From contig NZ_JACHNB010000001.1 in assembly GCF_014205225.1 (NCBI RefSeq), forward strand, positions 5,809,501-5,873,500: DNA of 64,000 bases. The letters run 5' to 3'. A program made the translations under genes and the position numbers. This DNA is from Actinoplanes octamycinicus (lineage in GTDB: Bacteria > Actinomycetota > Actinomycetes > Mycobacteriales > Micromonosporaceae). This document shows positions 1 through 64,000 of the stretch, in pieces. How positions within the stretch are numbered: the first letter of the stretch is position 1; each line of letters starts with the position of its first letter. The notes under the pieces are model-generated. The model worked only from the letters and a program-made list of their open reading frames with translations, searched no databases and was not told where the DNA came from.

Positions 1-472
1 CGGCGGCCAGCAGCGCGCCGTGCCAGAGGGGCGCGTCGCGCGGCCCGGCCGGGACGGGCTCGCCGGTCACCGCGGCGCCGAGCAGGGCGACGGTGGTCGC
101 CAGCCCGGCCACGGCCGTGCCCAGACCCGGGGCGCCGCGGCCCGGCAGGCTTTGCGCGCCGCGTCGCGGCAGGCCCGGGACGCCGCCGCGCACCAGCTCC
201 TGTGCGCCGCCCAGCACCCCGGCGGCCACCATCGGGAACGCCGCGGCGGCCAGGGGATGACCGGCGCCCGGCAGGCTCAGCGCCACGCCCACTACGAGCA
301 GGTAGGGCCACCAGGGCAGCAGGCAGAGGGCGAGCACGGTGGCGAAGGCCGGCACCGGGGCCGGAGCGGGCGACGCGTAGCCGCCACCGTCGGCGGCGTC
401 GGCCAGCAGCACCAGCAGGCCGCCGCCGAGCCCGGCGAGCGCGGGCCACCGCTGTGCTGCTCCTCCACCCAT
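1..472 (-). CDS. Membrane protein, N-terminal part (cut by window edge)
   Basis: The minus-strand frame is open from an ATG at 472 to the window edge (about 157 codons). It has hydrophobic stretches near residues 9-22, 43-62, 67-90 and 115-130, as in a multi-pass membrane protein. An in-frame ATG at 484 is an alternative start. I prefer 472 because GATGAT sits 7 bases upstream, as at other starts here. It is divergent from the aldo/keto reductase gene and shares its 112-bp intergenic region. Actinobacterial sensor kinases often begin with such a hydrophobic N-terminal half, but no catalytic domain is inside the window, so the family is undecided. Confidence 0.55.
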   Translation of the reverse strand, partial: MGGGAAQRWPALAGLGGGLLVLLADAADGGGYASPAPAPVPAFATVLALCLLPWWPYLLVVGVALSLPGAGHPLAAAAFPMVAAGVLGGAQELVRGGVPGLPRRGAQSLPGRGAPGLGTAVAGLATTVALLGAAVTGEPVPAGPRDAPLWHGALLAA

Positions 473-522
473 GACGATGATCATCGTAGGGACCACGATT
501 CCCGGTGCGGTGGTGGGCGGCC

Positions 523-538
523 TGAGTACTCGTACTCA
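523..538. promoter_or_regulatory. Palindrome TGAGTAC-TC-GTACTCA
   Basis: Seven-base arms separated by two bases form a perfect inverted repeat in the divergent intergenic region. Its left half belongs to the 11-mer CCTGAGTACTC at 521-531, which recurs exactly at 36464-36474 and 39065-39075 in the promoters of the caspase island. It could be an operator or part of a promoter; the binding protein is unknown. Confidence 0.4.
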
Positions 539-546
539 AAACGGGT

Positions 547-585
547 CTTGATCTGGAGCGCGCTCCAGGTGCCAGGGTCGAGGCA
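547..585 (+). promoter_or_regulatory. MerR-type promoter with 16-bp palindrome
   Basis: The perfect palindrome CTGGAGCGCGCTCCAG (553-568) lies between a -35-like CTTGAT (547-552) and a -10-like CAGGGT (573-578). The 20-bp spacer is longer than the usual 17, as is typical of promoters activated by MerR-family proteins. The -10 box ends 6 bases before the ATG at 585, so the transcript would be leaderless. No merR gene is present in the window, so the regulator would act from elsewhere. Confidence 0.6.
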
Positions 586-1553
586 TGAGCGACAACACGC
601 ACAGCCCGCTCGTGCTCGGGGCGATGATGTTCGGCACCACCGTGGACGAGGAGACCTCGTTCGCGCTGCTGGACCGGTTCGTCGAGCGCGGCGGCGTCTG
701 GATCGACACGGCCAATTGCTACTCCTTCTGGGCCAGCGACACCGGTCATGGCGGTGACAGCGAGCGGGTCCTCGGCCGCTGGCTGGCCGCCCGCCCCGGG
801 GTCCGCGACCGGGTCCGGATCGCCACCAAGCTGGGCGCCGAGCCGCTGCGGCCCGGCTCCTGGCCGGACGGCCGGGAGGGGCTGTCCCCGGACGCGGTGC
901 GCCGCGCCTTCGCCGGCAGCCTGGAACGGCTCGGCGTGGACCGGGTCGACCTGCTCTGGCTGCACCAGGAGGACCGTTCGACACCGATCGAGGAGACCGT
1001 CGGCGCGCTGGCCGAGCTGGCCGCCGACCGGTTCGGCGTCTCCAACCACCCGGCCTGGCTGGTCGAGCGCGGCCGGGCGCACGCCCGCGCGATCGGGGCG
1101 CGGCCGTTCGACGCGCTCCAGCTCAACGCCACCTACCTGCGGCCGCGGCCGGGCACGCTGCCGCCCGGCGTGGCGCACCGCTTCGGGGTGCTCAGTGACG
1201 AGCAGGCCGACTACGCGGCCGAGCACGGGATCGACCTGTGGGCCTACACGCCGCTGCTCTCCGGCGCCTACGACAACCCGGCCAAGGCGATCCCCGAGGT
1301 GTACGACCACCCGGGCAACGCCGGCCGGCTGAAGGCGCTCGACGAGGTGGCCGCCGAGACCGGCGCGGCCCGCGGCCAGGTGGTGCTGGCCTGGCTGCTC
1401 AGCCGCGGCATCCGGCCGATGCTCGGCGGCAGCAAGGTGCACCAGCTGGACAGCGCTTTCGACGGCGTCGCGCTGCGGCTCAGCGAGGAGCAGGTGCGGC
1501 GGCTCGACGAGGTCGACCACTCGCCGTGGGGCAGCCCTTACCCGACCCGCTGA
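585..1553 (+). CDS. Aldo/keto reductase
   Basis: A 322-residue NADPH-dependent aldo/keto reductase of (beta/alpha)8-barrel type, of normal family length. The catalytic tetrad is visible: D41 and Y46 in IDTANCY, K82 in IATKLG, H127 in LWLHQE. The C-terminal cofactor region contains MLGGSKV. Predicted cytoplasmic; the carbonyl substrate is unknown. It stands alone on the plus strand, divergent from a membrane protein gene. The promoter has a MerR-type palindrome, which suggests induction by a small electrophile or similar inducer. The ATG at 585 lies directly after the predicted -10 box. Confidence 0.88.
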   Translation: MSDNTHSPLVLGAMMFGTTVDEETSFALLDRFVERGGVWIDTANCYSFWASDTGHGGDSERVLGRWLAARPGVRDRVRIATKLGAEPLRPGSWPDGREGLSPDAVRRAFAGSLERLGVDRVDLLWLHQEDRSTPIEETVGALAELAADRFGVSNHPAWLVERGRAHARAIGARPFDALQLNATYLRPRPGTLPPGVAHRFGVLSDEQADYAAEHGIDLWAYTPLLSGAYDNPAKAIPEVYDHPGNAGRLKALDEVAAETGAARGQVVLAWLLSRGIRPMLGGSKVHQLDSAFDGVALRLSEEQVRRLDEVDHSPWGSPYPTR

Positions 1554-1697
1554 CCGGCCTGCTCGGGGTGATGCCGCGGGTGCATAGCCCTCGGTGGTGT
1601 CGGCGCTTAGCTCCGGCCGGGCATCGATCGTGGGTCGCCGCCGGGAGGTGTCCATCGGCCCACCCTGGCAGCAACCCGAGCCGGGTCAAACTGCCGC

Positions 1698-3911
1698 CTA
1701 ACTTCCTGGTGACCGAGGCGCCCGGTCCTGACGATGGACGGCATGGTCGCCACCACCGGTCACCCCGTCGAGGCGCCGGCGCAGGCCGTCGGCGGCCGGG
1801 TCGCCGAGCTCGTCGAAGATGCGCACGGCGGTCCGCCACGCGTCGGCGGCCGCCGGGTGGTCGCCGGTCGCCAGCCGGATGTCGCCGAGCCGGCCCAGCG
1901 TCTCCGCCTCGTGGTACCGGTCGCCCGACTCGCGGAAGAGGCGGATCGCCTCCTCGGCGGCCCCGGCCGCGCGGTCCGGCAGGTCCAGGCGGTGGTAGGC
2001 GAAGGCCAGGCTGTCCAGGGTGGCCGCCTGCCCGTTGCGGTCGCCACGTTCCCGCTGCACCGCCAGCGCCGCGGTGCAGCAGGCGATCGTCTCGGAGTAG
2101 CGGGCGGCCAGCGCGTGCAGCCAGCCCAGCGCGTTGAGCGAGCGGGCCTCGCCGTCCCGGTGCCCGGCCCGCCGGTAGAGCGCGACCGCCTCCCCGGTGG
2201 CCGCGACGGCCTGCTCGGACCGGCCGGTCATCTGCAGTACCTCGGCCAGGTTGTGCAGGGTCTGCGCCTGCCCGCCGGCATCGGCCAGCTCGCGATAGAG
2301 GCGGAGGGCGTCGTGCAGGTGCGCCTCGGCGTCACCGAGCCGGTCCAGCCGGGTCTCGGCACGGGCCAGCATGCGGCTCGCGGTCGCCGTACCGACCGGG
2401 TCCGCGCGGCGGCGGGCCGCCTCCAGCGCGACGCGCTGCACCGCGGCGTTGTCCCGCCACCGGCCGCTGGGCGCGAACCAGGCCGCCAGGCACCAGGCCA
2501 ACTGCCAGGGGTACGCCGGGAGGTCCCGCTCCGCGGCCTGGCGTACGGCGGCGGCGAGCACCTGCTGCTCGGCGGTGAAGAACCGGCGGGCGGCGTCCAT
2601 CGGGGGAGTGCTCGCCGGGCTCGGCACCGGGGCCAGCCACTGCGGTTGCAGCGCGGCCGCGGCGGCGCCGGCCTCGGCGAGCAGATGCCGGTAGAGCCGG
2701 TCGCTCGCCTCCGGATCCGGTGCGGCGATCGCGGCGGCGTAGTCGCGGACCAGGTCGTGCAGCAGGAACCGGCCCGGCCGGTGCTCGATCACCAGGTGCA
2801 GCCGGGCCAGCTCGGCCAGCAGCGGGGCGGTGGCGGCGACCGGCCGGCCGGCGAGCGCGGCCCCGGCCGGGACCGTCACATCCGGACCGGGATGCAGTCC
2901 GAGCAGGCGGAACAGTTGTGCGGCCGGTTCCGGCAGCGCCCCGTAGGACCAGGAGAAGACCCGCTGCAGGTCGGCGGTGACGCCCAGGTCGTCGGCGAAG
3001 GCGGCGAGTGGGAACGCCGGGTGGCTGGCCACCCGGGCGGCCACCATGGTCAGGGCCAGTGGCAGCCCGGCGGTCGCGGTGACGATCCGGGACGCCGCCG
3101 CCGCGTCGGTGGCCAGCCGCCCGGCGCCGACCCGGGCGGCGAGCAGCGCCCGCGCCTCCGCCTCGACCAGCACGTCCAGGGTGAGCGGGCGTGCCCCGGT
3201 CAGGGCGACCAGCCCGGTCAGCCGGTCCCGGCTGGTCACCAGCACCGCGCTGGGGCCGGCGCCGGGCAGCAACGGGCGTACCTGGTCGTCGTCGCGGGCG
3301 TTGTCCAGCACCACCAGCATCCGCCGGGTGGCGAGCAGGCCGCGGTAGAGCGCGGACCGCGCATCCGGACCGTCCGGAATCCGCGCCGGCGGCACGTCGA
3401 GGGCCTCCAGGAAGGCGCGCAGCACCTCGGCCGGGTCGGCGATCGCCCCGGTCGGGCCGAACCCGCGCAGGTCCGCGTAGAGCTGGCCGTCCGGGAACCG
3501 GCCGCTGACCCGATGCGCCCAGTGCACGGCCAGCGCCGTCTTGCCCACCCCGGCGAGCCCGGTCAGCACCGCGATCCGCACGGCGCCGGTCGCCAGGGTG
3601 TCGAGCGCGGCCAGTTGCGGGCCGCGGCCGGCGAAGCCGGGCACGTCCAGCGGCAGCTGCCGCGGGGTGGCCGGTTCCGGGCGGGCGGCCGCCAGCAGCC
3701 GCTCCCGCTCGGCGGCGGTCAGCCGTAGCGCCTCGGCCAGCAGCCGCAGCGTGGACGGCCGCGGCCGGGCGACCCGCCCGTTCTCCAGATCGCGGATGCT
3801 GCGCACGCTCAGGCCGGTGCGCTCCGCCAGGCCTTCCTGGGTGAGGTTGGCGCGCCGGCGGTGGCCGGCCAGCAGCGTACCGAACACCCCGTTCACGGTA
3901 CGGACATCCAT
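1698..3911 (-). CDS. XRE-HTH / NB-ARC / TPR transcriptional regulator
   Basis: About 737 residues. An N-terminal XRE helix-turn-helix (LTQEGLAERTGLSVRSI, residues about 18-34) is followed by an NB-ARC/STAND ATPase with Walker A GLAGVGKTAL (about residues 118-127) and Walker B MLVVLDNA. The C-terminal half holds TPR repeats recognisable by paired Ala/Leu helices. This is the signalling-ATPase regulator architecture common in Streptomyces and relatives, without the SARP winged-helix domain. I start at the ATG at 3911; a longer in-frame start at 4127 would overlap the divergent protease gene. Only 22 bp separate it from that protease, which may be its target. The inducing signal is unknown. Confidence 0.82.
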   Translation of the reverse strand: MDVRTVNGVFGTLLAGHRRRANLTQEGLAERTGLSVRSIRDLENGRVARPRPSTLRLLAEALRLTAAERERLLAAARPEPATPRQLPLDVPGFAGRGPQLAALDTLATGAVRIAVLTGLAGVGKTALAVHWAHRVSGRFPDGQLYADLRGFGPTGAIADPAEVLRAFLEALDVPPARIPDGPDARSALYRGLLATRRMLVVLDNARDDDQVRPLLPGAGPSAVLVTSRDRLTGLVALTGARPLTLDVLVEAEARALLAARVGAGRLATDAAAASRIVTATAGLPLALTMVAARVASHPAFPLAAFADDLGVTADLQRVFSWSYGALPEPAAQLFRLLGLHPGPDVTVPAGAALAGRPVAATAPLLAELARLHLVIEHRPGRFLLHDLVRDYAAAIAAPDPEASDRLYRHLLAEAGAAAAALQPQWLAPVPSPASTPPMDAARRFFTAEQQVLAAAVRQAAERDLPAYPWQLAWCLAAWFAPSGRWRDNAAVQRVALEAARRRADPVGTATASRMLARAETRLDRLGDAEAHLHDALRLYRELADAGGQAQTLHNLAEVLQMTGRSEQAVAATGEAVALYRRAGHRDGEARSLNALGWLHALAARYSETIACCTAALAVQRERGDRNGQAATLDSLAFAYHRLDLPDRAAGAAEEAIRLFRESGDRYHEAETLGRLGDIRLATGDHPAAADAWRTAVRIFDELGDPAADGLRRRLDGVTGGGDHAVHRQDRAPRSPGS

Positions 3912-3933
3912 CGATGAGCAGGAGGGGCAGTTC

Positions 3934-5373
3934 ATGAGAAGTCGAGTACGAACGATCCTGGCGGCGGCCGTCGTCGGCTTGGTCGCCGTGTCCCTGCCGC
4001 CCGGCGCGTCCTGGGCCGGCCCGGCTCCGGCGACACCGGCGGTGCCACCGGCGATGCTGGACGCGGGGCTGGTACGCACCTGGCTGACGCCGTTGCCGCC
4101 GCCCGGACAGTCGCTGCTCGCGTTCACCAGGGAGCAGCGGGTCCGCTGGGGTTTCCGGTCGGACGCGAGCTACGTCAGCGCGTTGGGCACCGGCAAGGCG
4201 GCCGGCCTCAACTTCGACTACGGACTGTGGCTCACCGCGGCCGAACGGGATGAGCTCAACTTCCGCCAGCAGGTCATGAACGTCGACGTGCCGTCGGTCA
4301 AGAAGGTCCTCGCCGGCCGCGCCTCGGCCGCCGGTCACTATCTCGATCCGGCCACCGGCCGGCTGACCGTGCTGCTGGCCGGCGCGGACGCGACGGCCGA
4401 GGCGGACATCCGGGCCACCGCGCACTACTCGGACCGCCTGGCCTTCCGCCAGGTGAAGTACTCCGAGAGCCAGCTGGCCGGTTTCGACAAGGCGGTGGGC
4501 GCCCTGCGCGACAGCACCGACTCCAGCATCCGCGGCGTCATGGTGAGCATTCCGCTGAACGCGCTGATCGTGGATCTGGACGACACCAACCCCAACCCGT
4601 CGGCGGCCGGTCGCCGCCGGGTGGACGACGCCGGGATCCGGGCCGAGCTGGCAAAGCTCGTTCCCCCCGACGCGTTGATCGTCCGGCAGGCGGATGTGGC
4701 AACCTCGGGGACCAACAACGAGACCGGACCGCCGTGGCGGGGCGGCATGCGGATCGTCAGCTCGGACGGTCATGGTTGTCAGGCCGGTTTCGTGGTGCAG
4801 AAGGACGAGCCGGTCGCGCCGGACTCGTACTGGATCATGACGGCCGGGCACTGCGCGAACGGTGTGATCAACATGGAGTGGCGCAACGCCGCGACCGGGG
4901 CCGGATACAGCACCGGCTACGGCATCGGCTGGACCCGCGGGGCCTGCAACCATCAGGGATGCGCGGCCGACGTGCAGGTGATCAACATGAACCAGAACTA
5001 CGACACCCGCGAGGTATGGCAGAACTCCACCACCAAGTTCGCCATCCTGGGGCAACAGGCCGCAGCCGGCGACAACGTCGGTGACACGGTGTGCGGGAGC
5101 ACGGTGATGCGCAGGCCGGGCACCTTCTACTGCGGGCAGCTCACGGCTCTCTCCTACGACATGACGGTTGATGGATGGACCAGGCCGTACCAGCGCGTCA
5201 CCAACCTGGGCAGCACGGTCCTGATCGACGGGGACAGCGGCGGACCGTGGTTCCGCAACTTCAACCTGGCGGTGGGCATCCACACCGGCCGGTGCGGTGG
5301 AGCCCTCTGTTACAGCCACATTCACGATGCGATCCGGGCCAGCGGCATGCGTGCGGTGAAGAGCCAGCCCTAA
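3934..5373 (+). CDS. Secreted trypsin-like serine protease
   Basis: A 479-residue chymotrypsin-fold protease. The N-terminus has two Arg, a hydrophobic core and an Ala-rich cleavage region ending near SWAGP (signal peptide, about 30 residues). Residues about 35-270 look like a propeptide. The catalytic domain shows H306 in TAGHCAN, S435 in DGDSGGPW, and a probable Asp near residue 346 in CAADVQV. Several cysteines would form disulfides outside the cell. The ATG at 3934 follows GGAGGGG (3921-3927), a clear ribosome site. Predicted extracellular. It is divergent from an NB-ARC regulator and ends convergently with the next gene, overlapping it by 4 bp. Confidence 0.85.
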   Translation: MRSRVRTILAAAVVGLVAVSLPPGASWAGPAPATPAVPPAMLDAGLVRTWLTPLPPPGQSLLAFTREQRVRWGFRSDASYVSALGTGKAAGLNFDYGLWLTAAERDELNFRQQVMNVDVPSVKKVLAGRASAAGHYLDPATGRLTVLLAGADATAEADIRATAHYSDRLAFRQVKYSESQLAGFDKAVGALRDSTDSSIRGVMVSIPLNALIVDLDDTNPNPSAAGRRRVDDAGIRAELAKLVPPDALIVRQADVATSGTNNETGPPWRGGMRIVSSDGHGCQAGFVVQKDEPVAPDSYWIMTAGHCANGVINMEWRNAATGAGYSTGYGIGWTRGACNHQGCAADVQVINMNQNYDTREVWQNSTTKFAILGQQAAAGDNVGDTVCGSTVMRRPGTFYCGQLTALSYDMTVDGWTRPYQRVTNLGSTVLIDGDSGGPWFRNFNLAVGIHTGRCGGALCYSHIHDAIRASGMRAVKSQP

Positions 5374-6749
5374 CCCGTCGCCGCCGGTCCGCCGGTGCCC
5401 GGCGTGAGCGCGGGCGGCGGCGGGCCGGCGGTGGCCAGTTCGGCCAGGGTCGGCGCGCTGGTGGCGCCGCTGGTCGCGGCCTCGGTGGCCAGGGTGGGCA
5501 GCCAGAGGCGGTAGGTGGCGGTCTCGGTGTGCCAGCGGATCGGCATCGCGCGCTCCGGGCGCATCCGCTGCAGCACCGCCCGGCGGCGGGCGTCGGCGAA
5601 CCAGGCCAGCACCCGGGCGGCGCACGGCACCGGCAGGTGCGCCAGCACGTCGCCGAGCGGGCGCGGCGACAGCGGGGCGAGCCGCTCGGCGGCCTGCCGG
5701 TCGGTCATCCCGAGCAGCCGGGCCGCGGCCTGCTCGGCGGGCATCTGCTTGAGCATCGCCGCGGCGTCCCGGGCGGGCAGCTCGGCGAGCAGCCCGGCGG
5801 CCGGGTCGGCCGGCAGCGCGGTCAGCAGCCGGGCGGCGACCCGGGCGCCGGCCGCGCGCAGCAGCGCGAGGGAGCCGTCGAAGCCGAGGCTGAACAGCAG
5901 TTCGCCGGTGACCGCCGGGGGCAGCGGCGCACCGGTCAGCAGCGCCGTCCGCTGCTCCACCGGCATCGTCCGGGCCGTCCGCCGGACCAGGTCGACGTCC
6001 AGGTGCGGCAACCGGGCGGCGAGCGCGGTGCCCGGCATGACGGCGAGCGCGCGGGCGGCCGCCTCCGGGTTCATCGCGGTCAGGTGCGCGACCGCGGCGG
6101 TGACCGGGGTCAGCGTCAGCAGCCGGGCGGCCGTGCCCGGGTCGGTCGCATCCAGGCAGGCCACCGCGTGCTGCGGCGACAGTCCGCTGAGGTGTCCGGT
6201 GGCCAGCACCGGGTCCATGGTGGCGAGCAGTTTCGCCACCAGGGCCGGGTGCAGCCGCTGCAGGAACGCGACGACCGACTCCGGGGCCCGGCCGGCGAGC
6301 AGCTCGGCGGCCTTGTCGACGGCGGTGCCGCCGAGCTCCAGCAGCAGGTCGTCGGCGAGGATCGGCTGGTCGGGCACCGGCTCGGCACGGCGCTCCCGCG
6401 GGGGAGGCGGGGGTGCCGGGTGCGGCGCCCGGCGGCGCCGGCCGGCCACCCGGTTGCGGGCCGCCGTCCACCACGGCAGCTGATCGTCCGGCACCCCGCA
6501 CGCCTGCGCGATCCGGTAGACCACCTCGACGCGCGGCAGCACCCGGCCGGACTCGGCGTTGCCGAGGGTGCTGTGCGGCAGCCCGGTCAGCACGGCCAGC
6601 TGCCGCAGGGTCAGCGGGTTGTCGGTGGGCGCCGGCCGGTGCGCGGCCAGCCGCAGCTGGCGCAGCTGGTCGGCCAGGTCGGCGACGGTCTCGGTGGCGC
6701 GCGGATCCGGCACCGACGCCGGCGTCACGATGCTCGATGCCGGGTCCAT
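5370..6749 (-). CDS. XRE regulator fused to MgtE-N/FliG-like helical repeats
   Basis: About 459 residues. Residues 20-95 form an XRE-type helix-turn-helix (LTLRQLAVLTGLPHSTLGN). A Pro/Arg linker follows, then about 270 residues of short helical repeats of the form MPAEQAAARLLGM and LAELPARDAAAML. This pattern is the hallmark of the cytosolic N-domain of MgtE magnesium transporters and of FliG, yet no membrane segment follows. So it is soluble and likely DNA-binding. The ATG at 6749 has CACGAT six bases upstream; an upstream in-frame start at 6824 lacks such a signal. It may sense a metal or a partner protein through the superhelix. Function is inferred only from architecture. Confidence 0.7.
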   Translation of the reverse strand: MDPASSIVTPASVPDPRATETVADLADQLRQLRLAAHRPAPTDNPLTLRQLAVLTGLPHSTLGNAESGRVLPRVEVVYRIAQACGVPDDQLPWWTAARNRVAGRRRRAPHPAPPPPPRERRAEPVPDQPILADDLLLELGGTAVDKAAELLAGRAPESVVAFLQRLHPALVAKLLATMDPVLATGHLSGLSPQHAVACLDATDPGTAARLLTLTPVTAAVAHLTAMNPEAAARALAVMPGTALAARLPHLDVDLVRRTARTMPVEQRTALLTGAPLPPAVTGELLFSLGFDGSLALLRAAGARVAARLLTALPADPAAGLLAELPARDAAAMLKQMPAEQAAARLLGMTDRQAAERLAPLSPRPLGDVLAHLPVPCAARVLAWFADARRRAVLQRMRPERAMPIRWHTETATYRLWLPTLATEAATSGATSAPTLAELATAGPPPPALTPGTGGPAATG

Positions 6750-6954
6750 CGGCCCATCGTGTCCTACCCCGTCCGGTGGTGTCCCACGTAACACCCGATC
6801 GGGTGACGGGCAGGTGACGCACACCGGGTCCGGTCCGGACGCTCACCGGTGCGGGATAGTCAGCTGCCGATCCTCGACGGCTCACCTGCCCTGAGCCCCG
6901 GTGGATCGGCGGGGTGCGGCCGCCGCCGCACCCGGACGTGTTCGGAAAGCACGA

Positions 6955-6985
6955 AACGCTCATCACCCGGTGGGTGATGAGCGTT
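6955..6985. terminator. 14-bp hairpin in a 353-bp gene-free gap
   Basis: AACGCTCATCACCC (6955-6968) and its exact reverse complement (6972-6985) flank a GGT loop. There is no T-run on either side, so it could be a terminator-like element or an operator for the gene at 7103. The rest of the 6750-7102 gap holds no convincing gene; the other open frames there look like GC-driven shadows. Confidence 0.5.
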
Positions 6986-7102
6986 CACGCGGACATGTCA
7001 CCGGGAGCGGGTCCGTGGCAGCGGGCCCGCTCCGCCTGCCGCTATCAGGTGCAACGAGCGGCGCGGCGAAACGTTGTCGGCGGCTGCGGTTGAATCGACG
7101 GC

Positions 7103-7939
7103 ATGTCATCGATACGGCACCTGTGGCAGCTGTTCGAGCCGCTGCACGCGGTCACCTACTTCGCGCCGGAGGCCCGGGCCGGGTTCGAGAGCGCCGGCCT
7201 GCGCGGGTTCTGGCGCGGCTACTTCGCCGGGCGGGCGGCGCCGCTGGGCGCGGTGACCGCGGCCCCGGTCACCGCGCTGTTCTTCTCGTTCGCGCCGGCC
7301 ATGGTGGCCCGGGCGCTGCCCGACGTCTGGCAGCGGGCAACGCCGGAGGAGGCGCTGACCGCACGGCTCGACGGCGCGGTGGCCGCCCTGCGCGCGGTGC
7401 TGCCGGCCGAGCCGTCGCGCTGGGCGGAGGCCGCCGACCTGCTGGCGGCCGCGGCCCGGGCGGCCGGCACCGACGGCCGGGCGCTCGGCGCGGCCAACGC
7501 CGCCCTGCCGACGCCGGCCGACCCGCTGGCCCGGCTGTGGCAGGCCGCCACCGTGCTGCGCGAGCACCGGGGTGACGGGCACATCGCCGCGCTGGTCGAC
7601 GCCGAGCTCACCGGGTGTCAGGCGCTGGTGCTGCGCGACGCCCTGTACGGCGGCCGGGAGCAGCTGCAACCGAACCGCGGCTGGACCGACGACGAGTGGG
7701 ACGCCGCGGCCCGGGCGCTGACCGGCCGCGGCTGGCTGGACCGGGACGGCCGGCCCACCGCCGCCGGCGAGGCGGCGCACCGCGAGGTGGAGAGCCGGAC
7801 CGACCGGCTGGCCGCGCAGCCGTGGACGGCGGTCGGTGCTGCCGACCGGGACCGGCTGGCCCGGCTGCTGGAGCCGCTGGCCGGCGCGGCCGCCACGGTC
7901 GTGCCGTTCCCCAACCCGATGGGCCTGCCCCGCCCCTGA
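7103..7939 (+). CDS. SCO6745-family protein
   Basis: A 278-residue cytoplasmic protein beginning with RHLWQLFEPLHAVTYFAPE, which I recognise as the hallmark of the actinobacterial SCO6745 family. The C-terminal third (about residues 185-255) has a winged-helix look: WTDDEWDAAARALTGRGWLDRDGRPT. No catalytic motif is evident, and the biochemical role of the family is not established. It is followed 12 bp later by a LysR-type gene on the same strand, so the two are probably co-transcribed. Confidence 0.75.
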   Translation: MSSIRHLWQLFEPLHAVTYFAPEARAGFESAGLRGFWRGYFAGRAAPLGAVTAAPVTALFFSFAPAMVARALPDVWQRATPEEALTARLDGAVAALRAVLPAEPSRWAEAADLLAAAARAAGTDGRALGAANAALPTPADPLARLWQAATVLREHRGDGHIAALVDAELTGCQALVLRDALYGGREQLQPNRGWTDDEWDAAARALTGRGWLDRDGRPTAAGEAAHREVESRTDRLAAQPWTAVGAADRDRLARLLEPLAGAAATVVPFPNPMGLPRP

Positions 7940-7951
7940 CATCATCGGCCG

Positions 7952-8857
7952 GTGGAGCTGCGCCAGCTGAGGTACTTCGTCACGGTGGCCGAGGAGCTGC
8001 ATTTCGGCCGGGCCGCCGAGCGGCTGACGATCGTCCAGTCGGCGGTGAGCCAGCAGATCGGCCGGCTGGAGCGGGAGCTGGGCGTGACGTTGTTCGACCG
8101 GACCCCGCGCCGGGTGCGGCTGACCGAGGCGGGGGCCGCGTTCCTGCCGGCCGCCCACCGGGTCCTGGACGCCGAGCGGGACGCGCTGGCCACCGTCGCC
8201 GGGTTCGTCGCCGGCCGGGAGTCGGTGCTGCGCGTCGGCACCAGCCGCGGGCTGGGCGACCGGCTGGAACGCATCCTCGAGGAGCTGGCCCGGCTGGCCC
8301 CGGACACCCGCGCCGAGCTGGTCTCGGCGGCCACCCAGGAGCGGCTGCGCCGGGTCGCGGACCGGGAGTGGGATGCCGCGTTCGTGCGCGGGACGGTCCA
8401 GCTGCCGGACGGGCTCCGGCAGGTCCCGGTGTGGCAGGACCGGCTGGTGGTGGCGGTCTCGGCCCGGCACCGCCCGCCCCCGGACGATGCCCGCCCGGGT
8501 CCGTCCGGCGTGGAGCTCGCCGGGCTGGCCGGGATGCCGCTCTACCTGACGCCGCGGCGCACCAATCCGCCGCTGGTCGACCTGGTGCTGCGGGCCTGCC
8601 GGGACGCCGGGTTCGAGCCGCTGCCCGGCCCGCCGGCCAGCAGTCTGGAGGACACCCTGGCGGCGTTCGCTGCGGGCGCCCGGGGCTGGACGGTGGTGTA
8701 CGCGGCGGCCGCCCGGCAGGTGCACCGGCCGCGGGTGGCGTTCCTGCCGGTCCCGCTGGCGCTGCCCACCTCGCTGGTGCTGCCGGCCACCGGCGGCCGG
8801 GCCGCCGCGCTGCTGGCGGCCTGCCAGCGGGTGGCAAGCGACGATCCCGATCAGTGA
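7952..8857 (+). CDS. LysR-family transcriptional regulator
   Basis: 301 residues, the normal length for LysR proteins. The N-terminal winged helix is clear (ELRQLRYFVTVAEELHF then AVSQQIGRLERELG, residues 2-60), followed by a linker helix and the two-lobed effector-binding domain. GTG start at 7952, 12 bp after the SCO6745-family gene, which implies co-transcription. LysR genes are more often divergent from their target, so the same-strand arrangement is slightly unusual. The last codons and stop are duplicated directly downstream in a 53-bp tandem repeat. Confidence 0.88.
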   Translation: MELRQLRYFVTVAEELHFGRAAERLTIVQSAVSQQIGRLERELGVTLFDRTPRRVRLTEAGAAFLPAAHRVLDAERDALATVAGFVAGRESVLRVGTSRGLGDRLERILEELARLAPDTRAELVSAATQERLRRVADREWDAAFVRGTVQLPDGLRQVPVWQDRLVVAVSARHRPPPDDARPGPSGVELAGLAGMPLYLTPRRTNPPLVDLVLRACRDAGFEPLPGPPASSLEDTLAAFAAGARGWTVVYAAAARQVHRPRVAFLPVPLALPTSLVLPATGGRAAALLAACQRVASDDPDQ

Positions 8858-8926
8858 ACCGGGGCAGGCCAGCCTGCCGGCGGGTGGCAAGCGACGATCC
8901 CGATCAGTAACCCGGGGCATGCCGGC
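8821..8926. repeat. 53-bp tandem duplication of the lysR tail
   Basis: 8821-8873 and 8874-8926 are two 53-bp copies differing at about 5 positions. Copy 1 is the end of lysR, encoding VASDDPDQ plus TGA. Copy 2 encodes the same eight residues followed by TAA. Two more degenerate traces of the GACGATCCCGATCAG core are visible near 8937-8955 and 8988-9005. Confidence 0.9.
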
Positions 8927-9050
8927 CGGCCGGCGCGGATCGCGATCGGTCACCGTCGCGCGCGGCGGGCCAAGTGGGCGAGGTGCCGGACGATCTCGAT
9001 CGGTGATCGCTGTGTGCGCGGAGTGCTTCTGGTTCCCGGCCGCCCGCCGG

Positions 9051-9074
9051 AGTGGACTGAAGGCCAGATCCACT
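9051..9074. promoter_or_regulatory. AGTGGA-N12-TCCACT inverted repeat upstream of tautomerase
   Basis: Six-base arms at 9051-9056 and 9069-9074 lie 22 bp before the tautomerase start. The ribosome site GGACAGGAGGAG follows. Possible operator; weak evidence because the arms are short. Confidence 0.3.
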
Positions 9075-9096
9075 TCACCGGACAGGAGGAGAAATC

Positions 9097-9279
9097 ATGC
9101 CCATCGTCACCATCCAGCAGGGCCCCCGCGACGCGGAACTCAAGCGCGACCTGGTCGCCCGGATCACCGACGCGTTCGTCGACGCCTACCGGATCCCGGC
9201 CGAGTCGGTCCAGGTCTGGATCCACGAGGTCGGCCCGGAGAGCTGGGGCGCGGCCGGCAAGTTGACCGCCGACCGCTGA
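9097..9279 (+). CDS. 4-oxalocrotonate tautomerase-like protein
   Basis: A 60-residue protein with the exact size and pattern of the tautomerase superfamily: after Met removal Pro-1 (in MPIVTIQQG) is the catalytic base, and the beta-alpha-beta body ends at VWIHEVG. Such proteins form oligomers and convert enol and keto forms of small acids, or use Pro-1 for related chemistry. A strong AGGAGGAG ribosome site lies upstream of the ATG. No aromatic-degradation gene is nearby, so the substrate is unknown. Confidence 0.85.
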   Translation: MPIVTIQQGPRDAELKRDLVARITDAFVDAYRIPAESVQVWIHEVGPESWGAAGKLTADR

Positions 9280-9305
9280 GACATCCCTGACCCTGCTGGT
9301 CAGCG

Positions 9306-9336
9306 GCGCGTTGTCCACATCAGCGCGTTGTCCACA
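9306..9336. repeat. Two 17-bp-spaced DnaA-box-like repeats
   Basis: GCGCGTTGTCCACA occurs at 9306-9319 and 9323-9336. The core TTGTCCACA matches, from memory, the preferred DnaA box of high-GC actinobacteria. No dnaA, dnaN or AT-rich unwinding region is nearby, so this is not oriC. It could bind DnaA or be a chance tandem duplication. Nothing else was seen in the 9280-9528 gap. Confidence 0.4.
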
Positions 9337-9528
9337 GCCCACCCTGGGGAGATCGTCCTCTGCCGCCACACTGTTCTCGGGGAGGCTCCCCCTGGGCGGG
9401 CGGGGACTGGCACGTGGCCGGGCCATCCCACCGCCCCCACCGAGCCGACCGGCAGTGTCACCTTCGAGCACCAGCCAAGACCCGCAGCGGCGGCGCGGCC
9501 CGGCACCCCCGCGCCGCCGCCCGCGGGC

Positions 9529-10905
9529 TCAGACGAGGCTGCGCAACTGGGCCACGTCGATCGCGCCGGCCATCGCGAGGAACCCGGCCCGGTTCGGGTG
9601 CAGGTGGTCACCGGGCCCACCGGCGCTGCTGTTGGTGTCGAAGGCGGGCAGCAGATGCCCGGGGTTGGCCGGATCCTCGGTGACCGCGGCGAAGTCGGCG
9701 ACCCCGTCGAACAGGCCACCTGTACGGATGAAGTCGTTGATCGTCCGTCGCTTGGCGTCGGTCTCCGGGGTCCCGTAGAGCCCGAACGCGGTGCCCGCCG
9801 ACGGCGTCAGCGTGGCGCCGATGATCTTGATGCCGCGGGCGTGCACCCGCCGGACGATCTCCCGGTACCCGGTGATCACCTGCTCCGCGGTGGCACCGCC
9901 GCCACCCAGGTCGTTGATGCCCTCGAGCAGGATCACCACCCGGACGCCGGGCCGGTCCAGCACGTCGCGGTCCAGCCGGTCGAGCGCGGGCGGCCCGTCG
10001 CACGGGGTGCAGCCGCCGGGTGTGCGGCCGATCCGGGTGACCATGTTGCCGCCGATCGCCTCGGTGACCACGGAGATCGGGCGCTTGCCCGGCCGGCCCT
10101 GGTCGAGCCGGCGTTGCAGCACGTCGGGCCACCGGTCGTCGCCGTTGATCGTGGAGAAGAACCCGTCGGTGATCGAGTCGCCGAACGCCACCACGGTGGC
10201 GGCGTCGCGGCGCTGCGCCTGCACCGCGGAGACGAAGAACCACGACGTGGTGGAGTACGGGAACGCGGTGTCGGCGAGGTCCCCGGTGTGGTCGCCGGTG
10301 TCCGGCCCGGCCAGGTACGACGTGGTGAACGCCGCCGCGTGCCAGGTCATCGGCCCGCTGGCGCCGGTCACGTGCAGGCTCACCGCGAGGCGCTGCGACG
10401 CCGCGTCGGTGATCGGCACGGCGACCGGGTCGCTCAGCACGGTCCGGCCCGCCGGGACGGTGACCGACCGCCGGCCGGCGAAGGTGAGCGCCCGGTTGGT
10501 GCCGGCCGCGACGTTGCCGCCGGTGGACTGCCGGCCCGCGGCCGCCCGCCCGAAGGTCACCGGCCGGGTGCCGAACTCGTTGGACAGCCGGATCCGCCAG
10601 CCGGTGCCGGCGACGTTCGGGTGCACGATCATGCGCAGTGTCTGGTTGCGCGCCTGGTTGTCCGGGAAGGCGGCGGTCAGCAGCGGCGCGGTGTTCCCGG
10701 GGCCGGCCGGGCCGGGCGTCCCGGGCTGGGCGACCGAGTAGCCGACCGGGTAGACGCCCTGGATCGAGCCGGTCCACGCGTCGGTCCAGGCGCCCGGGGA
10801 GCCGCCGGCGCCGGCGATCGGTTCCTGCGCCACCGCGACCGCGGGCGTCAGCACCGCCCAGGCGAAGACGGCGATGACGGCCCGGGTCAGACGTTCTCTT
10901 CGCAT
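9529..10905 (-). CDS. Secreted SGNH/GDSL hydrolase
   Basis: About 458 residues. The start MRRERLTRAVIAVFAW begins a signal peptide with cleavage near VAVAQEP. The C-terminal half carries the SGNH blocks: AFGDSITDG (block I, nucleophile Ser), GGNMVTRIG (block II), GINDLGGGG (block III Asn) and DHLHPN (block V Asp/His). The N-terminal 200 residues form an additional beta-rich domain, as seen in larger actinobacterial esterases. The ATG at 10905 follows GAGGGAG, a good ribosome site; an upstream in-frame start at 10953 is less likely. Predicted extracellular esterase or acetylesterase with unknown substrate. Confidence 0.85.
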   Translation of the reverse strand: MRRERLTRAVIAVFAWAVLTPAVAVAQEPIAGAGGSPGAWTDAWTGSIQGVYPVGYSVAQPGTPGPAGPGNTAPLLTAAFPDNQARNQTLRMIVHPNVAGTGWRIRLSNEFGTRPVTFGRAAAGRQSTGGNVAAGTNRALTFAGRRSVTVPAGRTVLSDPVAVPITDAASQRLAVSLHVTGASGPMTWHAAAFTTSYLAGPDTGDHTGDLADTAFPYSTTSWFFVSAVQAQRRDAATVVAFGDSITDGFFSTINGDDRWPDVLQRRLDQGRPGKRPISVVTEAIGGNMVTRIGRTPGGCTPCDGPPALDRLDRDVLDRPGVRVVILLEGINDLGGGGATAEQVITGYREIVRRVHARGIKIIGATLTPSAGTAFGLYGTPETDAKRRTINDFIRTGGLFDGVADFAAVTEDPANPGHLLPAFDTNSSAGGPGDHLHPNRAGFLAMAGAIDVAQLRSLV

Positions 10906-10934
10906 GACACTCCCTCGTGCGTCGCGAAATCCAT

Positions 10935-10946
10935 CGATAGATATCG
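10935..10946. promoter_or_regulatory. CGATA-GA-TATCG palindrome
   Basis: A small inverted repeat 30 bp upstream of the GDSL hydrolase start, in an unusually AT-rich spot for this DNA. It may be an operator or part of its promoter. Confidence 0.35.
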
Positions 10947-10977
10947 CTACCACGGGAGATGTGGCGCGCTCAATGGG

Positions 10978-11430
10978 CTAGCTGCTGGCGGCCACCTGCG
11001 CCTGCCAGATGGCTATCTGGACGCCGACCACGAAGATCTGCAGCGGCAACGGCAGCCCCGGCAGGTCCGCCTCGATGTTGCCGCTCCAGGCGCTGGTGCG
11101 GCGCAGCGACCCGGCCGGCATCCCGCCGACCAGCAGCTCCTGCCGGTTGCCGAAGAAGGAGGCGCGGCGGAACTCGTAGACCCGCCCGGACGCCTGCACG
11201 CTCCAGTACTTGCGCCCGGCCCGCTCGACCAGCGCGACCTCGCGGCCGGCCTGGTCGATCATCCGGTACTTGGTGCCCCAGCCGTTGGCCCGCACCTGGT
11301 ACTGCCGGCCGTCGATCGTGAACGTCCCGCCGGTGCGCCACCACGACGAATCCCAGGTGGTGACCGGGTGCCCGTCGACCGCGAACTCGTACCGGGCCGT
11401 CCACGTGCTCGTCTTCCTGGCCGTCAACAT
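10978..11430 (-). CDS. Hypothetical beta-rich protein (LURP-one/Tubby-like?)
   Basis: 150 residues, no signal peptide. Short alternating beta strands such as GTFTIDGRQYQVRANGWG, KYRMIDQAGREVALVER and KYWSVQASGRVYEF recall LURP-one-related/Tubby-C-like proteins, ending in a hydrophobic C-terminal segment (PLPLQIFVVGVQIAIW). The family assignment is tentative. The ATG at 11430 has TACGCT 7 bases upstream. It lies between the GGDEF-EAL gene and the GDSL gene on the same strand. Confidence 0.55.
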   Translation of the reverse strand: MLTARKTSTWTARYEFAVDGHPVTTWDSSWWRTGGTFTIDGRQYQVRANGWGTKYRMIDQAGREVALVERAGRKYWSVQASGRVYEFRRASFFGNRQELLVGGMPAGSLRRTSAWSGNIEADLPGLPLPLQIFVVGVQIAIWQAQVAASS

Positions 11431-11461
11431 GGGCCCGAGCGTATCGGCGGCGGGCGAGCGG

Positions 11462-13966
11462 TCAGGCCGCGTCGGCCTGCAGGGCCAGGGCGCCGCGGGT
11501 CTCCCGGTACTCGGCCAGCCAGGCCGGGAAGTCGCCGACCGGGATCGGGCGGGTCAGGTAGTAGCCCTGGATCAGCGTGCAGCCCATCTGGCGCAGGATC
11601 CGCCAGATCCGCTCGTTCTCCACGCCCTCGGCCACCACGTGCAGGCCCAGGTTGAGGCCGAGGTCGACGACCGAGCGGACGATCGTCTCGTCGTCGGCGT
11701 TGCCCTCCAGCCCCATCACGAACGACTTGTCGATCTTGATTTCGTCGAGCGGCAGCCGGCGCAGCGTGGACAGCGACGAGTAGCCGGTGCCGAAGTCGTC
11801 GATGGAGAGCCGGACGCCCATCGCGTTCAGCTGCGCCAGCAGCGCGGCGACGCCCCGCGGGTCGGTCATCATCGAGCTCTCGGTCAGCTCCAGGGTGAGC
11901 AGGCCGGCCGGCAGCTGCCGGCCGGCGAGCAGCGCGGCCACCTGACCGGCCAGGTCGGTGCCGAGCAGGCTGCGGGCGGACAGGTTCACCGCGATCGACA
12001 CCGGATCGCCGGCCGCGGCCCAGCCGGCCGCCGCGGTGACCGCGAGGTCCAGCACCTCCGCGGTGAGCGCGTTGATCAGCCCGTTGCGCTCGGCGATCGG
12101 GATGAACTCGTCCGGCATGATCAGCCCGTGCCGCGGGTGCTGCCAGCGCACCAGGGCCTCCACGCCGACCACCTCGCCGGTGCGCGCGTCGGCCTTCGGC
12201 TGCACGTACAGCCGCAGCTCGCCGCGGCCCAGCCCGGACCGCAACTCGCCGACCAGCGCCAGCTGCGCCGGGCTCTCCGGGGCCGGGCCGGCCGGGTCGA
12301 AGACCGCGGTGCCGCGGTGGGTGTTCTTCGCCTGGTACATCGCCATGTCCGCGTGCCGCAGCAGGCCGGCCACGTCGTCGCCGTGCTCCGGGGCGACCGC
12401 GACGCCCAGCGACGCGCCCACCTCCAGCCGGATGCCGTCGACGGTGGCCGGGGTGCGCAGCGCCACCCGCAGCCGGTCGCCGATCTCGACCGCTTCCCGC
12501 GGATTGGCCACCCGGGGCACGACGACCGCGAACTCGTCACCGCCCAGCCGGGCCACGACCACCTCCTCCGGTACGGCGTCCCGCAGCAACCGGGCGACGT
12601 GCTGCAGCACCGCGTCACCGTGGTGGTGCCCGAGGGTGTCGTTGATCTTCTTGAAGTCGTCCAGGTCCATCAGCAGCACCGCCACCCCGGCGTCGGCGCG
12701 GGCGGCGAGCAGCTCGTCGAGCCGGCGGTGCAGGGCGGTCCGGTTCGGCAGCCCGGTCAGCGCGTCGTGCGCCGCCTGATGTTCGAGCCGGTCGGCGAGG
12801 CGACCCTTGCCCAGCGCGATCGCCGCCTGGTTGGCCACCGTCTGCAGCAGCGTCACGTCGGCCTCGTCGAAGGCCCGCACGTCGCCGAGCCGGTCGGCGA
12901 CCATCAGCGCCCCGATCAGCCCGGCGTCCCCGCGCAGCGGCACGATGATGACGTCCCGGACCGCCTCGCCGGTCAGGTATTCGCGCTCCTCCGGGTCCCG
13001 GGTGAGCCGGGTGATCAGCACCGGTTCGCCGCCGTCCACCGCCCGCTCCCACGGGCCGGTCACCGCGCTCGCGGCGCGCTGCAGGCGCCCGTGCCGCCCG
13101 GCCCGGATCCGGACCGCCTCGCTGCCCGGCGTGCCGGGCAGGAAGAGCACCTCGGCGCGGGCGGCGTGCAGCACCTGGGTGGCCTGCGCCAGCACGGTGC
13201 GCAGCACGTCGTCGATCTCCGGGTGGTCGCCGACCGCTTGGCTGAACCGGTGCAGCCGTTCCAGCGCGAGGTGCCGTTCGGCCAGCCCGGCGTAGGCGCG
13301 GTAGGCGACCATCAGGCCGGTCAGCGCGATCGCGGCGAGCAGCGCGTTCCACGGGTTCTGCTGCAGCAGGGCGACCACGATCAGGCCGGCGATCGCGGTG
13401 ACCATCGAGGTGAGCGCGCCGCGGGCGGGTTCGCGCAGCAGGTCGCCGGGCCGCACCGAGCCGTCGGCCAGGGAGACCACCGCGGTGGTGCTCAGCGCGC
13501 TGACCGCGCCGACCGTGCCGGCCATGGCGAAGGCGGCCGTCCAGCGGCCCAGGGTGCCGTCGCCGGCCAGGCCGAGGACGCCGTGGAAGACCAGCAGCGC
13601 CACCGCCGACTCGAGCGCGACCTCGACCGTGTTGAAAGCGGTTTTGATCGGGTTGGCCCGGCGCAGCAGCACGCAGGTCGCGAGCATCCCCAGGGTGCGC
13701 CCGACGCCGAACTGGGCCGGCGTGGTCAGGAACAGCCCGAGCAGCAGCGGCACCTCGCTGAGCGAGATCCCCTGCGCCTCCCGGCCCAGCTGGATGTGCA
13801 GCACGAACCGTTCCGCGACCGCCGACAGCACGGCCACGACCAGCCACATGAAAGGACCGGTTGACTGTACGGCCGGCAGCCGGCCGGCGAAGAACCACAG
13901 CACCGTGGCGAGCCCGGCGAGCACGACGATCAGCCCGCAGACCCGGCGCATCCCGGTGCGATCCAC
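11462..13966 (-). CDS. Membrane GGDEF-EAL cyclic-di-GMP protein with GAF domain
   Basis: 834 residues. Six to seven membrane segments occupy residues 1-225, followed by a GAF-like sensor (about 240-390), a GGDEF domain (LDDFKKIND and LGGDEFAV near residue 475) and an EAL domain (EALVRW near 605, NLSARS, ELTESSM, DDFGTGYSS, KIDKSFV, AEGVEN). The cyclase metal Asp and GGDEF are intact, and so are the EAL catalytic motifs, so it may both make and degrade cyclic di-GMP. Start at 13966 or the second Met at 13951. A hairpin terminator for the upstream protease gene separates them. Compare the second protein at 57917, whose cyclase site is degenerate. Confidence 0.88.
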   Translation of the reverse strand: MDRTGMRRVCGLIVVLAGLATVLWFFAGRLPAVQSTGPFMWLVVAVLSAVAERFVLHIQLGREAQGISLSEVPLLLGLFLTTPAQFGVGRTLGMLATCVLLRRANPIKTAFNTVEVALESAVALLVFHGVLGLAGDGTLGRWTAAFAMAGTVGAVSALSTTAVVSLADGSVRPGDLLREPARGALTSMVTAIAGLIVVALLQQNPWNALLAAIALTGLMVAYRAYAGLAERHLALERLHRFSQAVGDHPEIDDVLRTVLAQATQVLHAARAEVLFLPGTPGSEAVRIRAGRHGRLQRAASAVTGPWERAVDGGEPVLITRLTRDPEEREYLTGEAVRDVIIVPLRGDAGLIGALMVADRLGDVRAFDEADVTLLQTVANQAAIALGKGRLADRLEHQAAHDALTGLPNRTALHRRLDELLAARADAGVAVLLMDLDDFKKINDTLGHHHGDAVLQHVARLLRDAVPEEVVVARLGGDEFAVVVPRVANPREAVEIGDRLRVALRTPATVDGIRLEVGASLGVAVAPEHGDDVAGLLRHADMAMYQAKNTHRGTAVFDPAGPAPESPAQLALVGELRSGLGRGELRLYVQPKADARTGEVVGVEALVRWQHPRHGLIMPDEFIPIAERNGLINALTAEVLDLAVTAAAGWAAAGDPVSIAVNLSARSLLGTDLAGQVAALLAGRQLPAGLLTLELTESSMMTDPRGVAALLAQLNAMGVRLSIDDFGTGYSSLSTLRRLPLDEIKIDKSFVMGLEGNADDETIVRSVVDLGLNLGLHVVAEGVENERIWRILRQMGCTLIQGYYLTRPIPVGDFPAWLAEYRETRGALALQADAA

Positions 13967-13987
13967 GACGCCGCCCCCTCCTCGAAG

Positions 13988-14020
13988 GGGGACGGCCCGG
14001 CGCGCAGCCGGGCCGTCCCC
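13988..14020 (-). terminator. Strong hairpin terminator after the subtilisin gene
   Basis: Perfect 13-bp arms (13988-14000 and 14008-14020, GGGGACGGCCCGG and its complement) with a 7-base loop lie between the end of the subtilisin gene and the start of the GGDEF-EAL gene. No T-run is present, as is common in actinobacteria. Confidence 0.75.
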
Positions 14021-14062
14021 TATCTCGTTAGTCGGCGCGCGGCCGGGAGGAGTTGAGCGTTT

Positions 14063-15838
14063 TCAGCTCCAGGAGGCGTCCGCCCACCCGTCCGACACCC
14101 AGCTGCGGCTGTACCAGACGCCGCTGACCCAGCTGCGGCTGTCCCAGCTGCCGGAGACCCAGCTGCGGCTCACCCAGCTGCGGCTCGACCAGGTGCCACC
14201 GGTCCCGTCCGAGCCGGTCCACTTGACCGCGGTCCAGTCGGTGCCGACCCCGCTGAAGGCCGTGCCGGTCCAGGTGCTGCCGTTGAAGTCGCCGCCGCTC
14301 CAGGCGGTGCCGGCGGCGGTCGCCGCGGACATGGCGGTGGCGTTCCAGGTCCGGCCGAAGATGTCCTTCTCACCGGTCAGCGCCTTGCCGCCGAGCAGCA
14401 CGTGGTCGCTGCCGCGGGCACCCTCCAGGGTGCCCGCACCGGTCGACGTGGTGAACTTCTGCACCGGCGCGTCGGCCGGCTTGAGGCTCAGCGACTGCCG
14501 CACGTCGACCAGGCCGGTGCCCTGCCAGATCTGCCGGGCCAGCGGGAACGCCGCGGCCTTCGCGGTGATCAGGTACTTGACCTGGTCCGGGGTGGCGGCG
14601 GGGTTCTTCTGCAGCAGCAGCGCGGCGACTCCGGAGACCACCGCGGTGGCCTGCGAGGTGCCGCTGCCCCGGAGGAACCGGCTGCCCACCCGGCCGAGCG
14701 GATTGAGCTGGTCGACGAAGCTGTTCGGCACCCGCAGGCCGAGGATGTGCACGCCGGGCGCCACCACGTCGACGTGCCGGGCGGCGGTGCCGCGCTGGGC
14801 GAACAGCGGCACCGTGTCGTTGCCGGAGGCGAGCGTGTAGTTCGGGTCCTCGGCGCCGACCGCGAGCACGTACGGGTTGGCCGCCGGGTTGGCCAGCTCC
14901 TGCCGCAGGGTGCCGTCGTTGCCGGCCGCGACCACCACCACGATGCCCTTGCGCCAGGCCTGCTCGACGGCGTACGAGAGCGGGTCGAGCACCGACGACT
15001 GGACGCTGTCCGTGCCGTACGAGAGGTTCAGGACCTTGATGTTGAGCCCGTAGTCGTGCGCGTGCTGGGTGACCCAGTCGATCCCGGCGATCACCTGGGA
15101 CACGTCCGCGGAGCCGTCCGCCGCGGCCACCTTGACGCTGACGATCCGGGCGTCCGGCGCGATGCCGGTGTACCCCTTGCCGGTGGTGTAGCCGGCCGGG
15201 GTTCCGGCGGCGTCCCGGCCGGCGATGATCGACGCCATGTGCGTGCCGTGCCCGAAGGTGTCCCGGTAGCGCACGTCGGCGTACTGCGACTCGAACGACA
15301 GGTCCGGCCCGTTCACCACGGTGCCCGAGGTGAGCCCGGCGACCGGGGCCACCCCGGAGTCGATCAGCGCGACGTCCACGCCCTTGCCGGTGTACCCCGC
15401 CTTCCAGGCGTCGGTCGCGTGCACCACGTCCCGGACGAACGACAGCGACCCCTCGTCGCTGACCGGGTCGTAGCCCAGCGCCGGGTCCACCACCATCAGG
15501 TGGCCGGACCCGTCCGGGGTCACCGACCGCACGCCGGCCAGCGTCCGCAGCGCGGCGACCGCCGAGCCCGGCACCGTCGCCGCGAACCCGTTGACGATCG
15601 GCAGCTCCCGCCGGACCGTGCCGCCCTTGCGCACCACGACGGCCTCGGCGCCGGCGACGTTCGCGCCCGCGTCGAGCGCGACGATCACCCCGACCGGTGC
15701 GCCCGGTGGCGTCGCGGGGGCGGCCAGCGCCGCAGCCGGCAGGCATCCGGTCCCGACCGCGAGCGCCACCACCGGCCCGGCGGTGAGCGCCGCACGCCGC
15801 CATCTCCTTGCCGAACTCACGCTCTTCGCCGAACTCAC
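14063..15838 (-). CDS. Secreted subtilisin-like protease with Trp-Ser repeat tail
   Basis: 591 residues. Signal peptide (RRWRRAALTAGPVVALAVG... AALA), I9-like propeptide (about 47-125), then an S8 catalytic domain with D160 (ALIDSGVAP), H197 (GHGTHMAS) and S395 (GSGTSQATA). The last 110 residues are not protease: they are rich in Trp, Ser, Gly and end in repeats such as SRSWVSGSWDSRSWVSG. At DNA level this is a set of 15-bp units (core ACCCAGCTGCGGCTG on the plus strand). GTG start at 15838 with GGGGAGGG upstream. Probably extracellular; the tail may bind the cell surface or a substrate. Confidence 0.87.
   Translation of the reverse strand: MSSAKSVSSARRWRRAALTAGPVVALAVGTGCLPAAALAAPATPPGAPVGVIVALDAGANVAGAEAVVVRKGGTVRRELPIVNGFAATVPGSAVAALRTLAGVRSVTPDGSGHLMVVDPALGYDPVSDEGSLSFVRDVVHATDAWKAGYTGKGVDVALIDSGVAPVAGLTSGTVVNGPDLSFESQYADVRYRDTFGHGTHMASIIAGRDAAGTPAGYTTGKGYTGIAPDARIVSVKVAAADGSADVSQVIAGIDWVTQHAHDYGLNIKVLNLSYGTDSVQSSVLDPLSYAVEQAWRKGIVVVVAAGNDGTLRQELANPAANPYVLAVGAEDPNYTLASGNDTVPLFAQRGTAARHVDVVAPGVHILGLRVPNSFVDQLNPLGRVGSRFLRGSGTSQATAVVSGVAALLLQKNPAATPDQVKYLITAKAAAFPLARQIWQGTGLVDVRQSLSLKPADAPVQKFTTSTGAGTLEGARGSDHVLLGGKALTGEKDIFGRTWNATAMSAATAAGTAWSGGDFNGSTWTGTAFSGVGTDWTAVKWTGSDGTGGTWSSRSWVSRSWVSGSWDSRSWVSGVWYSRSWVSDGWADASWS
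14085..14200. repeat. Internal 15/30-bp repeats coding the Trp-Ser tail
   Basis: ACCCAGCTGCGGCT recurs about every 30 bp (with one 15-bp step) within the 3' end of the subtilisin gene, in frame, each unit adding SRSWV-type residues. In-frame repeats can expand or shrink without breaking the protein. Confidence 0.75.
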
Positions 15839-15920
15839 GTGATCCCTCCCCGGACGGCCGGCGGCCGCTCTCAGCAGGCGATCTTCGGCAACGCGACGGC
15901 AACCATGAGGGTTTCCGGGC

Positions 15921-16301
15921 TCAGAGTGTGATGACGATGCCGATCCCGGCCGGGCGCTTGATGCGCAGCAGCCGGCTGACGAAGCCGCCGATCCGCGCCG
16001 TCACGTAGCGGGTCTCCATCAGGCGCCGGGTCTTCTCGGTCTCCGACGGCGGCAGCAGCACCGCGGTGCCGCGCACCGGCTGCGCTCCCGGCGCCACCTT
16101 GCCGCGCAGGTCGCAGGCCACCACCTCGACCCGTGGATTGTTCCGGATCCGCTTGACCTTCCCGGCGTCCGCGGCGGACACCGTGGTCAGGGTGTCACCC
16201 CGGGCCACGTGCCAGACCGGCGTCGCCACCGGCCGTCCGTCCTTGCGGAACGTGATCAGACTGATCTGCTTGCTGGCGGCGATCTCCGTGGGCACGCTCA
16301 T
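15921..16301 (-). CDS. PPOX-class F420/FMN-dependent oxidoreductase
   Basis: 126 residues, a split-barrel flavin-binding protein. The opening SKQISLITFRKDGRPVATPVW and middle RNNPRVEVVACDLRGKV match the pattern of the pyridoxamine-phosphate-oxidase-like family, in which actinobacterial members often use F420. The ATG at 16301 has TACGAT exactly six bases upstream, so a leaderless transcript is likely; an in-frame upstream start at 16355 is rejected. Substrate unknown. Confidence 0.78.
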   Translation of the reverse strand: MSVPTEIAASKQISLITFRKDGRPVATPVWHVARGDTLTTVSAADAGKVKRIRNNPRVEVVACDLRGKVAPGAQPVRGTAVLLPPSETEKTRRLMETRYVTARIGGFVSRLLRIKRPAGIGIVITL

Positions 16302-16389
16302 CCGGCGATCGTAGAGCCGCGAGATGAAGACCGGCTTTCGGTACGGCCGGAGCACCGTGGCGCCGCCCGCCGGCCGGCCGGTGCCCGGC

Positions 16390-17079
16390 TCAGGGCACCC
16401 GGTCCCCGGTCGCCTGGTCGATCACCGCCCGGCCGGCCAGCGGCGCGGCCAGCTCGACCGGCACCAGGTAGACCGTCGCCCCGCCGGTGACCGGCACCGC
16501 CGAGCAGGCCCCGGCGCAGGCGCCGAACACCCCGACGGTGATCGCGCCGGCCGCCTCCCGGACCGTGACCGAGACCGGCGGGGAGTCGCCGCGCACGCCG
16601 AGGAGCAGCCAGTTGCCACCGCCGGGCAGCGTGCTCCTGGGCAGGTAGGGCGGCGGGAAGGCGGCGTCGACCGCGCGCCGCCGGACGACCGCGACCGGCT
16701 GGGCGGTGTCCGGTCCGGGCGGCGCGGACAGCCGCGGCACCGTGACGACCGTGGCCTGCTGGACGCCGAAATCCACCAGCAGGGCGGCTGGGGTGGTGTA
16801 GTCGAACGTCGTGGTCGCGGTCGCCGCCGGGGTCGGGCCGGCCCCGGGCCCGCGGTCCCGGCTCGCGTCGGCCAGGCCGATCCCGGCGCAGACCAGCAGC
16901 ACCACACCGAGGATGTTGGAGGCCCGGGTCCAGGCGTAGGCGGCGTCGCTCGGCTCGTTCGCCTCGGGATGCCGGAACCGCCAGGCGCTGAGCGTCAGCC
17001 ACTGCGACCGCGGCGAGATCGCCCCCCACAGCAGCAGCGCGAGGAACGGGACCAGGCACAGCAACCGAGCCATGCCCAT
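16390..17079 (-). CDS. Membrane protein, DUF6199-like N-terminus
   Basis: 229 residues. The N-terminal segment (ISPRSQWLTLSAWRFRHP then NEPSDAAYAW) resembles the DUF6199 family, with membrane helices at about residues 4-20 and 54-70. The remainder (about 100-229) is a predicted outside domain with a Cys pair (FGACAGACS). An alternative ATG is at 17073. No enzymatic motif is seen. It lies between PPOX and SRPBCC genes on the same strand. Confidence 0.6.
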   Translation of the reverse strand: MGMARLLCLVPFLALLLWGAISPRSQWLTLSAWRFRHPEANEPSDAAYAWTRASNILGVVLLVCAGIGLADASRDRGPGAGPTPAATATTTFDYTTPAALLVDFGVQQATVVTVPRLSAPPGPDTAQPVAVVRRRAVDAAFPPPYLPRSTLPGGGNWLLLGVRGDSPPVSVTVREAAGAITVGVFGACAGACSAVPVTGGATVYLVPVELAAPLAGRAVIDQATGDRVP

Positions 17080-17122
17080 CGATGGTAGAGAGGATCCGGG
17101 CCGCCGGCCGGTCCGGAATCCG

Positions 17123-17611
17123 TCAGTCGCCGGGGCGCTGCGCCTCGAAATACTCCTTCTGCGACGGGTAGTAGTCGTCGAAGTCCGGCATCGGCGCGCC
17201 GTCGCGGGCGGCGACCAGCGCGTCCAGGTAGAACTCCCAGCCCGGGCCGATCTCGCCGACCGCGCCGAGACCGGTCAGGTGCTGGGTGAAACGCAGCTCG
17301 GTGACGCCGTCCGCCTCGGTCAGCGCCAGCTCCAGCACCCAGCGGTCGCCGCCCTCGTCGGCGGAGAGCGCCAGCCGGCGCGGCGGCTCGCAGGCGTCGA
17401 TGGTCATGTCCATCCACGGCCGGCCCTCCTCGTGGGCCATCTGCACCTTGATGATCCGGCCCGGCCCGGCGTCGCCCTCCCACGGCCCGTACCAGCGCGC
17501 GGTCCGCTCCGGGTCGGTGAGGCTGGCCCAGACGTCGTCGACCGGGGCGCGGAAGGTGCGGGTCAGCACCAGGTCGGTGCCGGCAAGCCGGCCGGTGGGT
17601 GTCGGACTCAT
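17123..17611 (-). CDS. SRPBCC/AHSA1-family protein
   Basis: 162 residues with the START/Bet v 1 fold pattern: LVLTRTFRAPVDDVWASLTDPERTARWYGPW at the N-terminus and a C-terminal helix containing GWEFYLDALVAA. Such proteins bind hydrophobic ligands or act as co-chaperone-like factors. The ATG at 17611 overlaps the stop of the preceding arsR gene (ATGA), so the two are translationally coupled. ArsR-SRPBCC pairs are very common in actinobacteria, with the regulator controlling its own operon. Confidence 0.83.
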   Translation of the reverse strand: MSPTPTGRLAGTDLVLTRTFRAPVDDVWASLTDPERTARWYGPWEGDAGPGRIIKVQMAHEEGRPWMDMTIDACEPPRRLALSADEGGDRWVLELALTEADGVTELRFTQHLTGLGAVGEIGPGWEFYLDALVAARDGAPMPDFDDYYPSQKEYFEAQRPGD

Positions 17612-17970
17612 GCGATCTCCTCCTCGGAACTCTGCTGCCCGGCGGCCCGGCGCCGCTCGCGGCGGGTGCGGTAGACCTCGGTCTCCAGCGCGTCGAAGCG
17701 GTGCTCCCAGCCGGACGGCCGGGTCAGCCGCTCCAGCCACCCGGCCAGCTCGTCGAGCGGCGCGGTGACCAGCGCGTAGACCCGGCGCCGCCCGTCCGCG
17801 GTGTCGCGCACCAGCCCGGCCTCGCGCAGCACCCGCAGGTGCCGGCTGACGGCCGGCCGGCTGATCGCGAACCGGTCGGCTATCTGCCCGGCGGACCGCG
17901 ACCCGTCCCGCAGCATCAGCAGGATCTCCCGCCGCACCGGGTCCGCGATCGCCCCCGCCACCTCGTCCAC
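17608..17970 (-). CDS. ArsR-family winged-helix regulator
   Basis: 120 residues. Winged helix: ADPVRREILLMLRDG, QIADRFAISRPAVSRHLRVLREAGLV, then a wing at DTADGRRRVYAL. No metal-binding cysteine motif is visible, so it is probably not a metal sensor. GTG start at 17970, with TACGCT six bases upstream. A perfect palindrome covers that -10 box, which indicates autoregulation. Co-transcribed with the SRPBCC gene. Confidence 0.85.
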   Translation of the reverse strand: MDEVAGAIADPVRREILLMLRDGSRSAGQIADRFAISRPAVSRHLRVLREAGLVRDTADGRRRVYALVTAPLDELAGWLERLTRPSGWEHRFDALETEVYRTRRERRRAAGQQSSEEEIA

Positions 17971-17977
17971 CCCGGAA

Positions 17978-17997
17978 GCGTAACCGACAGGTTACGC
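17978..17997. promoter_or_regulatory. ArsR operator over the -10 box
   Basis: GCGTAACC (17978-17985) and GGTTACGC (17990-17997) form a perfect 8-bp inverted repeat with a 4-base spacer. It overlaps the predicted -10 box (17977-17982) of the arsR gene. It also lies 54 bp upstream of the divergent epimerase gene and could affect both. Confidence 0.65.
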
Positions 17998-18051
17998 ATC
18001 TGCCAGGCCCCGGGCGGCGGTCCCGGCCGGTCGCGTCGTTAGAGTTCCCGT

Positions 18052-18954
18052 GTGCGGGTGGTGGTGACGGGAGCGGCGGGGTTCATCGGCAGTCACCTCG
18101 CCGAGGCACTCGTGGCCGCTGGGCACGACGTGCTGGCCGTGGACGTGACCGGGGGCGGCGCCGTCCAGCACCGGGCTGAGCTGGCCCTCGCCGGGATGAC
18201 GGTGACGGAGTGCGACCTGGCCGCCGACGATCTCGCGCCGCTGGCCGACAGCGACGTGATCCTGCATCTGGCCGGGCGGCCCGGGGTGCGTGACTCCGGC
18301 GGGCCGCGGACCTGGCGGGACAACGTGACCGCCACCGAGCGGCTGGTCGAGGCGTGCGCCGGGCGGGGGACGCGGATCGTGCTGGCGTCGAGTTCGAGCG
18401 TGTACGGCAGCGCGGAACGGCCGTGCGACGAGGACGAGGTCACGGCGCCGCTCAGTCCGTACGCCACATCGAAGCTCGCGGCGGAACAGGTCGTGCGGCG
18501 AGGGAGCTGCGACGGGGTTGTGCTCCGGTATTTCTCGGTCTACGGGCCTCGGCAGCGGCCGGACATGGCGTTCCACCGGTTCATCGAGGCGGGGCTGGCC
18601 GGGGTGCCGGCGCCGCTGTTCGGCGACGGCGGGCAGAGCCGGTCGTTCACCTATGTCGGGGACGTGGTGGCGGCGACGGTCCGGGCCGCGGAGACGCCGC
18701 TGCCGAGCGGGACGGTGCTGAACATCGGCAATCCGGCGACGGTCACCGTCGGTGACGCGCTGGAGCGGATCGGGCGGCTGCTCGGGACCATGCCGCCGAC
18801 CGTGGTCAAGGACGAGGCGCCCGGTGACGTCGCCCGCACCTGGGCCGGCACCGGCCGGGCGGCCCGGTTGCTCGGCTGGACCGCGAGCACGGGACTGGAC
18901 GACGGGCTGGCCCGGCAGATCGCCTGGCATCGGGAGCGGCGCGAGCGTGGCTGA
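18052..18954 (+). CDS. NAD-dependent epimerase/dehydratase (extended SDR)
   Basis: 300 residues. Rossmann motif GAAGFIGSH at the N-terminus, SSSSVYG around residue 109, catalytic YATSK near 143, and FTYVGDVV downstream: an extended short-chain dehydrogenase acting on nucleotide sugars. GTG start at 18052 with TAGAGT six bases upstream (leaderless). First gene of a six-gene operon with three glycosyltransferase-like proteins, so it probably supplies an activated sugar for a surface glycan. Specific substrate unknown. Confidence 0.85.
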   Translation: MRVVVTGAAGFIGSHLAEALVAAGHDVLAVDVTGGGAVQHRAELALAGMTVTECDLAADDLAPLADSDVILHLAGRPGVRDSGGPRTWRDNVTATERLVEACAGRGTRIVLASSSSVYGSAERPCDEDEVTAPLSPYATSKLAAEQVVRRGSCDGVVLRYFSVYGPRQRPDMAFHRFIEAGLAGVPAPLFGDGGQSRSFTYVGDVVAATVRAAETPLPSGTVLNIGNPATVTVGDALERIGRLLGTMPPTVVKDEAPGDVARTWAGTGRAARLLGWTASTGLDDGLARQIAWHRERRERG

Positions 18955-20098
18955 CGGACATCGGGCGGCCTACCTCGCCTTCGACCGGTTCCCCTCCAGC
19001 AAGGGCTCCGCGGTGCACATCCGGCACATGGCGGCCGAGCTGTTCGACCGCTACGGCGGCGGGCTGCTCTGCGTGCTCGGCGGTGGCGGGCTGCCCGCCT
19101 ACCAGCGGGAAGGCGCCGTCGAGATTGTCCGGTTCGACGCCGTCGTGCCGAACCTGCTGGACCGCGCCGAGGCCTTCTCGGCCTGGGCCGCCGAGCAGCT
19201 CGCGCCGCACCGGGACACCCTGGAGCTGTGCCACGTGCGGGACCCGTGGGGTGCGCTGCCCGCCCTGGACACCGGGGCCACGCTGGTCTACGAGGCGAAC
19301 GGGCTGCCGTCGGTCGAGCTGCCCTACGCCTGGCCGCTGGTCGCGCCCAGCACCCTCGGGAAGCTCCGCGAGCTGGAGCGGCACTGCCTGAGCCGGGCCG
19401 CGGCGGTGGTCGTCCCGTCGTACGTCATCCAGCGCGCCGTGCTCGACCGCGGCGCCGCACCGGACCGCGTGCATCTCGTGCCGAACGGAGCGGACCCGCC
19501 GCCGGCCGGACTGCCACGACCGGACACGGCCCCGGACCGCTACCTGATCTACGTCGGCGCGTTGCAGCCGTGGCAGGGCGTCGACGTGCTGCTGCGCGCC
19601 TTCGCCCGGCTGGCCGACCTGACCGACCTGGCCCTGGTGGTCTGCTCGTCGGTGTCGGCGAACCGGGCCCGGCCGCTGCGCCGGCTCGCCGAGCGTCTCG
19701 GGGTCGCCGACCGGGTGCGCTGGCAGCACATGCTGCCGCACGCCGAGGTCGCGGCCTGGCTGGCGCACGCCGAGCTGTCCGTGGCACCGCTCACCGCCAC
19801 CCCGCGCAACCTGGAGCAGGGCTGCAGCCCGATCAAGGTGTGGGAGTCGATGGCGGCCGGCACCGCGGTGGTCGCCTCCGACCTGCCGGTGATCCGCGAG
19901 GTGCTCGGCGAGCACGGCCGGCTGGTACCGCCGGACCGGCCGGCCGAGCTGGCCCGCGCCATCCGGGTGCTGCTCGAATACCCGGACGTCCGCCGGGAGC
20001 TCGGCGAGCGGGCCCGGCGGCACGTCGAAACCGGCTTCACCTGGCGGCACGCCCGGGGCAGACTGGCCGTCGTCTACGAAACCGTCGCGGGTCGCTGA
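18947..20098 (+). CDS. Glycosyltransferase, GT4-like
   Basis: 383 residues with GT-B fold. N-terminal domain opens YLAFDRFPSSKGSAVHIRHM; C-terminal nucleotide-sugar domain has YVGALQPWQGVDVLLRAF, the E-x7-E-type region SPIKVWESMAAGTAVVASD and a C-terminal helix. The GTG start at 18947 overlaps the epimerase gene by 8 bp, hence translational coupling. A longer upstream frame is ignored because it runs through the epimerase gene. Likely transfers a sugar to a lipid- or polymer-linked acceptor at the cytoplasmic face. Confidence 0.82.
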   Translation: MADGHRAAYLAFDRFPSSKGSAVHIRHMAAELFDRYGGGLLCVLGGGGLPAYQREGAVEIVRFDAVVPNLLDRAEAFSAWAAEQLAPHRDTLELCHVRDPWGALPALDTGATLVYEANGLPSVELPYAWPLVAPSTLGKLRELERHCLSRAAAVVVPSYVIQRAVLDRGAAPDRVHLVPNGADPPPAGLPRPDTAPDRYLIYVGALQPWQGVDVLLRAFARLADLTDLALVVCSSVSANRARPLRRLAERLGVADRVRWQHMLPHAEVAAWLAHAELSVAPLTATPRNLEQGCSPIKVWESMAAGTAVVASDLPVIREVLGEHGRLVPPDRPAELARAIRVLLEYPDVRRELGERARRHVETGFTWRHARGRLAVVYETVAGR

Positions 20099-20111
20099 TA
20101 CGGTCCCGGTC

Positions 20112-20834
20112 ATGTTCTGGCGCGATCAGAAGGCCGCCATGGCCGGCTTCCACCCGCTGCACCAGGCGCTGATCTCGCAGCGCGGGTTCTCCGCGACCCA
20201 GCCGGCCGACGGGTGGACGGCGCTGATCGCCAGCCTCTACCAGCATGCCGGCCTGGTCCGCCGGCGGAAATGGGCGCTGCCGCCGCGCACCCTCGACGTG
20301 CTGGTGCCGCTGGTCATCGAGCTCTGCTCCGACCTCGGGCCGACCGGCACCCTGAGCGTGGTGGCCGACCTGCGCGGCAAGGACGCGCCCGGCAAGACCG
20401 GCCCGGCCCGCGACCTGCCGGTGCACAAGCCGATCCGGTCGGCCACCGAGGCGTGGACCGTCGACCCGTGGCTGCGGCTGCGCGCCGAGCTGCGCGACGG
20501 CAGCGTCCTGGAGATCCTGGTCGTCGACCGGGAGCGGACCCGGCGGATCTCCAAGCGCAACCCGCGCGGCAAGATCAAATGGAAGAAGAAGAGCAAGCTG
20601 ACCCAGACCATCCGGGTCCGCCGCCGGCTGCCCAAGGACACCGCCGGCCAGGTCCCGCCGACCCCGCCGCCGGCCTGGATCGGGGTGTTCGTCCGGGAGG
20701 GGCGGCGGCGCAGCGTGCTCGCCACCGCCAAGCTGCCCCGGCTGCCGCAGAGCGGCCAGGAGCAGGTCGACCGGATCCTGAGCGTGGCCACCGAGCCGTT
20801 CCGCTGGACCCCGCAGAGAGGTGCGGCCCGATGA
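20112..20834 (+). CDS. Hypothetical protein within glycan operon
   Basis: 240 residues, no membrane segment, no recognised family. There is a basic stretch in the middle (RRISKRNPRGKIKWKKKSK, residues about 145-163) and a Pro-rich turn (VPPTPPPAW). The start MFWRDQKAAMAGFHPLHQAL and the spacing to neighbours show it belongs to the operon. TACGGT lies 7 bases upstream of the ATG, so an internal promoter is possible. Its stop overlaps the zinc-ribbon gene start (ATGA). It could be an accessory protein of the glycosyltransferases; this is inference from position only. Confidence 0.6.
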   Translation: MFWRDQKAAMAGFHPLHQALISQRGFSATQPADGWTALIASLYQHAGLVRRRKWALPPRTLDVLVPLVIELCSDLGPTGTLSVVADLRGKDAPGKTGPARDLPVHKPIRSATEAWTVDPWLRLRAELRDGSVLEILVVDRERTRRISKRNPRGKIKWKKKSKLTQTIRVRRRLPKDTAGQVPPTPPPAWIGVFVREGRRRSVLATAKLPRLPQSGQEQVDRILSVATEPFRWTPQRGAAR

Positions 20835-21169
20835 CGCCCTGCACGGTCACCACCGGTTTCTTCACCCTGGGCAAATGCGGGGTGATGGCGGTCGCCGGCT
20901 GCCCCGCCTGCCAGCGGCCGCTGTGCGCCGGCCACATCACCGAGAGCGGCCTGTGCCCGGAGTGCGCCGCCGCCCGCAACCAGGTCGGGCATCCCGCCGC
21001 CGCGGCCGCCTACCGGCGCCGCATGCACCGGCACCGGACCGCGGGGGAGTATCAGGACGCGGGGTGGTACGCCGGCTTCGATGCGTACGACCGGTCCGCC
21101 TTCGACCCGGGCGCCGGCGCCCAGCAGGACTACCTCGACGACGGCGACGACGCCCTGGTGGACAGCTGA
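20831..21169 (+). CDS. Small zinc-ribbon protein
   Basis: 112 residues. Two CxxC pairs (GCPACQ and LCPECA) plus a Cys and His between them (PLCAGHITESG) suggest a zinc knuckle in residues 23-52. The C-terminal half is Tyr/Asp-rich and ends acidic (DYLDDGDDALVD). The ATG overlaps the previous stop, and its own stop overlaps the next ATG (TGATG). No homologue is recognised. The tight coupling to glycosyltransferases suggests a shared role. Confidence 0.65.
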   Translation: MTPCTVTTGFFTLGKCGVMAVAGCPACQRPLCAGHITESGLCPECAAARNQVGHPAAAAAYRRRMHRHRTAGEYQDAGWYAGFDAYDRSAFDPGAGAQQDYLDDGDDALVDS

Positions 21170-22239
21170 TGCGGCTGCTCTGGCTCACCGAGAACTATCC
21201 GCCCAGCCAGGGCGGCATGGCCACCTCGTGCGACCGGATCGTCCGCGGCCTGCGCGCGGCCGGCGTCGGCGTCGAGGTGGTGCACCTGGGCCGGCGCGGC
21301 GCGGTCCCGCTGGCCGAGGACCCGGAGCACGCGCTGCGCTCGCTCTGGACCACGCTGGCCCCGACCATCGGACAGTTCACCCACGTGGTCGCCTTCGGCG
21401 GGACGTATCCACTGCTCAGCGCCCCGGTCTACGCCGCCTGGGGCGGGCTGCCGCTGATCACCCTGCTGCGCGGCAACGACTTCGACACCGGGATGTTCTC
21501 GCTGCGCCGCCAGCCGGTGGTCCTGGAGGCGCTGCGCTCGTCGGCGCACGTCTGCGTGGTGGCCAGCAGCACCGCGCCGCTGGTGTCCCGGCTGGCCCCG
21601 TCGACCCCGGTCACCTGGGTGGCCAACGGCATCGACACCGCCGACTGGCAGCTCCTGCCGTCCGAGCGGCAGAAGGCCGCGGCGTGGCGCGCCGAGCACG
21701 TCGAGCCGGGCCGCCGCACGCTCGGCCTGGTCGGCCAGCTGAAGAACAAGAAGGGCGTCCGCCTCCTGCTGGACGCCCTGGCCGCGGGCCGGCACGCGGA
21801 CCGGTTCCACGTCGTGCTCGCCGGTGACCTGGAGCCGGGCATCGAGCAGTGGCTGGCCGCGCACCCCGAGGTGGCGTTCACCGCGCTGCCCTTCCAGGAC
21901 CGCTACCAGTTGCTCACCGTCTACGCCGCCTGCGACCTGATCGCGCTGCCGTCGTTCTACGACGGCCTGCCCAACGTCGCCCTGGAAGCCGCCGCGCTCG
22001 GCATCCCGCTGCTCGCCTCGGACGCCGGCGGGCTCGCCGACCTGGTCGACCCGTCGATCGGCTTCGCCTTCCCGGCCGGCGACCCGCACGGCTGCCGGGC
22101 CGCCCTGCACCACGCCGCCCTGGCCGACGACGATCAGCTGGCGGCACTCGGCGCGGCGGGCGCGCGGCGGGTCCGGGAGCGCTTCGGGGTGGCCGCCGAG
22201 ACCGAGGGCTACCGGAAAGTGCTGGCATCCGTGCGGTGA
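21169..22239 (+). CDS. Glycosyltransferase, GT4-like
   Basis: 356 residues, GT-B fold. Opening LLWLTENYPPSQGGMATSCDRI, then LLRGNDFDTGMFS, WVANGID, LVGQLKNKKGVRLLLDAL and the donor-binding LPSFYDGLPNVALEAAALGIP. Most similar in pattern to retaining GT4 enzymes acting on polysaccharides. The start overlaps the zinc-ribbon stop by one base; the next gene starts at a GTGA overlap. Part of the 18-23 kb operon. Confidence 0.84.
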   Translation: MRLLWLTENYPPSQGGMATSCDRIVRGLRAAGVGVEVVHLGRRGAVPLAEDPEHALRSLWTTLAPTIGQFTHVVAFGGTYPLLSAPVYAAWGGLPLITLLRGNDFDTGMFSLRRQPVVLEALRSSAHVCVVASSTAPLVSRLAPSTPVTWVANGIDTADWQLLPSERQKAAAWRAEHVEPGRRTLGLVGQLKNKKGVRLLLDALAAGRHADRFHVVLAGDLEPGIEQWLAAHPEVAFTALPFQDRYQLLTVYAACDLIALPSFYDGLPNVALEAAALGIPLLASDAGGLADLVDPSIGFAFPAGDPHGCRAALHHAALADDDQLAALGAAGARRVRERFGVAAETEGYRKVLASVR

Positions 22240-23075
22240 TCGTCTGCTACGCGCCGGGCGGCGGGCTCGGGCACCTGACCCGGATCCGGGCCTACCTGCA
22301 CACCGTCCACGGCGACGAGCCCGCGACGATCCTGACCGGGTCGCCGTTCGCGGCCGACCCGCGGGTGCTCGGGCCGCACCGGGTGCTGCCGGTCGCGGCG
22401 CTGCCGTCGCTGCGGCCGTCGGAGCTGGTGGTGGACGCTTTCCCGGCCGGCATCGACGGAGAGCTGAGGTCCCTGCCGCGCGGTGCCCGCACGGTGCATC
22501 TGGCCCGGCTGTTGCGCTGGGACGCCTATGCGGCGTTGCTGCCTTCGGTGCCGATCCGGTTCGACCAGACCTGGATCCTGGAGGACCTGCGCCCCGCGCA
22601 CGCGGCGCACCTGGCGCGGACGTCGGCGGCGTGCGGCCCGCTCCACCTCACCGACCCGCCTGACCTCGTCGACCCGCCTTACCTCATCGACCAGCTGTCC
22701 GACTCTGCCCATCCCCAGGCCGTCTGGCTGGTCGCGCATTCCGGCCCGGACCCCGAGATTCACGAGCTTCTCGCGTACGCCCGGGAGTGCGCGTCGCTGG
22801 AAGGCTGCCGGCCGCGGCTCCTGGTGGCCGCCCCGCACCGCCCGGCCGGCCTGCCGGACGATGTCGAGCACACCGACCGCTACCCGGTGTGGCCGCTGTT
22901 CGCGGACGTGGAGCGGATCGTGACCGCGGCCGGCTTCAACGTGGTCCGCCAGCTGGCCCCGTGGCGCGCCAAGCACCGGATGCTCCCGTTCCCGCGCCGC
23001 TGGGACGACCAGTTCACCCGAGCGGCCCGGGCCCGCCTTGCCGGATCACCCGCCCCGACGGCGACCACCGCCTGA
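22236..23075 (+). CDS. MurG-like glycosyltransferase-related protein
   Basis: 279 residues starting at a GTG that overlaps the previous stop. VIVCYAPGGGLGHLTRIRAY is the glycine-rich N-terminal loop seen in MurG and other GT28-type proteins. The C-terminal part (VERIVTAAGFNVVRQLAPW) resembles the donor-site region, but the protein is about 80 residues shorter than MurG. Alternative: a truncated GT-B protein with a binding role. Last gene of the glycan operon. Confidence 0.65.
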   Translation: MIVCYAPGGGLGHLTRIRAYLHTVHGDEPATILTGSPFAADPRVLGPHRVLPVAALPSLRPSELVVDAFPAGIDGELRSLPRGARTVHLARLLRWDAYAALLPSVPIRFDQTWILEDLRPAHAAHLARTSAACGPLHLTDPPDLVDPPYLIDQLSDSAHPQAVWLVAHSGPDPEIHELLAYARECASLEGCRPRLLVAAPHRPAGLPDDVEHTDRYPVWPLFADVERIVTAAGFNVVRQLAPWRAKHRMLPFPRRWDDQFTRAARARLAGSPAPTATTA

Positions 23076-23172
23076 ACCACAGCCGACCGGTTGTGCCAGA
23101 CCGTGATCCCGTGCGCACCTGGAGCGTCCGAGCGGGGCTGCCGACGTCCGGTTCAAGCCCTACGATCACGGC

Positions 23173-23661
23173 GTGCTGGGTGTGCATTTCGCGATCACGG
23201 GCGAACAGGAGCGGGCGCTGCTCGCGGCTGACGACGCCGATGACAGCGACCGGGTGGGCGAGCTCCTCGAGGAGCTCGAGGAGTCGTGGGACGACGACCG
23301 GCTCAAGGTCGACACCGACAAGGCCTGGGATGCCATCCACCGCTGCCTCGGTGGCGGCACGCTCGACCCGGACGGCGGCGACTATCCGCTGTCCCATGCG
23401 GTGCTCGGCGGTCGCCACCTGCACGACGACTACTACGTCGTGCACCTGACCGCGGCGGAGACCCGCGACGTCGCCGCTGCCCTCCAATCGGTGGACCAGA
23501 CCTGGCTGCGCAGCCGGTTCGAGGCGATCGATCTGACCGACTATGACGGCGCCCACGACGACGAGGACTTCACGTACACGTGGGACGGCTTCGTCGACGT
23601 CCGGGATTTCTATCAGCGGGCGGCGGCGGCCGGCCGCGCGGTCCTCTTCACCGCGACCTGA
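23173..23661 (+). CDS. DUF1877 (YfbM-like) protein
   Basis: 162 residues. Features I associate with DUF1877: start LGVHFAITGEQERALL, the conserved DKAWDAIHRCL, GGDYPLSHAVLGGR and a C-terminal DFYQRAAAAGRAVLF. Cytoplasmic, acidic, function unknown. GTG start at 23173 with TACGAT exactly six bases upstream (leaderless). It stands alone, downstream of the glycan operon. Confidence 0.8.
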   Translation: MLGVHFAITGEQERALLAADDADDSDRVGELLEELEESWDDDRLKVDTDKAWDAIHRCLGGGTLDPDGGDYPLSHAVLGGRHLHDDYYVVHLTAAETRDVAAALQSVDQTWLRSRFEAIDLTDYDGAHDDEDFTYTWDGFVDVRDFYQRAAAAGRAVLFTAT

Positions 23662-23686
23662 CCCGATCAGGTCTCGGCCATGGCAG

Positions 23687-23990
23687 TCATTCCGGACCGT
23701 CGTGGGCGTCGGCATCGCGCGGCGACGCTGGACTTGTGCTGTCGCCGCCGGCGGCCAGCAGCTGCAGCAGGTCGGGTGAGGGTGGTGGCGACGAGCGGCA
23801 TCTCGCCGGGGACGCCGTAGGTGTCCCCGGACGCGGCGTGGCAGTGGCCCGTCCGCGCCGGTGACAGGTCGATGACCACATGCGGCTCGGTGGACAGTCC
23901 GTGGCCGCCGTCCACGATGACGTGGCAGTGGTTGGTCACGTCGTCGGGGCCGTCGTCGGCGACCTGGCGGGCGATCTCCGGCGTTAGAGG
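23687..23990 (-). pseudogene. C-terminal fragment of an SMI1/KNR4-like gene, frameshifted
   Basis: On the minus strand, EIARQVADDGPDDVTNH leads into HVIVDGGHGLSTEPHVVIDL, then GDTYGVPGEMPLVATTLTR. This matches my memory of the C-terminal half of SMI1/KNR4 (SUKH) proteins. A -1/+2 frame change near 23770 would restore LLQLLAAGGDS before a TGA at 23687. No N-terminal half exists because the hydrolase gene abuts at 24028. SUKH proteins are often immunity proteins of toxin systems. No intact start is visible. Confidence 0.55.
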
Positions 23991-24027
23991 GCGGGGCTGG
24001 CCGGCACGAACGCGCCGGGGCCGCAGA

Positions 24028-24762
24028 CTAGGGCAGGAGGGTGAGGCACTGCTCCGGGTTCTCCACGTGGGCGTTGTGGCCCAGGCCGGGCAGGGTCAGG
24101 GTGGCGACGCCGAGGGAGGCGAACTGGGCGTCGGTGTTCATCGGGTCGTGTTCGCCGCGGGCGAGGGTGACCGGGGACGGGGACTGGGCGATCAGCGCGG
24201 GCATGTCCGGGGCGCCGACGGCGAAGGCGCGCGGGTCGAGGGCGAGGCGCCAGCGGCCGTCCTCCTCGCGGATGCCGTTGCGGGCCGCGGGATGGCCGGG
24301 TGGGAGCAGGCCGGCCAGGCCCGAGATGCGCAGGTGCCGGGCCGCCGCCTCGTCCGGGGAGTCGAACCAGGTGACCGGGCGGGCGGCCAGCGACCGGGCG
24401 CGGTCCAGTTCCTCGGCGGTCCAGGCGACCTTGACGCCCAGGCCGGCCACGGCGGTGACCGGGGTGCGGGCGGCCAGGGCCAGGGCGACCACGCCGCCGA
24501 GGGAATGGCCGAGCACGACGGTGCGGCCGCCGGCCGGGACGAGCGGGACCAGGGCGTCGGCGAAGGCGTCGAAGGTGTACTCCGGCAGCGGCGCCGAACC
24601 GCCGTGCCCCGGCAGGTCCGGGGCCAGCCAGCGGCCCGGCCAGTGGCGCTCCAGCAGCGGCGCCCAGCCGGACCAGACGTCGCCGGTGGCGCCCAGCCCG
24701 TGCAGCAGCAACAACAGGGGCTCGCCGGTGCCGCCGCCGGTCACCCGGATCTTCTGGTCCAT
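24028..24762 (-). CDS. Alpha/beta hydrolase
   Basis: 244 residues. Oxyanion region LLLLHGLGATGD, nucleophile Ser in GHSLGG (about residue 97), acid Asp in GEHDPM, and catalytic His in GLGHNAHVENP. Typical small esterase/lyase-type hydrolase, cytoplasmic. The ATG at 24762 has CACACT six bases upstream. It stands alone between the SMI1 fragment and dedA. Substrate unknown. Confidence 0.82.
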   Translation of the reverse strand: MDQKIRVTGGGTGEPLLLLLHGLGATGDVWSGWAPLLERHWPGRWLAPDLPGHGGSAPLPEYTFDAFADALVPLVPAGGRTVVLGHSLGGVVALALAARTPVTAVAGLGVKVAWTAEELDRARSLAARPVTWFDSPDEAAARHLRISGLAGLLPPGHPAARNGIREEDGRWRLALDPRAFAVGAPDMPALIAQSPSPVTLARGEHDPMNTDAQFASLGVATLTLPGLGHNAHVENPEQCLTLLP

Positions 24763-24994
24763 GCGGGGAGTGTGCCATCCGTGCTGGCGAATGCGGGGAC
24801 GCGCTTGGCGGGGCGGAGGGCGTACCGGAAATGGCGGATCGGAACGCGCAGCGGACCGGCGACTTCCCGGCGGACCGGCGCCGATGATCGATGTGAATAT
24901 CTCTCGGAGAAACGGGTAGCCACAGTGGACCGGCGGCGCGGGGGCTGAGCTTGGCGGCCAGACACCGTTGCCGCCGGCCCCCGATCGTGGCCGG

Positions 24995-25597
24995 TCAGCG
25001 GCGGCCGGCGGCCACCAGTTCGCGCTCGCGTGTCGCCGGGCGGCGCTTCTCGATCAGGGCGCAGACGCCGGCCAGGGCCATGCCGACGACCACGCCGAAG
25101 GCCGCGCCGAGCAGCGGCGAATGGGCGAACGTCGCCCCGCCCAACCGGCCCAGCGCGATCACATAGACCGCCCAGACGGTGCTCGCCAGCGCGCTGAACA
25201 GGCGGAACCGGGCGGGCGGCAGGGACACCGAGCCGGCGGTCAGGGTGGTGGCGGTGCGGCCGTACGGAAGGAAGCGGCCGATCAGGATCGGCAGGCCGCC
25301 GTGCCGCAGCAGCATCCGCTTCGCGCGGGTGATCGCCTCGGCCAGCCGGCCGTCGCGGACCCGGCCGCCGACCCGGCGCCCCAACCGGTAGGAGATCTGG
25401 TCGCCGGCCATGCCGCCGGCAGTGGCGGCCGCGCCCAGCGCGATCAGGCTCGGCGAGCCGGTGGCCGACAGGGCGGCCGCGCCGATGACGATCGCCTCGG
25501 ACGGCATGAACGGCAGGAAACCGTCGATCGCCACGGCCAGGAACACCACCACATACAGCCACGGCGACGACAGCAGCGGCATCAGGTGGTCCAGCAT
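24995..25597 (-). CDS. DedA-family membrane protein
   Basis: 200 residues with the VTT/DedA pattern: PFMPSEAIVIGAAALSATG, GAAATAGGMAGDQISYRLGRR and GRFLPYGRTATTLTAGSV, with 4-5 membrane segments. Family members are lipid scramblases or flippases for phospholipid or undecaprenyl phosphate. The ATG at 25597 follows GGAGGAATG, an excellent ribosome site. The tail ends RRPATRERELVAAGRR, a basic cytosolic end. Divergent from the TolB-like gene. Confidence 0.85.
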   Translation of the reverse strand: MLDHLMPLLSSPWLYVVVFLAVAIDGFLPFMPSEAIVIGAAALSATGSPSLIALGAAATAGGMAGDQISYRLGRRVGGRVRDGRLAEAITRAKRMLLRHGGLPILIGRFLPYGRTATTLTAGSVSLPPARFRLFSALASTVWAVYVIALGRLGGATFAHSPLLGAAFGVVVGMALAGVCALIEKRRPATRERELVAAGRR

Positions 25598-25711
25598 TCC
25601 GCATTCCTCCCTCGATCCGACCCCATCGACGGTACGGATCACGCCGGCGCCGTTCGATGGTGCCAGCCAGCCCGGTCGAGGTAGGGCTAACACCACCGGG
25701 ATGATGAAGCC

Positions 25712-26581
25712 ATGGCCTCCGCCCGCACCCTCGCCGACCACCAGATCTGCCGGGTCCACGTCCACGACGTGCTCACCGGCGCGACCACGCTCGTGCACAC
25801 CGGCGCGACGGTGCTGTTCGAGGCGCCGAACTGGACTCCCGCCGGCGACCTGATCCTGAACGGGGACGGCGTGCTGTGGCGCCTCCCGGCCGACGGGTCC
25901 GGTCCGCCGCGGCAGATCGCCCTCGACGGCCTGCCCGGGCTGAACAACGACCACGTGCTGGACCCGGCCGGCGACGCGATCTTCGTGTCCGCCGACGACG
26001 GGCACATCCATCACGCGAGCCTGACCGACGGCCGGGTGCGCCGGGTGACGCACGAGGACCGGATGCACTTCCTGCACGGGGTCAGCCCGGACGGCGCGAC
26101 CCTGGCCTACGTGGGCATCGAGCAGCAGCGGTGGAACGCCGGGACGCTCTGGACCATCGGCCGGGACGGCGGGCCGTCGACCCGGGTCACCCCGGCGGGC
26201 GGTCCGGACGACGGGCCGGAGTACACGCCGGACGGCGCCTGGATCTACTGCAACACCGAGCGGTTCACGCCGGGGCAGGCGCAGATCGCCCGGATCCGGC
26301 CGGACGGGAGCGGGCTGGAGCAGCTCACCTTCGACGACCGGGTGAACTGGTTCCCGCACTTCGCGCCGGACGGCAGCCGGGCCGTCTACCTGAGCTATCC
26401 GCCCGGCACCCAGGGGCACCCGGCGGACCTGCCGGTCGAGCTGCGGCTGGTCGAGGGCGACGACTGGGCGAAGCCGCGGACGGTGGTCGCGCTGCCGGGC
26501 GGCCAGGGCACGATCAACGTGAACAGCTGGTCACCGGATTCGCGACGGTTCGCCTACGTCGACTACCCGTTCCCGGCCTGA
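25712..26581 (+). CDS. TolB-like beta-propeller protein (WD40-like PD40 repeats)
   Basis: 289 residues. Repeated units such as FEAPNWTPAGDLILN, GVSPDGATLAYVGI, EYTPDGAWIYCNTE and HFAPDGSRAVYLSYPPG are PD40 blades of a six-bladed propeller. No signal peptide, so it is probably cytosolic, unlike classical TolB. The ATG at 25712 has GATGAT six bases upstream (leaderless). Could bind a peptide or a carbohydrate; no partner is evident. Confidence 0.78.
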   Translation: MASARTLADHQICRVHVHDVLTGATTLVHTGATVLFEAPNWTPAGDLILNGDGVLWRLPADGSGPPRQIALDGLPGLNNDHVLDPAGDAIFVSADDGHIHHASLTDGRVRRVTHEDRMHFLHGVSPDGATLAYVGIEQQRWNAGTLWTIGRDGGPSTRVTPAGGPDDGPEYTPDGAWIYCNTERFTPGQAQIARIRPDGSGLEQLTFDDRVNWFPHFAPDGSRAVYLSYPPGTQGHPADLPVELRLVEGDDWAKPRTVVALPGGQGTINVNSWSPDSRRFAYVDYPFPA

Positions 26582-26583
26582 CG

Positions 26584-27336
26584 TCACGCCCGGACCGACG
26601 CCATGTACTCGCGCAGCCGCCCGTCCTCCACCGCCTGCACCCACAGGTGCGACACCTGCGGGTCCAGGTCCCGCGACCGGGCCGCCAGCCGCCGCCGGAC
26701 CGTGGCCTGCAGCTGTGCCTTGGTCAGCCGGAACGTGTCCGGCCGGGTCCGGGCGGCCAGCCGCCGGGCGACCGCCACCGCGGCGTCCAGCAGGCCGTCC
26801 GGCGGGGCCAGCTCGTCGACCCGGCCGGCGGCCAGCGCGGCGGCCGGCCCGAGCGTGTCGGCGGCCAGCACCTGCCGGCGGGCCTGCGGCTCCCCGTAGG
26901 CGTGCCCGAGGATCTCCAGCGCGCTCGCCGGGAACGGCACCCCGACCCGCAGCTCGGTCACCCCGATCGTGCCGGCGCCGTCCGCCATGACCCGGTGGTC
27001 GCAGGCGGCGGCCAGGATCGCGCCGCCCGCGATGGCGTGCCCGTTCAGCGCCGCCACCACCGGTTTGCCGGTCGAGAAGACGGCCAGGAAAGCGGCCTCC
27101 AGCGCGGGCAGGAACGCGTGCACGTACCCCGCGCCGCCGTCGATGACCCGCCACAGGTCGACGCCGGCGGAGAACGCCCGCCCGGCCCCGGTGAACACGA
27201 TCGCCGCCGCCGGTCCGGCGTCCAGCTCGGTGAAGGTCGCGGTGATCCGCTCCAGCAGCTCCAGGTCGAGCGCGTTGACCTTGCCGTGCGCCAGCCGTAC
27301 CACGGCGACCCCGCCGGCCTCGTCCAGTTCAATCAC
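26584..27336 (-). CDS. Enoyl-CoA hydratase/isomerase family protein
   Basis: About 250 residues of crotonase fold. Oxyanion-hole segments AFSAGVDLW and ALNGHAIAGGAILAAACD are present, followed by GVTELRVGVPFP. A Glu at the usual second active-site position is present (TELRVG), so hydratase or isomerase chemistry is possible. The GTG at 27336 follows GGGGAGGTG; a Met at 27360 lacks a ribosome site. It overlaps the EamA stop by 8 bp, so the two genes are co-translated. Substrate not evident. Confidence 0.8.
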   Translation of the reverse strand: MIELDEAGGVAVVRLAHGKVNALDLELLERITATFTELDAGPAAAIVFTGAGRAFSAGVDLWRVIDGGAGYVHAFLPALEAAFLAVFSTGKPVVAALNGHAIAGGAILAAACDHRVMADGAGTIGVTELRVGVPFPASALEILGHAYGEPQARRQVLAADTLGPAAALAAGRVDELAPPDGLLDAAVAVARRLAARTRPDTFRLTKAQLQATVRRRLAARSRDLDPQVSHLWVQAVEDGRLREYMASVRA

Positions 27337-28258
27337 GGGCACCTCCCCGCACTGATGCATATCGCATCGCGTCCGGTTGCGGAACCGCTCGGTCGCGCGT
27401 CCGCACCTGCAGGACCACGGCCGAGGCCAGCACCAGCGCGCCGCCGGCCAGCTGCACCGCGGTGAGCGCCTCGCCGAGGATCAGCGCGGCCAGCGCGGCG
27501 GTCACCACCGGCTCGAAGGTGGACAGGATCGCCGCGGTCGACGGGCCGGTCCGGCGCATCCCGGCGAAGAACGTCAGGATCGGCAGCACCGTGGCGATCA
27601 CCGCGATGCAGGCCAGCCAGAACCAGCCGACCGGCCGGAAGGCGAGATCGACCCCGCTGCCGACGGCCGCCCGCAGCGTCAAGGCTCCGGCCGCGCCGAG
27701 CATGACGAGCATCGACAGTACGACCGGGGGCAGCCGATCGACGACCGTGTCGGCGACCAGGATGTAGATCGTGTAGGTGACCGCCGCGGCGAACGCGAGC
27801 AGCGCCCCGACCGGCTGGAAGTCCATCGCGCCGCTGCCCAGCAGCACCAGCAGGATGCCGGCGCACGCGGCCAGCAGGGCGATCACCCGGCGGCCGGTCA
27901 GCCGGTCCCGGCCGAGCAGCACCGCGGCCAGCGTGACCAGCACCGGATAGGTGTAGAGGATCAGCGACAGCAGCGAGGCGTCCATCACCCGCAGCGCCCC
28001 GAAGTAGAGGCTCGCCTGCGCGGCGTACCCGACCGCGCCCAGCCCGAGCCCGACGGCCAGCACCCGGCCCGGCAGCCCGGCCACCGCCCGGCGCAGCTGC
28101 GGGCGGGTCAGCACGATCGCGGTCATCAGCGCGGCGGCCAGGCCGAACCGGACCAGCAGCAGCGCGGCGGGGGAGACGCCCGCCTGGTAGGCGAGCTTGC
28201 CGAAGACGGCCATCGCGCCGAAGCAGACGGCGGAGACGAGACAGAGCAGCGGACCCAT
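27329..28258 (-). CDS. EamA-family (DMT) exporter
   Basis: 309 residues, ten predicted membrane helices in two EamA repeats (residues about 1-135 and 145-290). Motifs SAVCFGAMAVFGKLAY and STFEPVVTAALAALILGEAL are typical of the drug/metabolite transporter superfamily. It lies 72 bp from a divergent LysR gene, the usual pairing for a regulated exporter. GATGCT lies six bases before the ATG. Co-transcribed with an enoyl-CoA hydratase gene, so the exported compound may be an acyl-CoA-derived or amino-acid metabolite (inference). Confidence 0.85.
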   Translation of the reverse strand: MGPLLCLVSAVCFGAMAVFGKLAYQAGVSPAALLLVRFGLAAALMTAIVLTRPQLRRAVAGLPGRVLAVGLGLGAVGYAAQASLYFGALRVMDASLLSLILYTYPVLVTLAAVLLGRDRLTGRRVIALLAACAGILLVLLGSGAMDFQPVGALLAFAAAVTYTIYILVADTVVDRLPPVVLSMLVMLGAAGALTLRAAVGSGVDLAFRPVGWFWLACIAVIATVLPILTFFAGMRRTGPSTAAILSTFEPVVTAALAALILGEALTAVQLAGGALVLASAVVLQVRTRDRAVPQPDAMRYASVRGGARD

Positions 28259-28330
28259 AGGTCGAGCATCGGCGGCAGCATTGTTCGGGTCCAGCGATGA
28301 TTCCTGGACCTCAATGATTAGGATTCCCGG

Positions 28331-29248
28331 ATGATGGAGCTGGACCTGCGGCGCCTGCGGTTCCTCCGGGAGCTGGAGGAGCGCGGCACGCTCGGCGCGG
28401 TCGCGGCGGCCCTGGACTACAGCCCGTCGACGGTCTCCCAGCAGCTGGCCCTGCTGGAGCGGGAGACCGGCGCCCGCCTGCTGGAGAGAGCCGGGCGCGG
28501 GGTGCGGCTGACCGAGGCCGGGCGGGTCCTGGCCCGGCACGCGCGGGTGCTGCTGTCGGCGGCCGAGGCCGCCGCCGCGGACCTGGCCGCGCTCGACGAC
28601 GAGATCCGGGGCACGGTACGCGCCGGTGGCCTGCAGTCGGCGGCCCGCCGGCTGCTGATCCCGGCGGTCGCCCGGCTCCAGGCGGAGCATCCGCTGGTCC
28701 GCCCGGAGATCCTGGAGATCGAACTGGAGGAGGCGCTGCCCAGCCTGAGCCTGGGCGCGATCGACCTGGTGATCGGCGACGAGTACGACGGGCATCCCCG
28801 GTCCCGGCCGCCCGGCCTGCGTTTCGCGGTGCTGCTGGAGGAGCCGGTCAAGGTGGTCCTGCCGGCGGCCCACCCGCTCGCGGCCGGCGGCGGCCCGGTC
28901 CCGATCGCCGGGCTGCGCGCCGACGTGTGGACCGCGGCCGACGAGGGCACCGGCCACCACGCCATGGTGGTCGGCACGTGCCGGGCCCTGGGCGGCTACG
29001 ACCCCGACCTGCGCCACTTCTCCAACGACGCGGACGTCCAGCTCGAACTGCTCCGCCGCACGGGCGCGGTCGCCCTGATGCCGCCGCTGGCCCTGCCCGC
29101 CGCGGATCCGTCCCTGGCGGTCCGCGAGGTGGCGGAGCTCCACCTGGGCCGCCGCCTGCTGCTCGCCACCCGCGACACCGCACCGTCCCCGGCGCTGACC
29201 GCTTTCCTGACGGCGGTGACGGAGCGGGCTGCCACCATGGGGGCGTGA
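28331..29248 (+). CDS. LysR-family regulator, likely controls the EamA operon
   Basis: 305 residues. Winged helix (LRRLRFLRELEERGTLGAVA and STVSQQLALLERETG) and the two-lobed effector domain. ATG at 28331 with TAGGAT exactly six bases upstream. Divergent from eamA and enoyl-CoA hydratase genes. Its stop overlaps the start of the S1 protein gene (GTGA), which is an unexpected operon partner. Confidence 0.86.
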   Translation: MMELDLRRLRFLRELEERGTLGAVAAALDYSPSTVSQQLALLERETGARLLERAGRGVRLTEAGRVLARHARVLLSAAEAAAADLAALDDEIRGTVRAGGLQSAARRLLIPAVARLQAEHPLVRPEILEIELEEALPSLSLGAIDLVIGDEYDGHPRSRPPGLRFAVLLEEPVKVVLPAAHPLAAGGGPVPIAGLRADVWTAADEGTGHHAMVVGTCRALGGYDPDLRHFSNDADVQLELLRRTGAVALMPPLALPAADPSLAVREVAELHLGRRLLLATRDTAPSPALTAFLTAVTERAATMGA

Positions 29249-30033
29249 ACCAGGAGCGGGTGCGGGCCGGGGACGTTCTGACCGGGACGGTCACGGAGGT
29301 CGGCGACAGCGGGGTGTCGGTTCGGCTCGATGAGGTGGGGGAGGAGCTGGACGGCTTCGTCGGGGCGCTTGACCTGTCGTGGCGGGATTTCGGGCCGGCT
29401 TCGGTGCGGGTCGGCGAGCGGGTGTCCGCCGAGGTTCTCCGGGTGAACCCGGCGAAACGACGGGTGTGGCTCTCGCTCGCGGCCACCGAGAACCCGGAGT
29501 TGTGGGCCTTCCTCAAGGGGTTGCGGCCGGGGCAGCGGCTGTCCGGCACGGTGGCGTCCCTGGAGACGTTCGGCGTGTTCGTCGCCCTGGATGACGGGCC
29601 GGCGCATCCGGTGTTCCCGGGCGTCGGGTTCCTCACCATGCCGGAACTGTCGTGGCGGTGGTTCCAGGACCCGGCCGAGATCGTCGCCGTCGGGCAGCGG
29701 ATCACCTGCGAGTTCCTCGTCTTCGACACCAGCAACGGGGAGGCGCGGCTGTCGCTGCGGGCCACCCAGCCGGACCCGTTCCGGGAGTTCGCCCGGGACT
29801 TCGCGGTCGGGCAGGTGGTGCGCGGGCCGGTCACCAAGGTGCTGCCGTTCGGCGTGTTCGTGCGGGTGGCGGAGGGGATCGAGGGGCTGGTCCGCGAGCC
29901 GGATCAGGAGTTCCCGGTCGGCGCGGAGGTCACCGTCGCCATCCGGGAGATCGATCCGGACCGGCGCCGGGTCACTCTTGTTCTATATAAAGATCATCTC
30001 TATATTGGGCGGCGTGACCGAACCGATGCGTGA
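29245..30033 (+). CDS. S1 (OB-fold) RNA-binding repeat protein
   Basis: 262 residues with three S1-like motifs: GDVLTGTVTEVGDSGVSVRL (residues about 9-28), GQRLSGTVASLETFGVFVAL (about 96-115) and GQVVRGPVTKVLPFGVFVRV (about 190-209). A domain between the second and third resembles a further degenerate OB fold. Such proteins contact RNA or ribosomes. GTG start overlaps the lysR stop. The last 17 or so codons run through the promoter and start of the next gene, so the C-terminal tail (LYKDHLYIGRRDRTDA) may not be functional. Confidence 0.75.
   Translation: MNQERVRAGDVLTGTVTEVGDSGVSVRLDEVGEELDGFVGALDLSWRDFGPASVRVGERVSAEVLRVNPAKRRVWLSLAATENPELWAFLKGLRPGQRLSGTVASLETFGVFVALDDGPAHPVFPGVGFLTMPELSWRWFQDPAEIVAVGQRITCEFLVFDTSNGEARLSLRATQPDPFREFARDFAVGQVVRGPVTKVLPFGVFVRVAEGIEGLVREPDQEFPVGAEVTVAIREIDPDRRRVTLVLYKDHLYIGRRDRTDA
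29978..30014 (+). promoter_or_regulatory. PadR gene promoter embedded in the S1 gene
   Basis: TTGTTC (29978-29983), a 17-bp spacer and TATATT (30001-30006), then 7 bases to the GTG at 30014. The spacer reads CTATATAAAGATCATCT, an AT-rich stretch very unlike its neighbourhood, and similar CTATATA and CTATATT blocks flank GATCATC. This pattern suits a PadR operator overlapping -10, hence autoregulation. Confidence 0.65.
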
Positions 30034-30364
30034 TCCGAGCTTCTGGGTCCTCACCGCTCTCGCCCCCGAGCCGCGGCACGGCTACGGGGTGATCCGCGAG
30101 GTGGACCGACTGTCCGGCGGGCAGGTGACGCTGCAGGCCGGGACCCTTTACGCGGCTCTCGACCGGCTCACCGCGCTCGGCCTGATCGAGGCGGACCGGG
30201 AGGAGACGGTGGACGGCCGGCCGCGACGGTACTACCGGCTCACCACCGACGGCGCCGCCGCGCTGGACGCCGAGACGGAGCGCCGGCGGGCGGCTGTCGC
30301 CGCGGCCACCGCGCAGCTGTCGGCCCGTCGCCGGCTCGGGCTGAGCCTGGGCGCGTCGTCGTGA
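30014..30364 (+). CDS. PadR-family transcriptional regulator
   Basis: About 116 residues. Typical PadR start MRDPSFWVLTALAPEPRHGYGVI, DNA-binding wing TLYAALDRLTALGLIEADRE, and a short C-terminal dimerisation helix. GTG at 30014 (leaderless) or ATG at 30026; sequence conservation begins at the ATG. Its stop overlaps the GTG of the membrane protein gene, so the two form an operon, as in many PadR-transporter pairs. Confidence 0.85.
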   Translation: MTEPMRDPSFWVLTALAPEPRHGYGVIREVDRLSGGQVTLQAGTLYAALDRLTALGLIEADREETVDGRPRRYYRLTTDGAAALDAETERRRAAVAAATAQLSARRRLGLSLGASS

Positions 30365-31773
30365 GTGACCGGCTGGCCCGGCGGTACGCCCGACTTCTCC
30401 GCTTCTATCCGCCCGGCCCGCGCCGCGCCGAGATGCTCGGCACCCTGCTGGAGTGCGCGCCGCCCGACCGGGTCCGACCGACCACCAGGGATGTCGTGAA
30501 CCTGACCCGCTTCGGGCTGCGCGCCCGCCTCGGCCGTCCGACCAGCACCGGCGTGGTCGTTCTGTCGCTGCTGGTCACGCTGGTCTGCGGCCTGCTCGGC
30601 GCGGCCAGCAGCGCCCGGCTCGGGTGGGCGCTGCAGGAGCCGCTGCCCTCGGGCGCGGAGGCGGAGCGGCTCTCGGCGACCGCCTTCCCCGGGCTGCCGG
30701 TGCTCGGTGGTGGCGACGCGCCGCCGTTCGTGCCGGCCTTCGGCGCGGACGGCGGCGAGATCTACGGCTTCGCCGAGTACTGGGTGCGGAACACCGCGGA
30801 GACCCGGGACGTGCTGGCGTACACGAAGGGGGTCCGCGATCGTCTGGCCGGCGCCGGCTGGGAGATCCGCGACGACATCGCCTACGAGGAGGACCATGAG
30901 CAGCCGTCGTGGTTCGCCGAGTTCTCGGCTGTCCGGGACGGGCTGATCCTGGACTACGGCGCCTACTACGTGAAGGACCACCCCTGGTACGACTCCGACG
31001 GCTCGGCCGGCTTCCAGTTGTCCCGCGCGACGCCACCCTGGCCGGCCCGGTTCGCGGTGCCCGGCGGGCTGTTGGCCGCGTGCGTCGGCTGGCTGTTGTT
31101 CGGCTGGGCGAGCCGCCGCAGCGAGGGCTATCCGGGGCGGACCCTGGCCGCGGCCGCGCTCGCCTGGTCGGCGGTGGTGGTGGTCGCGCTGAGCCTGTAC
31201 TTCATCTGCCTGTGGTTCTCGCAGCCCGGCCCGCTGGAGGGCAGCGCGCTGTGGACGAGCCTGGATCAGCTGTCCCAGGCGCCCACCACGATGGTGCTCG
31301 GTCTGGGCCTGCTCGCCCTGGCGGCGGCCGTCCTGCCGGGCGGCCGGGTGCGGGTGTTCGCGGCGGCGGCGCTGGTGCTGGTCGCGGTGGGCGCCATGAC
31401 GGGCTGGCCGGGCTGGGCACGTCCGGGTTGCACGCCGTCCGGGCCGCCGGCCGACCTGCCGGCCGCGGAGGTCGCCTACAGCCTGGTGGCCCGCGTCTAC
31501 GTGACCGCGGACGCCACCGACGACCAGCGCAACATCGCCCAGGCCGCGATCTGGCACGTGCCTTCCGTGCGGACCATGGCCTGGTCCGCGGACGTGACCG
31601 ACCAGGAATTCCGGGACGCGTACTGCGACGGCGGCCCGGTCCACGGCGCCTCGAAGGCGACGGTGCCCGGGTTCTGGCTGCTCGAGCTGAGCAGCCCCGG
31701 CGCGTTCGAGGGCCTGGTCGCCGAGGTGGGCAGTCTGCCCGGGGTGGCGGCGGTCCGGCACGCCGCTTCCTGA
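30361..31773 (+). CDS. PadR-linked membrane protein with FtsX-like C-terminal domain
   Basis: 470 residues. A cytosolic N-terminus starting SDRLARRYARLLRFYPPG is typical of PadR-associated permease-like proteins, followed by a first membrane helix (about 62-82), an outside domain with Trp/Tyr-rich segments, three to four further helices (about 231-370) and a C-terminal domain (VYVTADATDDQRNIAQA, FWLLELSSPGAFEGLVAEV) that resembles the FtsX extracellular fold. GTG overlaps the padR stop. Role unknown; probably membrane stress or permease-related. Confidence 0.65.
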   Translation: MSDRLARRYARLLRFYPPGPRRAEMLGTLLECAPPDRVRPTTRDVVNLTRFGLRARLGRPTSTGVVVLSLLVTLVCGLLGAASSARLGWALQEPLPSGAEAERLSATAFPGLPVLGGGDAPPFVPAFGADGGEIYGFAEYWVRNTAETRDVLAYTKGVRDRLAGAGWEIRDDIAYEEDHEQPSWFAEFSAVRDGLILDYGAYYVKDHPWYDSDGSAGFQLSRATPPWPARFAVPGGLLAACVGWLLFGWASRRSEGYPGRTLAAAALAWSAVVVVALSLYFICLWFSQPGPLEGSALWTSLDQLSQAPTTMVLGLGLLALAAAVLPGGRVRVFAAAALVLVAVGAMTGWPGWARPGCTPSGPPADLPAAEVAYSLVARVYVTADATDDQRNIAQAAIWHVPSVRTMAWSADVTDQEFRDAYCDGGPVHGASKATVPGFWLLELSSPGAFEGLVAEVGSLPGVAAVRHAAS

Positions 31774-31795
31774 CACCGTCGAGGCGAGGCGCGGG

Positions 31796-32377
31796 TCAGC
31801 GAGCGCGATCGGCCCCGGTGGCCACCCGATCCGGCTGGTCAACCGACCGGTGTGGAGCGGGGCGGCGAGCGGCCACCCCGGCGAAACCGGCGACCAGGGC
31901 GACGTTCACCGCGACCGCCAGCCAGGCGAGGTTGGCGATGTGGGCGACCGGCCAGGCCAGCGACGCCACCGCGATCGAGGCCACCGCCCACCCCGGGCCG
32001 TAGCGGCGCAGAGCGAGCGCGCACAGCAGCAGCATCAGCGGGAAACACAGGCCGAGCGGCTTGATCAGGACCGCGGCGCCGACGGCGTCGACCAGGGCGG
32101 TGTCGCCGAGCGAGACGTGGATCGTGTCGAAGCCGTAGGCGACGCTGCCGGCCACGCCGATCGCGCCGGCCACCAGGAGGACGGCGGCCGGATAGCCGGT
32201 GCTGCGCTGCACCACCCAGAGCATGACGAAGGTGTAGGCGATGCTGGCGAGGACGTGGACGACCGCGGCGCCCGGGTCGTCCCAGCCGCGAGCCGCGTAC
32301 AGCACGTCGGCGATCAGGTACAGCGTTGGGGCGAAGTAGAGGGACGCGTTCAGGATCCGGTTCACGGGACTGGTCAT
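31796..32377 (-). CDS. Small multi-pass membrane protein
   Basis: 193 residues, five to six hydrophobic helices (for example YFAPTLYLIADVLY, ASIAYTFVMLWVV, LVAGAIGVAGSVAYGF, LCFPLMLLLCALAL). No recognised family. The ATG at 32377 has CACGGT exactly six bases upstream; the upstream in-frame Met at 32413 is less likely. Divergent from the sensor kinase gene. Confidence 0.6.
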   Translation of the reverse strand: MTSPVNRILNASLYFAPTLYLIADVLYAARGWDDPGAAVVHVLASIAYTFVMLWVVQRSTGYPAAVLLVAGAIGVAGSVAYGFDTIHVSLGDTALVDAVGAAVLIKPLGLCFPLMLLLCALALRRYGPGWAVASIAVASLAWPVAHIANLAWLAVAVNVALVAGFAGVAARRPAPHRSVDQPDRVATGADRAR

Positions 32378-32484
32378 GGCTTCACCGTGGCCTCCGGCGA
32401 CCGCCCGCCACATCGGTGCCGGCCCGGCAACATCGCAGGGTTAACCCTGGTCCGGTACGACCGGCGCGCTGGCACGATACAGGC

Positions 32485-34389
32485 ATGCTCCGGAGCGCAG
32501 CCCTCGGCGCGGCGACCGCGGCCCTGGTCGCCGGCGGTCTCGCGCTCGGCTTCCACGTCGGCAACCTGCACAACGCCCTGATCGCGCTCTCCTTCACCGC
32601 CGTCGGCCTGTACGTCGTCCACCGCCGCCCCGGCAACCGGGAGGGCTGGCTGTTCGTCGCCACCGGCACGGCGCACGCGGTGATGTTCGCCGGCCGGCAG
32701 TACGGCCTGCACCCCGGCCCGCTGCCCGGCGCGTCCTGGCTCGGCTGGCTGGGCGTCTGGCCGTTGCCCCTGGTCCTGGTCCTCGCCGGGGTGACCGTGA
32801 TGGGCTTCCCGGACGGCCGGCTGTCCTCGCCCCGCTGGCGGCCGGTGGTGGCGGTCATGGTGGCGGCCGGTGTGGTCCTCACCGGGATGTCCGCGCTCTG
32901 GCCGGTGGAGTACGCCCGGACCGGCCTGGTCGCGCCGCACCCGCTGAACCTGTCCGGCGCCGCCGCCGCGGAGGCTGTCTACGACGTCTGCCGCCCGGTC
33001 GCCTACCTGCTGTTCCAGGTGACCGCCGCGGTGAGCGTGGTGGCCCGGTTCCGCCGGGCGCGCGGCGACGAGAGCCGCCAGCTGCGCTGGTTCGTCTACG
33101 CGGTGACCGTGTCGGCGACGGTCATGGTGCTGGGTCTGCTCGTCTTCGGTTCCCCCTTGGCCGGCACGCTGACCGTGCCGCTGGTGGCCGTCGCGGCCGG
33201 CGCCGCGATCCTCAAGTTCCGGCTGTACGACATCGACCCGGTGATCAACAAGTCGTTGGTGGTCAGCGCGATGGCCGCCGTGGTGACGCTGGGCTACGCC
33301 GTGGTGGTGGTCGGCGTCGGCCGGCTGGTCGGCGGCGCCGGCACGCTGCTCTCGCTGCTCGCCATCGCGCTGGTGGCGGTGGTCTTCGAGCCGGTGCGCC
33401 GGCGCGTGCAGCGGCTCGCCGACCGGCTGGTCTACGGCAACCGCCCGACGCCGTACGAAGCGCTGGCGCGCCTCTCCGCGCACCTCGCCGGACCGGCCGG
33501 CCGGCTGCTCGACGGCATCTGCGCCACGGTGGCCGATGCCGTCGGTGCCCGCGAGGTGGTGCTCTGGGCCGGCCCGCCGGACGGGCAGCGGGCCGTGTCG
33601 GCCTGGCGGGCGCCCGGCGAGCCGCCGCTGGCCGACCCGGCCGGCGTGCGGATCCGGCACGACGGCCGCACCCTCGGCACGATCACCGTGCGGAAGGCGC
33701 CCGGCGACCCGCTGTCCGGGCCCGAGCGGAGGCTGACCGCCGATCTGGCCGCGCAGGCCGGGCTGGTGCTGGAGTTGCGGGCCGCCGCGCAGCGGCTGGT
33801 GGTGGCTGGTGACGCGGCCCGCCGCCGGTTGGAACGTGACCTGCACGACGGTGCGCAGCAGCGGCTGGTGACGGTGGCCCTGGAGCAGGGGGCGGTGGTG
33901 CGCCGGGCCCGGGCCGAGGGCTCGGTGGGGCTGGCCGAGCAGGCCGAGGCGGTCCGGGCCGGGCTGCTGGAGGCGACCGCCGAGCTACGCGAGATGGCCC
34001 GCGGGCTGCATCCGGCGGTGCTCACCCAGGACGGCCTGGAGGCTGCGGCCGGGTTCCTGGCGGACCGCTCGCCGGTGCCGGTCCGGCTGACCGTGGCGGT
34101 CGGCGGCCGGCTGCCCGCCGAGGTGGAGGCGACCGCCTACTTCGTGATCAGTGAGGGGTTGACCAATGCCGCCAAGCACGCCGGGGCCACGCTGCTCACG
34201 GTCCGCGTCGAGCGCACCGCCGAGGGGCTGGTCGTGGAGGTGACCGACGACGGCTGCGGCGGCGCGAGCATCCGTCCGGGCAGTGGCCTGGAGAACCTGG
34301 CCGACCGGCTCGCCGCCCTGGACGCGCGCCTGCATCTGGACAGCGGGCCGGCCGGGACCAGGCTGGGTGCGGTGATTCCGTGCGGGTGA
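32485..34389 (+). CDS. Membrane sensor histidine kinase (HisKA_3 type)
   Basis: 634 residues. About eight membrane helices in residues 1-300, a GAF-like region (about 325-430), a dimerisation helix with the phospho-acceptor His in RRRLERDLHDGAQQR (about residue 455), and a HATPase_c domain (NAAKHAGA, VTDDGCGGA, SGLENLADRL). Partner of the LuxR response regulator starting 10 bp before its stop. ATG at 32485 with CACGAT six bases upstream. Stimulus unknown. Confidence 0.87.
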   Translation: MLRSAALGAATAALVAGGLALGFHVGNLHNALIALSFTAVGLYVVHRRPGNREGWLFVATGTAHAVMFAGRQYGLHPGPLPGASWLGWLGVWPLPLVLVLAGVTVMGFPDGRLSSPRWRPVVAVMVAAGVVLTGMSALWPVEYARTGLVAPHPLNLSGAAAAEAVYDVCRPVAYLLFQVTAAVSVVARFRRARGDESRQLRWFVYAVTVSATVMVLGLLVFGSPLAGTLTVPLVAVAAGAAILKFRLYDIDPVINKSLVVSAMAAVVTLGYAVVVVGVGRLVGGAGTLLSLLAIALVAVVFEPVRRRVQRLADRLVYGNRPTPYEALARLSAHLAGPAGRLLDGICATVADAVGAREVVLWAGPPDGQRAVSAWRAPGEPPLADPAGVRIRHDGRTLGTITVRKAPGDPLSGPERRLTADLAAQAGLVLELRAAAQRLVVAGDAARRRLERDLHDGAQQRLVTVALEQGAVVRRARAEGSVGLAEQAEAVRAGLLEATAELREMARGLHPAVLTQDGLEAAAGFLADRSPVPVRLTVAVGGRLPAEVEATAYFVISEGLTNAAKHAGATLLTVRVERTAEGLVVEVTDDGCGGASIRPGSGLENLADRLAALDARLHLDSGPAGTRLGAVIPCG

Positions 34390-35024
34390 TGCTGGCCGAC
34401 GACGCGGTGCTGTTCCGCGAGGGCATGGCCCGGATCCTCGCCGAGGCCGGCTTCGCGGTCGCCGGGCAGACCGGCGACGGGGCGGCACTGGTCGACCTGG
34501 TGCGTGCCGATCCGCCGGATGTCGCGGTGATCGACTTGCGGATGCCGCCCGGGTTCGCGGCCGAGGGCATCGACACCGCCGCTGCCATCCGGCGGGCAGC
34601 GCCGGGCGTCGGTCTGATGCTGCTCTCCCAGTACGTCGAGGTGCACCACGCGCTGCGCCTGATCACCGACTTCGACGGCGGGGTCGGCTACCTGCTCAAG
34701 GACCGGGTCTCCGACTTGACCGCGTTCGCCGCCGACGTGCGCCGGGTGGCTCGCGGGGAGACGGTGATCGACCCTGACCTGGTGGCCCGGCTCGTCGCCC
34801 GGCGCCGCGAGCGTGACCCGCTGGACGGGCTCACCGAGCGGGAACGCGCCGTGCTCGCGCTGATGGCCCAGGGCCTGTCGAACGCCGCGGTCGCCGCCGA
34901 CCTGCACCTCGCGGTCAAGACGGTGGAGGCGCACGTCACGGCGATCTTCACCAAGCTCGGGCTGATCCCGCACGACCGGGAACACCGCCGGGTGCTCGCC
35001 GTCCTCACCTTCCTGCGGGCGTGA
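34380..35024 (+). CDS. NarL/LuxR-family response regulator
   Basis: 214 residues. Receiver domain with DD pair (MLADDAVLFREG), phospho-acceptor Asp in VIDLRMPPG, and Lys in LLKDRVSDL. C-terminal LuxR helix-turn-helix (LTERERAVLALMAQGLSN and VKTVEAHVTAIFTKLGL). GTG start overlaps the kinase gene by 10 bp. The pair forms a complete two-component system; no target gene is adjacent on the same strand. Confidence 0.88.
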   Translation: MRVMLADDAVLFREGMARILAEAGFAVAGQTGDGAALVDLVRADPPDVAVIDLRMPPGFAAEGIDTAAAIRRAAPGVGLMLLSQYVEVHHALRLITDFDGGVGYLLKDRVSDLTAFAADVRRVARGETVIDPDLVARLVARRRERDPLDGLTERERAVLALMAQGLSNAAVAADLHLAVKTVEAHVTAIFTKLGLIPHDREHRRVLAVLTFLRA

Positions 35025-35029
35025 GGCGA

Positions 35030-35677
35030 TCATGCCAAGGCGGTGGCGAAGGCCCGGTGCGGCGCGGAAGCACTCCGGTAACTGGTCGCCGGGCGGGCGA
35101 ACTCGGCCGCCCGCTCCGCCTGCCGGGCCGCTTCCGTGGCCTGCCGGAAGAGAGCTTGGCGGTGCGCGGCGACCGCCCGGAGCAGCGCGAGTTCCTGTTC
35201 GACCGGGTGCAGGCGCGGGTCCCAGCGGTCCCGGGCGGCCGCCGCCGGCAGGTCACCACGCTTGATCGCGGCCCACAGCGCCCGGTGCAGGAAGCGTTCC
35301 CGGTCGGCGTACTCGTCCGCGGTCCGCGGGGTGTCCGGCGTCGCGAAGGCGGCCGCGGCCCGCGCCCGGGTCACCCGCTCCTCGGCCCGCTGCCAGGTCT
35401 GCCACGCGGTGTCGGCGTGCTCGTCGGCCTCCCGGGCGAACTCGTGCCACCGCCACGCCACCTCGGCGGCCCGGGCCGCTTCGGCGGCCTCCCACGCGGT
35501 CACCGCGACCGGCCGCGGCCGCTCCCGGCGCAGCGCCTCCAGCACCGTCCGCACCGGATCGCGCATCGCCTCCGGATTTCCGAGCAGCAGCAACGCCGGC
35601 ACCGAGACCAGTACCAGGACCAGCCAGATCGCCATCGGCCGGAAGTCGGCGAGCAGCATCTGCAACACGACAGTCAT
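35030..35677 (-). CDS. Single-pass membrane protein with long helical domain
   Basis: 215 residues. One hydrophobic segment (MAIWLVLVLVSVPALLLLG, residues 15-33), then about 170 residues of Ala/Arg/Glu-rich helix with coiled-coil character (WEAAEAARAAEVAWRWHEF). No recognised family. AAGGAGC lies upstream of the ATG. It follows a small secreted-protein gene on the same strand with a 71-bp gap; both may be one transcript. Confidence 0.5.
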   Translation of the reverse strand: MTVVLQMLLADFRPMAIWLVLVLVSVPALLLLGNPEAMRDPVRTVLEALRRERPRPVAVTAWEAAEAARAAEVAWRWHEFAREADEHADTAWQTWQRAEERVTRARAAAAFATPDTPRTADEYADRERFLHRALWAAIKRGDLPAAAARDRWDPRLHPVEQELALLRAVAAHRQALFRQATEAARQAERAAEFARPATSYRSASAPHRAFATALA

Positions 35678-35748
35678 GCTTGAAAAGCTCCTTGAACAGG
35701 AAAGATCAACACCAAGACCCGAGTGGGGTACGGCGGGGGAGCGCGCGC

Positions 35749-35970
35749 CTACGCGAAGAGTGCGGGCGGTGCGCGGGAGTCCCCCGCGGACGCGACGACC
35801 TGGTCGATCAGGACGCGCGTGGAGTCGGCCACCACCACGGTGACCGGCGCCTCGAAGTCCACAGCGGACGTGTCGTCGACCGTGGTGGGGGCGCTGAAGG
35901 CGGCCAGCAGAGCGGCCAGCAGAAGCGGCAAGAACCGGCGCAGTACTCCGCGCTCCCTGTCCTTGACCAT
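35749..35970 (-). CDS. Small protein with signal peptide or anchor
   Basis: 73 residues starting MVKDRERGVLRRFLPLLLAALLAAFSAP: a basic N-region, a hydrophobic core and an AFSA cleavage-like site, followed by about 40 residues (VDFEAPVTVVVADSTRVLIDQ). No known family. The ATG at 35970 has TAGCTT 7 bases upstream. A longer in-frame Met at 36072 is rejected because it enters the TetR remnant. Confidence 0.45.
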   Translation of the reverse strand: MVKDRERGVLRRFLPLLLAALLAAFSAPTTVDDTSAVDFEAPVTVVVADSTRVLIDQVVASAGDSRAPPALFA

Positions 35971-36039
35971 GGTCAACAAGCTACCGATCGCATCGTGCTC
36001 AGGCCACGCGCCGCGCCCGTCGGGAAACGTATATTCCGG

Positions 36040-36312
36040 ACAAAAGTTCGACGCCGCCTCCGCCCTGCTCAACTACCTCCTCGGCGTCGGCGCCCAGAAC
36101 GCCGCGATGGCCAGCTGGGTCACCCAGGGCACCGACCGCACCGAGGTCCTCGACATGGTCGCCTCCTTGTGGACCAGCCTCGACACCGACGAGTACCCGT
36201 TCCTGCGCTCCATCGCCGCGCAGCTCCGCGCCCACGACGACCGGGCCGAGTTCCTGGCCGGCGTCGACCTCATCCAGGTCGGCATCACCAGCACCGCCCC
36301 CCGGCGTGAGAC
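36040..36312 (+). pseudogene. C-terminal remnant of a TetR-family regulator
   Basis: The frame reads KFDAASALLNYLLGVGAQNA then TEVLDMVASLWTSL and YPFLRSIAAQLRAHDD followed by EFLAGVDLIQVGI. This is the ligand-domain end typical of TetR proteins (last two helices), without any DNA-binding N-terminus. The frame upstream is unrelated. It lies at the left border of the caspase island, consistent with a rearrangement scar. Confidence 0.5.
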
Positions 36313-36449
36313 CGCTTCCGCTAGGCCAACCCATTTCCGGTACTACGCCGGCGCCCCCTGACTGCGGTTTCCGGACGGGACGCTCCGGGCGTACCGAAAG
36401 ACGGGGTGAGCAGTGAGTGCCGAGCGGATCCCGCGCCCGCGTGCCGTTG

Positions 36450-36486
36450 GCGGAAAGCGATCACCTGAGTACTCTGCGAGCATGCC
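36450..36486 (+). promoter_or_regulatory. Duplicated 37-bp promoter, copy 1
   Basis: Matches 39051-39087 at 34 of 37 positions. Contains CCTGAGTACTC and a -10-like TACTCT (36470-36475) with TTGGCG 17 bp upstream (36447-36452). The -10 ends six bases before an ATG at 36482. That ATG starts a 10-codon frame overlapping the caspase-like gene start, not the gene itself. Confidence 0.7.
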
Positions 36487-36514
36487 TGTCGATGTGACAT
36501 GCCGTGTTCCTTGA
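36482..36514 (+). other. Ten-codon remnant of the lost hydrolase start
   Basis: ATG CCT GTC... encodes MPVDVTCRVP and ends at a TGA (36512-36514). It corresponds to the start of the hydrolase gene in unit 2 (MPVVFV, at 39083), followed directly by sequence matching the end of that gene and the caspase start. It reads as the junction left by a deletion of the hydrolase gene from unit 1. It may act as a leader frame coupled to the caspase-like gene (GTG at 36504). Confidence 0.6.
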
Positions 36515-37616
36515 CCGCCGCCCGGACGCCGGCCCGGGCCTGCACGCCCTGATCATCGGGGTCGGGCACCATCCATTCCTTACCGGCGACCACCTGCGGC
36601 ACGCCGGGCCCACCGATGCCGGGACCGCCCCGGCCTCCGCGCTGCGCTTCCTGGACTGCCTGCTGGCCCGCGGGGTGGGCAACTGGGCGCGGCCGGTCGC
36701 GACGGTTGACGTGCTGCTGTCGCCGGTGCGGGAGCTGGTGAGTCCGGACGGACGGAGCGTGGCGGTCGAGGAACCGACCCGGCGTAACGTGCAGGCGGCT
36801 TTCGACCAGTGGCTGGAGCGGTGCGAGTCGCATCCGGACAACATCGCGGTGCTGTACTTCTCCGGGCTCGGTGTACAAACCGGTCAGCAGGTCCTGCTGA
36901 CCTCCGACTTCGCCGCGAGCGAGGACGACCCGTTCCGGGGCGCGTTCGCCTTCGACACCAGCCGGGACGGGTTGCTGACCCGGTTGCCGTCCACGCAGTG
37001 CCTGTTCGTGGACGCCGGGTGGCTGCGGCTGGGTGACGAGGTGATCCGCCGGCGCGGCCGGGGCGCCGAGCCGCTGATCGCTCCCGGACCCTTCGCGGAG
37101 CGGAAGTGCCGGCATGATCTGACTCTGCGGGCGCCGCAGCTCCCGGATACCGGCGCGCCGCTTTCCCCGTTCACCTCCGCCCTGATCAAGGCCTTGGAGG
37201 GGGTGGCAGCCACGGAGGACCCGGAAACCGGGGACTGGGTGCTCTCCACGGCATCCATCAGTCAGGCCATGACCGTCCTGGTCCAGCGGGAGCTGGGGAA
37301 GGCCGGCACCGGGCGGGCGGTACCGGGTGCGGAGATCTTCGAGCCCGCGGTGCTGCGGCGGCTCCTGGTACACCCGCAGGTCGAGGGTGAGCTGCGCTGG
37401 AAGGTAACGACGTCCGGCCGGGTGCGCTGCGTTCCCCGGCTGCGCACGGGTGCCGCGCAGGAGTTCTGGGGCTCGATCGAGGGGCCTCAGTGCTTCTCGG
37501 GGCCGGCCGGCCATTATGTCGCGAAGGTCGACTCCTTCCCGGGCGTCGGCGAACTGGCGGAGCGGCCGCTCCTCGCGCTGCCGCCAGCCGCCGAGATCCT
37601 CGTGGGGAGCGCCTGA
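36504..37616 (+). CDS. Pseudo-caspase (C14-like, catalytic dyad lost)
   Basis: 370 residues, collinear with the active paralogue at 40249. The p20-like core is present (HALIIGVGHHPFLTG, FLDCLL, NIAVLYFSGLGVQ, AFAFDTSRDGLL, QCLFVDAGW). The catalytic His is Leu122 (SGLGV) and the catalytic Cys is Gly172 (VDAGW), at exactly the positions of H122 and C172 in the paralogue. So it cannot be a cysteine protease. It may regulate or bind the active copy, as pseudo-caspases do in other systems (inference). The frame is intact, so it is not obviously decaying. GTG start at 36504. Confidence 0.78.
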   Translation: MFLDRRPDAGPGLHALIIGVGHHPFLTGDHLRHAGPTDAGTAPASALRFLDCLLARGVGNWARPVATVDVLLSPVRELVSPDGRSVAVEEPTRRNVQAAFDQWLERCESHPDNIAVLYFSGLGVQTGQQVLLTSDFAASEDDPFRGAFAFDTSRDGLLTRLPSTQCLFVDAGWLRLGDEVIRRRGRGAEPLIAPGPFAERKCRHDLTLRAPQLPDTGAPLSPFTSALIKALEGVAATEDPETGDWVLSTASISQAMTVLVQRELGKAGTGRAVPGAEIFEPAVLRRLLVHPQVEGELRWKVTTSGRVRCVPRLRTGAAQEFWGSIEGPQCFSGPAGHYVAKVDSFPGVGELAERPLLALPPAAEILVGSA

Positions 37617-39034
37617 TGAGTTCGGTACGGCTGCTGCTCACGGCCGCGGATCCCGGCCTGGCCGGCACGCCGCTGCTGGTCACCACCCATCCACCGGCCG
37701 GGCGTGGTGGGCGGTCCCTGGTCGCCCGGATCCAACATCCGCTGAGCGTTGCGGTGGCGGAACCCTACTGCGGGTTCGCCGTCCATCTGCCGGGCGGCCG
37801 CACGATCACCGCCGCTGTCGCGCCCGGCAAGCGGGACGAGACAGTGGACCTCGTCGTAGACGTGGTCGGCGACGCGCACACGGTGTTCACCACGGCCGGC
37901 ACCCAGCAATGGGGCCGCTTCACCGACTCCGGCTACCCGGGATGCTGGGTCCGGCTGTGGCGGGCGGACGACCGGACCGGCGCGTGGCAGGTCGTATCCT
38001 GGCCGGACGCGCCGATCACGGCCGAGCCGGACCGGATCACCTTCCACCTACGGCTGCCGCCCGGCCGGCACATGGTGCAGGCCGGTGGCGAGCGGCTCAC
38101 CCCTAAGCTGTCCGTGCTCCCGGAAGCGGCCCGGGTGGACATCACGCTGCGCCCGGCCGCCGGTCCGGTGCCCTGGCTCGGCGTCTTCGTCACCACCGAT
38201 GACCTGCCCGCCGAAGCGTTGCGGGGCTACCTGGCGAGCGGGGCAGTGGCAGCCGCCCGGCAGATCGATCAACTGACCAGCGATGCCGCCGGTCCGCTGG
38301 CCCGGATCGCTGCCGGCTACCTCAGCCTCCGCGCCGGCGCCCCGCCGGACGCCGAGGCAGTCGACGGGTCGACAGCCGACGAGACGGTGATCCGCGCCTG
38401 GCGGCACTGGCACACCGGATCGGAGCCGGAGGCGGTGCCGGCGGAGTTCGAGCGAGCGGTCCGGGCCGGGGTGCCGATCTACCCGGAAGGGCTCCGGTTG
38501 CTGGCCGCGGCCCTGCGCCGGCTGTCCGATCCCGGCGCGCTGGACGAGGTGGCTCCGCTGCTGGACGCGGCGGAGCTGAGCGAGCCCACCACGGCGTTCG
38601 CCGGAGCGGCGCCCGACCGGCCGTCGGCGGATGCGACCGACTCGATGTGCACGGCGCTGCCCCATCGCGTCGCGTTGGCCCCGCATGTCGGCGAACCGCG
38701 AGAGGGCGTTCACCTGCCCGCCGCCACTCTGGCCGACATCGCCGAGGCCGAGGAGTTGCTCGGCGACCTCGAAGTGTTGGCGTCGTGGTACCACACCGCG
38801 AAGGGCTGGGAGCAGGTCGGTGTCGCGCTCCGGCAGATGCGGCAGGCGCTGCTGACCGACGACCTCGATCAGTTCCAGGACAGTCTGGTCGCACTCGAAG
38901 TCTTGGGGCCGGTCCGCCACCACCATGGTCCACGCACCGTGAGCCCCATGCCGGCCGAGATCCGGGTCCTGGTCGACGAGCTGCGCGGCATGCTGGCGGC
39001 GATGCGGGTGGACGGATCGCCGCGGCTGGCGTGA
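37616..39034 (+). CDS. Caspase-partner protein (CATRA-like C-terminus), copy 1
   Basis: 472 residues. N-terminal beta-rich domain (VRLLLTAADPGLAGTPLLVTT... WVRLWRADD), helical middle (YPEGLRLLAAALRRL, AELSEPTTAF), and a C-terminal helical domain (EELLGDLEVL, WEQVGVALRQMRQALLTDD, VALEVLGPVR). The last part resembles, from memory, the CATRA-associated domain of caspase/TPR conflict systems. ATG overlaps the pseudo-caspase stop (TGATG). Its paralogue is at 41376. Probably the binding partner of the caspase-like protein. Confidence 0.65.
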   Translation: MSSVRLLLTAADPGLAGTPLLVTTHPPAGRGGRSLVARIQHPLSVAVAEPYCGFAVHLPGGRTITAAVAPGKRDETVDLVVDVVGDAHTVFTTAGTQQWGRFTDSGYPGCWVRLWRADDRTGAWQVVSWPDAPITAEPDRITFHLRLPPGRHMVQAGGERLTPKLSVLPEAARVDITLRPAAGPVPWLGVFVTTDDLPAEALRGYLASGAVAAARQIDQLTSDAAGPLARIAAGYLSLRAGAPPDAEAVDGSTADETVIRAWRHWHTGSEPEAVPAEFERAVRAGVPIYPEGLRLLAAALRRLSDPGALDEVAPLLDAAELSEPTTAFAGAAPDRPSADATDSMCTALPHRVALAPHVGEPREGVHLPAATLADIAEAEELLGDLEVLASWYHTAKGWEQVGVALRQMRQALLTDDLDQFQDSLVALEVLGPVRHHHGPRTVSPMPAEIRVLVDELRGMLAAMRVDGSPRLA

Positions 39035-39050
39035 CCCGGGCGGAGCATTT

Positions 39051-39087
39051 GCGGACAGCGATCACCTGAGTACTCTTCGGGCATGCC
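39051..39087 (+). promoter_or_regulatory. Duplicated 37-bp promoter, copy 2
   Basis: Same element as 36450-36486. TACTCT (39071-39076) lies six bases before the hydrolase ATG at 39083, with TTTGCG 17 bp upstream, so this transcript should be leaderless. It includes GATCACCTGAGTACTCT. Confidence 0.7.
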
Positions 39088-40243
39088 GGTTGTCTTCGTG
39101 CACGGGGTGGCCACTCGGAAGAAGCCGGGCACGACGCGGCGGTTCGTGAAACGCTGGGCGCTGCTCGAGGAGATCCTGTTTCCCGCGCTGGGCGGCGGCG
39201 ACGCGGCGATCGGGCGGTATGAGGCGTTCTGGGGTGACGCCGGGGCCGAGCTCTGGTGGGGTGGGGCCTCGCTGCCACGGGCCGGTGGTGAGCGGTTCGG
39301 CGGGTTCGAGCCGGACGGCGACGACCTGATCCTGGCCGAGACGCTGTTCGGCGGGGCGGTCACCCGGCCGGTGGATGTCGCCCGGCCGCTGCTCGACGCG
39401 GCCCGGGGCGGGCTGGGGCAGGCCGTCGATCTGCTCTGGGCCTACGCCGAGCCGGAGCCGCCGGACGAGCTGATCCCGTTCGTGGCGAGCGCTTCGGCGT
39501 ACGCCGAACGCCATCCGTCGCCGGGGTGGCTGGCCGACTGCCGGGACGACGAGGACCTGCTGGGCCGGCTGCTCGACGAGGTCGCGCCGGCCGAGCCGGG
39601 CGCGGGGGAGACGTTCGGGTCGCGGCGTCTGGTGCGGCGGCTGCGCGAGGTCGGCGCGCGGGTGGTCGCGGCGCCGGGGCGGCTGGTCTCGAAGCCGGCG
39701 ATGGCGGCCCGGCCGCTGGTGCACCGGCCGAGCGCGATTTTCCTCGGTGACGTCTTCGAGTACCTGGCGCAGCGCGGCCGGGCCGGCGCGGAGGGAAAGA
39801 TCGCGCGGATCGTCGGGGACACGATCGCGGAGGCGATGACGGCGCGGCGGCCCGGCGACGAGCGGCTGGTGGTCATCGCGCACAGCATGGGCGGGAACAT
39901 CGTCTACGACCTGCTCTCCGACCTGCGCCCGGAGCTGGAGTGCGACCTGCTGGTGACGGTCGGGTCGCAGGTGGCGCTCTTCGCCGAGCTGGGCATGTTC
40001 GGCGCGGTCGAGCGGCCCGCGGACGCCGAGCGCGACCGGGTGCCGGCGCTGCCGAACGTCCGGCGCTGGATCAACGTCTACGACCAGCAGGACGGCCTGT
40101 CGTTCGCGGGCGCCCGGGTCTTCGACGGCGTCGAGGACTACGGGTACTCGACCGGGGCCGGGCTGCTCGGCGCGCATTCGACCTACTTCGAACGGCCGAG
40201 TTTCTACCAGCGGCTGGCCGCCCGGATCCAGGAAGGCGGCTGA
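39083..40243 (+). CDS. Alpha/beta hydrolase of the caspase island
   Basis: 386 residues. N-terminal strand and oxyanion loop PVVFVHGVATRK, nucleophile Ser in VVIAHSMGGN (about residue 268), and a candidate His in LLGAHSTYFERPSF near the C-terminus. A long insertion (about residues 60-230) lies between. Looks like a lipase or esterase-type enzyme; in conflict systems such enzymes could attack membranes, but this is inference. Followed 5 bp later by the active caspase gene. Leaderless start at 39083. The same gene was apparently deleted from unit 1. Confidence 0.7.
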   Translation: MPVVFVHGVATRKKPGTTRRFVKRWALLEEILFPALGGGDAAIGRYEAFWGDAGAELWWGGASLPRAGGERFGGFEPDGDDLILAETLFGGAVTRPVDVARPLLDAARGGLGQAVDLLWAYAEPEPPDELIPFVASASAYAERHPSPGWLADCRDDEDLLGRLLDEVAPAEPGAGETFGSRRLVRRLREVGARVVAAPGRLVSKPAMAARPLVHRPSAIFLGDVFEYLAQRGRAGAEGKIARIVGDTIAEAMTARRPGDERLVVIAHSMGGNIVYDLLSDLRPELECDLLVTVGSQVALFAELGMFGAVERPADAERDRVPALPNVRRWINVYDQQDGLSFAGARVFDGVEDYGYSTGAGLLGAHSTYFERPSFYQRLAARIQEGG

Positions 40244-40248
40244 CGCCG

Positions 40249-41379
40249 GTGTTCCTGGACCGCCGCCGGGGCGCCGAGCCCGGGATCCACGCCCTGATCA
40301 TCGGGATCGGTCACTATCCGTTCCTGACCGGAAACCATCTACGGTACGACGGGAGCGCCGATCTGCGGTCCGCACCGGTGTCCGCGCTGCGGTTCCTCGA
40401 CTGCCTGCTGGACGACGCGGCAGGACCGTGGTCGCGGCCGGTGTCGACGGTCGACGTGCTGCTCTCCCCGGTGCGTGAGCTGGTCGACCCGGACGGGGTG
40501 GCCGTGCCGGTCGCCGACCCGACCAGGCGGAACATCCAGGCGGCCTTCGACGGCTGGCTGGATCGCTGCCGATCCGATCCGGACAACGTCGCGGTCCTCT
40601 ACTTCTGCGGCCACGGTGTCCAGACCGACGAGCACATCCTGCTGGCCAGCGACTTCGCCGAGAGCGACAACAACCCGTTCCTGGGTTCGTTCGCCTTCGA
40701 CACCAGCCGGGACGGCCTGCTCACCCAGTTGCCCCGGACGCAGTGCCTCTTCGTGGACGCCTGCCGGGTCCATCTCACCGAGGAGGTACGGCGGAAACGG
40801 CTGCTGGGCGCCGGCCCGCTGATCGCCCCGGAGGACTACGCGGAGCGGCTCTGCCGGCACGACCTGACGCTGCGGGCGCCGTTCCTCGACGAGTTCGGCG
40901 CGCCGGACGGCGAGGCGCCGGTCTCCTACTTCACGGCTGCCCTGGTGAAGGCTCTGGAAGGCCAGGCCGGGGAGGAGGACCCGGACACCGGGGCCTGGCT
41001 CGTGTCGAACGAGTCGATCAGCCGGGCGATGACGACGTTGCTGCAGCGGGAACTGGGCGAGGCGACCGGGCAGGCGGTGGAGGGCGCGCGGATCTACCAG
41101 CCGGCGGTGCTGCGGCGGCTGGCGGCGGCGCCGTCGACCGAGGTCCGGGTGCGCTGGGATCCGGAGATCACCTCCGGTGTCGTCCGGTGCACGCCGCGAC
41201 TGCCGGCCCGGCCGGAGCACCGGTCGGCGGCCTCGGCGAGGCAGCCCTGGCGATTCCCGGCCGAGGCCGGGCACTACGTCGCCACCGCCGAGTGTGACCA
41301 GGGCTCGTATGTGGCGGAGCAGCGACCGTTCCTGGCCCTGCCGCCGACCGCCGACGTCCGGGTGCGAAGGCAGCGGTGA
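40249..41379 (+). CDS. Caspase-like cysteine protease (peptidase C14 type)
   Basis: 376 residues. Caspase p20-like core: HALIIGIGHYPFLTG, FLDCLL, NIQAAFDGWLDRC, then VAVLYFCGHGVQ with H122 and QCLFVDACR with C172, the canonical His-Cys dyad. A second half (SPIPEDYAERLCRHDLT region, FTAALVKALEG, SISRAMTTLLQRELG) would be p10-like. GTG start at 40249, 5 bp after the hydrolase stop. Its stop overlaps the partner gene start. Expected to cleave after Arg/Lys or Asp in a triggered response, but substrate is unknown. Confidence 0.82.
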   Translation: MFLDRRRGAEPGIHALIIGIGHYPFLTGNHLRYDGSADLRSAPVSALRFLDCLLDDAAGPWSRPVSTVDVLLSPVRELVDPDGVAVPVADPTRRNIQAAFDGWLDRCRSDPDNVAVLYFCGHGVQTDEHILLASDFAESDNNPFLGSFAFDTSRDGLLTQLPRTQCLFVDACRVHLTEEVRRKRLLGAGPLIAPEDYAERLCRHDLTLRAPFLDEFGAPDGEAPVSYFTAALVKALEGQAGEEDPDTGAWLVSNESISRAMTTLLQRELGEATGQAVEGARIYQPAVLRRLAAAPSTEVRVRWDPEITSGVVRCTPRLPARPEHRSAASARQPWRFPAEAGHYVATAECDQGSYVAEQRPFLALPPTADVRVRRQR

Positions 41380-42812
41380 GCACCGTGCGGCTGCTCCTGA
41401 CCAGCGACGACGCCGGGCTGGACGGAACGCCACTGGTGGTCACCGCGCATCCGATGGAGGGTCGCGGCGGCCAGCCGTTCGTCGCCCGGATCGGCGAGCC
41501 GCGGACCGTCACGGCGACCGGCCCGCAGTGCGGCTTCGCCGTGGCGCTGCCGGGCGGCGGCACGGTCACCGCCGCCGTCGTTCTCGACGATGGCGACCGG
41601 GCGGACCTGGAGGTCGGCCTGCCCGACGCGCACGCCCTGTTCACCACGGCCGACAGCCAGGTGTGGGGCGCCTTCACCGATCCCGGCCATCGCGACTGCT
41701 GGATCCGCCTCTGGCGCCGGACCGGCGATTCCCGCGGCTGGGCGGTGGTCCCGTGGCCGGCGGAGCCGGCCGTGGCGTTGCCGGACCGGGTCACCTTCCG
41801 GATGGAGCCGCCGTCCGGGGCTCTGGTGCAGACCGGCGGCCGGGGGCTCACCCCGAAGTTCTCCGTGCTGCCCGAGGCGTCGCACGTCGAGGTGACGGTC
41901 CGGCCGGCCGCCGGCCCGGTGCCCCGGCTGGCCACCTACGTCACCACCGGCGACCTGATCGCCGAGGTGCTGCGCGGCTACCTGTGGCGAGGGAACGTGT
42001 CCGCCTGCCGGCGGATCGCCGCACTCGACTACGGACACCGGGACGTCGGCACGCACCTCGCGCGCGGCTATCTCCTGATGCGAGGGGCAGCGGAGTTGCT
42101 CCCGGACCTCAACGTCTGGCATGCGGACGACGCGTTGTGGTGGCCCGATGCCGACGGGGTCCGGGAACCGGCGGATGTCGCCGCGATCCACGGCACCCTG
42201 CTGTGGGAGGCCGGGCAACGGGAGGAAGCCACCGCGGCTTTCCAGCGGGCCGGCATCCCGGCCTACCCCGAAGGACTGCGCCTGCTCGCCACCGGCCTGC
42301 GCAGGCTCCGTGACCCGGCCTCGCTGACTCTGCTGGAGCGGCTCCTCCCGACGCTGGACGCGGCCGACCTGAGCGAACCCACCACCGCCTGGTTCGGGGC
42401 GTCGCCGGACCAGCCGTCGCGCGACGCCCGCGACGACGACTGCGCGCACCTGCCCCACCGGTTCAGCATCTCCGCGCTGTTCGGCACGCCGGCTGCCGGC
42501 TTCCGGCCACCGGCCGCTGACCGGGAGCTCCTCGCCGAGGTTCAGGATCTCCTCACCGACGTCCCGGGCTGGACCTTCACGGCGGACCGGTGGGCCCGGG
42601 TGGGCGTGCTCCTCGACGACCTGCGCAGCGCCTTGCTGGCCGCGGACCTGGAGGCGTTCCTGGAGCGGGCGGACGATCTGGAGATGCAGGCGCCGTTCCG
42701 CGACGTGCAGCCCGGCGCCAGGCTGACGGCGATGCCGCCCCACGTCGGCTCGCTGCTCGCCGAGGTGCGGGAGCTGCTGGCCAGGATGCTGGCCGGCGAG
42801 ATCCAGCGATGA
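41376..42812 (+). CDS. Caspase-partner protein (CATRA-like C-terminus), copy 2
   Basis: 478 residues, paralogous along its length to the gene at 37616. N-terminal beta-rich domain (VRLLLTSDDAGLDGTPLVVTA, WIRLWRRTGDSRGW), a central helical region and a C-terminal helical domain (WTFTADRWARVGVLLDDLR, ALLAADLEAFLERADDLEM). GTG overlaps the caspase stop (GTGA), so production is coupled. It is soluble with no signal peptide. Probable sensor, adaptor or substrate of the caspase. Confidence 0.65.
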   Translation: MSTVRLLLTSDDAGLDGTPLVVTAHPMEGRGGQPFVARIGEPRTVTATGPQCGFAVALPGGGTVTAAVVLDDGDRADLEVGLPDAHALFTTADSQVWGAFTDPGHRDCWIRLWRRTGDSRGWAVVPWPAEPAVALPDRVTFRMEPPSGALVQTGGRGLTPKFSVLPEASHVEVTVRPAAGPVPRLATYVTTGDLIAEVLRGYLWRGNVSACRRIAALDYGHRDVGTHLARGYLLMRGAAELLPDLNVWHADDALWWPDADGVREPADVAAIHGTLLWEAGQREEATAAFQRAGIPAYPEGLRLLATGLRRLRDPASLTLLERLLPTLDAADLSEPTTAWFGASPDQPSRDARDDDCAHLPHRFSISALFGTPAAGFRPPAADRELLAEVQDLLTDVPGWTFTADRWARVGVLLDDLRSALLAADLEAFLERADDLEMQAPFRDVQPGARLTAMPPHVGSLLAEVRELLARMLAGEIQR

Positions 42813-42852
42813 CGCCGGAGGCGATGCGCGAGCGGCGTCGCCGTCGGTGCGG

Positions 42853-43644
42853 TCAACCGGTTGCTGCGGTGGTCGCCTGGATCAGGTAGAGGACGGCCAG
42901 GGCGGTGGCCAGCGTGCCGAGCAACAGGCGCAGCGTCCGCTCCGGGAGCCGGGGCTGCAGGCGGGCACCGAGGTAGCCGCCGATCAGGCCGCCGGCGCCG
43001 CAGAGCAGGCCGAGCAGCCAGTGCGGGGCGATGTCGCCCGAGGTGGTCAGGGCCAGCACGCCGTAGGTGGCGGCGCCGACGATCGAGGTGACGAAGGTCG
43101 AGGCCAGGGCGGCCGGGGCGATCTGCGTCATCGGGGTGCCGCGGCCGGCCAGGATCGGGCCGAGGATCGAGCCGCCGCCGATCCCGTAGACGCCGCCGAC
43201 CGTGCCGGTGAGCAGGCTGAGCCCGAGGATGGCGCGGCGCGGCAGCGGCGGCCGGTCGGGAGTGCCCGGGCGCAGCGCGCGGGCGCACAGCCAGAGGCCG
43301 AGCGGCAGCAGCACCGCGGCGGCCACCAGGCGGAACACCCGCGGGCCGGGGATCGCGAAGACCCGGATGACCGCGCCCAGCACGACACCGGGCACGGTGC
43401 CGGCGATCAGCAGCCGGGCGAGCGGGCCGGTCAGCTGGCCGTTGCGCCGGTAGCGGGCCAGTGCGCCCGGGCCGGCGACGACGTTGAACAGCAGGTTGGT
43501 CGGGGTGACCGCCGGGCTGGGCACGTGCAGCACGCTGAGCTGGACCGGGAGCAGGAACACCGCGCCGGACACGCCGACCGGCGCGGTGACCGCGGAGATC
43601 AGCAGGCCGGCCAGGAAGCCGGTCAGGCCGGTCGCCACGTCCAT
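42853..43644 (-). CDS. TauE/SafE-family sulfite/organosulfonate exporter-like permease
   Basis: 263 residues, eight membrane helices. Family pattern: FLAGLLISAVTAPVGVSGAV, NLLFNVVAGPGALARYRR, LLTGTVGGVYGIGGGSILGP and STFVTSIVGAATYG. Converges with the last caspase-island gene across 40 bp. The natural substrate cannot be inferred. Confidence 0.83.
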   Translation of the reverse strand: MDVATGLTGFLAGLLISAVTAPVGVSGAVFLLPVQLSVLHVPSPAVTPTNLLFNVVAGPGALARYRRNGQLTGPLARLLIAGTVPGVVLGAVIRVFAIPGPRVFRLVAAAVLLPLGLWLCARALRPGTPDRPPLPRRAILGLSLLTGTVGGVYGIGGGSILGPILAGRGTPMTQIAPAALASTFVTSIVGAATYGVLALTTSGDIAPHWLLGLLCGAGGLIGGYLGARLQPRLPERTLRLLLGTLATALAVLYLIQATTAATG

Positions 43645-43659
43645 GGTCGGAAACGATAG

Positions 43660-44418
43660 TCAGCCCTGGTACGGCGGTGCGACGCCCCAGCCCCAGTGCG
43701 GCACCGGGGCCTGCCGGGGCGGGGTGGCGCCGGGCTGCGAGTTGGCCAGCGCCAGCCGGGTGCCCCACTCGATGTAGCCGAGGAACGCCGCCCGGAACTC
43801 CGGGTCGTCGGGCAGCCCGACCTGGTCGGCGGCGTCGATCAGCAGGTTCACCCAGCGGCGCCGCTGCGGCTCGGTGATCGCCTTGCCGAGGTGGTGGCCG
43901 AGCATGGCCGGGTAGCCGCCGCGCTCGTCGGTGTAGCGGCTCGGCCCGCCGAACACCTCGCCCAGCCACATCGCGACGTGCCGCGGATGGCCCGGGTCCA
44001 TCTGCGCGAACAGCGGCCCGATCAGCTCGTCGGCCAGCACCAGCTGGTAGAACCGCTCGGTCAGCCGCTCCAGGGCCTCGGTGCCGCCGGCCCACTCGTA
44101 CATGCTCGGGACCGAGGCGCCGGCGCCGCGCACCTCGGTCGGCTCGTAGTGGCGCATCTCCTCGATCGCCTCGACGTACGGCCGGATCTCGGCCAGGAAA
44201 CCGGGGAACAGCTCGCCGCCCCGGAAACCCTTCAGGTGATCGTCGGGGGAGGTCCAGGTGATGCGCAGGATGTAGGTGTCCGGTTGGTCGGCGCAGCGGC
44301 TCAACTCGTAGTCGACGCACTGCGGGGCCCGGGCTAGGAATCGGGCCGCGCGGGCATAGGCCTGCTCGAACGCGGCGGTGTCACCAGGGATGCGATACCG
44401 GATGTACTCGACCGTCAT
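43660..44418 (-). CDS. ABM domain fused to group II truncated haemoglobin
   Basis: 252 residues. Residues 1-95 are an antibiotic-biosynthesis-monooxygenase-like ferredoxin fold (VEYIRYRIPGDTAAFEQAY, RITWTSPDDHLKGF). Residues about 105-250 are a group II truncated haemoglobin: YEWAGGTEALERLTERFY, MAGPLFAQMDP-like segment, AMLGHHLGKAITEPQRRRWV with the proximal His (LGHHLGK). I recall similar chimeras in Streptomyces. The start at 44418 has TAAGGT 7 bases upstream. May bind O2 or NO and act with the flavin-free oxygenase domain. Confidence 0.82.
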   Translation of the reverse strand: MTVEYIRYRIPGDTAAFEQAYARAARFLARAPQCVDYELSRCADQPDTYILRITWTSPDDHLKGFRGGELFPGFLAEIRPYVEAIEEMRHYEPTEVRGAGASVPSMYEWAGGTEALERLTERFYQLVLADELIGPLFAQMDPGHPRHVAMWLGEVFGGPSRYTDERGGYPAMLGHHLGKAITEPQRRRWVNLLIDAADQVGLPDDPEFRAAFLGYIEWGTRLALANSQPGATPPRQAPVPHWGWGVAPPYQG

Positions 44419-44437
44419 GCGGTCCACCTTAGACCCT

Positions 44438-44461
44438 GTAAGCGTGTAAGCATGTAATCAA
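44438..44461. promoter_or_regulatory. Three 8-bp direct repeats GTAAGCGT/GTAAGCAT/GTAATCAA
   Basis: Three contiguous octamers (44438-44445, 44446-44453, 44454-44461) share GTAA every 8 bases just upstream of the predicted -10 of the haemoglobin fusion gene. Direct repeats of this spacing suggest an activator or repressor binding cooperatively on one DNA face. The regulator is not adjacent. Confidence 0.45.
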
Positions 44462-44565
44462 TTGGGTGGCGACGGCGGCCGTTGCGGGCATCATGCCAAC
44501 CGGATCGGGCAGCGCGCAGGCCCGCCGCCGGGCGGGTGGGCCGAGGACCGGGCCGCCATGATGGG

Positions 44566-45354
44566 ATGGGCGGCGTGCCTGATCTCGCTGACCGGCTTCC
44601 GGAGCCGCCCGCGCGCCGGCCCGACCTCGACGACGACTTCGCCGGGCCGCGGCTGCGCGACGACCTCTGGATCGACCACTATCTGCCGCAGTGGACCACC
44701 CCGGACCGGTCCGCGGCCCGCTACGACCTCGGCGACCGGGGACTGCGCCTGCGGATCGACGAGGACCAGCGGGACTGGCGGCCGGAGGACGCGCCGCTGC
44801 GGGTGTCGAACATCCAGACCGGGACCTTCGCCGGGCCGCTCGGATCCGGGCAGGGCACCCACCGGCACCGGCCGGACGGGCTGGTGGTGCGGACCGCGAC
44901 GCCGGCCCGGCTGCTCTGGGCGCCGGCCGCCGGGCGGGTCGACGTCACGGTCAGCGCCAGCGCCGACAAGGGCTGCATGTTCGCGGTCTGGCTGGTCGGC
45001 ACCGAACACCTCGACGCGCGGGACAGCGGCGAGGTGTGCGTCTTCGAGATCGAGGCGGCCGACCTGACCACCGCCCGCTGCGGGATCAAGGCGCACCACG
45101 ACGACCGGCTCCGGCAGGAGATGACCGAGGTGACCATCCCGGTCGACGCGGCCCGGCCGCACACCTGGACGGCGATCTGGGGTCCGGACGGCACCGTGAT
45201 CGGGTGCGAGGGCGTCGAGCTCTTCCGCTCGGCGCAGGCCCCGCTCTACCCGCAGTTCCTGCTGATCGACCTGTGGGAGCTGGGCGGGCGTACCGGGAAA
45301 TATCCCAAGACGGCCTGGATCCACCGCGTCCGCGGCTGGGACAACAGCCGTTAG
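44566..45354 (+). CDS. GH16-like (concanavalin-fold) protein
   Basis: 262 residues. DLDDDFAGPRLRDDLWIDHY at the N-terminus and LFRSAQAPLYPQFLLIDLWE near the C-terminus match the pattern of actinobacterial proteins annotated as GH16-like. The canonical GH16 catalytic motif ExDxxE is not seen (here FEIEAADLT), and there is no signal peptide, so hydrolysis is doubtful. Start at ATG 44566 or GTG 44575; neither has a strong ribosome site. Converges with the Lon-like gene, overlapping 4 bp. Confidence 0.6.
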   Translation: MGGVPDLADRLPEPPARRPDLDDDFAGPRLRDDLWIDHYLPQWTTPDRSAARYDLGDRGLRLRIDEDQRDWRPEDAPLRVSNIQTGTFAGPLGSGQGTHRHRPDGLVVRTATPARLLWAPAAGRVDVTVSASADKGCMFAVWLVGTEHLDARDSGEVCVFEIEAADLTTARCGIKAHHDDRLRQEMTEVTIPVDAARPHTWTAIWGPDGTVIGCEGVELFRSAQAPLYPQFLLIDLWELGGRTGKYPKTAWIHRVRGWDNSR

Positions 45355-46106
45355 CAGGCGGCCGGGGTGCCACCGGCGGTGATCGTCTTCAGCGCGGTCA
45401 GCGCCTCGTCGACGGTACCGACCTTGGCCATCGGCAGCCCGGGCACCGCGTTGCGCTTGGCCTCGGCGCAGTTGCCGGCCGGCACCAGGAAATACGTCGC
45501 GCCGGCCGCTTTCGCCCCGTGCAGTTTCTGCGGGATGCCGCCGATCGCGCCGACCTTCCCGGCCTCGTCGACAGTGCCGGTGCCGGCCAGGATCCGGCCG
45601 CCGGTCAGATCGGCCGGGGTCAGCTTGTCGACGATGCCGAGGCTGATCATCAGCCCGGCGCTCGGGCCGCCGATCCCCGCCACGTCCACGGTGACCTGCA
45701 CCCCGGCCGGGTTGCCGAGCTCGTCCAGGGCGACCGTGACGGCGGTCGACTCGGACTCCTGGAACGCCGTCGCGTTCTCCTGGTTGACCTGCTCGTCGGT
45801 GCGGCCGGCGGTGAACACCGCGTCGCGCGGCACCAGCGCCCGCTGCGGATCGGACCAGGCGTCCCAGGCCTCGCCCAGGGTGACGCCGGTCTCCACCGAC
45901 ACCGTGGTGAGCCGCAGCTGGCCGGCCGAGGCGGACACCTCGGCGCCGGTCACGGTGATCACCTGGTGGCCGTCCTTGCTGCCCAGCGTGTCCACCGTCG
46001 GACCCGGATCGAGCAGCACGTAGGGCAGCGGCAGGACGGCCGCGCCGACCCCGAGCAGAGCGGTGATCAGGGCGCCAACGGCGATCAGGAGGCCACGACG
46101 TTTCAT
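45351..46106 (-). CDS. Membrane-anchored Lon-like S16 protease, PDZ missing
   Basis: 251 residues. N-terminal membrane anchor (LLIAVGALITALLGVGAAV), then a Lon C-terminal protease domain with Ser in GGPSAGLMIS and Lys in GKVGAIGGIPQKLHGAKAAGA (Ser-Lys dyad). Related YlbL proteins have a PDZ domain between anchor and protease and are about 340 residues; that domain is absent here. The active site faces the outside. TACGCT lies 7 bases upstream of the ATG. Divergent from the membrane protein at 46181. Confidence 0.78.
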   Translation of the reverse strand: MKRRGLLIAVGALITALLGVGAAVLPLPYVLLDPGPTVDTLGSKDGHQVITVTGAEVSASAGQLRLTTVSVETGVTLGEAWDAWSDPQRALVPRDAVFTAGRTDEQVNQENATAFQESESTAVTVALDELGNPAGVQVTVDVAGIGGPSAGLMISLGIVDKLTPADLTGGRILAGTGTVDEAGKVGAIGGIPQKLHGAKAAGATYFLVPAGNCAEAKRNAVPGLPMAKVGTVDEALTALKTITAGGTPAAC

Positions 46107-46180
46107 CGGGGCGAGCGTACCGATGGTCGCGCGACGGCCGCCGCCGGGTCGGCCTTGCCCGCCGGTCCTAGCGTGGCCGC

Positions 46181-46858
46181 ATGCCCATCATCTCCTGGCG
46201 CAAGGCCGGTCCGGCGGCCGCCGCGGCCGCGCTGCTCGTCGCGTTCGTCGTGGCGCCCGGGCCGCTGGCCGCGATCGGCTCCGGCGGCACCAGGTTCGAC
46301 GAGGCCGGCGTACGGTCGGCGTTCCTCGGCTACTGGAACTCCGGCGACCGGCAGCTCTCCCCGGAACTGCGCGACCTGGTCGACTACTGGCTGCGCTACC
46401 ACGTGGCGAAAGGGCTGATCGCCGCGCTGCTGCTGGCGGTGTTCGTGCTGCTCGCGGTGCGGGTGCACAAGGCGTTCCTGGCGCTGGCCGTGCTCGCCCT
46501 GGTCACCGTGATGGCCAACGTCCAGGGCGCGGTGGCGCCGTTCGCGTCGCTGTTCCCGATGCTGACCGACGCCCCGCCGCCGCAGCTCCAGCAGCAGTTG
46601 GACGCCGCCGCCCCGGTGCCCGCGGTCGCGGTCATGGTCGACGACTTCGCCCGCTACCACGTGGCGATGGCGGTGATCGCCGCGGTGGTGGCCGTCGCCC
46701 TGGTCGCGCTCAGCGTCCCGCTGTGGCGCCGCAGCCGCGCGGTGACCGCCGGCCTGCTGGTGCTCGCCGTGCCGATGCTGGTGATCGCGGTCGCCAACAC
46801 CGGCACCGCGGCCGACCCGGCCCCGGCCCTCGCCGCCCTCTTCCACGGCGGCTGGTGA
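46181..46858 (+). CDS. Four-helix membrane protein
   Basis: 225 residues. Membrane segments at about residues 10-28, 75-95, 97-110 and 160-180 plus one near 190-205; central loop GAVAPFASLFPMLTDAPPPQ. No recognised family. The start is well supported by TAGCGT six bases before the ATG at 46181. Stands alone. Confidence 0.6.
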   Translation: MPIISWRKAGPAAAAAALLVAFVVAPGPLAAIGSGGTRFDEAGVRSAFLGYWNSGDRQLSPELRDLVDYWLRYHVAKGLIAALLLAVFVLLAVRVHKAFLALAVLALVTVMANVQGAVAPFASLFPMLTDAPPPQLQQQLDAAAPVPAVAVMVDDFARYHVAMAVIAAVVAVALVALSVPLWRRSRAVTAGLLVLAVPMLVIAVANTGTAADPAPALAALFHGGW

Positions 46859-46865
46859 GCCCGCC

Positions 46866-47381
46866 TCAGTCGATGTCCTCGCCGTCGTAGAAGATCTGCA
46901 GCACCGGCCGGATGACCTGCTCCCGGCGCTCCGGATCCTTGATCGCATAGGGTGGATCGGTCGCCTCCAGGGCCGCTTCGAGCCTGGCGACCAGCCGGTC
47001 CCAGGTCTGCCGGTCGAGATCGGCGTCGGTGTGGTCGATCAGCCTGGCCGCCTCCCGGGCCACCTCGTAGTTGTCCTCGACGATCAGGTCGACCAGCAGC
47101 GGCAGGAGCGGCCCGCAATCGTACGGCTCGAGCGCGTAGACGAGCGTGCCCCGACGGCCCCGGGTGCGCTCCTGGGTCAGCAGCCCGGCGATCACGTCGC
47201 GCGCCTCCGGGACCCGCATGTCGGACAGCGCGAGCGCGGCGGCGACCCGCACCGCCGGGTCCTCGGTCGTCGTGAGCACGTCGAGCAGGCGGACCGCACC
47301 GAGCGCCCGGGCCGCCTCCGCGGCCCGGTCCGGGTCGTCGTCGGTGAGCCGCGCGAGCAGGTCGTCCTGGGGAGCTGTCAC
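46866..47381 (-). CDS. HEAT-repeat protein
   Basis: 171 residues. Helical repeats DPDRAAEAARALGAVRLLDVL, DPAVRVAAALALSDMRVPEA and NYEVAREAARLIDH match HEAT repeat patterns. Soluble scaffold for protein interaction. GTG start at 47381. Converges with the membrane protein gene and is divergent from the gene at 47446. Confidence 0.7.
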   Translation of the reverse strand: MTAPQDDLLARLTDDDPDRAAEAARALGAVRLLDVLTTTEDPAVRVAAALALSDMRVPEARDVIAGLLTQERTRGRRGTLVYALEPYDCGPLLPLLVDLIVEDNYEVAREAARLIDHTDADLDRQTWDRLVARLEAALEATDPPYAIKDPERREQVIRPVLQIFYDGEDID

Positions 47382-47445
47382 AACCGGTCATTCTCCTCGG
47401 CCTCGCCGATCCACGGGGGCTGATGGCTACCGCTACTGTGTCGGC

Positions 47446-47895
47446 GTGCGGTGGCGTGGGCGGCGCGTTCTGGGGCTGGGGCTGGCGGGGCTGATCGTGG
47501 CGGCCGGCGCCGGCTGGGGGCTGTACGCGTGGCAGCGGCACACCACCTACGGGACCGTGGCCGATCAGCAGGAGCTGAGCGTGACCGTCGCGACGGGGGA
47601 GCGGCTGACCCTCGCGGTGCCGGACCGCGGCGCCTCGGCCGGTGACCACTGGACGGCGCAGGTGGCCGCGCCCGACGTGGTGCGCGCGGTGGACGAGCGG
47701 CTCGCCTACAGCAGCGTGCACGACCGGCTGTTCGGGCCGGAGCTGGGCGGCGGGGCCGGCACCCGCTACTTCATCTTCGAGGCGGCCGCGCCCGGCGAGG
47801 TGGCGGTGACGCTGACCAACTGCTACCGCGGCTGCAAGACGCCGGCCGACAAGGCGGAGTCGACCGCCACGATCTGGTTGGTCACCGTCTCCTGA
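47446..47895 (+). CDS. Small anchored protein with beta-domain (chagasin-like?)
   Basis: 149 residues. Membrane anchor RRVLGLGLAGLIVAAGAGWGL, then a beta domain with GERLTLAVPDRGASAGDHW and GTRYFIFEAAAPGEVAVTLTN, resembling the I42 (chagasin) inhibitor fold pattern. The Cys pair in NCYRGCK could form a disulfide outside the cell. The family is tentative. GTG start at 47446 has TACTGT exactly six bases upstream. Confidence 0.5.
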   Translation: MRWRGRRVLGLGLAGLIVAAGAGWGLYAWQRHTTYGTVADQQELSVTVATGERLTLAVPDRGASAGDHWTAQVAAPDVVRAVDERLAYSSVHDRLFGPELGGGAGTRYFIFEAAAPGEVAVTLTNCYRGCKTPADKAESTATIWLVTVS

Positions 47896-47920
47896 TCCGC
47901 CGACCTTCTACAGTTCGTTC

Positions 47921-48853
47921 GTGACTGTCGATGGGATCGAGCGGCCGGCCAAGCTTCGGGCCGGGGACCAGGTGGCGCTCGTCGCGCCGTCCGGGTGGGT
48001 GCCGGAGGAGCTGGTCGCGGCGGCGGCCGCCGTGCTGAGCAGCTGGGACCTGCGGGTGCGGGTGGGTGACAACGTGCTGCGGCGGCACTTCTACCTGGCC
48101 GGGACCGACGCCGAGCGGGTCGCGGACCTGAACGAGGCGTTCCGGGACCCGTCGGTGCGGGCGGTCCTGTGCATGCGCGGCGGCTACGGCGCGCAGCGGA
48201 TCGTCGACGACCTCGACTTCGCCGCCGTCCGGGCCGATCCGAAGCTCTTCATGGGCTTCTCCGACATCACCGCCCTGCACGTCGCACTCTGGTGCGAGAC
48301 CGGGCTGGCCACCCTGCACGGTCCGACCGCTTCATATCTGGCCCGAAGCCCGGACAGCGCGACGGCGCGGGACATGCGCCGGGCGCTGACGACGGCCCAG
48401 CCGGTCGTGCTGACCGCGGACGAGCGGGAGGACAGCTTCGGCGTCCGGACCGCCGGCCGGGCCGACGGGACCCTGCTCGGCGGCAACCTGAGCCTGCTGG
48501 CCACCACCGTCGGGACGCGCCACCGGCCCGACCTGACGGGTGCCATCCTGATGCTGGAGGTGGCCGGCGAGGAACCGTACCGGATCGACCGCTCGCTCGT
48601 GCAGCTCCAGCGGGCCGGCTGGTTGGACGGGGTGGCCGGCGTCGCGGTCGGCCAGTTCACCGGCTGCACCGACGACGGCCCGACGCCGACGGTCCGGGAG
48701 GTGCTCACCGAGCAGCTCGGATCGCTCGGGGTGCCGGTCCTCGGCGGCCTGCCGTTCGGTCACGGCGAGCAGCAGACCGCGCTCGGCCTCGGCGTGCCGG
48801 CCGTCCTCGACGCGGACGCGGGAACACTGACGGTTCAGTCGCCCGCGCTGTAG
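47921..48853 (+). CDS. LD-carboxypeptidase (S66)
   Basis: 310 residues. Nucleophile Ser in GFSDITALH (about residue 112), Glu in EVAGEEPYRID (about 210) and His in GLPFGHGEQ (about 280) form the S66 Ser-Glu-His triad; CMRGGYGAQRIVDDLD is also characteristic. Cleaves the LD bond of cell-wall tetrapeptides during recycling or microcin-type immunity. GTG start at 47921 with TACAGT six bases upstream. Its last codons and stop are part of a 33-bp repeat array. Confidence 0.87.
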   Translation: MTVDGIERPAKLRAGDQVALVAPSGWVPEELVAAAAAVLSSWDLRVRVGDNVLRRHFYLAGTDAERVADLNEAFRDPSVRAVLCMRGGYGAQRIVDDLDFAAVRADPKLFMGFSDITALHVALWCETGLATLHGPTASYLARSPDSATARDMRRALTTAQPVVLTADEREDSFGVRTAGRADGTLLGGNLSLLATTVGTRHRPDLTGAILMLEVAGEEPYRIDRSLVQLQRAGWLDGVAGVAVGQFTGCTDDGPTPTVREVLTEQLGSLGVPVLGGLPFGHGEQQTALGLGVPAVLDADAGTLTVQSPAL

Positions 48854-48963
48854 ACCATCAGCGCGGTTCGGCCGGCCGGGTTGTAGGCGACCAACGCGGT
48901 TCGGTCGGCCGGGGTGTAGGCGACCCGCGCGGTTCAGTCGGCCGGGCTGTAGGCGACTCGCGC
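48832..48963. repeat. Four 33-bp tandem repeats at convergent gene ends
   Basis: Units at 48832, 48865, 48898 and 48931, each beginning GGTTC(A/G)G(T/C)CG. Unit 1 includes the stop of the carboxypeptidase gene; unit 4 includes the stop (TGA, minus strand) of the YjbR-like gene. Each unit carries TAG in the plus frame. The array bridges the two stop codons. Confidence 0.9.
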
Positions 48964-49350
48964 GGCGAGGAATTTCGGGGCCATCAGGCAGTAGCTGTCG
49001 GTGACCAGCTCGGCGATCTCGGTCCAGTCGGTGTGCTCGCCGAGCACGGCCCCGGCGACGTTGTGACCCCAGGGCGCGCGGAAGTAGGGGAAGCCGGCGG
49101 CGGTCAGCCCGAGCAGGTCGTCGACCGGCACCCGGAAGGTCAGCACGGTCGGCGCCGCGCCGTCGGCGAGATGCTCGGCGTAGACCGGGAAACGCTCCGG
49201 GTCCGGCTCGTAGACGTGCGCGACGGTCCGTTTCCGGATCCGCCAGCGGACCCCGATCCAGGCCGGCTCCTCGTAGCTCTCGGGCAGCTGCCGGCAGATC
49301 GGCCGCAGCCGGTCGAGGATCTCCGGGGACACGTCGCCAGGACCAGACAT
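48934..49350 (-). CDS. MmcQ/YjbR-family protein
   Basis: 138 residues. Pattern of YjbR-like DNA-binding-fold proteins: DRLRPICRQLPESYEEPAWIG, VRWRIRKRTVAHVYE, APWGHNVAGAVL and a final DSYCLMAPKFLAARVA. Function of the family is uncertain. ATG at 49350 with TAGGGT exactly six bases upstream. Its tail RVAYSPAD plus TGA lies inside the fourth unit of the repeat array. Confidence 0.78.
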   Translation of the reverse strand: MSGPGDVSPEILDRLRPICRQLPESYEEPAWIGVRWRIRKRTVAHVYEPDPERFPVYAEHLADGAAPTVLTFRVPVDDLLGLTAAGFPYFRAPWGHNVAGAVLGEHTDWTEIAELVTDSYCLMAPKFLAARVAYSPAD

Positions 49351-49410
49351 CAGCCGACCCTAACGGCTGCCGGCGATTTCCGGTACGACGCCCGGCGGCG
49401 CGACCGGGCG

Positions 49411-49452
49411 GGCTGCTTCCGGTACGCGACGCCAGGCGTACCGGAAGCAGCC
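49411..49452 (-). terminator. 17-bp hairpin terminator after the ABC permease
   Basis: GGCTGCTTCCGGTACGC (49411-49427) and its exact complement (49436-49452) with an 8-base loop lie just 3 bp from the permease stop. The repeat core is echoed at 49378-49392. Confidence 0.8.
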
Positions 49453-49454
49453 TG

Positions 49455-51749
49455 TCATTCCGTGCGCAGGGCCGTCGCGGTCCGGGTGCGGGCCGCCCAC
49501 CCGGCCGGCAGCATGGCGCCGAGGACCGCGATGAGCAGGCCGCCCAGGCCGAACAGCACCAGCTCGGCGGGGACGTAGATGTCCAGCACCGAGTCGGGCA
49601 GGTGGAAGCCGGCGGTGTGGCCCATCGACGTCACGATGGTGCGTTGCAGCAGGACGCCGATCGGGGCGCCGAGCGCGCCGCCGGCCAGCCCGGTGACCGT
49701 GACCGAGGCGATCACCATCGTGATGGTCTGCCGCGGGGCCATCCCGAGGGCCTTGTGGACGCCCAGGTCGTGGACGCGTTCCCGGGTCTCCAGGACGACC
49801 GTGTTGAGGACGCCGAGGGCGGCGACCGCGATCAGCATCAGGGTGAGCAGCGCGGTCAGCGCGTTGATGATGATCACCTCGTCGGGGATGCCGTTCTCGT
49901 CCACGATGGCCTGCGCCTGGAGGGGCCGGAGTGCGGCGTTCAGCTCCTCGGCGTAGGTTCCCGGATCGGTGCCCGGCTGGACCGAGACGGAGAACATCTC
50001 GGCCTTGTCGTCCGGGCCGGCCGCGGTGATGATCTGCAGGCCGTCGTTCTCGGTGTTGAACACCTCGCCGACGATGGTCGCGCTGCTCCGCCGGCCGTTC
50101 TCGGTCAGCAGGACGGTGTCGCCGACGCTGGTGTGCGTGGCGGTCAGGAACGGCGTCGACACGACGATCTCGCCGGCCTGCCGGTACCAGCTGCCGGTCA
50201 CCATCCGGTAGCCGTCCGCGCAGGTGGTGCCGGTGGTCTTCAAGGTCTCCAGGTCGCCGGTGACGCCGGCCGCGGACACCTGGCCGGTGGCGACCCCGCA
50301 GTAGCCGGCCGTCCCGGGCTGGGCGGTGATCGCGGCGGCGACCGCCGCCGGATCGGTCGTCGTCCCCTTCTGCTGCGCGCCGCCCGGGGTCGGCCCCGGT
50401 CCCGGGCCCATGCGGCCCAGTCCGACCTCGACGTCGCCGTGGCTGTCCGCGGCCTGCACCTCGGTCAGTGACGCGGCCAGCCCGACCGAGAAGGTGACCG
50501 CGGCGGCCCCGAAGGCGATCGCGATGACGATCGTCGCCGATCGGACCGGCCGGGCGAACGGCTGCGCCAGCCCCAGCGTGACCGGGCGGGGCAGCGGCAG
50601 CCGGGCGGTCAGCCGGGCCGCCCACCGGCCACGGCCGGGTGACGGGGTGCGGCCCACGGCAAGAGCGTCGACGGTACGCAGCCGCCCCGCCCGGGACGCG
50701 GCGATCCACGCGGTCACCGCGACCAGGGTCAGCACCCCGGCGAGCACGGCCGCGGTCACCCACGGTTCGACGCCGCTGTCGTCCGTACCGTAAAGGTCGT
50801 TGGTCTTGGCCAGCACCGGGATGGCCAGCAGGTTGCCGGCGACCGCGCCCAGCGCGGCCCCGATCGTCGCCGGGATCAGCGCCTGGCTCAGGTAGGCGCG
50901 GACCACCTGGTGCGGGGTGAAGCCGAGCGCCTTGAGGATGCCGATCCGGCGGGTGCCGGAGCTGACCGCGCCGGCGATCACGTTGCCGACGATCAGCACC
51001 GCCATCACCAGGCCGAGCACGCCGAAGGCGATCAGGAAGGGGACGAACAACGCGGCGTCGCTCGCCGCCCGTTGCCGGGTGACCAGCCAGGACCTCGACG
51101 CGGCCAGCGAGGCCTCGGGCACGCTCGCCTCGATCGCGGCCAGCCCGGCGTCGACCTGGCTCGCCGACGTCAGCCGGTAGAGCATCTGGTAGCCGGTCGC
51201 GGTGATCTGCTCCGGGACCACCCAGGCGTCGGCGGTCTCGCTGATCGACCGGGCCAGGCCGACCACGGTCAGGTCCGGGTTCCGCCACACCGCGCCGATC
51301 GCCCGGGAGCGCATGCCCTCCATCCGGCCGTCGCTGAACAGCACCACCTCGCCCGGCTCGGTCGCCCACCGGCCCTTGAGCAGCTTGACGTCGTCCACCC
51401 CGCCGGTCGGCTGCGGGCGGCCGACCACGGTCATCGACACCGCCCGGCCGTGGTCGTCGACCGGGGTGATCGTCGCGGTCGGGAACGGGCCGGCGGCCGC
51501 GGACACCCCCGTGGCGTGCGCGGACGCGGCCAGCTGCGCCGCCGTGGTCTTGCTCGCGTCGAACTGCGCGGTCAGGTGCGCGCCGTTCTGCTGGTCGAAG
51601 GCCCGGTCGAACGGCGCGTGCGAGGCCACCAGCAGGGTCCCGCCGAGCACCGACGCGGAGACCGCGATCAGCACGACCAGGCCGACCACCAGGGTCTGCA
51701 CCCGGCGGCGGCCGACCCCGGAGCGAACCACCCGGCCCAGCGCGCTCAT
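49455..51749 (-). CDS. ABC-type permease (FtsX/MacB-like)
   Basis: About 764 residues with two FtsX-type blocks, each with an extracellular domain: helices at about 16-40, 240-270, 290-310, 335-355, then 410-430, 650-675, 700-725 and 735-755. Motif GVLGLVMAVLIVGNVIAG and final ARTRTATALRTE. The ATG at 51749 overlaps the ATPase stop (ATGA). Forms an exporter with the ATPase at 51746; probable substrate is a peptide or antimicrobial, as the two-component system next door suggests. Confidence 0.86.
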   Translation of the reverse strand: MSALGRVVRSGVGRRRVQTLVVGLVVLIAVSASVLGGTLLVASHAPFDRAFDQQNGAHLTAQFDASKTTAAQLAASAHATGVSAAAGPFPTATITPVDDHGRAVSMTVVGRPQPTGGVDDVKLLKGRWATEPGEVVLFSDGRMEGMRSRAIGAVWRNPDLTVVGLARSISETADAWVVPEQITATGYQMLYRLTSASQVDAGLAAIEASVPEASLAASRSWLVTRQRAASDAALFVPFLIAFGVLGLVMAVLIVGNVIAGAVSSGTRRIGILKALGFTPHQVVRAYLSQALIPATIGAALGAVAGNLLAIPVLAKTNDLYGTDDSGVEPWVTAAVLAGVLTLVAVTAWIAASRAGRLRTVDALAVGRTPSPGRGRWAARLTARLPLPRPVTLGLAQPFARPVRSATIVIAIAFGAAAVTFSVGLAASLTEVQAADSHGDVEVGLGRMGPGPGPTPGGAQQKGTTTDPAAVAAAITAQPGTAGYCGVATGQVSAAGVTGDLETLKTTGTTCADGYRMVTGSWYRQAGEIVVSTPFLTATHTSVGDTVLLTENGRRSSATIVGEVFNTENDGLQIITAAGPDDKAEMFSVSVQPGTDPGTYAEELNAALRPLQAQAIVDENGIPDEVIIINALTALLTLMLIAVAALGVLNTVVLETRERVHDLGVHKALGMAPRQTITMVIASVTVTGLAGGALGAPIGVLLQRTIVTSMGHTAGFHLPDSVLDIYVPAELVLFGLGGLLIAVLGAMLPAGWAARTRTATALRTE

Positions 51750-52435
51750 CGGGGCCGCCCGTCTCCGGCGGTACTCCGGTCTCCGGCGGTACGCCCGTCG
51801 ATCAGCTCGACGGTCCGGGTCGCGCACGACTTCGCCAGCGCCAGGTCGTGGGTGACCAGCAGGATCGTCTGGCCTTCCCGGTGCAGCTCCTGCAGCAGCC
51901 GCTGGACGTCCTCGCCGGAGGCGGTGTCCAGCGCGCCGGTCGGCTCGTCGGCCAGCAGCAGCGCCGGCCGGTTGATCAGGGCCCGGGCCACCGCGACCCG
52001 CTGCCGCTCCCCGCCGGACAGCCGTCCCGGGTAGGCGCCGGCGTGCCGCTCCACGCCGAGCGTGCCGAGCAGCTCCCGGGCCCGGCGCTGGGCCGCGCCG
52101 CGCGACATCCCGGACAGCTGGGCGGGCAGCGTCACGTTGTCCGCGACGGTCAGGTCGTCGAGCAGGTTGAAGAACTGGAAGACCAGGCCGACCTTGGCGC
52201 GCCGGTAGCGGGCCGATCCGGCCTCGCCCAGCTCGTCGACCCGGACACCGTCCACGGTGACCGTGCCGCGGCTGGGCCGGTCCAGGCCGGCGATCAGGTT
52301 CAGCAGGGTCGACTTGCCGCTGCCGGACGGGCCGAGGATGGCGACCGCCTCGCCGGCCGTGACGGTCAGGTCCACGTCCCGCAGGGCGGGCGGGCCGTCG
52401 CCGTAGCTTCGGGTGACTTCACGCAGCTCAATCAT
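51746..52435 (-). CDS. ABC transporter ATPase
   Basis: 229 residues. Walker A GPSGSGKST, Q-loop VFQFFNLLDD, signature LSGGERQRVAVA, Walker B LLLADEPTGALD, H-loop LVTHD. LolD/MacB-like subfamily. The C-terminal tail has a short duplicated TAGD element. ATG start at 52435. Divergent from a sensor kinase/response regulator pair, a common arrangement for drug-responsive exporters. Confidence 0.92.
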   Translation of the reverse strand: MIELREVTRSYGDGPPALRDVDLTVTAGEAVAILGPSGSGKSTLLNLIAGLDRPSRGTVTVDGVRVDELGEAGSARYRRAKVGLVFQFFNLLDDLTVADNVTLPAQLSGMSRGAAQRRARELLGTLGVERHAGAYPGRLSGGERQRVAVARALINRPALLLADEPTGALDTASGEDVQRLLQELHREGQTILLVTHDLALAKSCATRTVELIDGRTAGDRSTAGDGRPR

Positions 52436-52586
52436 GCTGCCCGAGGCTAGGGGCGCGGGCCGGGCGGCCGCGTCGCTCGCAGGAGCCATCTTCGGCACAC
52501 CGTCGGGATGAGACGGTCCGGGGTCATCCCTGAGGTGTAGTCCACGGGTGGACGCCCGGCGGCGGATCGACGGCGATAATGGGCGG

Positions 52587-53798
52587 GTGATCGGCCGGTT
52601 GTTGCGTCGGGACGGCACGCTGCCACGGCTCACGTGGCGCGGGCAGGTGCTCGACGTGCTCATCGCGTTGTCGCTGATGCTGGCCGCGGTCTCGGCCGGC
52701 GACCACCCGAAGGTGGTCCTGGACCAGCGGCCGCATCCGGGCGTGCCCGACCCCGGGCTGTTCGTGCCGATCCAGGAGAACGACAGCGCCGAGGTGTTCT
52801 TCGGGCTGCTGCTCGTGGTGGCGCCGCTGGTGTTCCGCCGGCGCCGCCCGCTGACCGTGCTGTGGATCGTGCTGGCCACCATGCCGTGGCTGGTCGACAA
52901 CGACTCGGCGCTGCGAGTGTCGTTCTACGCCTGCGTGATCGCCGGCTACACCGCGGCGGTCTACAGCCCCTACCGGATCCTGGCGCTGGCCAGCCTGCCG
53001 GTCGCGATGCTGTTCTACAGCGGCGCCGAGGACGGCGCGCCGACCGTCCCGCCCGGCTTCGTCCCGGTGCTGATCCTGGGCGCGATCGCGATCGCCGCCG
53101 ACGGCCTGCGCCGGTGGCGGCACCGCGCCGCGGAGCTGGAGCGCGACCAGGCGGAGGCGCTGCGCCGGGCCGCCGAGCACGAGCGCGCCCGGATCGCCCG
53201 CGAGCTGCACGACGTGGTCACCCACAACGTGAGCGTGATGGTGATCCAGGCCGGCGCGGCCCGCAAGGTCCTCGACGCGTCGCCGGAGCAGGCTCGGGAG
53301 GCGCTGCTCGCGATCGAGAGCGGCGGGCGGGCCGCGATGACCGAGCTGCGGCACGTGATGGGCCTGCTCACCATGGACGACGCCGGGCCGGGCGCGGACC
53401 TGGCGCCGCAGCCCGGCCTGGACCGGTTGGACGCGCTGATCGAGCGGGTCGCCGGCAGCGGCGTGCCGGTCACCCTGACCCGGTCCGGGCAGCCGCGGCC
53501 GATGCCGGCCGGGGTGGAGCTGACGGCGTACCGGGTGGTGCAGGAGGCGCTGACCAACACGGTCAAGCACGCCGCCGGGGCCAGTGCCACGGTGCTCGTC
53601 GACTACCGGCCCGACCAGCTGCGGGTGCGGATCACCGACACCGGCGGGACGTCCCGGTCCGCGGCCGGCGCCGGTGGCGGGCACGGCCTGATCGGCCTGC
53701 GCGAGCGGCTCGCCGTCTACGGCGGCACGCTGCGCACCGGCCCGCGCCTGACCGGCGGCTACCGGGTCGACGCCGCGATCCCGCTGGAGGGCCGGTGA
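52587..53798 (+). CDS. Sensor histidine kinase of the ABC exporter system
   Basis: 403 residues from GTG at 52587 (416 from GTG 52548). GATAAT (52575-52580) lies six bases before 52587, which favours that start. Five membrane helices in residues 15-155, then a HisKA_3 helix with phospho-acceptor His in RIARELHDVVTHNV, and HATPase_c (NTVKHAAG, GGGHGLIGLRERL). Sits opposite the ABC genes and overlaps the regulator start (GTGA). Confidence 0.85.
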   Translation: MIGRLLRRDGTLPRLTWRGQVLDVLIALSLMLAAVSAGDHPKVVLDQRPHPGVPDPGLFVPIQENDSAEVFFGLLLVVAPLVFRRRRPLTVLWIVLATMPWLVDNDSALRVSFYACVIAGYTAAVYSPYRILALASLPVAMLFYSGAEDGAPTVPPGFVPVLILGAIAIAADGLRRWRHRAAELERDQAEALRRAAEHERARIARELHDVVTHNVSVMVIQAGAARKVLDASPEQAREALLAIESGGRAAMTELRHVMGLLTMDDAGPGADLAPQPGLDRLDALIERVAGSGVPVTLTRSGQPRPMPAGVELTAYRVVQEALTNTVKHAAGASATVLVDYRPDQLRVRITDTGGTSRSAAGAGGGHGLIGLRERLAVYGGTLRTGPRLTGGYRVDAAIPLEGR

Positions 53799-54451
53799 CG
53801 CTGCGGGTGGTGGTCGCCGACGACCAGGCGCTGGTCCGGGCCGGGTTCCGGATGATCCTGACCGCGGACGGCATCGACGTGGTCGCCGAGGCCACCGACG
53901 GCGCCGAGGCGATCGAGGCGGTCCGCCGCACCCGGCCGGACGTGGTGCTGATGGACATCCGGATGCCCGAGCTGGACGGCCTGGAGGCCACCCGCCGCAT
54001 CCTCACCGGCGCCGACGGCGAACCCCGCGTGATCATGCTGACCACCTTCGACCTGGACCATTACGTGTACGCGGCGCTGACCGCGGGCGCGAGCGGCTTC
54101 CTGCTCAAGGACGTCACCCCGGAACACCTGGTCGCCGCGGTCCGGATGGTCCGCTCCGGCGACGCGCTGCTGGCGCCGGCGATCACCCGCCGCCTGGTCG
54201 AGCGGTTCGCCCAGCGCGAGACCGGCCCGCCCGCCGGGCACCGGGAGCTGGGCACCCTGACCGCCCGCGAGCTGGAGGTGCTGCGGCTGCTCGCCCAGGG
54301 CCTGAGCAACGCCGAGCTGGCCGCGCACCTGCACCTGTCCGAGGCGACGGTGAAGACACACGTCGCCCGGATCCTGGCCAAGCTCGGCCTGCGGGACCGG
54401 GTGCAGGCCGTCGTCCTGGCCTACCGCACCGGCCTGGTCACCCCCGCCTGA
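53795..54451 (+). CDS. NarL/LuxR-family response regulator
   Basis: 218 residues. Receiver with DD pair VVVADDQALVRAG, phospho-acceptor Asp in VLMDIRMPELDG and Lys in FLLKDVTP; LuxR helix-turn-helix (LTARELEVLRLLAQGLSN, EATVKTHVARILAKLGL). GTG start overlaps the kinase stop. Probably controls the divergent ABC exporter. Confidence 0.9.
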   Translation: MTLRVVVADDQALVRAGFRMILTADGIDVVAEATDGAEAIEAVRRTRPDVVLMDIRMPELDGLEATRRILTGADGEPRVIMLTTFDLDHYVYAALTAGASGFLLKDVTPEHLVAAVRMVRSGDALLAPAITRRLVERFAQRETGPPAGHRELGTLTARELEVLRLLAQGLSNAELAAHLHLSEATVKTHVARILAKLGLRDRVQAVVLAYRTGLVTPA

Positions 54452-54460
54452 CCGACTTCC

Positions 54461-54620
54461 GGTCCGCTTCGGCTTGCGGTGCTTTCGTTTGCGGTCCGCT
54501 TCGGCTTGCGGTGCTTTCGTTTCCGGTCCGCTTCGGCTTGCGGTGCTTTCGCTTGCGGTCCGCTTCGGCTTGCGGTGCTTTCGCTTCCGGGCCGCTTCGG
54601 CTTGCGGTCAGGGCCGTTTT
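54461..54620. repeat. Five 32-bp tandem repeats between two genes
   Basis: Units begin at 54461, 54493, 54525, 54557 and 54589. Each starts GG(T/G)CCGCTTCGGCTTGC; the first four continue GGTGCTTTCG. The 54452-54644 gap contains only this array, with the response regulator stop on the left and the reductase-like gene stop on the right. Lengths are not multiples of 3, so the array is not coding. Confidence 0.9.
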
Positions 54621-54644
54621 CGGTACGGCCTCCGCACCCCGCCG

Positions 54645-55235
54645 TCAGCTGGTGGCCGGCTCCGGGCGGATCGCGTAGTGATGCATGGTGACGCCCTGCT
54701 CGAAGCGCCGCTGCTCGATCAGGTCGAGGTCTATCGGCCGGTCGTAGTCGTCGAACAGCGGCCGGCCGAAGCCCAGGATCGTCGGGTGGGTGAAGAGCAG
54801 CAGCTCGTCGAGCAGCCCGGCGCGCAGCAGCTGGGTGGCGAGCGTCGCACCGCCCACGCCGATCGTCCCGTCGGTCTCCGCGCGCAGGGCGGCGAGCTGC
54901 TCGATCGCGTCGTCGCCGCCGATGATCCGGGTGTGGTGGCCGGCGCTGTCGCGGGTCCGGGAGACCAGCACCTTGGGGGCGGCGGTCCAGATCTCGCCGT
55001 ACTCCCGGAGCACCTCGGGCAGCGTGGTGTCGTCGCGCGCGGCCGGCCAGAACTTCTCCATCGTCTCGTAGACGACCCGGCCCTGCACCATCAGCGTGAG
55101 CTCCCGTGCCCGCGCGTTGAACTCGCGGTGCAGCTCCTCGCTGATCCGCAGCCACTCGCCGGCGCCGTCGTCGCCCGGGACCTGCTCGATGCGCAGGTCG
55201 ACGGAGACGTTCATCCAGTACTGGAAGCGGCCCAT
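54645..55235 (-). CDS. Dihydrofolate-reductase-like (RibD C-terminal) protein
   Basis: 196 residues. RibD C-terminal pattern: LMVQGRVVYETMEKFW, KVLVSRTRD, GTIGVGGATLATQLLRAGLLDEL and THPTILGFGRPLF. Reductase fold, probably NADPH-dependent, substrate unknown. Shares its promoter region with the HxlR gene, which likely regulates it. The array lies downstream of its stop. Confidence 0.83.
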   Translation of the reverse strand: MGRFQYWMNVSVDLRIEQVPGDDGAGEWLRISEELHREFNARARELTLMVQGRVVYETMEKFWPAARDDTTLPEVLREYGEIWTAAPKVLVSRTRDSAGHHTRIIGGDDAIEQLAALRAETDGTIGVGGATLATQLLRAGLLDELLLFTHPTILGFGRPLFDDYDRPIDLDLIEQRRFEQGVTMHHYAIRPEPATS

Positions 55236-55251
55236 CGGTTCACCCTTCGAC

Positions 55252-55280
55252 TAGTGGTTGCATTTTGCAACCACTATATT
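55252..55280. promoter_or_regulatory. HxlR operator: 11-bp inverted repeat plus -10
   Basis: TAGTGGTTGCA (55252-55262), TTT, TGCAACCACTA (55266-55276): a perfect 11-bp palindrome in the 74-bp divergent intergenic region. TATATT (55275-55280) would be the -10 of hxlR, so the operator overlaps the promoter. Confidence 0.75.
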
Positions 55281-55309
55281 GGGGCCGAGATGCCTGTCAA
55301 GGAGGAGTC

Positions 55310-55801
55310 GTGGAGCCACGGTCCGGGTGCCCGATCAACGCCGCCGTCGAGCTGCTCGGCGACCGCTGGTCCCTGCTCGTGCTGCGCGACGTGATCTTCG
55401 GCGACCGCCGGTACTTCCGGGCCCTGCTCACCGGGTCGATCGAGGGCATCGCGTCGAACATCCTGGCCGACCGTCTCAAGCGCCTGGTCGACGCCGGCCT
55501 GCTCACCCGCGGCGCCGCGGCCCGCGGCCAGCGCGCCCGTTTCAGCCTCACCGAGGCCGGCATCCAGACCCTGCCGGTCATCCACGCCCTGGGCAACTGG
55601 GGCCTCGACTGGACCGCCGGCACCCCCGGGCTGCGCGTCCGCCAGGAGTTCATGCGCGCCGCCGGTCCCGCCTTCCTCGAGGACCTGATGGACGAGCTAC
55701 GCGTCCGCCACCTCGGCGCCACCCCGAAGCCGGCCGCGGGCCCGACCGCTTTCGACCGGCTGAACGCCGCCCACGCCGCCGGGTCAGGAGAGGCGGGATG
55801 A
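55310..55801 (+). CDS. HxlR-family winged-helix regulator
   Basis: 163 residues. Conserved CPINAAVELLGDRWSLLVLRD (Cys of CPIN at residue 6), ILADRLKRLVDAGLL and wing GQRARFSLTEAG. HxlR proteins respond to oxidants or electrophiles through the N-terminal Cys. GTG start after AAGGAGGAG; an in-frame ATG at 55265 lies in the operator and is rejected. Divergent from the reductase-like gene, the probable target. Confidence 0.85.
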   Translation: MEPRSGCPINAAVELLGDRWSLLVLRDVIFGDRRYFRALLTGSIEGIASNILADRLKRLVDAGLLTRGAAARGQRARFSLTEAGIQTLPVIHALGNWGLDWTAGTPGLRVRQEFMRAAGPAFLEDLMDELRVRHLGATPKPAAGPTAFDRLNAAHAAGSGEAG

Positions 55802-56209
55802 GCCGGCGCGCGCCTTCTCCAGGAGGGTGAAGAGGATGGTCTGCTCCTCGGGGGTGAGGCGGCCGACGGTCTCGGTGAGGACCGTGTCGACGATGCCGGA
55901 GCCGGCCTCGTAGGCGGCGGTGCCCTCGTCGGTCAGCGCGTGCCGGACGGCTCGGCCGGGGCCCTCGACGCGGCGGAGCAGGCCGCGCTCGATCATGCGG
56001 CGGGCCAGCTCGCCCATCGACTGGTCGGTCTGGAAGGTCAGCTCGGCCAGGGCGTGCAGCGACGCGTCCGGGTTGCGGTGCACGTGCCGGAGCACGTCCC
56101 ACTGCACCAGGGAGAGGCCAGCCTGCGCGGACAGCCGCCGGTTGCTCTCGCGGTGATGGACCCACTGCAGCCGCTTGACGGCCAGACCTACGTCCTGCTG
56201 GGAAGGCAC
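55784..56209 (-). CDS. MarR-family regulator
   Basis: 141 residues. AGLSLVQWDVLRHVHRNPDASLHALAEL, then QSMGELARRMIERGLLRRVEGPGRAVRHALTDEG is the winged helix and wing. GTG start at 56209. It overlaps the HxlR gene by 18 bp (convergent) and is divergent from the alpha/beta hydrolase at 56284 with a palindrome between. Confidence 0.83.
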   Translation of the reverse strand: MPSQQDVGLAVKRLQWVHHRESNRRLSAQAGLSLVQWDVLRHVHRNPDASLHALAELTFQTDQSMGELARRMIERGLLRRVEGPGRAVRHALTDEGTAAYEAGSGIVDTVLTETVGRLTPEEQTILFTLLEKARAGSSRLS

Positions 56210-56245
56210 GCCGCCCAGCCTAGGCCACGATCACGGCACATTGCA

Positions 56246-56283
56246 AGGTTCCTTATACAAGGAACCTGATATACGGTGGGTCC
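56246..56283. promoter_or_regulatory. MarR operator plus hydrolase promoter
   Basis: AGGTTCCTT (56246-56254), ATAC, AAGGAACCT (56259-56267) is a perfect 9-bp inverted repeat between the divergent marR and hydrolase genes. TACGGT (56272-56277) lies six bases before the hydrolase ATG, so the hydrolase transcript should be leaderless and repressible. Confidence 0.75.
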
Positions 56284-57018
56284 ATGACGATCACCATTCG
56301 CCCCGAAGACGTTCCGGTCCGCGGCGCCGGCGCTCACACGTTCCTGCTCCTGCACGGCGGCGCCGGGCCCGGCTCGATGGCCGGGTTCGCCGATCTGCTC
56401 GCCGAGCGCACCGGATCCCGGGTGCTGCTGCCCACCCATCCGGGCTTCGGCGGCACCCCGCGGCCGGACGCCCCGGCCACCACCCGCGACCTCGCCGCGG
56501 CGTACGCCGAACTGCTCGACCGCCTCGGCCTGTCCGGGGTGACCGTGGTCGGCAACTCGTTCGGCGGCTGGCTGGCCGCCGAGCTCGCCCTGCTCGGCGG
56601 CCCCCGGGTCGGCCGCGCGGTGATCGTCGACGGGATCGGCGCCGAGGTGCCCGGCCACCCGATGACCAGCGTGGCCGGGCTGGACCCGGCCGGCCTGCGC
56701 AGGCTGTCCTTCCACGACGAGCGCAAGGCGCCGCGCCCGCCGGCCGGTGGCGGCCCCGGCCCGGACATCGCCGCCCTGGTCGGTTACGCCGGGCCGGCGA
56801 TGTCCGACCCGACCCTGCTGGAGCGGCTCGCCGCGGTCACCGTGCCGGTGCACGTCATCTGGGGCGAGAGTGACGGCATCGTCGGGGTGGAGTACGGCAA
56901 GGCGTATGCCGGGGCGATGCCGCACGCCACCTTCACGGTGCTGCCGGAGACCGGGCACCTGCCCCAGCTGGAGACGCCGGGGGAGCTGCTCGACGCCATC
57001 CGGTCGCCGGTGCGCTGA
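56284..57018 (+). CDS. Alpha/beta hydrolase
   Basis: 244 residues. LLLHGGAGPGS oxyanion loop, nucleophile Ser in VVGNSFGGW (about residue 98), Asp in GESDGIV and His in ETGHLPQLETP. Typical of C-C hydrolases or haloperoxidase-like proteins. MarR-regulated by position, which suggests response to a small phenolic-type ligand (inference). Confidence 0.84.
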   Translation: MTITIRPEDVPVRGAGAHTFLLLHGGAGPGSMAGFADLLAERTGSRVLLPTHPGFGGTPRPDAPATTRDLAAAYAELLDRLGLSGVTVVGNSFGGWLAAELALLGGPRVGRAVIVDGIGAEVPGHPMTSVAGLDPAGLRRLSFHDERKAPRPPAGGGPGPDIAALVGYAGPAMSDPTLLERLAAVTVPVHVIWGESDGIVGVEYGKAYAGAMPHATFTVLPETGHLPQLETPGELLDAIRSPVR

Positions 57019-57039
57019 GGTCGTACCGTCGAGCGGGTC

Positions 57040-57831
57040 TTATCCGGCGAGCCAGTCGAGCAGCAGGGCGTGGAAGCGGTCCGGCTGCTCCAGGGACGGC
57101 AGGTGGGCGACGTCCGGCCAGTCGACGCGGCGGACGTCGGGCAGGCCCGCGCAGAGCCGGTCGGCGGCGTCCAGCGTGGTGGCCAGGTCGTGCGCGCCGA
57201 CCAGGACCAGCGTGCGGGCGCGCACCTCGGCCAGCCGGTCCAGGGCCGGCGGGTCCAGCTCGACCTCGTCCGGCTCGGCCGGCCAGTTCTCCTGGATGTC
57301 GAAGGCGCGGCGCTGCATGCGGCGCACGGCGTCCTGCACCTCGCGGTCGACCGTGGCCGGGTCACGGCCCGGGCCGACCACCCAGGCGGCGATGTTGGCC
57401 TCGACCGCGGCGTCCAGGTCGCCGGCGGCCAGCGCGGTCCGCTCCGCCTCGAAGAACGCCTTCAGATCGTCGGTCAGCTCGGCGAGCAGGCTGCCGCCGG
57501 GCGGGGCGAGCAGCAGCGACGCGACCAGGTCCGGGGCGGTCAGCGCGACCTCGACCGCGACGCCCGCGCCCATCGAGGCGGCGACCAGGTGGCAGCGGTC
57601 GATGCCGAGCCCGGCGAGCGTGCCGATCACCTCGGCGGGATGCGACAGCGGGCCGTCCGGCGGGGTCGCCGACTCGCCGAAGCCGCGCAGGTCCAGCCGC
57701 ACCAGGGGGTGGTCGCCGGCCAGGCGGTGCCACTGCGGGTCCCACATCCGGCGGTCGGCGACCCCGGCGTGGATGAAGACGATCGGCAGACCGGCGCCCG
57801 CGGTGGCGTGGTCGAAGGCGAGAGATGTCAC
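57040..57831 (-). CDS. Alpha/beta hydrolase with atypical nucleophile elbow
   Basis: 263 residues. FIHAGVADRRMWD opening and His in DVAHLPSLEQP are family features, but the nucleophile elbow reads VAASMGAG (Ala in place of the first Gly). The Ser is still present, so it may be active or a 3-oxoadipate-enol-lactonase-like variant. GTG at 57831 follows AGGAG; a longer frame to 57894 is less likely. Divergent from the GGDEF-EAL gene. Confidence 0.78.
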   Translation of the reverse strand: MTSLAFDHATAGAGLPIVFIHAGVADRRMWDPQWHRLAGDHPLVRLDLRGFGESATPPDGPLSHPAEVIGTLAGLGIDRCHLVAASMGAGVAVEVALTAPDLVASLLLAPPGGSLLAELTDDLKAFFEAERTALAAGDLDAAVEANIAAWVVGPGRDPATVDREVQDAVRRMQRRAFDIQENWPAEPDEVELDPPALDRLAEVRARTLVLVGAHDLATTLDAADRLCAGLPDVRRVDWPDVAHLPSLEQPDRFHALLLDWLAG

Positions 57832-57916
57832 AGGACTCCTGGCGTCAGGCGGGTGAGCGGCCCCCAGGCAAGCACGCGGGCCGCCGCCGCGCAACGGGAA
57901 TACTCAGATCCGCGCC

Positions 57917-60145
57917 GTGCCCGCCGATGGCGACGACGTGCGGCGGGAGACGGTGTGGCTCGGGTGGATCGTGGCTGGAGTGCTGGCCACGGCCGGCTAC
58001 TACGCCGTGCCCACCGACAGCCTGGCCGCCAACCTGTTCTACAACGGGATCGGGCTGAGCTCGGTGCTGGCCATCCTGGCCGGCATCCGGCTGCACCGGC
58101 CGCGGAACGCGGCGGTCTGGTACTGGTTCGCCGCCGGCCAGTTCACCTGGGCGGTCGGTGACCTGGTGTGGGAGTACTACCAGTACGTCCTGCTCCAGGA
58201 GCCCTACCCGTCCGCCGCCGACATCTTCTACCTGGCCTCCTACCCGATGCTGGCGATCGGCCTGTGGCTGCTGATCCGCGGCTGGGGTGGCGGCGCGGCC
58301 CGGCTGGCCGACGCGGCGATCGCCGGCGTCGGCGTCGGCCTGGCCCTGTGGATCTTCGTGTTGCACCCGATCGCCAGCGACTCGACCGCCTCCGCGGTGG
58401 AACGGGCGATCAGCACCGCCTATCCGGCCGCTGACGTGCTGATCCTGGCGCTGCTGGCCCGCCTGCTGGTCACCCGGGACGCCACGATGAGCATCCGGCT
58501 GCTCGGGGCGGCCGGGGTGCTCCTGCTCGCCGCCGACGTGGCGTACTCGGTGGTCTCGCTCTATGCCGACGGCGACGACCACCTGATCTCCGGCGGCTGG
58601 CTGCTCTCCTACGTGCTGTGGGCCGCCGCGGCGCTGCACCCGTCGATCACCGCCGAGGCGGCCGAGGAGGACGGTTCGGTCCGGGTCGGCCGGGTGCAGT
58701 TCGCGGTGCTCACCGTCTGCGCGCTGATCGCGCCGGCGCTGCTGTTCATCCCCGGGGTCGGCGCCGACACCGTCGACCGGGTCGCGATCGGCGCCGGATC
58801 GGTGGTGCTGTTCCTGCTCTCGGTGACCCGGGTGCTCGGCCTGACCCGGACCGTGCAGGGGCAGACCGTCGAACTGCAGCGGATCGCCCTGCACGACGAC
58901 CTCACCGGACTGCCCAACCGCCGGTACTTCGAGCAGGCGCTCGGCGAGATCACGCCGGGCGGCGGCTCGCTGCACGTCGTCTTCCTCGGCCTGAGCGGCC
59001 TCAAGAACGTCAACGACGAGCTCGGCCGACCGGTCGGCGACCAGGTCGTCGCGATCTCCGCGGCCCGGATCTCCGGCGCCGCGCCGGAAGCCACCCGGGT
59101 GGCCCGGATCGGCGGCGACGAGTTCGCCCTCGCCCTGCCGGACGCGGAGACCGCCGACCGGGTCGTCCGGCGGCTGGTGTCGGTGCTGCGCGAGCCGGTC
59201 CACGCCGGCGGCCACGAGCTGCTGGCCGGCGCCGCCATCGGGGTCGCCGAGGCCGGCGGTGTGGTGGAGGCGCTGCGCCGGGCCGAGGCCGCGATGCACG
59301 CCGCCAAACAGACCGGAGAGCCGTGCCGGACCTGGACGGCGGAGCTGGACGAGCGGGCCGGCGAGCACGCCCGGCTCGGCGCCGAACTGCGCGCCGCGCT
59401 CGACGCCGGCCAGTTCCAGGTCGTCTACCAGCCGATCGTCCGGATGCCGGAAGGCCGGGTCACCGCGGTCGAGGCGCTGGTCCGCTGGCAGCACCCGCAG
59501 CGCGGGATGGTCAGCCCGGCCGCGTTCATCCCGGTCGCCGAGCAGAACGGCCTGATCGTCGAGCTGGGCGCCTGGATCCTGCAGACCGCCTGCCGGCAGA
59601 TGGCACGCTGGCGTGCCGAGCTGGGCCCGACCGGCCCGGACCGGATCAGCGTCAACGTATCGGCCCGGCAGCTGGCCCGCGCCGGCTTCCCGGCCACCGT
59701 CGCCGCGACGCTGGCCGCCACCGGGCTGCCCGCCCAGTGCCTGACCATCGAGGTCACCGAGACCGCGGTGTTCGGCGGCGGGCAGGCGCTCACCGCGCTG
59801 CACGAGTTGCGGGCGCTCGGCGTCCGGATCGCGCTGGACGACTTCGGCACCGGCCACTCGTCGCTGGGCCTGCTGCAGACCGTCCCGGTCGACGTGCTGA
59901 AGGTGGACAAGTCGTTCGTCGACAACATCACCGAGGCCGGCCGGCACACCGTGATCGCCCGGGCGCTGATCCAGGTCAGCGAGGGTCTCGGGCTGACCGC
60001 GGTGGCCGAAGGGGTGGAGACCGCGGAGCAGGCGGCGGCCCTGTACGACCTGGGCTACCGGCTGCTGCAGGGCTACTACTTCGGCAAGCCGTCGGCGGAC
60101 CCGGATTTCCAGCCTCGCCCGGCGGCCGCCGTACCGGTGGCCTAA
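57917..60145 (+). CDS. Membrane GGDEF-EAL protein with degenerate cyclase site
   Basis: 742 residues. Eight to ten membrane helices in residues 15-310, then a GGDEF domain (RIGGDEFAL near residue 400) and an EAL domain (EALVRW near 520, [36 protein letters not shown]). In the GGDEF domain the usual L-D-L-D metal-binding segment reads [12 protein letters not shown], so the first metal Asp is absent and cyclase activity is doubtful. The EAL motifs are intact, so it is probably a phosphodiesterase. GTG start at 57917. Confidence 0.85.
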
Positions 60146-60155
60146 TGTCTGGGGG

Positions 60156-61202
60156 ATGCGCACCGTCAACGCGATCGCCGCTCCGTCGGCGACCGAACCG
60201 CTCGTCCGTACCACCATCGACCGGCGTGACCTGGGGCCGCGCGATGTGCTCATCGAGATCCGCTACGCCGGGATCTGCCACTCCGACATCCACACCGTCC
60301 GCGGGGAGTGGGGCCAGGTGCCTTACCCGCTGACCGTCGGCCACGAGATCGTCGGCCGGGTCGCCGAGGTCGGGGCCGAGGTCGATCGTTTCGAAGTGGG
60401 CGCCCGGGTCGGCGTCGGCTGCATGGTCAACTCCTGCCGCAAGTGCGGCAACTGCCAGGCCGGGCAGGAGCAGTACTGCGAGAACGGCAACATCGGCACC
60501 TACGCGAGCACCGACCTGGACGGCACGGTCACCCAGGGTGGCTACTCCACGCACATCGTGGTCGACCAGGACTTCGTGCTGCGGGTGCCGGAGAGTCTTC
60601 CGTACGAGAAGGTGGCGCCCCTGCTCTGCGCCGGGATCACCACCTACTCGCCGCTGGCGCACTGGAAGGCCGGCCCCGGCAAGAAGGTCGCCGTCGTCGG
60701 GATGGGCGGCCTCGGCCACATGGCCGTCAAGATCGCCGCCGCGATGGGCGCCGAGGTCACCGTGCTTTCCCAGACGCTCGGCAAGAAGGACGACGGGCTC
60801 CGCTTCGGCGCCGAGCACTACTACGCCACCAAGGACCCGGCGACCTTCGAAGCCCTGAAGAACACCTTCGACCTGATCATCAACACGGTCAGCGCGCCGA
60901 TCGACATGGCCGCCTACCTGCGCCTGCTCCGCCTCGACGGCACGCTGGTCAGCGTCGGCGCGCCCCCGGAGCCGCTGCCGGTCCCGGTCTTCGCGCTGTT
61001 CGGCAACCGCCGCTCGTTCGCCGGCTCGAGCATCGGCGGCATCGCCGAGACCCAGGAGATGCTGGACTTCTGCGCCGAGCGGGGGATCAGCCCGGAGGTC
61101 GAGCTGATCACCGCCGACGCGGTCAACGAGGCCTACGAGCGCGTGCTGTCCTCGGACGTCCGCTACCGCTTCGTGATCGACATCGACTCCCTGCGCTCCT
61201 GA
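60156..61202 (+). CDS. Zinc-dependent alcohol dehydrogenase (CAD/AdhC-like)
   Basis: 348 residues, MDR superfamily. Catalytic zinc ligands: Cys in AGICHSD, His in GHEIVG. Structural zinc: four Cys in [15 protein letters not shown]. Rossmann fold [14 protein letters not shown] binds NADP(H). Closest in pattern to cinnamyl alcohol dehydrogenase/YahK. A hairpin terminator follows at 61210. No nearby gene hints at substrate. Confidence 0.88.
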
Positions 61203-61209
61203 ACGATCC

Positions 61210-61245
61210 GCCCGTGAGGATGCCTGCCCAGGCATCTTCACGGGC
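61210..61245 (+). terminator. Hairpin terminator after the alcohol dehydrogenase
   Basis: GCCCGTGAGGATGCCT (61210-61225), GCCC loop, AGGCATCTTCACGGGC (61230-61245): 16-bp stem with one GU pair, 8 bp after the stop. Confidence 0.75.
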
Positions 61246-61357
61246 AAGGTCCGCCGCCCTCTTCCGGTGGTCCCGCCCCATTGCCGCCGCCTCCCGGTAC
61301 GCCGTGAGCGCGCGCCCCGGCCACCGCCCCGCGAATCCGCGCTCCGCGTCCGTCGGG

Positions 61358-61549
61358 CCTCTTCTCCCGTCCGCCTCTCGGGCGTCGGGCCTCTCGCGTG
61401 TCGGGCTTCTTCTCCCGGCCGTCTCTCGCGTGTCGGGCCTCTCGGGCGTTGGGCCTCTCGCGTGTCGGGCCTCTCGGGCGTTGGGCCTCTCGCGTGTCGG
61501 GCCTCTCGCGCGTTGGGCCTCTCAGGTGTCGGACTTTTCGCGTGTCGGG
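61358..61549. repeat. Twelve 16-bp tandem repeats
   Basis: Consecutive 16-bp units, mostly CCTCTCGCGTGTCGGG and CCTCTCGGGCGTTGGG alternating, so there is also a 32-bp higher-order period. Units 1 and 4 are a divergent CCTCTTCTCCCGTCCG type. It fills most of the 359-bp gap between the alcohol dehydrogenase and the tetR stop. Confidence 0.9.
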
Positions 61550-61561
61550 TCTCCTCGTTGG

Positions 61562-62251
61562 TCAGCGGTCTCCCAACTCGGTGATCGACCGCTCCAGCCA
61601 CTCGGCGAGCAGCGTCCGCTCGGCCGCGGTGAGCGCGGGCAGCTCTGGCACCGTCGTCGAGAAAGCCACGGTGACCGCGAGCGGGCCGGCCGAGGGAACA
61701 GCCGGCGCGTCGGTCAGGATCGCCGCCGTCACCGCGTCGAACAGGTGGTCGGCCAGCCCCAGGTCCCGGCGCTCGGGCGGGCTCGCGAGCAGCGCCAGCA
61801 CCGCGCCCGTGCCGGCCGCGTGGATCATGTCGACCGCCCGCTGCTGATCGACACGCAGCAACCCGGCCTCGGCGAGCCGCTGCACCCGGCGCCGCAGCAC
61901 CTGCGCCCCGGCCTCCACCGCCCGCGAGTCCGAGCTGCGGCCCGGCGTGACCAGCAGGGCGAACAGGTCCGGGTTGGCCAGCCCGAAATCCACGTGCACC
62001 TGCCATCCGTCGCGCAGGTCGGCCACCGGATCGTCGGACTCGTCCTGCACGCTCTTCTCCGCCACGTAGGTGGCCATCACCTGCTCGGCGACCGCATCGA
62101 GCAGGCCGTCCTTGTCGCCGAAGAGTCGATAGATCGTCGGCGCCTGCACGCCGGCCGCCGCGGAGACCGCTCGGGTGGTCACCCCGGCGGCCCCGGTCTC
62201 GCGCAGCAGCCGGGTCACGGCCTCGACGATCGCTGCCCTGGTGTTGGTCAC
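61562..62251 (-). CDS. TetR-family regulator
   Basis: 229 residues. Helix-turn-helix: TRAAIVEAVTRLLRETG, GVTTRAVSAAAGVQAPTIYRLFGDKDGLL. Ligand domain follows. GTG start at 62251 with TAGCAT exactly six bases upstream. Divergent from the NmrA-like gene with two palindromes between them. Confidence 0.85.
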   Translation of the reverse strand: MTNTRAAIVEAVTRLLRETGAAGVTTRAVSAAAGVQAPTIYRLFGDKDGLLDAVAEQVMATYVAEKSVQDESDDPVADLRDGWQVHVDFGLANPDLFALLVTPGRSSDSRAVEAGAQVLRRRVQRLAEAGLLRVDQQRAVDMIHAAGTGAVLALLASPPERRDLGLADHLFDAVTAAILTDAPAVPSAGPLAVTVAFSTTVPELPALTAAERTLLAEWLERSITELGDR

Positions 62252-62274
62252 GGATCGATGCTAACAGACTCTTG

Positions 62275-62314
62275 CTATCGCCGATAGTGCAGCGCTAACG
62301 TTGCGGCGTTAGCG
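62275..62314. promoter_or_regulatory. TetR operators between divergent genes
   Basis: CTATCG-C-CGATAG (62275-62287) and CGCTAACG-N6-CGTTAGCG (62293-62314) are two inverted repeats in the 82-bp intergenic region. Either or both may bind the TetR protein; the second lies just before the ribosome site AGGAGGT of the NmrA-like gene. Confidence 0.65.
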
Positions 62315-62333
62315 AAGATAACAGGAGGTCGTC

Positions 62334-63200
62334 ATGATCGTTGTCACCGGTGCCACCGGGCGCCTTGGCTCCCAAGTCGTCGAGCGGTTGCTGAGTCGCA
62401 TCCCGGCGGATCAGGTCGGGGTCAGCGTGCGCGATGTCGCCCGAGCTGCGGCCCTCGCCGGCCGTGGCGTGCGGGTCCGGCAGGGCGACTTCACCGAGCC
62501 ACAGAGCTTGAAGCACGCCTTCGAGGGCGCCACCTCGGCGCTGATCATCTCCGCGGGGATCCGCGGGCACGAGGCCGCCGTCTCGGCGAACCGGGCAGCC
62601 GCCGACGCCGCCTGCGCCGCCGGCGTCGAGCGGATCCTCTACACCAGCCATCAGGCCTGCTCGCCCAGTTCGCTGTTCGCCCCGATGTCGGTGCACGCGG
62701 CCACCGAGGAGCACCTGGCTGGCCTCGGCACCCCGTTCGTCAGCCTGCGCAACGGTTTCTATGCCAGCACCCTCGGGTTCTATCTGCCCGAGGCCCTGGC
62801 GACCGGCCGCTTCACCGTGCCCGATGACGGCCCGGTCTCCTGGACCGCGCATGCCGACCTGGCCGAGGCGGCCGCTGTCGCGCTGACCCGTCCCGAGGCG
62901 TTCGACGGGGTCACGCCGCCCTTGGTGGCCGACCGGACGTGGACGTTCGAGCAGGTGGCCGCCGAGTTGTCCGCGATGCTCGGCCGTGAGATCACCCGGG
63001 TCGTGGCCACCGACGAGCAGTGGCGGGACGCGGCCGTCGAGCGCGGCATGCCACCCCAGGCGGCCGACTTCACGCTGGGCTTCTTCCGCGCCGCCCGCCG
63101 CGGCGAGTTCGACGTGGTCGATCCGGCCCTCCCAACGGTCCTCGACCGCCCGACGACTCCGCTCCGGACCACCCTGGAGGCGGTCGGCGGTCTTGACTGA
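62334..63200 (+). CDS. NmrA-like NAD(P)H-binding oxidoreductase
   Basis: 288 residues. Rossmann motif VVTGATGRLGSQVVERL, then YTSHQACSP and RNGFYASTLGFYL typical of the NmrA/QorB-like atypical SDR group. Probably a quinone or azo reductase-like enzyme, or a redox sensor. ATG follows an AGGAGGT ribosome site. Divergent from tetR, so likely its target. The final codons (EAVGGLD) and stop start a tandem repeat array. Confidence 0.83.
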   Translation: MIVVTGATGRLGSQVVERLLSRIPADQVGVSVRDVARAAALAGRGVRVRQGDFTEPQSLKHAFEGATSALIISAGIRGHEAAVSANRAAADAACAAGVERILYTSHQACSPSSLFAPMSVHAATEEHLAGLGTPFVSLRNGFYASTLGFYLPEALATGRFTVPDDGPVSWTAHADLAEAAAVALTRPEAFDGVTPPLVADRTWTFEQVAAELSAMLGREITRVVATDEQWRDAAVERGMPPQAADFTLGFFRAARRGEFDVVDPALPTVLDRPTTPLRTTLEAVGGLD

Positions 63201-63358
63201 GGGCGTCACCTTCCGGGCGTTGGAGGCGGTCGGCGGTCTTGACTGAGGGTGCCGCCTTCCGGGCGTTGGAGGCGATCGGCGGTCTTGATTGAGGGTGCCG
63301 CCTTCCGGGCGTTGGAGGCGATCGGCGGTCTTGATTGAGGGTGCCGCCTTCCGGATCG
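63175..63358. repeat. Four 46-bp tandem copies of the NmrA-like gene tail
   Basis: Units at 63175, 63221, 63267 and 63313 (46 bp each), followed by a degraded piece to about 63385. Each unit contains GGAGGCG(G/A)TCGGCGGTCTTGA plus the stop (TGA), so each repeats the gene end. Nothing recognisable lies in 63386-63605. Confidence 0.92.
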
Positions 63359-63605
63359 CTCGGGAGGCGATCGGGTGGCCTTGGCCAGGGGCGCCACGTC
63401 GCAGGGCATCCCGGCAGGCGCGCTGCCGTAGCGGTCCGGCCTGTTTCCGCCTGACCTGGGCATCGCCGGCCGCTGACTATTCGATCTGGGGGATGGCGGA
63501 GGCGGGCTGACGACCTACGTTGCCCTTATGGGTCACCGCGAGCCTCATCGGGAAGTCGGGTGTCGATCCGAGGATGAGAGGAGCAGGGACAGATAGGCGA
63601 TCGCG

Positions 63606-64000
63606 GTGCGCAGCTGGATCGATCACGCGGGGGAGGTCGTGACGGAACCCTCGCCGTCCCTGCTGGCGCGGCTCCTCGGAACCGGCGAGCCGCTCTAGCT
63701 GGACATCGAGGACCCGACCGGCGAGCCGCTCTGGCTGGACATCGAGGACCCGACCGGCGAGCCGCTCTGGCTCGACATCGAGGACCCGACCGACGAGGCG
63801 ATCGACCGGCTGGCCGTCCGCCTCGGGCTGCACCCGCTGGCGGTCGAGGACTCGAAGCAGTTCGGCCAGCGCGGCAAGCTGCAGGTGTACGGCGAGGTGA
63901 CGATGCTCGTCGGCTTCGGGCTCGACGAGCAGCTCAGGGAGACGGTCGAGGTCCACTGCTATCACACCGCCGGACTGCTGATCACGCTGCGCCGGGCGCC
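63606..64000 (+). pseudogene. CorA-like magnesium transporter N-terminus, amber-interrupted (partial)
   Basis: The frame from GTG 63606 encodes a CorA cytosolic domain (DEAIDRLAVRLGLHPLAVED, GKLQVYGEVTMLVGF, HCYHTAGLLITLRR) running off the window. A 36-bp unit occurs three times at 63681, 63717 and 63753, giving TGEPLWLDIEDP three times in frame. The first copy has TAG in place of the Trp codon, so the frame is broken after about 30 residues. No ATG or GTG is close behind it. It may be inactive or read through; a sequencing error is also possible. Confidence 0.65.
63681..63788. repeat. Three in-frame 36-bp repeats in the CorA gene
   Basis: Units at 63681, 63717 and 63753 differ at two or three positions. 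The family normally has one such segment (WLDIEDPT-like), so two extra copies were inserted. The unit length of 12 codons keeps the frame. Confidence 0.92.

Follow-up and report, generated by a model that had tools for sequence, protein, structure and literature searches.

Why does a caspase-like protein that lacks its catalytic dyad stand beside an intact sister in the genome of Actinoplanes octamycinicus, and is the dead copy kept for a role in the control of the live one? Both proteins are encoded within a five-gene island in the 64,000-nt stretch of DNA analyzed here (the window; positions 5809501-5873500 of a single 10.28-Mb contig; GC 74.0%).

Architecture and duplication of the island

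The five ORFs, all open and all on the plus strand, encode a dead caspase, its partner, a hydrolase, a live caspase and a second partner. The first-pass annotation had described a one-strand, five-gene island in which starts overlap or nearly touch within each unit, and direct reading of the frames bore this out. The ATG of the first partner (37616) begins at the last base of the dead-caspase TGA (37614-37616), the GTG of the second partner (41376) overlaps the live-caspase stop (41377-41379), and a 5-nt gap separates the end of the hydrolase from the start of the live caspase. Spurious GC-rich frames were ruled out by homology, codon-model constraint and conserved gene order. The features of the island are as follows.

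36291-42875, plus strand: whole island; DNA missing in relative G051, with both flanks aligned (blastn; flank gene order in L152)
36447-36489, plus strand: putative copy-1 remnant of the hydrolase upstream region and first codons (43-nt repeat), with TTGGCG-N17-TACTCT, promoter-like by eye, and then ATG
36482-36514, plus strand: putative 10-codon vestige of the hydrolase frame, overlapping the dead-caspase start (sequence read directly)
36504-37616, plus strand: dead caspase-like protein, 370 aa, L122/G172; caspase domain and C-terminal beta-sandwich
37616-39034, plus strand: partner of the dead caspase, 472 aa (CATASP, E 1.3e-13)
38765-38998, plus strand: CATASP domain of the first partner (PF20271, 53.9 bits; G000:C1:5848265-5848498)
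39048-39090, plus strand: upstream region and start of the copy-2 hydrolase, matching 36447-36489 (43-nt repeat)
39083-40243, plus strand: alpha/beta hydrolase, 386 aa, nucleophile motif AHSMGG (S268) and H365 (family alignment)
40249-41379, plus strand: live caspase, 376 aa, H122/C172 (PF00656 match and dyad)
41376-42812, plus strand: partner of the live caspase, 478 aa (CATASP, E 6.7e-12; structure model)
42537-42764, plus strand: CATASP domain of the second partner (PF20271, 48.8 bits; G000:C1:5852037-5852264)

The two caspases share 61-62% identity, and their alignment has no gaps across the dyad, with L122/G172 in the dead copy and H122/C172 in the live one, as expected from the initial claim of one active-site-intact and one dead caspase. 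The live copy qualifies as a peptidase C14 by its PF00656 score (40.5 bits; cut-off 21.4) together with its His/Cys dyad. The dead copy scores 21.5 bits with the same model and lacks the dyad, being the sole L/G row among 102 caspase rows, the other 101 of which are H/C. Structure prediction, proposed earlier as a check, gave a predicted caspase fold for the dead copy. The C-terminal beta-sandwich has diverged strongly between the copies (37% identity). PADLOC matched both caspases with its generic "caspase" model and with no other, and NCBIfam matches were weak: likeness to EACC1-caspase systems (NF047832) is confined to scores of 24.8 bits (live caspase) and 13.8 bits, which miss the 140-bit cut-off.

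No Pfam match above cut-off was obtained for the hydrolase (best score 19.1 bits versus 27). S268 and H365 are invariant in 32 of 32 aligned family members, consistent with a nucleophile elbow and a catalytic His. In both partners CATASP (CATRA-associated small protein, PF20271) was detected above cut-off, in keeping with the suggestion that their C-terminal helical domain is of CATRA type. The model of the second partner (pLDDT 89.1, pTM 0.77) predicts a beta-rich region (residues 1-191), TPR-like helices (193-330) and then C-terminal helices with CATASP. Identification of the partner as a CATRA protein was rejected, there being no Pfam match to CATRA-N or CATRA-C in any of the five island proteins and, by hhalign, no similarity of the partner family to the CATRA protein of this genome. 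A protein database search with the second partner did not return the first (37616-39034), though the caspase search returned both the dead and the live caspase.

Comparison of unit 1 with unit 2 revealed that caspase and partner repeat at offsets of 3745-3757 nt. A 43-nt direct repeat (36447-36489 vs 39048-39090; 88% identity) has an alignment score of 61, the top score of 300 shuffles being 27. Because this repeat takes in the hydrolase ATG and first codons, after which unit 1 runs almost directly into the caspase start, a hydrolase was most likely present in unit 1 originally and has been deleted except for its first codons. The core motif CACCTGAGTACTCTNCG (at most one mismatch) occurs at two places genome-wide and the reversed control at none, these counts being made with patterns built from the two copies themselves. 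A sigma-70 promoter before both units was considered and rejected, since a strict scan found none and TTGGCG-N17-TACTCT was read by eye. The locus had been called a duplicated caspase/hydrolase island: duplication holds for the caspase-partner unit, as indicated by the repeat offsets and the tree described below, but the hydrolase is single, copy 1 keeping only the upstream region and first codons.

Among six relatives compared around a flanking globin gene, G051 alone has both flanks in common with the window. In blastn the alignment of the window with G051 stops at 36290 and restarts at 42876; between the aligned flanks G051 has other reading frames and lacks the island, which is thus a discrete insertion or replacement. 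Upstream, the window is missing an MFS gene and the first half of a TetR gene, both present in G051. Window positions 36045-36290 are a C-terminal TetR remnant, with DNA 91% identical to a stretch of an intact TetR gene (226 aa) of G051 (L152:6168-6848). On the minus strand, a gene at window positions 45354-46106 scores 27.2 bits against the Lon protease C-terminal domain (cut-off 21.1). The first-pass annotation had asked whether such pairs lie in defence islands; a Pfam scan of 19 distinct flanking ORFs found no known defence family.

Distribution of the cassette and comparison with known systems

A genome_contigs scan with the caspase alignment turned 157 pattern matches into 87 related loci and retained 80; after the addition of seven whole-genome loci and the removal of copies, a family caspase is present in 86 of 87 loci outside the window, L092 being the exception. 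Among these 86 caspase loci, the partner lies downstream in 81 and the hydrolase directly upstream in 42, so that the hydrolase-caspase-partner order, which was to be sought in other genomes, does recur. The full-length partner module occurs in 46 of the 86, in 33 of them together with the hydrolase. All three genes occur together in loci of Actinomycetota, Pseudomonadota, Cyanobacteriota and Thermodesulfobacteriota; in the Bacteroidota loci no hydrolase was detected beside caspase and partner. Among planctomycetal loci, L042 has all three genes (with a partial partner match) and L027 has no separate partner.

The region 3' of the partner module differs between genomes: (i) HSP70 in Mycolicibacterium, (ii) CATASP and a glycosyltransferase in Streptomyces geranii, (iii) pentapeptide repeats in Nostoc, (iv) CATASP (below cut-off) in Actinomadura and (v) CATASP in Catellatospora. 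A core that stays constant while its end varies is the pattern that the available text of Kaur et al. (PMC7159879) gives for conflict systems. In Mycolicibacterium peregrinum (L012:10990-14211) the partner module and a full HSP70 (E 3e-246) share one frame, adjoined by an H/C caspase and a hydrolase. The candidate explanation of a phage-borne module was rejected: the phage collection gave no caspase relative (an absence with no bearing on phage inhibitors), and distant caspases were found in 13 plasmid records.

The live/dead pair is, so far, private to this genome among those searched, so that it may not be general. Matches were found in 7 of 120 relatives and 12 of 354 family genomes (own genome included in each) and in 1 of 394 class genomes, namely its own; two matches per genome occurred only in the window's own genome, although second copies could be missed because only 16 (relatives), 5 (family) and 4 (class) candidates were scored per genome. 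Active/inactive pairing, whose recurrence the first-pass annotation had named as a check, was absent from every relative examined. The same annotation would have abandoned its reading had the pair been lacking in all relatives; this is what was seen for the live/dead pair, but not for the cassette. Two-caspase loci elsewhere (Variovorax L030, Paraburkholderia L038) have H/C caspases throughout. The Paraburkholderia locus (L038:5103-13048) comprises one hydrolase followed by two long tandem caspases (1126 and 1031 aa), again one hydrolase to two caspases as in the island. Scoring of 8000 protein candidates brought up no orthologue of the dead copy besides itself. P0002, the closest relative from elsewhere, shares 51% identity with the dead copy and 60% with the live one; the source contigs of P0002 and of a partner, P0016, are both of 25,390 bases.

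CATRA ternary systems, reportedly described by Burroughs and Aravind in 2020, resemble the island in the CATASP at the C-terminus of both partners. They differ from it in that the partners are without CATRA-N and CATRA-C, and the island has a C14 caspase and hydrolase, not the CHAT protein of this genome's own CATRA locus. The latter (at ~9.467 Mb; L092, G000:C1:9457500-9477400, 6142-15562) comprises vWA, two genes that fall in no clear family, an 827-aa CHAT protein, CATASP, and CATRA-N/C with TIR. It holds the only CATRA-N match in the genome (at 9.47 Mb) and one of three CATASP matches, the others being one per partner. The name CATRA also appears in the available part of PMC8195603. The CHAT domain has 17 matches in the genome, many inside long open frames.

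Outside caspase partners, nine CATASP matches above cut-off were found in the genomes examined; seven have a CATRA-N match at most 1 kb away and two, in G158, do not. Docking of the partners to the CATRA system in trans is possible but weakened as a candidate, since Catellatospora G141, Streptomyces geranii G787 and Actinomadura G786 (below cut-off) have a CATASP partner and no CATRA-N match; such docking is therefore not required. In Catellatospora (L105:11737-15261) a 1175-aa CHAT protein lies directly 3' of the hydrolase, caspase and CATASP partner. This link is not general, because phmmer searches of the Actinomadura locus L013 and the S. geranii locus L035 gave no CHAT relative; the window gave none either.

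The juxtaposition of caspase and alpha/beta hydrolase (here 40249-41379 and 39083-40243) is shared with VMAP (MoxR-vWA)/GAP1 systems, in which, according to the available part of Kaur et al. 2020 (PMC7159879), inactive caspases are often beside active ones. Pseudo-orthocaspases, as presented in the accessible portion of PMC6426788, likewise have a caspase fold without the His/Cys dyad; the protein described here differs in having L/G in place of the commoner Y/S, in being actinobacterial and in adjoining a live sister. The difference from VMAP systems is that no MoxR, vWA or VMAP gene was found by Pfam in the 19 distinct flanking ORFs or the five island proteins, and that here the dead and the live caspase stand in tandem as sisters, each with a partner of its own.

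Constraint on the dead copy and its possible role

In animals, c-FLIP, a dead caspase homologue, tunes a live caspase, caspase-8. We see an even prospect that the island is a variable, tandemly duplicated conflict (cell-suicide) cassette of hydrolase, caspase and beta/TPR-like/CATASP partner, in which copy 2 would be the working unit and copy 1, most likely, a regulatory, c-FLIP-like one. In this cassette the partner would be a sensor or scaffold holding the caspase, and the activated live caspase, together with the lipase-like hydrolase, would kill or arrest the cell. Copy 1 has been stripped of its hydrolase, through internal deletion, and of the His/Cys dyad of its caspase, but the dead caspase and partner are still kept as proteins. 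The dead caspase may then compete or pair with its live sister, and its partner may take the same docking sites, so setting the activation threshold. The data themselves show the architecture, the duplication, the absence of dyad and hydrolase from copy 1, the selective constraint and a predicted fold; we infer the killing, phage as the trigger, the pairing and the direction of regulation, and a putative anti-phage function from the literature on the family.

A more specific proposal, which we advance tentatively and as doubtful, is that of a bacterial c-FLIP: a lineage-specific dead caspase, arisen by tandem duplication and stripped of its hydrolase, would pair with the live sister via the conserved caspase strand and the duplicated TPR-like/CATASP partner, and would set the death threshold. 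The likeness to the long form of c-FLIP and caspase-8 lies in the proposed principle and is an analogy, with kinship only via the caspase fold; no death-effector domain was found here.

Alternatively, the dead caspase and its partner could be bait for invader proteins that target the live caspase, or peptide-binding sensors, and never pair with the live copy. We consider this unlikely. In its favour, the dead copy has kept its own partner and core fold; for effector domains that are inactive, the text available of Kaur et al. 2020 (PMC7159879) proposes a role as decoy, as dominant negative or in peptide binding, inactive peptidase domains being seen as dominant-negative regulators or peptide-binding domains. 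The literature examined, however, names no phage protein targeting the caspase family, and sequence cannot separate a decoy from a regulator, nor either from the scaffold that the first-pass annotation also suggested.

In the tree the two caspases are sisters (100/94), with P0002 adjoining, and the dead branch (0.47) is 2.8-fold longer than the live one (0.17); relative-rate counts against P0002 were 58 (dead) to 25 (live). At 38 family-conserved columns the dead copy departs at 10 and the live copy at 3 (family median 2), two rows with a live dyad also having 10. The 10 departures and the longer branch mean that constraint on the dead copy is relaxed, a point against the regulatory reading.

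Three-taxon codon models with a Catellatospora outgroup gave an omega of 0.23 for the dead caspase (omega = 1 rejected, p 0.0017), an average over the whole branch that includes the time before dyad loss, and did not separate dead from live (p 0.31). A second codon model, which assumes equal time for the two neighbouring copies, was run with F3x4 and F61 frequencies. Under F3x4, omega was 0.19 for the dead and 0.08 for the live caspase (difference, p 9.6e-5; neutrality, p 8.6e-19), and 0.11 and 0.14 for their respective partners, with no difference between these and neutrality rejected. The F61 values were 0.10 (dead) and 0.04 (live) for the caspases and 0.07 and 0.08 for the partners. Against maintenance, Nei-Gojobori pairwise ratios were much higher (caspases 0.49, partners 0.66), and synonymous sites are near saturation. 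We read the dead caspase as probably relaxed but maintained, and its partner as about as constrained as that of the live one. The earlier claim that the dead copy is retained gains support, over plain decay, from the codon models, which reject neutrality for the dead caspase and its partner.

It is improbable, in our estimate, that the dead caspase was long a working paralogue and is now decaying, the measured constraint predating dyad loss. This would fit the faster branch, a Pfam score barely at cut-off, the hydrolase already lost and the lack of an orthologue among the candidates scored. The open frame is in itself weak evidence of retention, the chance of no stop arising under simulated neutral drift being 0.14-0.38 at GC 90% and 0.006-0.16 at GC 74%. 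Against decay, the loss of several further conserved positions (C120S, R173W, Y23H, L39A) suggests that time has passed since inactivation; even so, the frame and the upstream region are still there and the partner is still under constraint. There is also little likelihood that copy 1 is an independent peptide-binding scaffold or developmental factor unlinked to copy 2: loss of both hydrolase and dyad and the 37% identity of the beta-sandwiches would suit such a role, but the copies are adjacent, on the same strand and with the same CATASP partner class, and their upstream motif occurs only twice in the genome.

Inactive bacterial caspases are already known, as are inactive and active caspases with hydrolases in VMAP systems; for the tandem live/dead caspase cassette, a literature search short of full texts found no published account. 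On the control of live bacterial caspases by dead ones, published views are mixed. The available part of PMC6426788 doubts such control, holding that bacterial pseudo-orthocaspases are most likely no regulators of true ones in organisms that have both, and counts three pseudo-variants among 636 actinobacterial sequences. The tandem sister pair of A. octamycinicus, together with the single-copy cassettes of relatives (Catellatospora and others), makes the question of regulation directly testable. A bacterial c-FLIP, if true, would mean that the pseudo-caspase brake used by animals also arose independently in bacteria.
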